Of a DNA stretch of 15,167 nt, positions 1-15,167 are shown one piece after another. The notes beneath the pieces are model-generated. The model searched no databases, was not told the origin of the DNA, and saw only the letters and a program-made list of their open reading frames with translations. How positions within the stretch are numbered: position 1 is the stretch's first letter; every line of letters begins with the position of its first letter. Where the stretch lies: positions 1 through 15,167 of the forward strand of contig VBLM01000033.1 in assembly GCA_005879095.1 (NCBI GenBank), read 5' to 3'. Origin of the DNA: Deltaproteobacteria bacterium (GTDB lineage: Bacteria > Myxococcota > Myxococcia > Myxococcales > 40CM-4-68-19). The position numbers and the translations under genes were made by a program.

Positions 1-2
1 TC

Positions 3-656
3 AAAGTGCCCGATCAGGCCAAGGTGAAGCAGTTCCTGCCGCCATACGATCGCGGCGACCTGCTCCTGCACCCGGACAATCCGATCACGGTCGCGCCGCA
101 GGCGAACGAGGACTGGCTGATGGAGATCCGCCGCCAGACCGCTGCCGCGATGGAGCGATCGCCGACGGTCATCCGCGAAGCGTACGCGAGCTTCGAGAAG
201 ATCTTCGGCCGCAGCTACGGCAATCCGTTCTTCGAGGAGTACATGACCGAGGATGCCGACGTGGTGCTGATCGGCATGGGCACGTTGTCGATGCCGGTGA
301 AAGTGACCGTTCGTCAGCTCCGCGCCGAGGGAAAGAAGGTCGGGTTCGTGCGGATGCGCTGGTTCCGGCCGTTCGCGGCCGAGGACCTGGCGAAGACGCT
401 CGGGCGTTTCAAGGCGGTGGGCGTGATCGACCGCGACTTCTCGCTCGGCTCGCCGTACGAGAGCGGCGTGCTGGCGACGGAAGTGCGCGCGGCACTCTAC
501 GCGAGCGACAAACGGCCGCCGGTGGTCGGCTTCATCGCCGGCCTTGGCGGGCGCGAAGTGACGGTGCCCGACGTCCGGAGGATGAGCGAAATCGTCACCG
601 CTGCCGCTGAAGGAAAGCGGCAGCCTACGACCCAGTGGATCGGCCTGCGCGAGTAA
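3..656 (+). CDS. 2-oxoacid:ferredoxin oxidoreductase alpha subunit, C-terminal part (probable oxalate oxidoreductase); 5' end outside window
   Basis: The frame is already open at the window edge, so the gene starts upstream; the GTG at 6 lies inside coding sequence and is not taken as a start. The visible 217 codons match the C-terminal part of PorA-type alpha subunits. There is a substrate-loop region near QFLPPYDRGD followed by HPDNPITV. After it comes a Rossmann-like PFOR_II domain with DADVVLIGMGT, then RMRWFRPF and VIDRDFSLGSP. In this family the alpha subunit holds part of the 2-oxoacid site and pairs with a thiamine-diphosphate beta subunit, which begins 11 nt downstream. Family membership is clear. 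The substrate is not: calling it oxalate rather than pyruvate or 2-oxoglutarate rests on the oxalate-type transporter, synthetase and reductase downstream. The gamma/delta subunits would be expected upstream. It ends with TAA. Confidence 0.85.
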   Translation, partial: KVPDQAKVKQFLPPYDRGDLLLHPDNPITVAPQANEDWLMEIRRQTAAAMERSPTVIREAYASFEKIFGRSYGNPFFEEYMTEDADVVLIGMGTLSMPVKVTVRQLRAEGKKVGFVRMRWFRPFAAEDLAKTLGRFKAVGVIDRDFSLGSPYESGVLATEVRAALYASDKRPPVVGFIAGLGGREVTVPDVRRMSEIVTAAAEGKRQPTTQWIGLRE

Positions 657-662
657 AGGAGA
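655..662 (+). promoter_or_regulatory. Ribosome binding site of the beta-subunit gene
   Basis: AAAGGAGA overlaps the TAA stop of the alpha gene and sits 5 nt before ATG 668. It fixes the beta start at 668 rather than at the in-frame TTG/ATG-like triplets inside the end of the alpha gene, and suggests translational coupling of the two subunits. Confidence 0.75.
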
Positions 663-1244
663 CGAAGATGGCGATCTCAGACAGGGAAATGGCCGAGCTG
701 ACCAGGCTCCACACGCCCCAGAAGCTCGACCCGTTCAAAGGCGTGAAGAAGCTGCCGCTCGAGGAGTACTTCACCTCCGGACACCGCACCTGCCAGGGCT
801 GCGAGTCGGCGCTGGTGATGAAGCTGATGGTCAAGGCGGCGGGCCCGCGCACCATCGTGCTCGGCTCGACCGGCTGCATGTACGTCGCCAACACGACGTA
901 CTACAGCACGGCTTGGGTCGTGCCGTGGATGCACACGCAGCTCGGCTCGAGCGGCTCGGCTGCGCTCGGCGCGGCGGCGGCGCTGCGCGCGCTGATCAGG
1001 AAGAAGAAGATCAAGGACGAGCCGATCAACGTGATCGCCTTCTGCGGCGACGGCGGCGGCGCGGACATGGGCCTCTCGGCGATCTCGGCCACCCTGACGC
1101 ACCCCGAGTACAACTGCCTGATCCTCATGTACGACAACGAGTCGTACGCGAACACGGACATTCAACTGTCCGGCTCGACGCCGTACGGCGCGCACACCAC
1201 GTTCTCTCCTCCCGGCAGCAAGAAGCGGATCATGCACCACCGGT

Positions 1245-1249
1245 GGAAG
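1245..1249 (+). promoter_or_regulatory. Shine-Dalgarno-like GGAAG ahead of ATG 1256 (possible re-initiation site)
   Basis: GGAAG lies just before the TAG, with 6 nt between it and ATG 1256. A ribosome terminating at 1250-1252 would be well placed to restart there. The bases also encode the tail of RWK in the upstream frame, so the match may be chance. Confidence 0.3.
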
Positions 1250-1252
1250 TAG
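1250..1252 (+). other. In-frame amber codon inside the beta-subunit gene
   Basis: TAG lies between AAG (1247-1249) and AAC (1253-1255), in phase with ATG 668 and with TGA 1712-1714. Protein similarity to the beta family runs straight across it with no missing or extra residues. A single base substitution (for example AAG, CAG or GAG to TAG) explains it. TAG is also an ordinary terminator nearby, ending the OFA transporter (3288-3290) and the second transporter (6113-6115). A genome-wide amber reassignment is therefore unlikely. Confidence 0.95.
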
Positions 1253-1255
1253 AAC

Positions 1256-1714
1256 ATGGCGGCGATGATGGCGGCCGGTCATCCCTCGTGCCGATTCGTC
1301 TCCACCGTGTGCATGTCGTACCCGGTGCTGGCGATGAACGCGGTGCGCAGGTCCTTGAGCATCGGCGGGCCGACCTTCATCCACTCCCTCGACCCGTGTC
1401 CGAAAGGCTGGGACTACGACCCGATGCTCTCGCACGAGCTCGGCGAGCTGGCGGTGCAGACCGGCATCTGGCCGCTCTGGCAGGTCGAGGACCACAAGCT
1501 GAGCCTGATCGGAAAGACGCGCGACATCGCCGACGGACGGCTCAAGCGGCTGCCGGTGCGCGACTACCTGCTCAAGCAAGGCCGGTTCGCGCACTTCACC
1601 GACGAGGACATCGACTACTTCCAGTCGAAAGTCGACGAGACCTGGAACAAGTGGGTGATCCCCGGCATGATTCCAATTCACAAAGAGGTGGAGCAAGATC
1701 AGCCGCCCGCCTGA
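1256..1714 (+). CDS. C-terminal half of the beta subunit, possible separately translated fragment
   Basis: This 152-codon open frame starts at the first ATG after the amber codon and is the continuation of the beta subunit. It carries the LDPCPKGWDYDP region; its cysteine is the presumed fourth [4Fe-4S] ligand of the family. It also carries the C-terminal GRFAHFTDEDIDYFQ segment. Codon use is as GC-rich as upstream, with no sign of decay: no second stop or frameshift. If re-initiated, the enzyme would have a split beta subunit (194 + 152 aa) divided after the cofactor-binding core. If not, this stretch is silent. I see no basis for an independent function. Confidence 0.4.
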   Translation: MAAMMAAGHPSCRFVSTVCMSYPVLAMNAVRRSLSIGGPTFIHSLDPCPKGWDYDPMLSHELGELAVQTGIWPLWQVEDHKLSLIGKTRDIADGRLKRLPVRDYLLKQGRFAHFTDEDIDYFQSKVDETWNKWVIPGMIPIHKEVEQDQPPA

Positions 1715-1722
1715 CCCGACCG

Positions 1723-1727
1723 GGAGG
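1723..1727 (+). promoter_or_regulatory. Ribosome binding site deciding the OFA transporter start
   Basis: GGAGG is directly followed by one ATG (1728), which is too close, and by a second ATG (1734) at 6 nt spacing. This favours 1734 as the real start, removing two residues from the longest frame. Confidence 0.65.
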
Positions 1728-1733
1728 ATGGCC

Positions 1734-3290
1734 ATGGCCAATTCGATCGAGCATGCCGAGCAGCACCGCCTGCGCGACAACCGCTGGCTGATCCTCTTCT
1801 TCAGCATCGTCAGCATGGTGGCGGTGGCGAACTTCCAGTACGGATGGACGCTGTTCGTGCCGCCGCTGCAGAAGCATTTCGGGGCCGACGCAGCCGTCAT
1901 CCAGGTCACCTTCACCGTCTTCGTGCTGCTCGAGACCTGGCTGGTGCCGTTCGAAGGATGGCTGGTCGACAAGTTCGGTCCCAAGCTGCTGGTGCTGCTC
2001 GGCGGAATCGCGGCCGGCGCCGGTTGGCTCCTGAGCGGCACGGCCGAATCGCTCACCGCGCTCTATCTTTCGTATGCGCTGGCGGGCATCGGCGCGGGAA
2101 TCGTCTACGGCACCGCCATCGGCAGCGCGCTCAAGTGGTTCCCCGATCACCGCGGGCTCGCTGCCGGCCTGACCGCGGCCGGCTTCGGCGCGGGGTCCGC
2201 TTTCACCGTGGTGCCGATCGCGAACCTGATCAATTCAGCGGGCTACCAGACGGCGTTCAAGCAGTGGGGCGTGATCCAGGGCGCGGTGGTGGTGATCGCC
2301 TCGTTCTTCCTCCAGTCGCCGCCGGCGGGCTGGCTGCCGGAAGGCTGGCGCGAGACGCCCAAAGGTCAGGAGGTGAAGCACCGCCAGAGCGCGGTCGACT
2401 TCAACTCCAGCCAGATGGCGGAGACGCCGCAGTTCTGGATGATGTACCTGACCATGACGCTGGTCGCGACCGGCGGACTGATGGCGACCGCGCAGCTGAA
2501 CCCGATGGCGGTCGACTACAAGGTCGACAAGGTGCCCGTGCACTTCCTCTGGATCGCGCTGCCGGCGCTGCAGTTCGCGCTCTCCGCGGACAGGGTGCTG
2601 AACGGACTCTGCCGGCCGTTCTGGGGCTGGGTCTCCGATCACATCGGCCGCGAGAAGACGATGGCGCTCGCGTTCACGCTCGAAGCGATCGCGATCTTCT
2701 TCCTCATCAAGTTCGCCGCCAACCCGGTGCTCTTCGTCACCTTCAGCGCCTTCACCTTCTTCGGCTGGGGAGAGATCTACTCGCTGATGCCGGCCATCTG
2801 CGGCGACTTCTTCGGCCGCAAGCACGCCACTGCCAACTACGGATTTCTCTATACGGCGAAAGGAACCGCGTCGGTGCTGGTGCCGGTCGGTTCCGCCCTC
2901 GCGGCGGGGAAGGCGTTCGACTTCCGGGCCGACATCCTGCTGCTCATCGGCGGTCTGCTCGCGGTGTTCGCGCACTTCATCGCGCCCACCCTGCTTCGGC
3001 TGCGCCTCTCGAAGAAGCTGCACGACACGCTCTTCACCATCGGCCTCCTGACCGTCGCGTACGGCGTCTTCCTCACCGTGGTCCCGACGGCGTGGACGCC
3101 GTTTGGGGCGAAGGTCTCACTGCCGAAAGTCGGATGGACCGGCGTGTTCACGATCGCTATCGTCTTCGATCTGACCGCCGCCGTGCTCTCCTTCTTCGTC
3201 CTGCGGCGGATGAAAGTGCCGCAGATTGCCGACGTGCCGGCGTTCGCGTCGCCGCCGTCGCAAATGGCCGCGCCCGCGCTCAAAACCTAG
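1734..3290 (+). CDS. OFA-family MFS transporter, probable oxalate/formate antiporter
   Basis: 518 aa. The N-terminal half is typical of the OFA branch of the major facilitator superfamily: NFQYGWTLFV (33-42), ETWLVPFEGWLVD (67-79) and GTAIGSALKWFPDHRGLAAG (126-145). A second-half loop signature, NGLCRPFWGWVSDHIGRE, spans 290-307. In Oxalobacter OxlT, one Arg in helix 8 and one Lys in helix 11 bind oxalate. Here K376 in YTAKG is the likely Lys, and R287 or R294 the likely Arg (my alignment by eye). OxlT exchanges external oxalate for internal formate across the inner membrane. This protein may instead take up oxalate or export another product, since no formate-producing enzyme is seen here. 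I count about 14 hydrophobic segments; the last two (about 433-450 and 468-490) extend beyond the usual 12 and give about 100 extra residues over OxlT. It starts 19 nt after the beta gene. Confidence 0.85.
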   Translation: MANSIEHAEQHRLRDNRWLILFFSIVSMVAVANFQYGWTLFVPPLQKHFGADAAVIQVTFTVFVLLETWLVPFEGWLVDKFGPKLLVLLGGIAAGAGWLLSGTAESLTALYLSYALAGIGAGIVYGTAIGSALKWFPDHRGLAAGLTAAGFGAGSAFTVVPIANLINSAGYQTAFKQWGVIQGAVVVIASFFLQSPPAGWLPEGWRETPKGQEVKHRQSAVDFNSSQMAETPQFWMMYLTMTLVATGGLMATAQLNPMAVDYKVDKVPVHFLWIALPALQFALSADRVLNGLCRPFWGWVSDHIGREKTMALAFTLEAIAIFFLIKFAANPVLFVTFSAFTFFGWGEIYSLMPAICGDFFGRKHATANYGFLYTAKGTASVLVPVGSALAAGKAFDFRADILLLIGGLLAVFAHFIAPTLLRLRLSKKLHDTLFTIGLLTVAYGVFLTVVPTAWTPFGAKVSLPKVGWTGVFTIAIVFDLTAAVLSFFVLRRMKVPQIADVPAFASPPSQMAAPALKT

Positions 3291-3322
3291 GGCGCGAACC
3301 TGCGGCCCGAAGGGGGAGCTCG

Positions 3323-4726
3323 ATGCTCCAGGCAAGGGCGGGCCGCATGGTCGCAGTGTTGCTGTGCCTCGCACCAGCCGCGCTGCGCGCGGAGGAGACG
3401 AAAGATGCTGCGGGGGTGAATCCCGCGACGACGGGACCCGAGATCCCGTCCGACGTGAAGCCGCCTTCGACGGTGAAGACGTCCGAGATCACCATCTACG
3501 GCCGGCTCAACATCTCCCTCGACCACGGCACGCAGGGGTTCGGCGGCGTCACCTGCAACAACGCCAACTCGTGCGGCGCGGTGGGCGCGACGCCGCAAGG
3601 CGTCACCCGCTGGATGCCCGACATCGCCAGCAACCTCTCGCGCTTCGGGGTCCGCGGCGCGCACACCTTCGCCGACGGCTTGCAGGGCGTCTTCCAGATC
3701 GAAGCCGAGGTCTCCGCGGCGGCGACGCCGGGCGCGAAGAACAACGGCAACAACGACACCATCAATCCCGGCAACAACGCGGTCAGCGGCACGCTCGGCT
3801 CGCGCGATACCTTCGTCGGAGTCAGCACGCCGGCGGGCGCGATCAAGCTGGGCAAAGGCGACACGCCGTACAAGCGCGCCACGGCCGACTTCGACTTCCT
3901 CGCCGACACGCCCGGCGACTACAACAGCATCATGGGGAATACCGGCGGCGACAACCGGACCGAGTTCGACGCCCGCTTCCCGCACGCCATCTGGTACGAG
4001 TCGCCCAACGTCGGCTTCGCCACCAGCGAGACCGTCTGCGCGGGCGGCAACTCCGGACCGTGCAATGACGGCTCCTTCGGCGACGGGTACAGCGTGGCGG
4101 TGCAGTTCGAAGGGTTGGGGCTCAAGGCCATCGCCAGCTACGAGATGCACAAGAGCAGCAACCGCACCGGCGACGCGGGCCAGACGACCGCGTTCGGCAC
4201 CTCCGCGGTGGGAACCGGCGACGAAAGCGCGGTCAAGGTCGGCGCGAAATATACCATCGCTCTTTCGGGCACGACCGTGGCCGGCATCTTCGAGGACATG
4301 CGCCGGCGCGATGCGATGCCGTGGAACGAGCGGCAGCGCAGCGGCTTCTATTTCTCGGCGCAGCAGAAGTTCGCCGGCGGGAACGAGCTGATGGCGGGAT
4401 TTGCCCACGCCGGGAAGTCGCCGGGCGACCCGACCAGCGGCCCGGTCGACAACCAGGCCAACATGTTCGGCGTCGGGTTCAAGCATTGGTTGTACGAGAA
4501 GGCGACCGTCTATCTGACTTACGCTTATCTCGCCAACGAAGCCGGCGCGCACTATGCGCTGGGTCCCGGCGGGCACGGCGTGACGTGGGATTGCAAGGAC
4601 GGCGGTGGCCCGGGGTCCTTCGTCGACTCGACCGGCGCGCCGATCGGCCTGGAGAAGAACGGCACCGCCTGTTTCACCGGCACCACCATCCAGGCGTTCT
4701 CGCTCGGCATGACGTACGACTTCTGA
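3323..4726 (+). CDS. Outer-membrane general porin
   Basis: 467 aa. Residues 1-23 form a signal peptide: a basic start, hydrophobic VAVLLCLAPAAL, and predicted cleavage after LRA before EETKD. The mature chain opens with a proline-rich spacer and then SEITIYGRLNISLDHG (about 54-69), the first strand of general porins. Alternating polar/hydrophobic strands follow, and the last residues are MTYDF; a terminal Phe is the recognition signal for outer-membrane assembly. Family members of the Gram-negative porin group are usually 350-400 aa, so this one has long loops. Cysteines in the loops (CNNANSC, CAGGNSGPC, and one near each end of the last loop) are unusual for porins and may pair. ATG 3323 follows GGGAG (3314-3318) by 4 nt; ATG 3347 would also leave a signal peptide. 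Its place directly after the OFA carrier suggests it lets oxalate or related anions into the periplasm. Confidence 0.85.
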   Translation: MLQARAGRMVAVLLCLAPAALRAEETKDAAGVNPATTGPEIPSDVKPPSTVKTSEITIYGRLNISLDHGTQGFGGVTCNNANSCGAVGATPQGVTRWMPDIASNLSRFGVRGAHTFADGLQGVFQIEAEVSAAATPGAKNNGNNDTINPGNNAVSGTLGSRDTFVGVSTPAGAIKLGKGDTPYKRATADFDFLADTPGDYNSIMGNTGGDNRTEFDARFPHAIWYESPNVGFATSETVCAGGNSGPCNDGSFGDGYSVAVQFEGLGLKAIASYEMHKSSNRTGDAGQTTAFGTSAVGTGDESAVKVGAKYTIALSGTTVAGIFEDMRRRDAMPWNERQRSGFYFSAQQKFAGGNELMAGFAHAGKSPGDPTSGPVDNQANMFGVGFKHWLYEKATVYLTYAYLANEAGAHYALGPGGHGVTWDCKDGGGPGSFVDSTGAPIGLEKNGTACFTGTTIQAFSLGMTYDF

Positions 4727-4771
4727 CGAGCGCCGCGAGCGCGGCCACGGCGCGGGACGCCAGCGGGAGGG

Positions 4772-4794
4772 GGCACAGTGTAATAGGTTGTGCC
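4772..4794 (+). promoter_or_regulatory. Inverted repeat around a -10-like box at the start of the second transporter gene
   Basis: GGCACA (4772-4777) and TGTGCC (4789-4794) are perfect inverted copies, separated by 11 nt that contain TAATAG (4781-4786), a fair sigma-70 -10 box. The right arm covers the GTG proposed as start (4790-4792). It could be an operator over an internal promoter, or a small hairpin that limits ribosome access. No good -35 box is visible, and a 6-bp repeat can arise by chance. Confidence 0.3.
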
Positions 4795-6115
4795 GGTGCA
4801 CGTCCCAGTGAGCCCGACCACTCCGCAGTTGGGGCACATGCTGCCGTTGTGGAGCGTAGTTCCCTTCGCGATGATGCTTCTCGCCATCGCGGTGCTGCCG
4901 CTCCTGGCGGGCAGATTCTGGGAGCGAAACCGCAACAAGCTGCTCCTCAGCGCCCTGTTGGGCGCGCCGGTGGCGATCTGGACGGCGACGCTCGACCCCG
5001 CAGCGGTGCTGCACACTGCCAGCGAATATGTGGCGTTCATGGTCCTGCTCGGGGCTCTCTTCGTCATCGCGGGTGGCATCGTCGTGCGCGGGACGCTGGC
5101 GGGGACGCCGGGCCTGAACAGCATCCTGCTCGGCGCCGGCGCGGTGCTCGCCTCCGTGATCGGCACCACCGGCGCGTCGATGTTGCTGGTGAGACCGCTC
5201 TTGCGCGCAAACTCGGTGCGCGAGCGGAAGGCGCATATCTTCGTCTTTCTCATCTTCATGGTCGCCAACGCAGGGGGCTTGCTCACCCCAATGGGCGATC
5301 CGCCGCTGTTTCTCGGATTCCTTCGCGGGGTGCCGTTCACCTGGACGCTGCGGCTGTGGCGGCAGTGGCTGCTGGTGAACGGGAGCCTGCTGATTCTCTT
5401 CTACATCGTCGATTCCACCATCTTCCGCCGCGAAGACCTCTCCCGGCCCGGCGACCTCGACCGCATCGCCGTGGAGCACCAGGTTCCGCTCAGCATCGCG
5501 GGAAAGCGGAACCTGCTCTTCCTGGCCGCGGTGATGGGAGCGCTGGTCCTGTCGGGCACGCTCGGGTTACCGGTCCTTTTGCAGGACGCGGCGATCCTGG
5601 TCCTCATCGGCCTCTCCTGGATGCTGACGCCCAGACTGTGGCGGGTTGAGAACGGATTCGGCTGGTCTCCCTTGATCGAGGTGGCCGCTCTCTTCGCGGG
5701 GATTTTCGCCACCATGATTCCGGCGCTCGCGATCCTGAACGCCCGCGGTGCGGAGCTCGGGCTCCAGCTCCCCTGGCATTACTTCTGGGCGAGCGGCGCG
5801 CTCTCGTCGTTTCTGGACAATGCGCCCACCTATTTGACCTTCGCCTCGGCCGCCAGCGGCAGCCTGGGAACGGACGCCGACCATCTGGCCCAACTGTTGG
5901 CCAGCGAGCGCGGAGCGGCGCTGCTCGCCGCCATCTCGCTGGGGTCCGTCTTGATGGGAGCGAACACCTACATCGGAAACGGTCCGAACTTCATGGTCAA
6001 GGTCATCGCGGAAGAGGGCGGCGTCCGCATGCCCGGCTTCTTCGGGTACATGGGATACGCCGCCGTTATCCTGCTGCCGCTCTTCGTGGTCGTGACCTGG
6101 GCGTTCCTGATCTAG
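4790..6115 (+). CDS. Polytopic ion transporter superfamily protein (CitMHS/NhaD/ArsB-like, sodium:proton antiporter annotation group)
   Basis: 441 aa from GTG 4790. The start is uncertain: no clear ribosome site precedes it, and ATG 4838 (residue 17), at the edge of the first hydrophobic segment, is a good alternative. About 11-12 hydrophobic segments are visible. Two re-entrant-loop-like conserved stretches are typical of the superfamily: NAGGLLTPMGDPP (160-172) in the first half, and SSFLDNAPTY (339-348) plus GANTYIGNGPN (390-400) in the second. Relatives are often annotated as Na+/H+ antiporters or citrate-type carriers; few have been tested. Sitting between the porin and the oxalyl-CoA synthetase, it may carry a small dicarboxylate or keep ion balance during oxalate uptake. 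That is inference from position only. It ends with TAG. Confidence 0.7.
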   Translation: MPVHVPVSPTTPQLGHMLPLWSVVPFAMMLLAIAVLPLLAGRFWERNRNKLLLSALLGAPVAIWTATLDPAAVLHTASEYVAFMVLLGALFVIAGGIVVRGTLAGTPGLNSILLGAGAVLASVIGTTGASMLLVRPLLRANSVRERKAHIFVFLIFMVANAGGLLTPMGDPPLFLGFLRGVPFTWTLRLWRQWLLVNGSLLILFYIVDSTIFRREDLSRPGDLDRIAVEHQVPLSIAGKRNLLFLAAVMGALVLSGTLGLPVLLQDAAILVLIGLSWMLTPRLWRVENGFGWSPLIEVAALFAGIFATMIPALAILNARGAELGLQLPWHYFWASGALSSFLDNAPTYLTFASAASGSLGTDADHLAQLLASERGAALLAAISLGSVLMGANTYIGNGPNFMVKVIAEEGGVRMPGFFGYMGYAAVILLPLFVVVTWAFLI

Positions 6116-6158
6116 CGACTGCGAGTGACGCGGTGGGTCGTGGTAGACCTTGCCCCCG

Positions 6159-7679
6159 ATGGACTCTCTCCCCTCGCTGCTCTTGCGCGGCGCCGGCGAT
6201 GCGGCCGCGATCTCCGCTCCGGAGGGCAAGCCGCTCTCGTACCAGGGGCTGCGCGAGATGGCGGCGCGGACGGTCGAGCGCCTCAACGGCCTGGGAATCG
6301 GGCGCGGCGATCGGGTGGCGGTGGTCCTGAACAACGGGCCGGAGATGGCGGCGGTCTTCGTCTCGATCGCCGCCGGCGCCGCGATCGCGCCGCTCAATCC
6401 CGGATACCGTACCGATGAGTTCGATTTCTATCTCGGCGATCTGACGCCGAAGGCGCTGGTCATCGAGGCCGGGCTCGATTCGCCCTCGCGGGCGGTGGCG
6501 GCGCGGCTGGGCGTGCCGATCGTCGAGGTGCACGCCGATCGCCCGAGCGGCGCGGGCAGCTTTCGCCTCGAGCCGCTGGCGCCGATGCCGGGCCGCGCTT
6601 CGTCGCCCGGGCCGGGAGCGTCCGACGACGTGGCGCTCCTGTTGCACACCAGCGGCACCACCTCGCGTCCCAAGCTGGTGCCTTTGTTGCAGCGCAATCT
6701 CGTCGCCTCCGCCGGCCACATCGGCCGCGTGCTGGCTCTGTCACCCGCCGACTGCTGCCTGAACATCATGCCGCTGTTCCACATCCACGGACTGATCGCG
6801 GGCGTGCTCGCCTCGCTCGGTGCCGGAGCGCAGGTCTGCTGCACGCCGGGGTTCAACGCGCTGCGCTTCTTTCACTGGCTCGACGAAGTGCGGCCGACCT
6901 GGTGGACCGGCGTGCCCGCCATGCACCGCGCGATTCTCGAGCGCGCCCCGCGCCATCCGGAGAGCCTGAAGCGCCTCCGGCTGCGGCTGATCCGCTCGTC
7001 GTCGGCATCGCTGCGGCCGGCGCTGATGACCCGGATCGAGGAGACCTTCAACGTGCCGGTGATCGAATCGTACGGAATGACCGAGGCCGCGCACCAGATG
7101 GCGTCGAACCCGCTGCCGCCGCTCGCGCGCAAGCCCGGCTCGGTCGGGCGCGCTGCGGGGCCGCAGATCGGGATCCTGGGCGAGGGCGGAAAGCTCCTGC
7201 CGACCGGCGAGTCGGGCGAGATCGTGGTGCGCGGCCCGAATCTGTTCGAGGGGTACGTGAACAATCCCGAGGCCAACACGGCCGCGTTCGCCGACGGCTG
7301 GTTCCGCACCGGCGACCAGGGCGTGCTCGACGAGGAAGGGTATCTGCGCATCAACGGACGGCTGAAGGAGATGATCAACCGCGGCGGCGAGAAGATCTCG
7401 CCGATCGAGGTGGACACGGTGCTTCTCGAGCACCCCGCCGTGCAGCTGGCGCTGACCTTCGCCGTGCCGCACGAGAAGCTCGGCGAGGAGGTGGCGGCGG
7501 CGATCGTCATCCGCGAGGGCAGGACTGCGACCGAGCGTGAGCTGCGCGAGTTCGCCTCGAAGCACCTGGCCCATTACAAGGTGCCGCACAAGTTCGTCTT
7601 CGTGAAAGAGCTTCCCCGCGGACCGACGGGGAAGCTGCAGCGCATCGGGCTCGCCGCCAAGCTGGGCCTCGGGTCATGA
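6159..7679 (+). CDS. AMP-forming acyl-CoA synthetase, probable oxalate--CoA ligase (AAE3/Pcs60 type)
   Basis: 506 aa from ATG 6159; an upstream TTG at 6150 adds only three residues and no ribosome site supports it. ANL-superfamily core motifs are complete: phosphate loop HTSGTTSRPK (163-172), YGMTE (305-309), TGD (384-386), hinge RLKEMINRGGEKISP (401-415), and catalytic K492 in PTGKLQR. Several stretches match plant AAE3 and yeast Pcs60 oxalyl-CoA synthetases rather than generic long-chain enzymes: PLFHIHGL (205-212), RSSSASL (279-285), and the TEA-H-MASNPLPP run (308-321). The residues I recall as oxalate contacts in Arabidopsis AAE3 appear conserved as H208, S282 and H312. The reaction would be oxalate + ATP + CoA to oxalyl-CoA + AMP + PPi in the cytoplasm. 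Its last codons overlap the reductase gene by 4 nt, so the two are probably co-translated. Medium-chain or malonate-like substrates cannot be excluded. Confidence 0.8.
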   Translation: MDSLPSLLLRGAGDAAAISAPEGKPLSYQGLREMAARTVERLNGLGIGRGDRVAVVLNNGPEMAAVFVSIAAGAAIAPLNPGYRTDEFDFYLGDLTPKALVIEAGLDSPSRAVAARLGVPIVEVHADRPSGAGSFRLEPLAPMPGRASSPGPGASDDVALLLHTSGTTSRPKLVPLLQRNLVASAGHIGRVLALSPADCCLNIMPLFHIHGLIAGVLASLGAGAQVCCTPGFNALRFFHWLDEVRPTWWTGVPAMHRAILERAPRHPESLKRLRLRLIRSSSASLRPALMTRIEETFNVPVIESYGMTEAAHQMASNPLPPLARKPGSVGRAAGPQIGILGEGGKLLPTGESGEIVVRGPNLFEGYVNNPEANTAAFADGWFRTGDQGVLDEEGYLRINGRLKEMINRGGEKISPIEVDTVLLEHPAVQLALTFAVPHEKLGEEVAAAIVIREGRTATERELREFASKHLAHYKVPHKFVFVKELPRGPTGKLQRIGLAAKLGLGS

Positions 7680-8656
7680 AAGTCTGCGTCTACGGCGCCG
7701 GCGCCATCGGCGGATTCATCGGCGCCAGGCTCGCGCTCGCCGGCGAGGACGTGACGCTGATCGCGCGCGGTCCGCATCTGAAGGCGATGCGGCAGAATGG
7801 CCTCAAGCTGATCTCGGAAGGAAAGACCGAGGTGGTGCGGCTGCGCTGCACCGACGACGCGCGTGAGGTCGGCGCGCAGGACTACGTGATCCTCAGCGTC
7901 AAGGCGCACGCGTTGCGGTCGATCGCGGATTCGGTGCAGCCGCTGCTCGCCGATCACACCGCGCTGGTGCCCACCATCAACGGCGTTCCCTGGTGGTACT
8001 TCTACAAGGCCGGCGGGCCTTACGAGAACACGCGCTTGAAGAGCGTCGATCCCGACGGAACGCTCTGGGAAAAGCTGCCGCCTGCGCGGGTGATCGGTTG
8101 CATCGTCTATCCGGCGGTGGACGTGGTCGAGCCCGGCGTGCTCGAGCACACGTATTCGAATCGGTTCGACCTCGGCGAGCCCGATGGGTCGAAGAGCGAG
8201 CGAGCGCAGGCGTTTTCGCAGGCGATGATCAAGGCCGGGTTCCGCTGTCCCGTGCGGCCGCGCATCCGCGAGAACCTGTGGGTCAAGCTGTGGGGGAATC
8301 TTTCCTTCAACATGATCTGCTCGCTGACCACCGCCACGCTCGACGTCGTCACCGGCGATACCGGCACGCGCGCGGCCTCGCGCACGATGATGCTCGAGGC
8401 GCAGGCGGTCGCGGAAAAGCTCGGCGTGACTTTTCCTCTCGACGTAGACGAGCGGATCAAGGGCGCCCACGAAGTCGGCGCGCACAAGCTGTCGACGCTG
8501 GTCGATCTCGAGCGCGGCCGGCCGATGGAGATCGAGCCGCTGCTCGGCGCGGTGGTCGAGATGGGCCGGCTGGTCGATCTGCCGATGCCGGCGTGCGATA
8601 TCGTCTTGGCGCTGGTGCGGCAGCGCGCCCGCGTCGCGGGTCTTTACCCCGGGTGA
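7676..8656 (+). CDS. Ketopantoate reductase (PanE/ApbA) family protein, probable oxalyl-CoA reductase (PanE2 type)
   Basis: 326 aa. It has an N-terminal NAD(P) Rossmann fold with YGAGAIGGFIG (6-16). The C-terminal helical domain keeps K204 (VKLWGN), N208 and E285 (MEIEP), which align with the catalytic Lys, Asn and Glu of ketopantoate reductase. In Methylobacterium extorquens a PanE homologue (PanE2) acts with an oxalyl-CoA synthetase to reduce oxalyl-CoA to glyoxylate for assimilation; I cite this from memory. The ATGA overlap (7676-7679) with the oxalate-CoA ligase-like gene argues for that role rather than pantothenate synthesis. The loop PWWYFYKAGGPYENTRLKSVDPDG (about 105-128) is longer than in E. 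coli PanE and could be a CoA-substrate feature. The specific substrate remains inferred. Confidence 0.75.
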   Translation: MKVCVYGAGAIGGFIGARLALAGEDVTLIARGPHLKAMRQNGLKLISEGKTEVVRLRCTDDAREVGAQDYVILSVKAHALRSIADSVQPLLADHTALVPTINGVPWWYFYKAGGPYENTRLKSVDPDGTLWEKLPPARVIGCIVYPAVDVVEPGVLEHTYSNRFDLGEPDGSKSERAQAFSQAMIKAGFRCPVRPRIRENLWVKLWGNLSFNMICSLTTATLDVVTGDTGTRAASRTMMLEAQAVAEKLGVTFPLDVDERIKGAHEVGAHKLSTLVDLERGRPMEIEPLLGAVVEMGRLVDLPMPACDIVLALVRQRARVAGLYPG

Positions 8657-8659
8657 ACG

Positions 8660-9061
8660 ATGCCTCTCACGTCGGATGAAGCGCGGCGATTGATCGAAGC
8701 GGCACACAAGCGCGCGGGCGAGATCGGCATTCGCGTCTGTGTGGCCATCGTCGACGAGGGCGGGCTGTTGCAGGCGCTTCAGCGAATGGACGGCGCGCCG
8801 CCGTTGTCGGCGCAAATCGCCGAGTGCAAGGCGAACGGTGCGGCGCTGACGCTGCGCGACGGGGCGGCGATGGCGCAACTGCATCAAGAGAGGCCGGCAT
8901 TCTTCGCGCTGGTGTCCGGGCTCACCCGCGTGCCGGCGGTCCCGGGGCTCGGCTCGGTGCTGATCAAGCGCGGCAGCTCGGTGCTGGGTGCGGTCGGCGT
9001 CAGCGGCGGCAAGCCCGAGCAGGATCTCGACTGCGCCGAGGCGGGGTTGCGGTCGCTGTGA
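8660..9061 (+). CDS. GlcG/HbpS family small protein
   Basis: 133 aa, starting 3 nt after the reductase stop, so it is the last gene of the unit. It matches the GlcG/HbpS (PF03928-type) fold. It has an N-terminal helix (EARRLIEAAHKRAGEIG), strand VCVAIVDEGG (27-36), and a LQRMDGAPPLS turn leading into SAQIAECKANGAA. The C-terminal glycine-rich GAVGVSGGKPEQDLDCAEAG segment is very typical. GlcG is named from the glycolate-utilisation operon; HbpS binds haem in Streptomyces. The function in catabolic operons is unknown. Its linkage to a likely glyoxylate-forming reductase echoes the glycolate/glyoxylate association but does not define a reaction. No signal peptide is visible, so it is probably cytoplasmic. 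Confidence 0.8.
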   Translation: MPLTSDEARRLIEAAHKRAGEIGIRVCVAIVDEGGLLQALQRMDGAPPLSAQIAECKANGAALTLRDGAAMAQLHQERPAFFALVSGLTRVPAVPGLGSVLIKRGSSVLGAVGVSGGKPEQDLDCAEAGLRSL

Positions 9062-9068
9062 AGCCGTG

Positions 9069-9809
9069 TCAGGTCATCGTCGTGCCGCCGTCGACGACGA
9101 GGACTTCGCCGGTGACGTAGGAGGATGCGTCGGAGGCGAGATAGAGGGCGGCGGATGCGATTTCGTCCGGCGTGGCCACGCGGCCGAGCGGCGTTCGCTT
9201 CAGCCATTCCTGCGACAGTGAGTCGTCCTTGACGATCGCGCTCGCCAGCCGCGTGTCGACGAGACCCGGCGCGATCGCATTCACCCGGATGCGCGCCGGC
9301 CCGAGCTCGAGCGCGAACGTCCGCGTCATCGAGATCACCGCCGCCTTGGTCATCCCGTACACGCCCTGCAACGGCGCCGCGCGCAGGCCGCTGACGCTCG
9401 AGACGTTGACGATCGCGCCGGGCGCGCCGCGATCGACGAGGTGCCGCGCCACTTCGCGCGTGGTCCAGAAGTAGCCCTTGAGGTTCACCTCGAACGTCTT
9501 GTCCCAGGCCGCTTCCGGCGCTTCGATCAGCGGCCCGAAGTACGGATTGGTGCCGGCGTTGTTGACGAGAATGTCGACCTTGCCGAAGACGCGGACGGCT
9601 TCCGCGATCAGCGCGACGCAGTCCGCTTCCTTGCCGGTGTGCGCGGCAAACGCATGCGCCGACGGTCCCAACGCCGCGGCGGTGTCGATCTTGCGCGAAG
9701 CGAGGACGACGCGCGCGCCCTGTTCGACGAACAGCTTCGCGATCGCCGCGCCGATTCCGCGCGACGCGCCGGTGACGACCGCGACGCGATCCTGCAAGGA
9801 GAAGGTCAT
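9069..9809 (-). CDS. Classical short-chain dehydrogenase/reductase (FabG-like)
   Basis: 246 aa. Classical SDR motifs are complete: cofactor loop TGASRGIG (13-20), NNAG (83-86), catalytic N109 region, S138 (NVSSVSG), and Y151/K155 (YGMTK). The C-terminal PGLVDT and ALYLASDASSYVTGEVLVVDGG are also standard. ASRK at 37-40, after the second strand, suggests a preference for NADPH, because a basic residue stands where NADH enzymes have Asp. The substrate cannot be read from sequence; homologues reduce many keto compounds or oxidise alcohols. It converges on the GlcG gene with only 7 bp between the stops and diverges from the EAL gene. It is therefore probably not part of the oxalate unit. GGAG lies only 2 nt before the ATG, a poor spacing, so initiation may be leaderless. 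Confidence 0.88.
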   Translation of the reverse strand: MTFSLQDRVAVVTGASRGIGAAIAKLFVEQGARVVLASRKIDTAAALGPSAHAFAAHTGKEADCVALIAEAVRVFGKVDILVNNAGTNPYFGPLIEAPEAAWDKTFEVNLKGYFWTTREVARHLVDRGAPGAIVNVSSVSGLRAAPLQGVYGMTKAAVISMTRTFALELGPARIRVNAIAPGLVDTRLASAIVKDDSLSQEWLKRTPLGRVATPDEIASAALYLASDASSYVTGEVLVVDGGTTMT

Positions 9810-9867
9810 TCTCCAATCGTATCAAAACGTTGTACGGATGTTCAGGATCTGCTAGAAGCGCAATCAC
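9810..9867. promoter_or_regulatory. Divergent promoter region between the SDR and EAL genes
   Basis: This 58-bp gap is the most A/T-rich stretch of the neighbourhood. On the minus strand, TGAACA (complement of 9839-9844) and TACGAT (complement of 9816-9821) are spaced 17 bp, four of six matches each. They would start transcription almost at the SDR ATG. On the plus strand, TTGTAC (9830-9835) and TAGAAG (9853-9858) are also 17 bp apart but weaker. A short palindrome AACGTT (9826-9831) lies between. These were judged by eye only. Confidence 0.35.
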
Positions 9868-10962
9868 TTGAGCCGGATCACTCCATCCGCTCCCCCCGAA
9901 CCGGCCAATTCGATCGCGCGCGCCCTCCACCAGCGCCTGCCGGAGCGCATCCGCGGCGCCGGCACGTTGTATCTCTGGCTGCGTCCGGGCCGCATCGCCG
10001 GGCACGCGACCAAATGCCTGCGCGACGCGGGCCGCTGGCACGAGTTCGTCGACTCCTGCGTCCGCATTCCGCTGCGCGAGAGCGAAGTCCAGGTCTGCAC
10101 CGGCGAGCTGGCGTCGACGCTGACCGAAGAGGAAGCGCTCGAAACACGCGCGCTCTTCATGCCCGGCCATTCGCCGCCGCAGCTTCCCGACTTCGGACGC
10201 ATGAGCACGCTGCACGCGCTCGACGTGCTGGCGCAGTCGGGCTGGCTGCTCGATCAGCTCGCCGAAGGGCGCTTCACCAGCTTCTTCCACCCCATCGTGC
10301 ACGCGAGCGACACCAGCCGCGTCTTCGCCCACGAAGCGCTTCTGCGCGGCGTCGAGCGCGACGGCAGCCTGGTCGCGCCCCAGCCGATCCTCTCGCTCGC
10401 GCGCGAAGCGGGCCTCTTGAACGAAGTCGATTCCGCCGCCTGTCGATCGGCGATCCGCGAAGCCGCGCGGCACGGCCCGGAGATGTGCGTGTTCATCAAT
10501 TTCTCGCCGGCCGCCATCGAGGACCCCGCCGCGAATCTCGCCGGCACGGTGGAGGCCATCGAGGAGGCCGGCCTGCCGCGCGATCGCGTCGTCTTCGAGG
10601 TGGTGGAGGCCGACCGCTTCGGCAACGCGCCGCTTCTCGACGAAGTCCTGCGCGGATACCGGCGCGCGGGCTTTCGCGTCGCGCTCGACGACCTCGGCGC
10701 CGGCTGGTCGACGTTGAATCTCGTGCACCGGCTGCGTCCGGACTTCATCAAACTCGACAGAGAGCTGATCCACGGCGTGCACCAGGACCCGGTCAAGGGC
10801 CTCATCGCGTCGCACTTGCTCGAGATCGGCCGTGGAATGGGCATCGCCACCATCGTCGAGGGGATCGAGGTGCCGGAGGAGCTGGCCTGGGTGCGCGAGC
10901 ACGACGCAGACTTCGTGCAGGGATTTCTCCTCGGCAGGCCGCAGCCTGTGGCGAGGGGTTGA
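9868..10962 (+). CDS. EAL-domain cyclic-di-GMP phosphodiesterase with uncharacterised N-terminal region
   Basis: 364 aa from TTG 9868. An in-frame TAG at 9853-9855 blocks any longer form, and the next ATG is far inside, so a TTG start is the best reading. The EAL domain covers about 125-362 and keeps the residues needed for Mg2+ binding and c-di-GMP hydrolysis: E156 (EALLRG), N211 (INFSP), E244 or E247, D274-D275 (DDLGAG), K295 (IKLD), E331 (VEGIE) and Q351 (VQGF). An active enzyme that makes pGpG is therefore likely. Residues 1-110 do not match a sensor domain that I recognise; they include GTLYLWLRPGRIAGH (32-46). No membrane segment is visible, so it is cytoplasmic. It shares one base with the GGDEF-EAL gene that follows, suggesting a common transcript and related control. 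Confidence 0.83.
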   Translation: MSRITPSAPPEPANSIARALHQRLPERIRGAGTLYLWLRPGRIAGHATKCLRDAGRWHEFVDSCVRIPLRESEVQVCTGELASTLTEEEALETRALFMPGHSPPQLPDFGRMSTLHALDVLAQSGWLLDQLAEGRFTSFFHPIVHASDTSRVFAHEALLRGVERDGSLVAPQPILSLAREAGLLNEVDSAACRSAIREAARHGPEMCVFINFSPAAIEDPAANLAGTVEAIEEAGLPRDRVVFEVVEADRFGNAPLLDEVLRGYRRAGFRVALDDLGAGWSTLNLVHRLRPDFIKLDRELIHGVHQDPVKGLIASHLLEIGRGMGIATIVEGIEVPEELAWVREHDADFVQGFLLGRPQPVARG

Positions 10963-13235
10963 TGCATCCCAGGTTGCGCCGACAGCTCGAGTCCGCCGGC
11001 AAAGCGCAGGTGCCGGCGGAGTGGCGAAAGCTCGTCGAATCGATCGATGCGGCGTATCGCGCCGCCGATGCCGACAAGGAGCTGCTCGAGGAATCGGTCA
11101 GAGCGCTGACCGCGCTGCTGGCCCGCGCGCAGGCGTCTCGAACGGAGTCGGTGGAGCGCAAGGCGCAGCGCCTGGAAAAGATGGCCCGGGCGGGACGGCG
11201 GCTCACCCGCGCGCTCGAGAAGAGCCGGCTGGCGGTGCTCGAGCTGGCGCCGGACCTGACCATCCGCAGCGCCAACGCTTCGGCGCAGAAGATCTGCGGC
11301 ATCGACCAGCTTTCCGGCCGCGCGCTTCTCTCGGTGCTGGAGCCGCTCGATGCGGAAGTGATCGCGGAGAAATGGCGCAAAAGGCTCGCCCGCGGCATTC
11401 CGGTGGCGCGCACGCTGGCATGCTCGGCGCGCGACGGACGCGCGCTGGCGTGCGACTTCGTCTGCCTGCCGCGCCTGCGCAAGGATGGAAAGCTGGCGCG
11501 CGTCACGGTCCTCGTGCGCGATCAAACCGAGACGGTCGAGAAGCAGGACGCGCTGCGCGAACGCGAAGAGCGCTACACACTGGCGCTGGCGGGAGCGGCC
11601 GACGTGGTGTGGGACTGGGACCTGCGCGCGTCGCGGCTGACGCTCTCGTCGCGCTGGCGCGAGATCCTCGGTCTTTCCACGGCGCTCTCCGGCGCGCCCT
11701 CGGACTGGCTCGATCGCGTGCATCCGGAAGACGCCGCGCCTTTGCGCGCCGCGCTGGCCTCCCACTTCGAGGGGCGCACCGCGTCGCTGGAGCACGAGCA
11801 CCGCGTCCGCCACGCCGATGGCGACTGGCGCTGGCTCGCAGTGCGCGGCGCGGCCAGGCGTGACACCTCCGGCGCTGCCATCCGCGTGGCCGGCCTGATG
11901 AGCGACGTCACCCGGCACCGCCTCGTGGTCGAGCGGATGGCGCACGATGCCCGCCACGACGCGCTCACCGGATTGCCGAATCGGACGCTGTTCCTCGATC
12001 TGCTTCGCCATTCCTTTTATCGAACGCGCCGTCACGAGGATTATCGATTCGCCGTGCTCTTCATCGACATCGACCGCTTCAAGACGGTCAACGATGCCTT
12101 CGGCCACGAGGCCGGCGATCAACTGCTGCAGCAGATCGCCCGGCGGCTGGAATCGTGCCTGCGCGAAGGCGACACGCTGGCGCGCCACGGCGGCGACGAG
12201 TTCACCATGTGGCTCGACGACGTGCGCGGCGCTGCCGACGCCATTCGCGTGGCCGACCGGGTGCACGAGGTGATGCGCGAGCCGTTCGAGCTGAGCGGCC
12301 AGAAAGTCAGCTCCAGCGCCAGCATCGGCGCGGCGGTCGGGTCCTCCAATTACAAGCAGGCCGAGGACGTGCTGCGCGACGCCGACGTGGCGATGTACCG
12401 CGCCAAGGCGCTGGGCAAGGCGCGCACCTCCGTCTTCCAGCGCGAGGCGGGCGAGACTCCGCCGCCCAGCATGCTGCAGATGGAGACCGACTTGCGCAGC
12501 GCTCTTTTGCGCAACGAGCTCTTGCTCCACTACATGCCGATCGTCGACGTCGCGACCGGCAAGGTGAGAGGACTCGAGGCGCTGGCGCGCTGGCAGCACC
12601 CGCGGCTGGGCCTGGTGCAGCCGGCCAAGTTCCTCTCGCTGGCGATGGAGACAGGGCTGATCGTCTCCATCGATCAATGGGTGCTGCGGACCGCGAGCCG
12701 CCAGCTGCACGACTGGCGGCGCGAGCTGGCGGGAGCCGCGAAATGTTCGATCTCGGTGAATTTTTCCCAGAAGCTTCTCGAAGAGCGCGACCTCGGATCG
12801 CAGATCGATCGCGTGCTGCGCGATGCGCACCTGGCGCCTGCCGATCTCAATCTCGACATCAACGAGAGCTCGATGAACAACGGCGACGCGCCTTCGCGCG
12901 GGATGATCGCCGAGCTGCACCAGCGCGGGCTCGGCCTGCACATGGATGATTTCGGCACCGGCAAGTTGTGGCTCCGGCACCTGCACGCGAGCGACGTGGA
13001 TTCGATCAAGATCGACCGCTCGTTCCTTTCCGAGCGGCAGATCCTCTCGCGGCTGGTCTCGATGGCGCGCGAGCTGGGCAAGAAAGTCATCGCCGAAGGA
13101 GTCGAGACCGCCGAGCAGCTGCGGCTGGTGCGCGAGGTCGGTTGCGAGCAGGCGCAGGGGTTCTTCTTCACGCCGCCGCTCGACGTGATCAAGGCGCGCT
13201 CGCTTTTGCAGGGCGGAGTGATGGACGTCGTCTGA
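10962..13235 (+). CDS. PAS-PAS-GGDEF-EAL cyclic-di-GMP signalling protein
   Basis: 757 aa from ATG 10962, within TGATG at the end of the EAL gene; the much longer open frame upstream is an antisense/shadow artefact. Domain order: helical, charged N-terminus likely to be coiled coil (about 34-88); PAS-like domain (about 90-190); second PAS with its C-terminal motif (about 205-320, including WDWDL, HPEDAA and MSDVTRHR); GGDEF domain (about 330-495); EAL domain (about 505-750). The cyclase site GGDEF (410-414) and the inhibitory RxxD (R401-D404) are intact. In the EAL domain E539, N600, E635, D662-D663, K683, E712 and Q732 are kept, so both activities are possible. In the loop after DDFGTG the usual YSSL is KLWL, which may weaken the hydrolase. 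No membrane segment is present; the PAS pair would sense a cytoplasmic ligand or redox state. Confidence 0.9.
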   Translation: MHPRLRRQLESAGKAQVPAEWRKLVESIDAAYRAADADKELLEESVRALTALLARAQASRTESVERKAQRLEKMARAGRRLTRALEKSRLAVLELAPDLTIRSANASAQKICGIDQLSGRALLSVLEPLDAEVIAEKWRKRLARGIPVARTLACSARDGRALACDFVCLPRLRKDGKLARVTVLVRDQTETVEKQDALREREERYTLALAGAADVVWDWDLRASRLTLSSRWREILGLSTALSGAPSDWLDRVHPEDAAPLRAALASHFEGRTASLEHEHRVRHADGDWRWLAVRGAARRDTSGAAIRVAGLMSDVTRHRLVVERMAHDARHDALTGLPNRTLFLDLLRHSFYRTRRHEDYRFAVLFIDIDRFKTVNDAFGHEAGDQLLQQIARRLESCLREGDTLARHGGDEFTMWLDDVRGAADAIRVADRVHEVMREPFELSGQKVSSSASIGAAVGSSNYKQAEDVLRDADVAMYRAKALGKARTSVFQREAGETPPPSMLQMETDLRSALLRNELLLHYMPIVDVATGKVRGLEALARWQHPRLGLVQPAKFLSLAMETGLIVSIDQWVLRTASRQLHDWRRELAGAAKCSISVNFSQKLLEERDLGSQIDRVLRDAHLAPADLNLDINESSMNNGDAPSRGMIAELHQRGLGLHMDDFGTGKLWLRHLHASDVDSIKIDRSFLSERQILSRLVSMARELGKKVIAEGVETAEQLRLVREVGCEQAQGFFFTPPLDVIKARSLLQGGVMDVV

Positions 13236-13323
13236 ACCATGCATCGGCTTCCGGCGCGTACTGCGCGTCATTTCCGGCGTGCTGGGCTCGCGATGGCGGC
13301 CTGGATCGTGCTGAAATGAGCGC

Positions 13324-14376
13324 ATGCGATGGCAGATGGTGGCGTTCGATCTGTACGGCACGCTGCTCGACGTCGGTGGCCTCGCCTCGCGGCTGACGCC
13401 GTTCGTCGGCGCGCAGGCGGCAGATCTTTTGTCTCTCTGGCGCAAGCGGCAGCTCGAGCGGACGTGGCAACTGGCGTACGAGCCGTTCGACGCGGTGACG
13501 GCGCACGCGCTCGAGGACGTCGCGCCGCACCTTTCCTCCGAAACCAGCGAACAGATGTGCGCGACGTGGCTCACGCTGCCCGCGCATCCCGACGCCGCGC
13601 AGGCCCTGCGGCAGCTCGGCGAGGCCGGCATCCGGCGCGCAGTGCTCTCGAACGGGACGGCGGCGATGATCAAGAGCGCCGTCGAAGCGGCCGGCCTGGC
13701 GATCGACGAGATCCGCAGCGCCGACGAGGTCCGTGCCTACAAGACCGATGCGCGCGTGTATGCGCTGGTGCCGAAAGCGACCACGCTCTTCGTCAGCGGC
13801 AACGCCTGGGACGCGGAGGGCGCCAAGCGCTACGGGCACTACGTGGCCTTCATCGATCGCGGTGGACCGCAGCCCGCTCTACCGCCCGACGTGCGCGTCG
13901 GGTCGCTGGCGCAGCTTGCCGCGGTGGTGCGCGGCTGGCGCGATCACGGCGTGCGCATCGTCAAGAGTACCGAGCTCGATCCCAACACGGCGCAGACGCC
14001 GGGCATGTCGCGGGCCGCGGCGATCACGCACGCGCGCGCCGGCGCACAGAAGTTGTGGGCGGGCACCGTGACGATTCATGCGAACGCCAAGACCGGCGCG
14101 CACCATCATGGCGATCTGGAAAGCGTGCTCTACGTGATTTCCGGCCGTGCGCGGATGCGCTGGGGCGAGAAGCTCGAGTACACGGCGGAAGCGGGGCCGG
14201 GCGATTTCATCTACGTGCCGCCGTGGGTGCCGCACCAGGAGATCAACGCCAGCCGCGACGAGCCGCTCGAGTGCGTGATCATCCGCAGCGGGCAGGAGCC
14301 GGTGGTCGTCAACCTCGACATCGCCCCGGCCGAGCCGCCCGAAGAAGTCCGCTGGATCGACTCGATTCACAAATGA
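13324..14376 (+). CDS. L-2-haloacid dehalogenase (HAD type II) fused to a cupin domain
   Basis: 350 aa. Residues 1-205 match L-2-haloacid dehalogenases, with the catalytic set in place: nucleophile D9 (FDLYGT), T13, R40 (WRKRQLE), S109-N110 (LSNG), K140, Y146, S158, N160 and D163 (VSGNAWDAEGA). The family turns S-2-haloacids into R-2-hydroxyacids. Many members act on other or unknown substrates. From about 210 a single-domain cupin follows without a stop: HxH at 260-262, E266, G293, H304 and N308 form the two cupin motifs and a probable metal site. This cupin is familiar to me as a free-standing protein of about 140-160 aa that would begin near VRIVKSTELDP (210-220). Fusion is therefore notable; a GTG at 13951 could also start the cupin alone, but no ribosome site precedes it. 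It is separated from its neighbours by short gaps and may be transcribed with them. Confidence 0.82.
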   Translation: MRWQMVAFDLYGTLLDVGGLASRLTPFVGAQAADLLSLWRKRQLERTWQLAYEPFDAVTAHALEDVAPHLSSETSEQMCATWLTLPAHPDAAQALRQLGEAGIRRAVLSNGTAAMIKSAVEAAGLAIDEIRSADEVRAYKTDARVYALVPKATTLFVSGNAWDAEGAKRYGHYVAFIDRGGPQPALPPDVRVGSLAQLAAVVRGWRDHGVRIVKSTELDPNTAQTPGMSRAAAITHARAGAQKLWAGTVTIHANAKTGAHHHGDLESVLYVISGRARMRWGEKLEYTAEAGPGDFIYVPPWVPHQEINASRDEPLECVIIRSGQEPVVVNLDIAPAEPPEEVRWIDSIHK

Positions 14377-14421
14377 AGAAGCAAAATCCCTCCGCGGTGC
14401 GCTTGAAGCCTTGCCGTTAAT

Positions 14422-15167
14422 ATGCCCGGCGTGCTTACTTGGGTCCTCGCCCTTGTTGCGCTGTTGATCCTGCTGGTGGCGCATGTTGCGTTCTGGAGTT
14501 GGATCTACCGGGTGCGGCCGCAGCAGGACGAGCTGCGCTACGCGAAGACGAAAGACGGCTGGGAGATCGCGCTCGCACGCCGCTCGCCGCGCGGAGCGCC
14601 GCGCACGCCACCGGTCCTGCTCTGCCACGGCCTCGCCGCCAACCGCGGCAACGTCGACTTCGGCATCGACCGCTACTCGCTCTCGCTCTACCTCGCGCAC
14701 GCCGGCTTCGACTGCTACGCGCTCGAATTGCGCGGCCACGGCGCCTCCCGCCGCGCGCGCAAGGACGCGCCGCGCCGGTGGAGCTTCGACACCTACTTGC
14801 TGGAGGACATCCCCGCCGCCATCGAGGCCATCGGATCGTCAAAAGTTCTCTGGGTCGGCCACAGCCAGGGCGCGCTCCTCGGGCTGGCGGCGGCGGTGGC
14901 GTATCCGGACCGCATCGCGGGCGTGGTGGCGATGGGCCCGCCGACGCATTTCCACGCGCAGAACGAGCTGCGGCGGCTGCTGCGCTTCTCCTTTCTCGCC
15001 ACCGGCCGCCACCGCTGGCTGGTGCGCGCCATCTCGCCGATCGCGGGCCTCTTCCATCCCGCCTTCGGACAGTTCGCGCTCAACACGCGCAACGTCGATC
15101 GCCTCCTCTACCGGCAGCTGATGTGCAACGTGGTCGAGGACATCTCGCCGGGCGTGCTCGCGCAGTT
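14422..15167 (+). CDS. Alpha/beta hydrolase with N-terminal membrane anchor, 3' end outside window
   Basis: The frame from ATG 14422 stays open to the window end (248 complete codons). Residues 4-25 (VLTWVLALVALLILLVAHVA) are a single hydrophobic segment followed by RVRP. This suits an inner-membrane signal anchor; there is no obvious cleavage site. The hydrolase core shows the oxyanion HG (69-70, LLCHGLAANRGN), ELRGHGASR (102-110), and nucleophile elbow GHSQG with S148. Asp and His of the triad would lie near or beyond the cut end. NVDFGIDRYSLSLYLA (77-92) after the oxyanion motif resembles lipase- and esterase-like members with a lid. The substrate is unknown. The gene starts 45 nt after the dehalogenase-cupin gene, with no clear ribosome site. 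The third-position G/C bias confirms this frame over the overlapping +1 frame. Confidence 0.8.
   Translation, partial: MPGVLTWVLALVALLILLVAHVAFWSWIYRVRPQQDELRYAKTKDGWEIALARRSPRGAPRTPPVLLCHGLAANRGNVDFGIDRYSLSLYLAHAGFDCYALELRGHGASRRARKDAPRRWSFDTYLLEDIPAAIEAIGSSKVLWVGHSQGALLGLAAAVAYPDRIAGVVAMGPPTHFHAQNELRRLLRFSFLATGRHRWLVRAISPIAGLFHPAFGQFALNTRNVDRLLYRQLMCNVVEDISPGVLAQ

What the first reader, a model, noticed from the sequence alone, without database searches (positions are those of the whole stretch)
3..9061. Oxalate catabolic unit joining ferredoxin-linked oxidation with an oxalyl-CoA synthetase/PanE2-type assimilation branch
Seen: eight same-strand genes with gaps of 63 nt or less: 2-oxoacid:ferredoxin oxidoreductase alpha and beta, OFA antiporter, porin, a second transporter, AAE3-like synthetase, PanE-like reductase, and GlcG. 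Known: OFA carriers move oxalate; AAE3/Pcs60 enzymes make oxalyl-CoA; a PanE homologue in Methylobacterium reduces oxalyl-CoA to glyoxylate; Moorella has a ferredoxin-linked oxalate oxidoreductase. Inferred: one operon carries import across both membranes, an energy branch (oxalate to CO2 plus reduced ferredoxin) and a carbon branch (oxalate to oxalyl-CoA to glyoxylate), without formyl-CoA transferase or oxalyl-CoA decarboxylase in view. I do not know of a described system with this combination.
Basis: partly seen in the sequence, partly recalled or inferred. Interest (0 to 1): 0.8.

Follow-up and report, generated by a model that had tools for sequence, protein, structure and literature searches.

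The report
Two-branch oxalate-eating gene cluster
This stretch of a soil bacterium's genome carries what looks like a kit for living on oxalate, one enzyme burning it for energy and two others turning it into building material, in a combination that recurs in uncultured soil bacteria and that we found no published description of.

Summary
The eight same-strand genes are there (3-9061, gaps at most 63 nt), with two corrections: alpha is cut by the contig end, and beta carries an in-frame TAG at 1250-1252. Relatives supply the missing front: a GntR regulator and a fused gamma/delta subunit. The oxidoreductase groups with Moorella oxalate oxidoreductase (OOR), not with the pyruvate enzyme tested (100/100 clade); 70 of 71 related alphas that reach the region carry the OOR motif YPIRP, and the other keeps its Arg. 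The synthetase's nearest solved relatives are oxalate-CoA ligases; the reductase belongs to the subfamily of PanE homologues found near frc or OFA genes in Cupriavidus and Methylobacterium. The synthetase-reductase pair lies beside OOR in Myxococcota and Acidobacteriota; one locus adds malate synthase-like and aminotransferase genes on the same strand. Oxc and Frc over cut-off: 0 of 44 OOR genomes each. Against tight coupling: the synthetase occurs in 20 of 93 relatives without a close OOR, and 27 of 44 OOR genomes lack it. A new pathway variant built from known enzymes.

The parts
3..656 (+). Oxalate oxidoreductase (OOR) alpha subunit, C-terminal 217 aa only (contig starts here)
   Evidence: NCBIfam best NF045791 OxalOxredalpha 178.4 bits, PorA_Arch 177.9 close behind; PDB best 5c4i_A oxalate oxidoreductase 151 bits against 104 for a pyruvate enzyme; 90% identical to the complete alpha of congener G002
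668..1714 (+). OOR beta subunit (ThDP-binding), frame interrupted by TAG at 1250-1252
   Evidence: NF045792 OxalOxredbeta best for the first piece, PorB slightly ahead for the second piece; PDB best 5c4i_C for the first piece; uninterrupted in 9 of 9 relatives aligned
1728..3290 (+). Oxalate/formate-type MFS antiporter (OFA)
   Evidence: TIGR04259 514.6 bits, cut-off 335; also over the SfMCT lactate-transporter cut-off, 339.5 against 320
3323..4726 (+). Outer-membrane porin
   Evidence: PF13609 Porin_4 70.9 bits; 55% identical porin on G002 contig C175, opposite in strand to its neighbours
4790..6115 (+). CitMHS_2 carboxylate transporter, substrate unknown
   Evidence: PF16980 507 bits; 77% identical gene about 4.5 kb downstream of OOR, other strand, in G005
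6150..7679 (+). AAE3-like oxalate-CoA ligase (oxalyl-CoA synthetase)
   Evidence: best four distinct PDB sequences are oxalate-CoA ligases 5ie0, 6qjz, 8aff, 8atd (420, 404, 359, 251 bits; next malonyl-CoA synthetase 220 bits)
7676..8656 (+). PanE/ApbA-type reductase, probable oxalyl-CoA reductase
   Evidence: NF005089 469.9 bits, cut-off 223; same subfamily as PanE homologues near frc in Cupriavidus metallidurans and near OFA in Methylobacterium bullatum
8660..9061 (+). GlcG/HbpS-like small protein, role unknown, kept after AAE3-PanE in G001 and G002
   Evidence: PF03928 106.7 bits; synteny

Best explanation
A two-branch oxalate catabolic unit. A porin and the OFA antiporter (perhaps also the CitMHS_2 carrier) bring oxalate in. 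Energy branch: a ThDP and iron-sulfur oxalate oxidoreductase (gamma/delta-alpha-beta) oxidises oxalate to two CO2 without CoA and passes two low-potential electrons to ferredoxin or a similar carrier, which feeds the respiratory chain. Carbon branch: the AAE3-like ligase makes oxalyl-CoA with ATP, and the PanE-type reductase reduces it to glyoxylate, which malate synthase or a transaminase takes into central metabolism. Without an oxalyl-CoA decarboxylase to supply formyl-CoA, the classical CoA-transferase has no donor, which would explain why a ligase is used instead. Shown by sequence: family membership, the diagnostic OOR motif in relatives, recurrent clustering, no curated-level Oxc or Frc. 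Inferred: substrates, directions, electron acceptor, co-transcription, the reason for the ligase.
For: Subunit assignments to OOR. Of 80 loci, 71 have an alpha reaching the motif: 70 read YPIRP and 1 (L031, G010) reads YAIRP, so all 71 keep the Arg; 9 of 9 other OFOR paralogues from the same order read YPITP. YPIRP is described as the OOR form of YPITP (PMC5020499, passages). Tree. OFA or a Tct carrier in 66 of 80 OOR loci; AAE3 plus PanE in 7 of 80, plus the window, plus G002 if its two contigs join, as a 52-nt end overlap suggests. In L061 malate synthase-like, class-V aminotransferase, AAE3, PanE, GntR, OOR and OFA matches lie on one strand; in G010, of the window's family, a malate synthase over its cut-off precedes an AAE3 remnant and PanE. 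Ligase nearest to oxalate-CoA ligases. Cupriavidus necator: PanE2-like ApbA2 near frc-oxc, its deletion slows growth on oxalate (PMC7486775, passages). Oxc and Frc over cut-off: 0 of 44 each; of 14 control genomes one is over each cut-off (E. coli for Frc; not named for Oxc). Haem-copper oxidase in 9 of 9 OOR genomes tested.
Against: No biochemistry. The window's beta is interrupted. AAE3 is present in 20 of 93 relatives without a close OOR beta, with PanE after it in 4 of 4 such loci examined, so the pair does not depend on OOR. 27 of 44 OOR genomes show no AAE3 at E 1e-85, among them all 8 Rokubacteria tested. Moorella's plug-loop Asp116 is Ala in the soil clade. OOR NCBIfam scores lie below the curated cut-offs even for complete subunits. 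Sub-threshold Oxc homologues exist, up to 537 bits in a Rokubacterium, and Frc homologues up to 494. L061's malate synthase and aminotransferase score below their cut-offs. OFA also passes a lactate-transporter cut-off.
Confidence: 0.75

Rival explanations
1. The oxidoreductase is a pyruvate or other 2-oxoacid:ferredoxin oxidoreductase, and the neighbouring genes serve another carboxylate.
For: Few residues set OFOR substrate range (PMC5020499, passages); PorA and PorB profiles score fairly close to the OOR profiles (360 against 394, 277 against 328 bits); Moorella's Asp116 is missing.
Against: Arg in place of the Thr of YPITP in 71 of 71, NRALDDPGAFG, close to Moorella's DRTLDPPGDFG, in 74 of 80 loci, the other 6 being gapped or without that region, grouping with Moorella OOR, OFA carrier over its cut-off, an oxalate-CoA-ligase-like neighbour.
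Confidence: 0.1
2. OOR does burn oxalate, but the AAE3-PanE pair is a separate module (detoxification of oxalate or glyoxylate, or another acid) that merely sits nearby.
For: The pair occurs without a close OOR in Myxococcota, and off the OOR contig in G001, G005 and several Acidobacteriota.
Against: Side by side with OOR in two phyla with different gene order; with OFA on loci that carry no OOR (Methylobacterium bullatum L140, G016 L143); with glyoxylate-related genes in Acidobacteriota.
Confidence: 0.15
3. The carbon branch runs backwards: PanE oxidises glyoxylate to oxalyl-CoA, and OOR then disposes of oxalate formed inside the cell.
For: The Cupriavidus enzyme is described as a reversible CoA-acylating glyoxylate dehydrogenase (PMC7486775, passages).
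Against: A ligase is a poor way to release oxalate from oxalyl-CoA (inference); an OFA carrier and a porin are in the operon; malate synthase or aminotransferase genes stand beside the pair in some loci.
Confidence: 0.05
4. A decaying locus in this genome: OOR is inactivated by the stop in beta and only the carbon branch works.
For: TAG at 1250-1252; AAE3 looks broken in G010 and the alpha of G008 lacks about 65 residues.
Against: Purifying selection on both sides of the stop; a fragmented, 62%-complete assembly makes a consensus error plausible; intact copies exist in congeners.
Confidence: 0.15

Closest known systems
Moorella thermoacetica oxalate oxidoreductase (PDB 5c4i, 5exd, 5exe)
   Same: alpha, beta and fused gamma/delta organisation, Arg of the YPIRP motif, Arg109 and Phe117 positions, ferredoxin-like dicluster region
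   Different: A separate clade; Asp116 replaced by Ala, with an Asp three residues earlier (NRALDDPGAFG against DRTLDPPGDFG); longer gamma/delta chain (389 against 315 aa); 9 of 9 genomes tested have haem-copper oxidases; beside GntR, OFA or Tct and in part the ligase-reductase pair
Classical aerobic oxalotrophy: Frc/Oxc plus PanE2 or ApbA2 (Methylobacterium extorquens, Cupriavidus necator)
   Same: Two branches, one for reducing power and one through oxalyl-CoA to glyoxylate (PMC7486775, passages)
   Different: Energy branch is OOR, not Frc/Oxc; oxalate is activated by a ligase, not a CoA-transferase; no Oxc or Frc over cut-off in 44 genomes
Methylobacterium bullatum megaplasmid OFA-FAH-PanE-AAE3 cluster (L140)
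   Same: OFA, AAE3 (61% identical) and PanE (50%) together
   Different: No OOR subunit recognised by eye among the called genes of the 16.9-kb stretch (the whole genome was not searched); an extra FAH-family gene
Oxalate-CoA ligases AAE3 and Pcs60 (5ie0, 6qjz, 8aff; plant and yeast origin recalled)
   Same: Nearest solved relatives of the synthetase
   Different: Eukaryotic, in oxalate degradation or detoxification (recalled), not in a bacterial OOR operon

Membership tests
Oxalate oxidoreductase (OOR) | Best sequence match among OFOR families is OOR for each subunit | tested here: met
   NCBIfam best NF045790, NF045791, NF045792 for the complete G002 subunits, and for alpha and the first beta piece of the window; PDB best 5c4i chains. 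Exception: the second beta piece of the window scores PorB above OOR beta (107 against 98 bits)
Oxalate oxidoreductase (OOR) | Score over the NCBIfam curated cut-offs for OOR subunits | tested here: not met
   alpha 394 of 500, beta 328 of 590, delta 98 of 230 bits for the complete G002 subunits
Oxalate oxidoreductase (OOR) | Arg31 in a YPIRP motif of alpha | tested here: met
   70 of 71 loci with the region read YPIRP, 1 (G010) YAIRP; tested in relatives only, the window's own region is off the contig
Oxalate oxidoreductase (OOR) | Arg109 of alpha | tested here: met
   Aligned Arg in G002; NRALDDPGAFG in 74 of 80 loci, the other 6 gapped or without that region
Oxalate oxidoreductase (OOR) | Asp116 in the plug loop (bait and switch) | tested here: not met
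   Ala in the soil clade; retained in the second OOR of L047
Oxalate oxidoreductase (OOR) | Oxidises oxalate with ferredoxin, CoA not needed | not testable with these tools
   needs purified enzyme
Oxalate-CoA ligase (AAE3/Pcs60) | Nearest characterised relatives are oxalate-CoA ligases | tested here: met
   best four distinct PDB sequences; NCBIfam has no such model above threshold, the best being FadD7-like, below its cut-off
Oxalate-CoA ligase (AAE3/Pcs60) | Pocket residues His214, Ser289, His319 of 5ie0 (role recalled) | tested here: met
   aligned identical; that they bind oxalate is recalled, not read
PanE2/ApbA2 oxalyl-CoA reductase | Same subfamily as homologues with an oxalate gene context | tested here: met
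   NF005089 for the window and for homologues in C. metallidurans (Frc about 5.4 kb away) and M. bullatum (OFA and AAE3 nearby)
PanE2/ApbA2 oxalyl-CoA reductase | Similarity to the proteins with genetic or biochemical evidence (M. extorquens PanE2, C. necator ApbA2) | not tested
   those sequences were not fetched; another PanE homologue on a Skermanella plasmid has no oxalate gene in its annotated neighbourhood
OFA oxalate/formate antiporter | Over the TIGR04259 cut-off | tested here: met
   514.6 bits, cut-off 335
[quoted passage not shown]
   0 of 44 OOR genomes over the cut-off for TIGR03254 and 0 of 44 for TIGR03253; G000 is 62% complete, but G001, G002 and G005 are 96-100%

The most novel reading that the evidence does not exclude
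A widespread and so far uncharacterised route of oxalate use in uncultivated soil and groundwater bacteria: a distinct soil clade of oxalate oxidoreductase, with a changed plug loop, supplies low-potential electrons to bacteria that also carry haem-copper oxidases, and in part of them (Myxococcota, Acidobacteriota) it is genetically joined to an ATP-dependent oxalyl-CoA synthetase, PanE reductase and glyoxylate-consuming branch, bypassing Frc and Oxc.
Probability: 0.6. Interest if true: 0.8.

Novelty: new variant of a known kind. Interest (0 to 1): 0.7.

Why it matters
Oxalate is a large carbon pool in soils (recalled), and oxalotrophs are commonly sought by frc and oxc genes (for example PMC12927642, passages). 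If this unit works as read, bacteria of several phyla use oxalate without those markers and would be missed by such surveys. It would also take oxalate oxidoreductase, characterised from the anaerobe Moorella, into bacteria with aerobic respiratory oxidases, and would show how lack of the decarboxylase goes with a switch from CoA transfer to an ATP-dependent ligase.

Tried and rejected
Pyruvate-enzyme reading: held unlikely on motif, profile and tree. Chance neighbourhood: held unlikely because the OOR plus AAE3-PanE cluster recurs in a different order in Acidobacteriota. AAE3 as a marker specific to OOR: rejected, since 20 of 93 relatives without a close OOR beta carry it. CitMHS_2 as a conserved part: not supported (0 of 80 loci; near OOR only in G005). 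GlcG: 0 of 80 loci, though kept after PanE in G001 and G002. Promoter and terminator scans gave nothing useful. Searches of the paper library for soil or MAG reports of OOR and for PanE2 or oxalyl-CoA reductase with it showed no description of this combination in the listings and passages I saw; the library holds open-licence papers only. One paper says Tectomicrobia may use oxalate for energy; the passages I saw do not name the enzyme. No structure was predicted.
Full report
What is there. The window is the start of a contig (C213) of a fragmented genome, 3.78 Mb in 791 contigs, 62% complete. Its nearest relatives in the species collection are MAGs labelled Deltaproteobacteria or Myxococcales: the contig lengths of G001, G002, G008 and G010 equal those of VBLC01000111.1, JAIVGS010000009.1, VBKL01000083.1 and VBKO01000473.1. 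Eight same-strand genes run from 3 to 9061, and an SDR gene on the other strand follows at 9069-9809. Alpha is cut by the contig end, and beta has an in-frame TAG.

The missing front end. Relatives supply it. In G002 (L022), G005 (L026) and G008 (L024) the order is GntR-type regulator, fused gamma/delta subunit of about 390 aa, alpha, beta; OFA follows in G002 and G008, a Tct-type carrier in G005. The gamma/delta chain matches OOR delta best in NCBIfam and in the PDB.

Is it an oxalate oxidoreductase? The complete G002 alpha matches Moorella OOR alpha at 347 bits against 226 for a pyruvate enzyme. PMC5020499 (passages) describes YPIRP as the OOR form of the YPITP motif, with Arg31, Arg109 and Asp116 as key residues. 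Of the 80 loci, 71 have an alpha that reaches the motif: 70 read YPIRP and one, L031 (G010, in the window's own family), reads YAIRP; all 71 keep the Arg. Nine of nine other OFOR paralogues from the same order read YPITP. NRALDDPGAFG is in 74 of 80 loci; in the other 6 the alpha is gapped there (L029), cut or not on the locus. The soil clade thus keeps Arg31 and Arg109 but has Ala at Moorella's Asp116. In a tree of 32 alphas the 20 soil sequences, Moorella OOR and a second OOR of L047 form one group with 100/100 support, apart from one pyruvate enzyme and the nine YPITP paralogues; the program warns of long branches, among them the pyruvate enzyme. NCBIfam scores stay below the curated cut-offs even for full-length subunits, so these are OOR by kinship, not by that rule.

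How widespread. The scan of genome contigs found 281 loci encoding a relative of beta; the best 80 were returned, and their titles all begin with MAG. They include Acidobacteria, Rokubacteria, Armatimonadetes, Methylomirabilota, Deltaproteobacteria, Gammaproteobacteria and others. An OFA or Tct carrier is on the locus in 66 of 80 (OFA 27, Tct 40), a GntR gene in 58 of 80, AAE3 with PanE in 7 of 80; many loci are cut short by contig ends.

The carbon branch. The synthetase's best four distinct PDB relatives are oxalate-CoA ligases (420, 404, 359 and 251 bits), ahead of malonyl-CoA synthetase at 220. The reductase is in NCBIfam NF005089. Homologues on plasmids: in C. metallidurans a formyl-CoA transferase over its cut-off lies about 5.4 kb downstream, beside a ThDP enzyme whose best match is acetolactate synthase, not Oxc; in Methylobacterium bullatum the order is OFA, FAH-family, PanE, AAE3, with AAE3 61% and PanE 50% identical to the window's; in a Rhodobacteraceae plasmid AAE3 and PanE are adjacent, downstream of an ABC transporter; in a Skermanella plasmid a PanE homologue has no annotated oxalate gene around it. 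PMC7486775 (passages) reports for C. necator that ApbA2, 51% identical to M. extorquens PanE2, lies near frc-oxc, that its deletion slowed growth on oxalate, and that deleting frc-oxc abolished growth on oxalate, presumably for lack of reducing power. That is the same two-branch logic with other enzymes.

Do the branches belong together? In G008 the pair is divergent from GntR-OOR-OFA. In G002 two contigs share an exact 52-nt end overlap within OFA; if they join, porin (opposite strand), AAE3, PanE and GlcG follow OOR-OFA, without CitMHS_2. In the Myxococcaceae MAG L030 the pair follows OOR and Tct. In Acidobacteriota L036, L038, L041, L047 and L061 the pair is upstream of GntR-OOR on the same strand; L036, L041, L047 and L061 add a class-V aminotransferase (best profiles aspartate-glyoxylate or pyridoxamine-pyruvate transaminase, below cut-offs), and L061 a malate synthase-like gene (310.7 bits, cut-off 594.5). 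In G010 a malate synthase over its cut-off (753.5) precedes an AAE3 remnant and PanE. Malate synthase A matches occur in 9 of 9 genomes tested (5 over the cut-off), including a fragment in G000.

Results against tight coupling. Of 99 genomes (the own one and 98 relatives), 25 have AAE3 at E 1e-85. Six of the 99 have the close OOR beta; 5 of these 6 have AAE3, as do 20 of the other 93. In 4 of 4 such OOR-free loci read, PanE follows AAE3 (in G016 after an FAH-family gene), with OFA in one. Of 44 OOR genomes, 17 have AAE3 and 16 have PanE at the thresholds used; in G001 and G005 the pair is not on the OOR contig. So OOR and AAE3-PanE look like two portable modules that have been brought together more than once.

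No classical route at curated level. TIGR03254 (Oxc) and TIGR03253 (Frc): 0 of 44 OOR genomes over the cut-off for each. Of 14 control genomes one is over each cut-off: E. coli for Frc, not named in the output for Oxc. Sub-threshold homologues occur, the highest in Rokubacteria (537 and 494 bits).

Mechanism. Import; OOR oxidation to CO2 for reductant; ligation and reduction to glyoxylate for carbon. The electron acceptor is not known. All 9 OOR genomes tested have haem-copper oxidase genes, so an aerobic or microaerobic life is likely. L047 carries, right after the soil-type OOR, a second OOR with Moorella-type motifs and an NAD(P)-binding GltD-like subunit, which hints at a pyridine-nucleotide-linked variant.

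Verdict. I saw no description of this combination in the held library, which lacks most subscription papers.

Noticed in passing
window 1250-1252: In-frame TAG inside OOR beta; intact copies exist in relatives, and selection on both sides is purifying.
   Followed up: yes
L047:11147-16027: Second OOR with Moorella-type motif (LDPPGDFG) next to the soil-type one, with an NAD(P)-binding GltD-like subunit beside it.
   Followed up: partly
L031/L025 (G010) alpha: The only alpha of 71 in which the OOR motif reads YAIRP instead of YPIRP.
   Followed up: partly
window 9868-10962 and 11031-13235: EAL-domain protein and PAS-GGDEF-EAL protein downstream of the unit; two genes of similar length and start follow GlcG in G001 (L125).
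   Followed up: partly
window 13324-14376: HAD-like hydrolase and cupin domain in one open frame.
   Followed up: no
L140:7107-7883 and L143:6887-7672: FAH-family gene among OFA, PanE and AAE3 in Methylobacterium bullatum and G016; role unknown.
   Followed up: partly
L024/L029 (G008) alpha: OOR alpha lacks about 65 internal residues (alignment gap at 129-193), though the frame is open.
   Followed up: no
L052, L062, L064, L066-L070 (Rokubacteria): OOR mostly with Tct carriers, and no AAE3 or PanE at the thresholds used in the 8 genomes tested; OOR may serve energy only there.
   Followed up: partly
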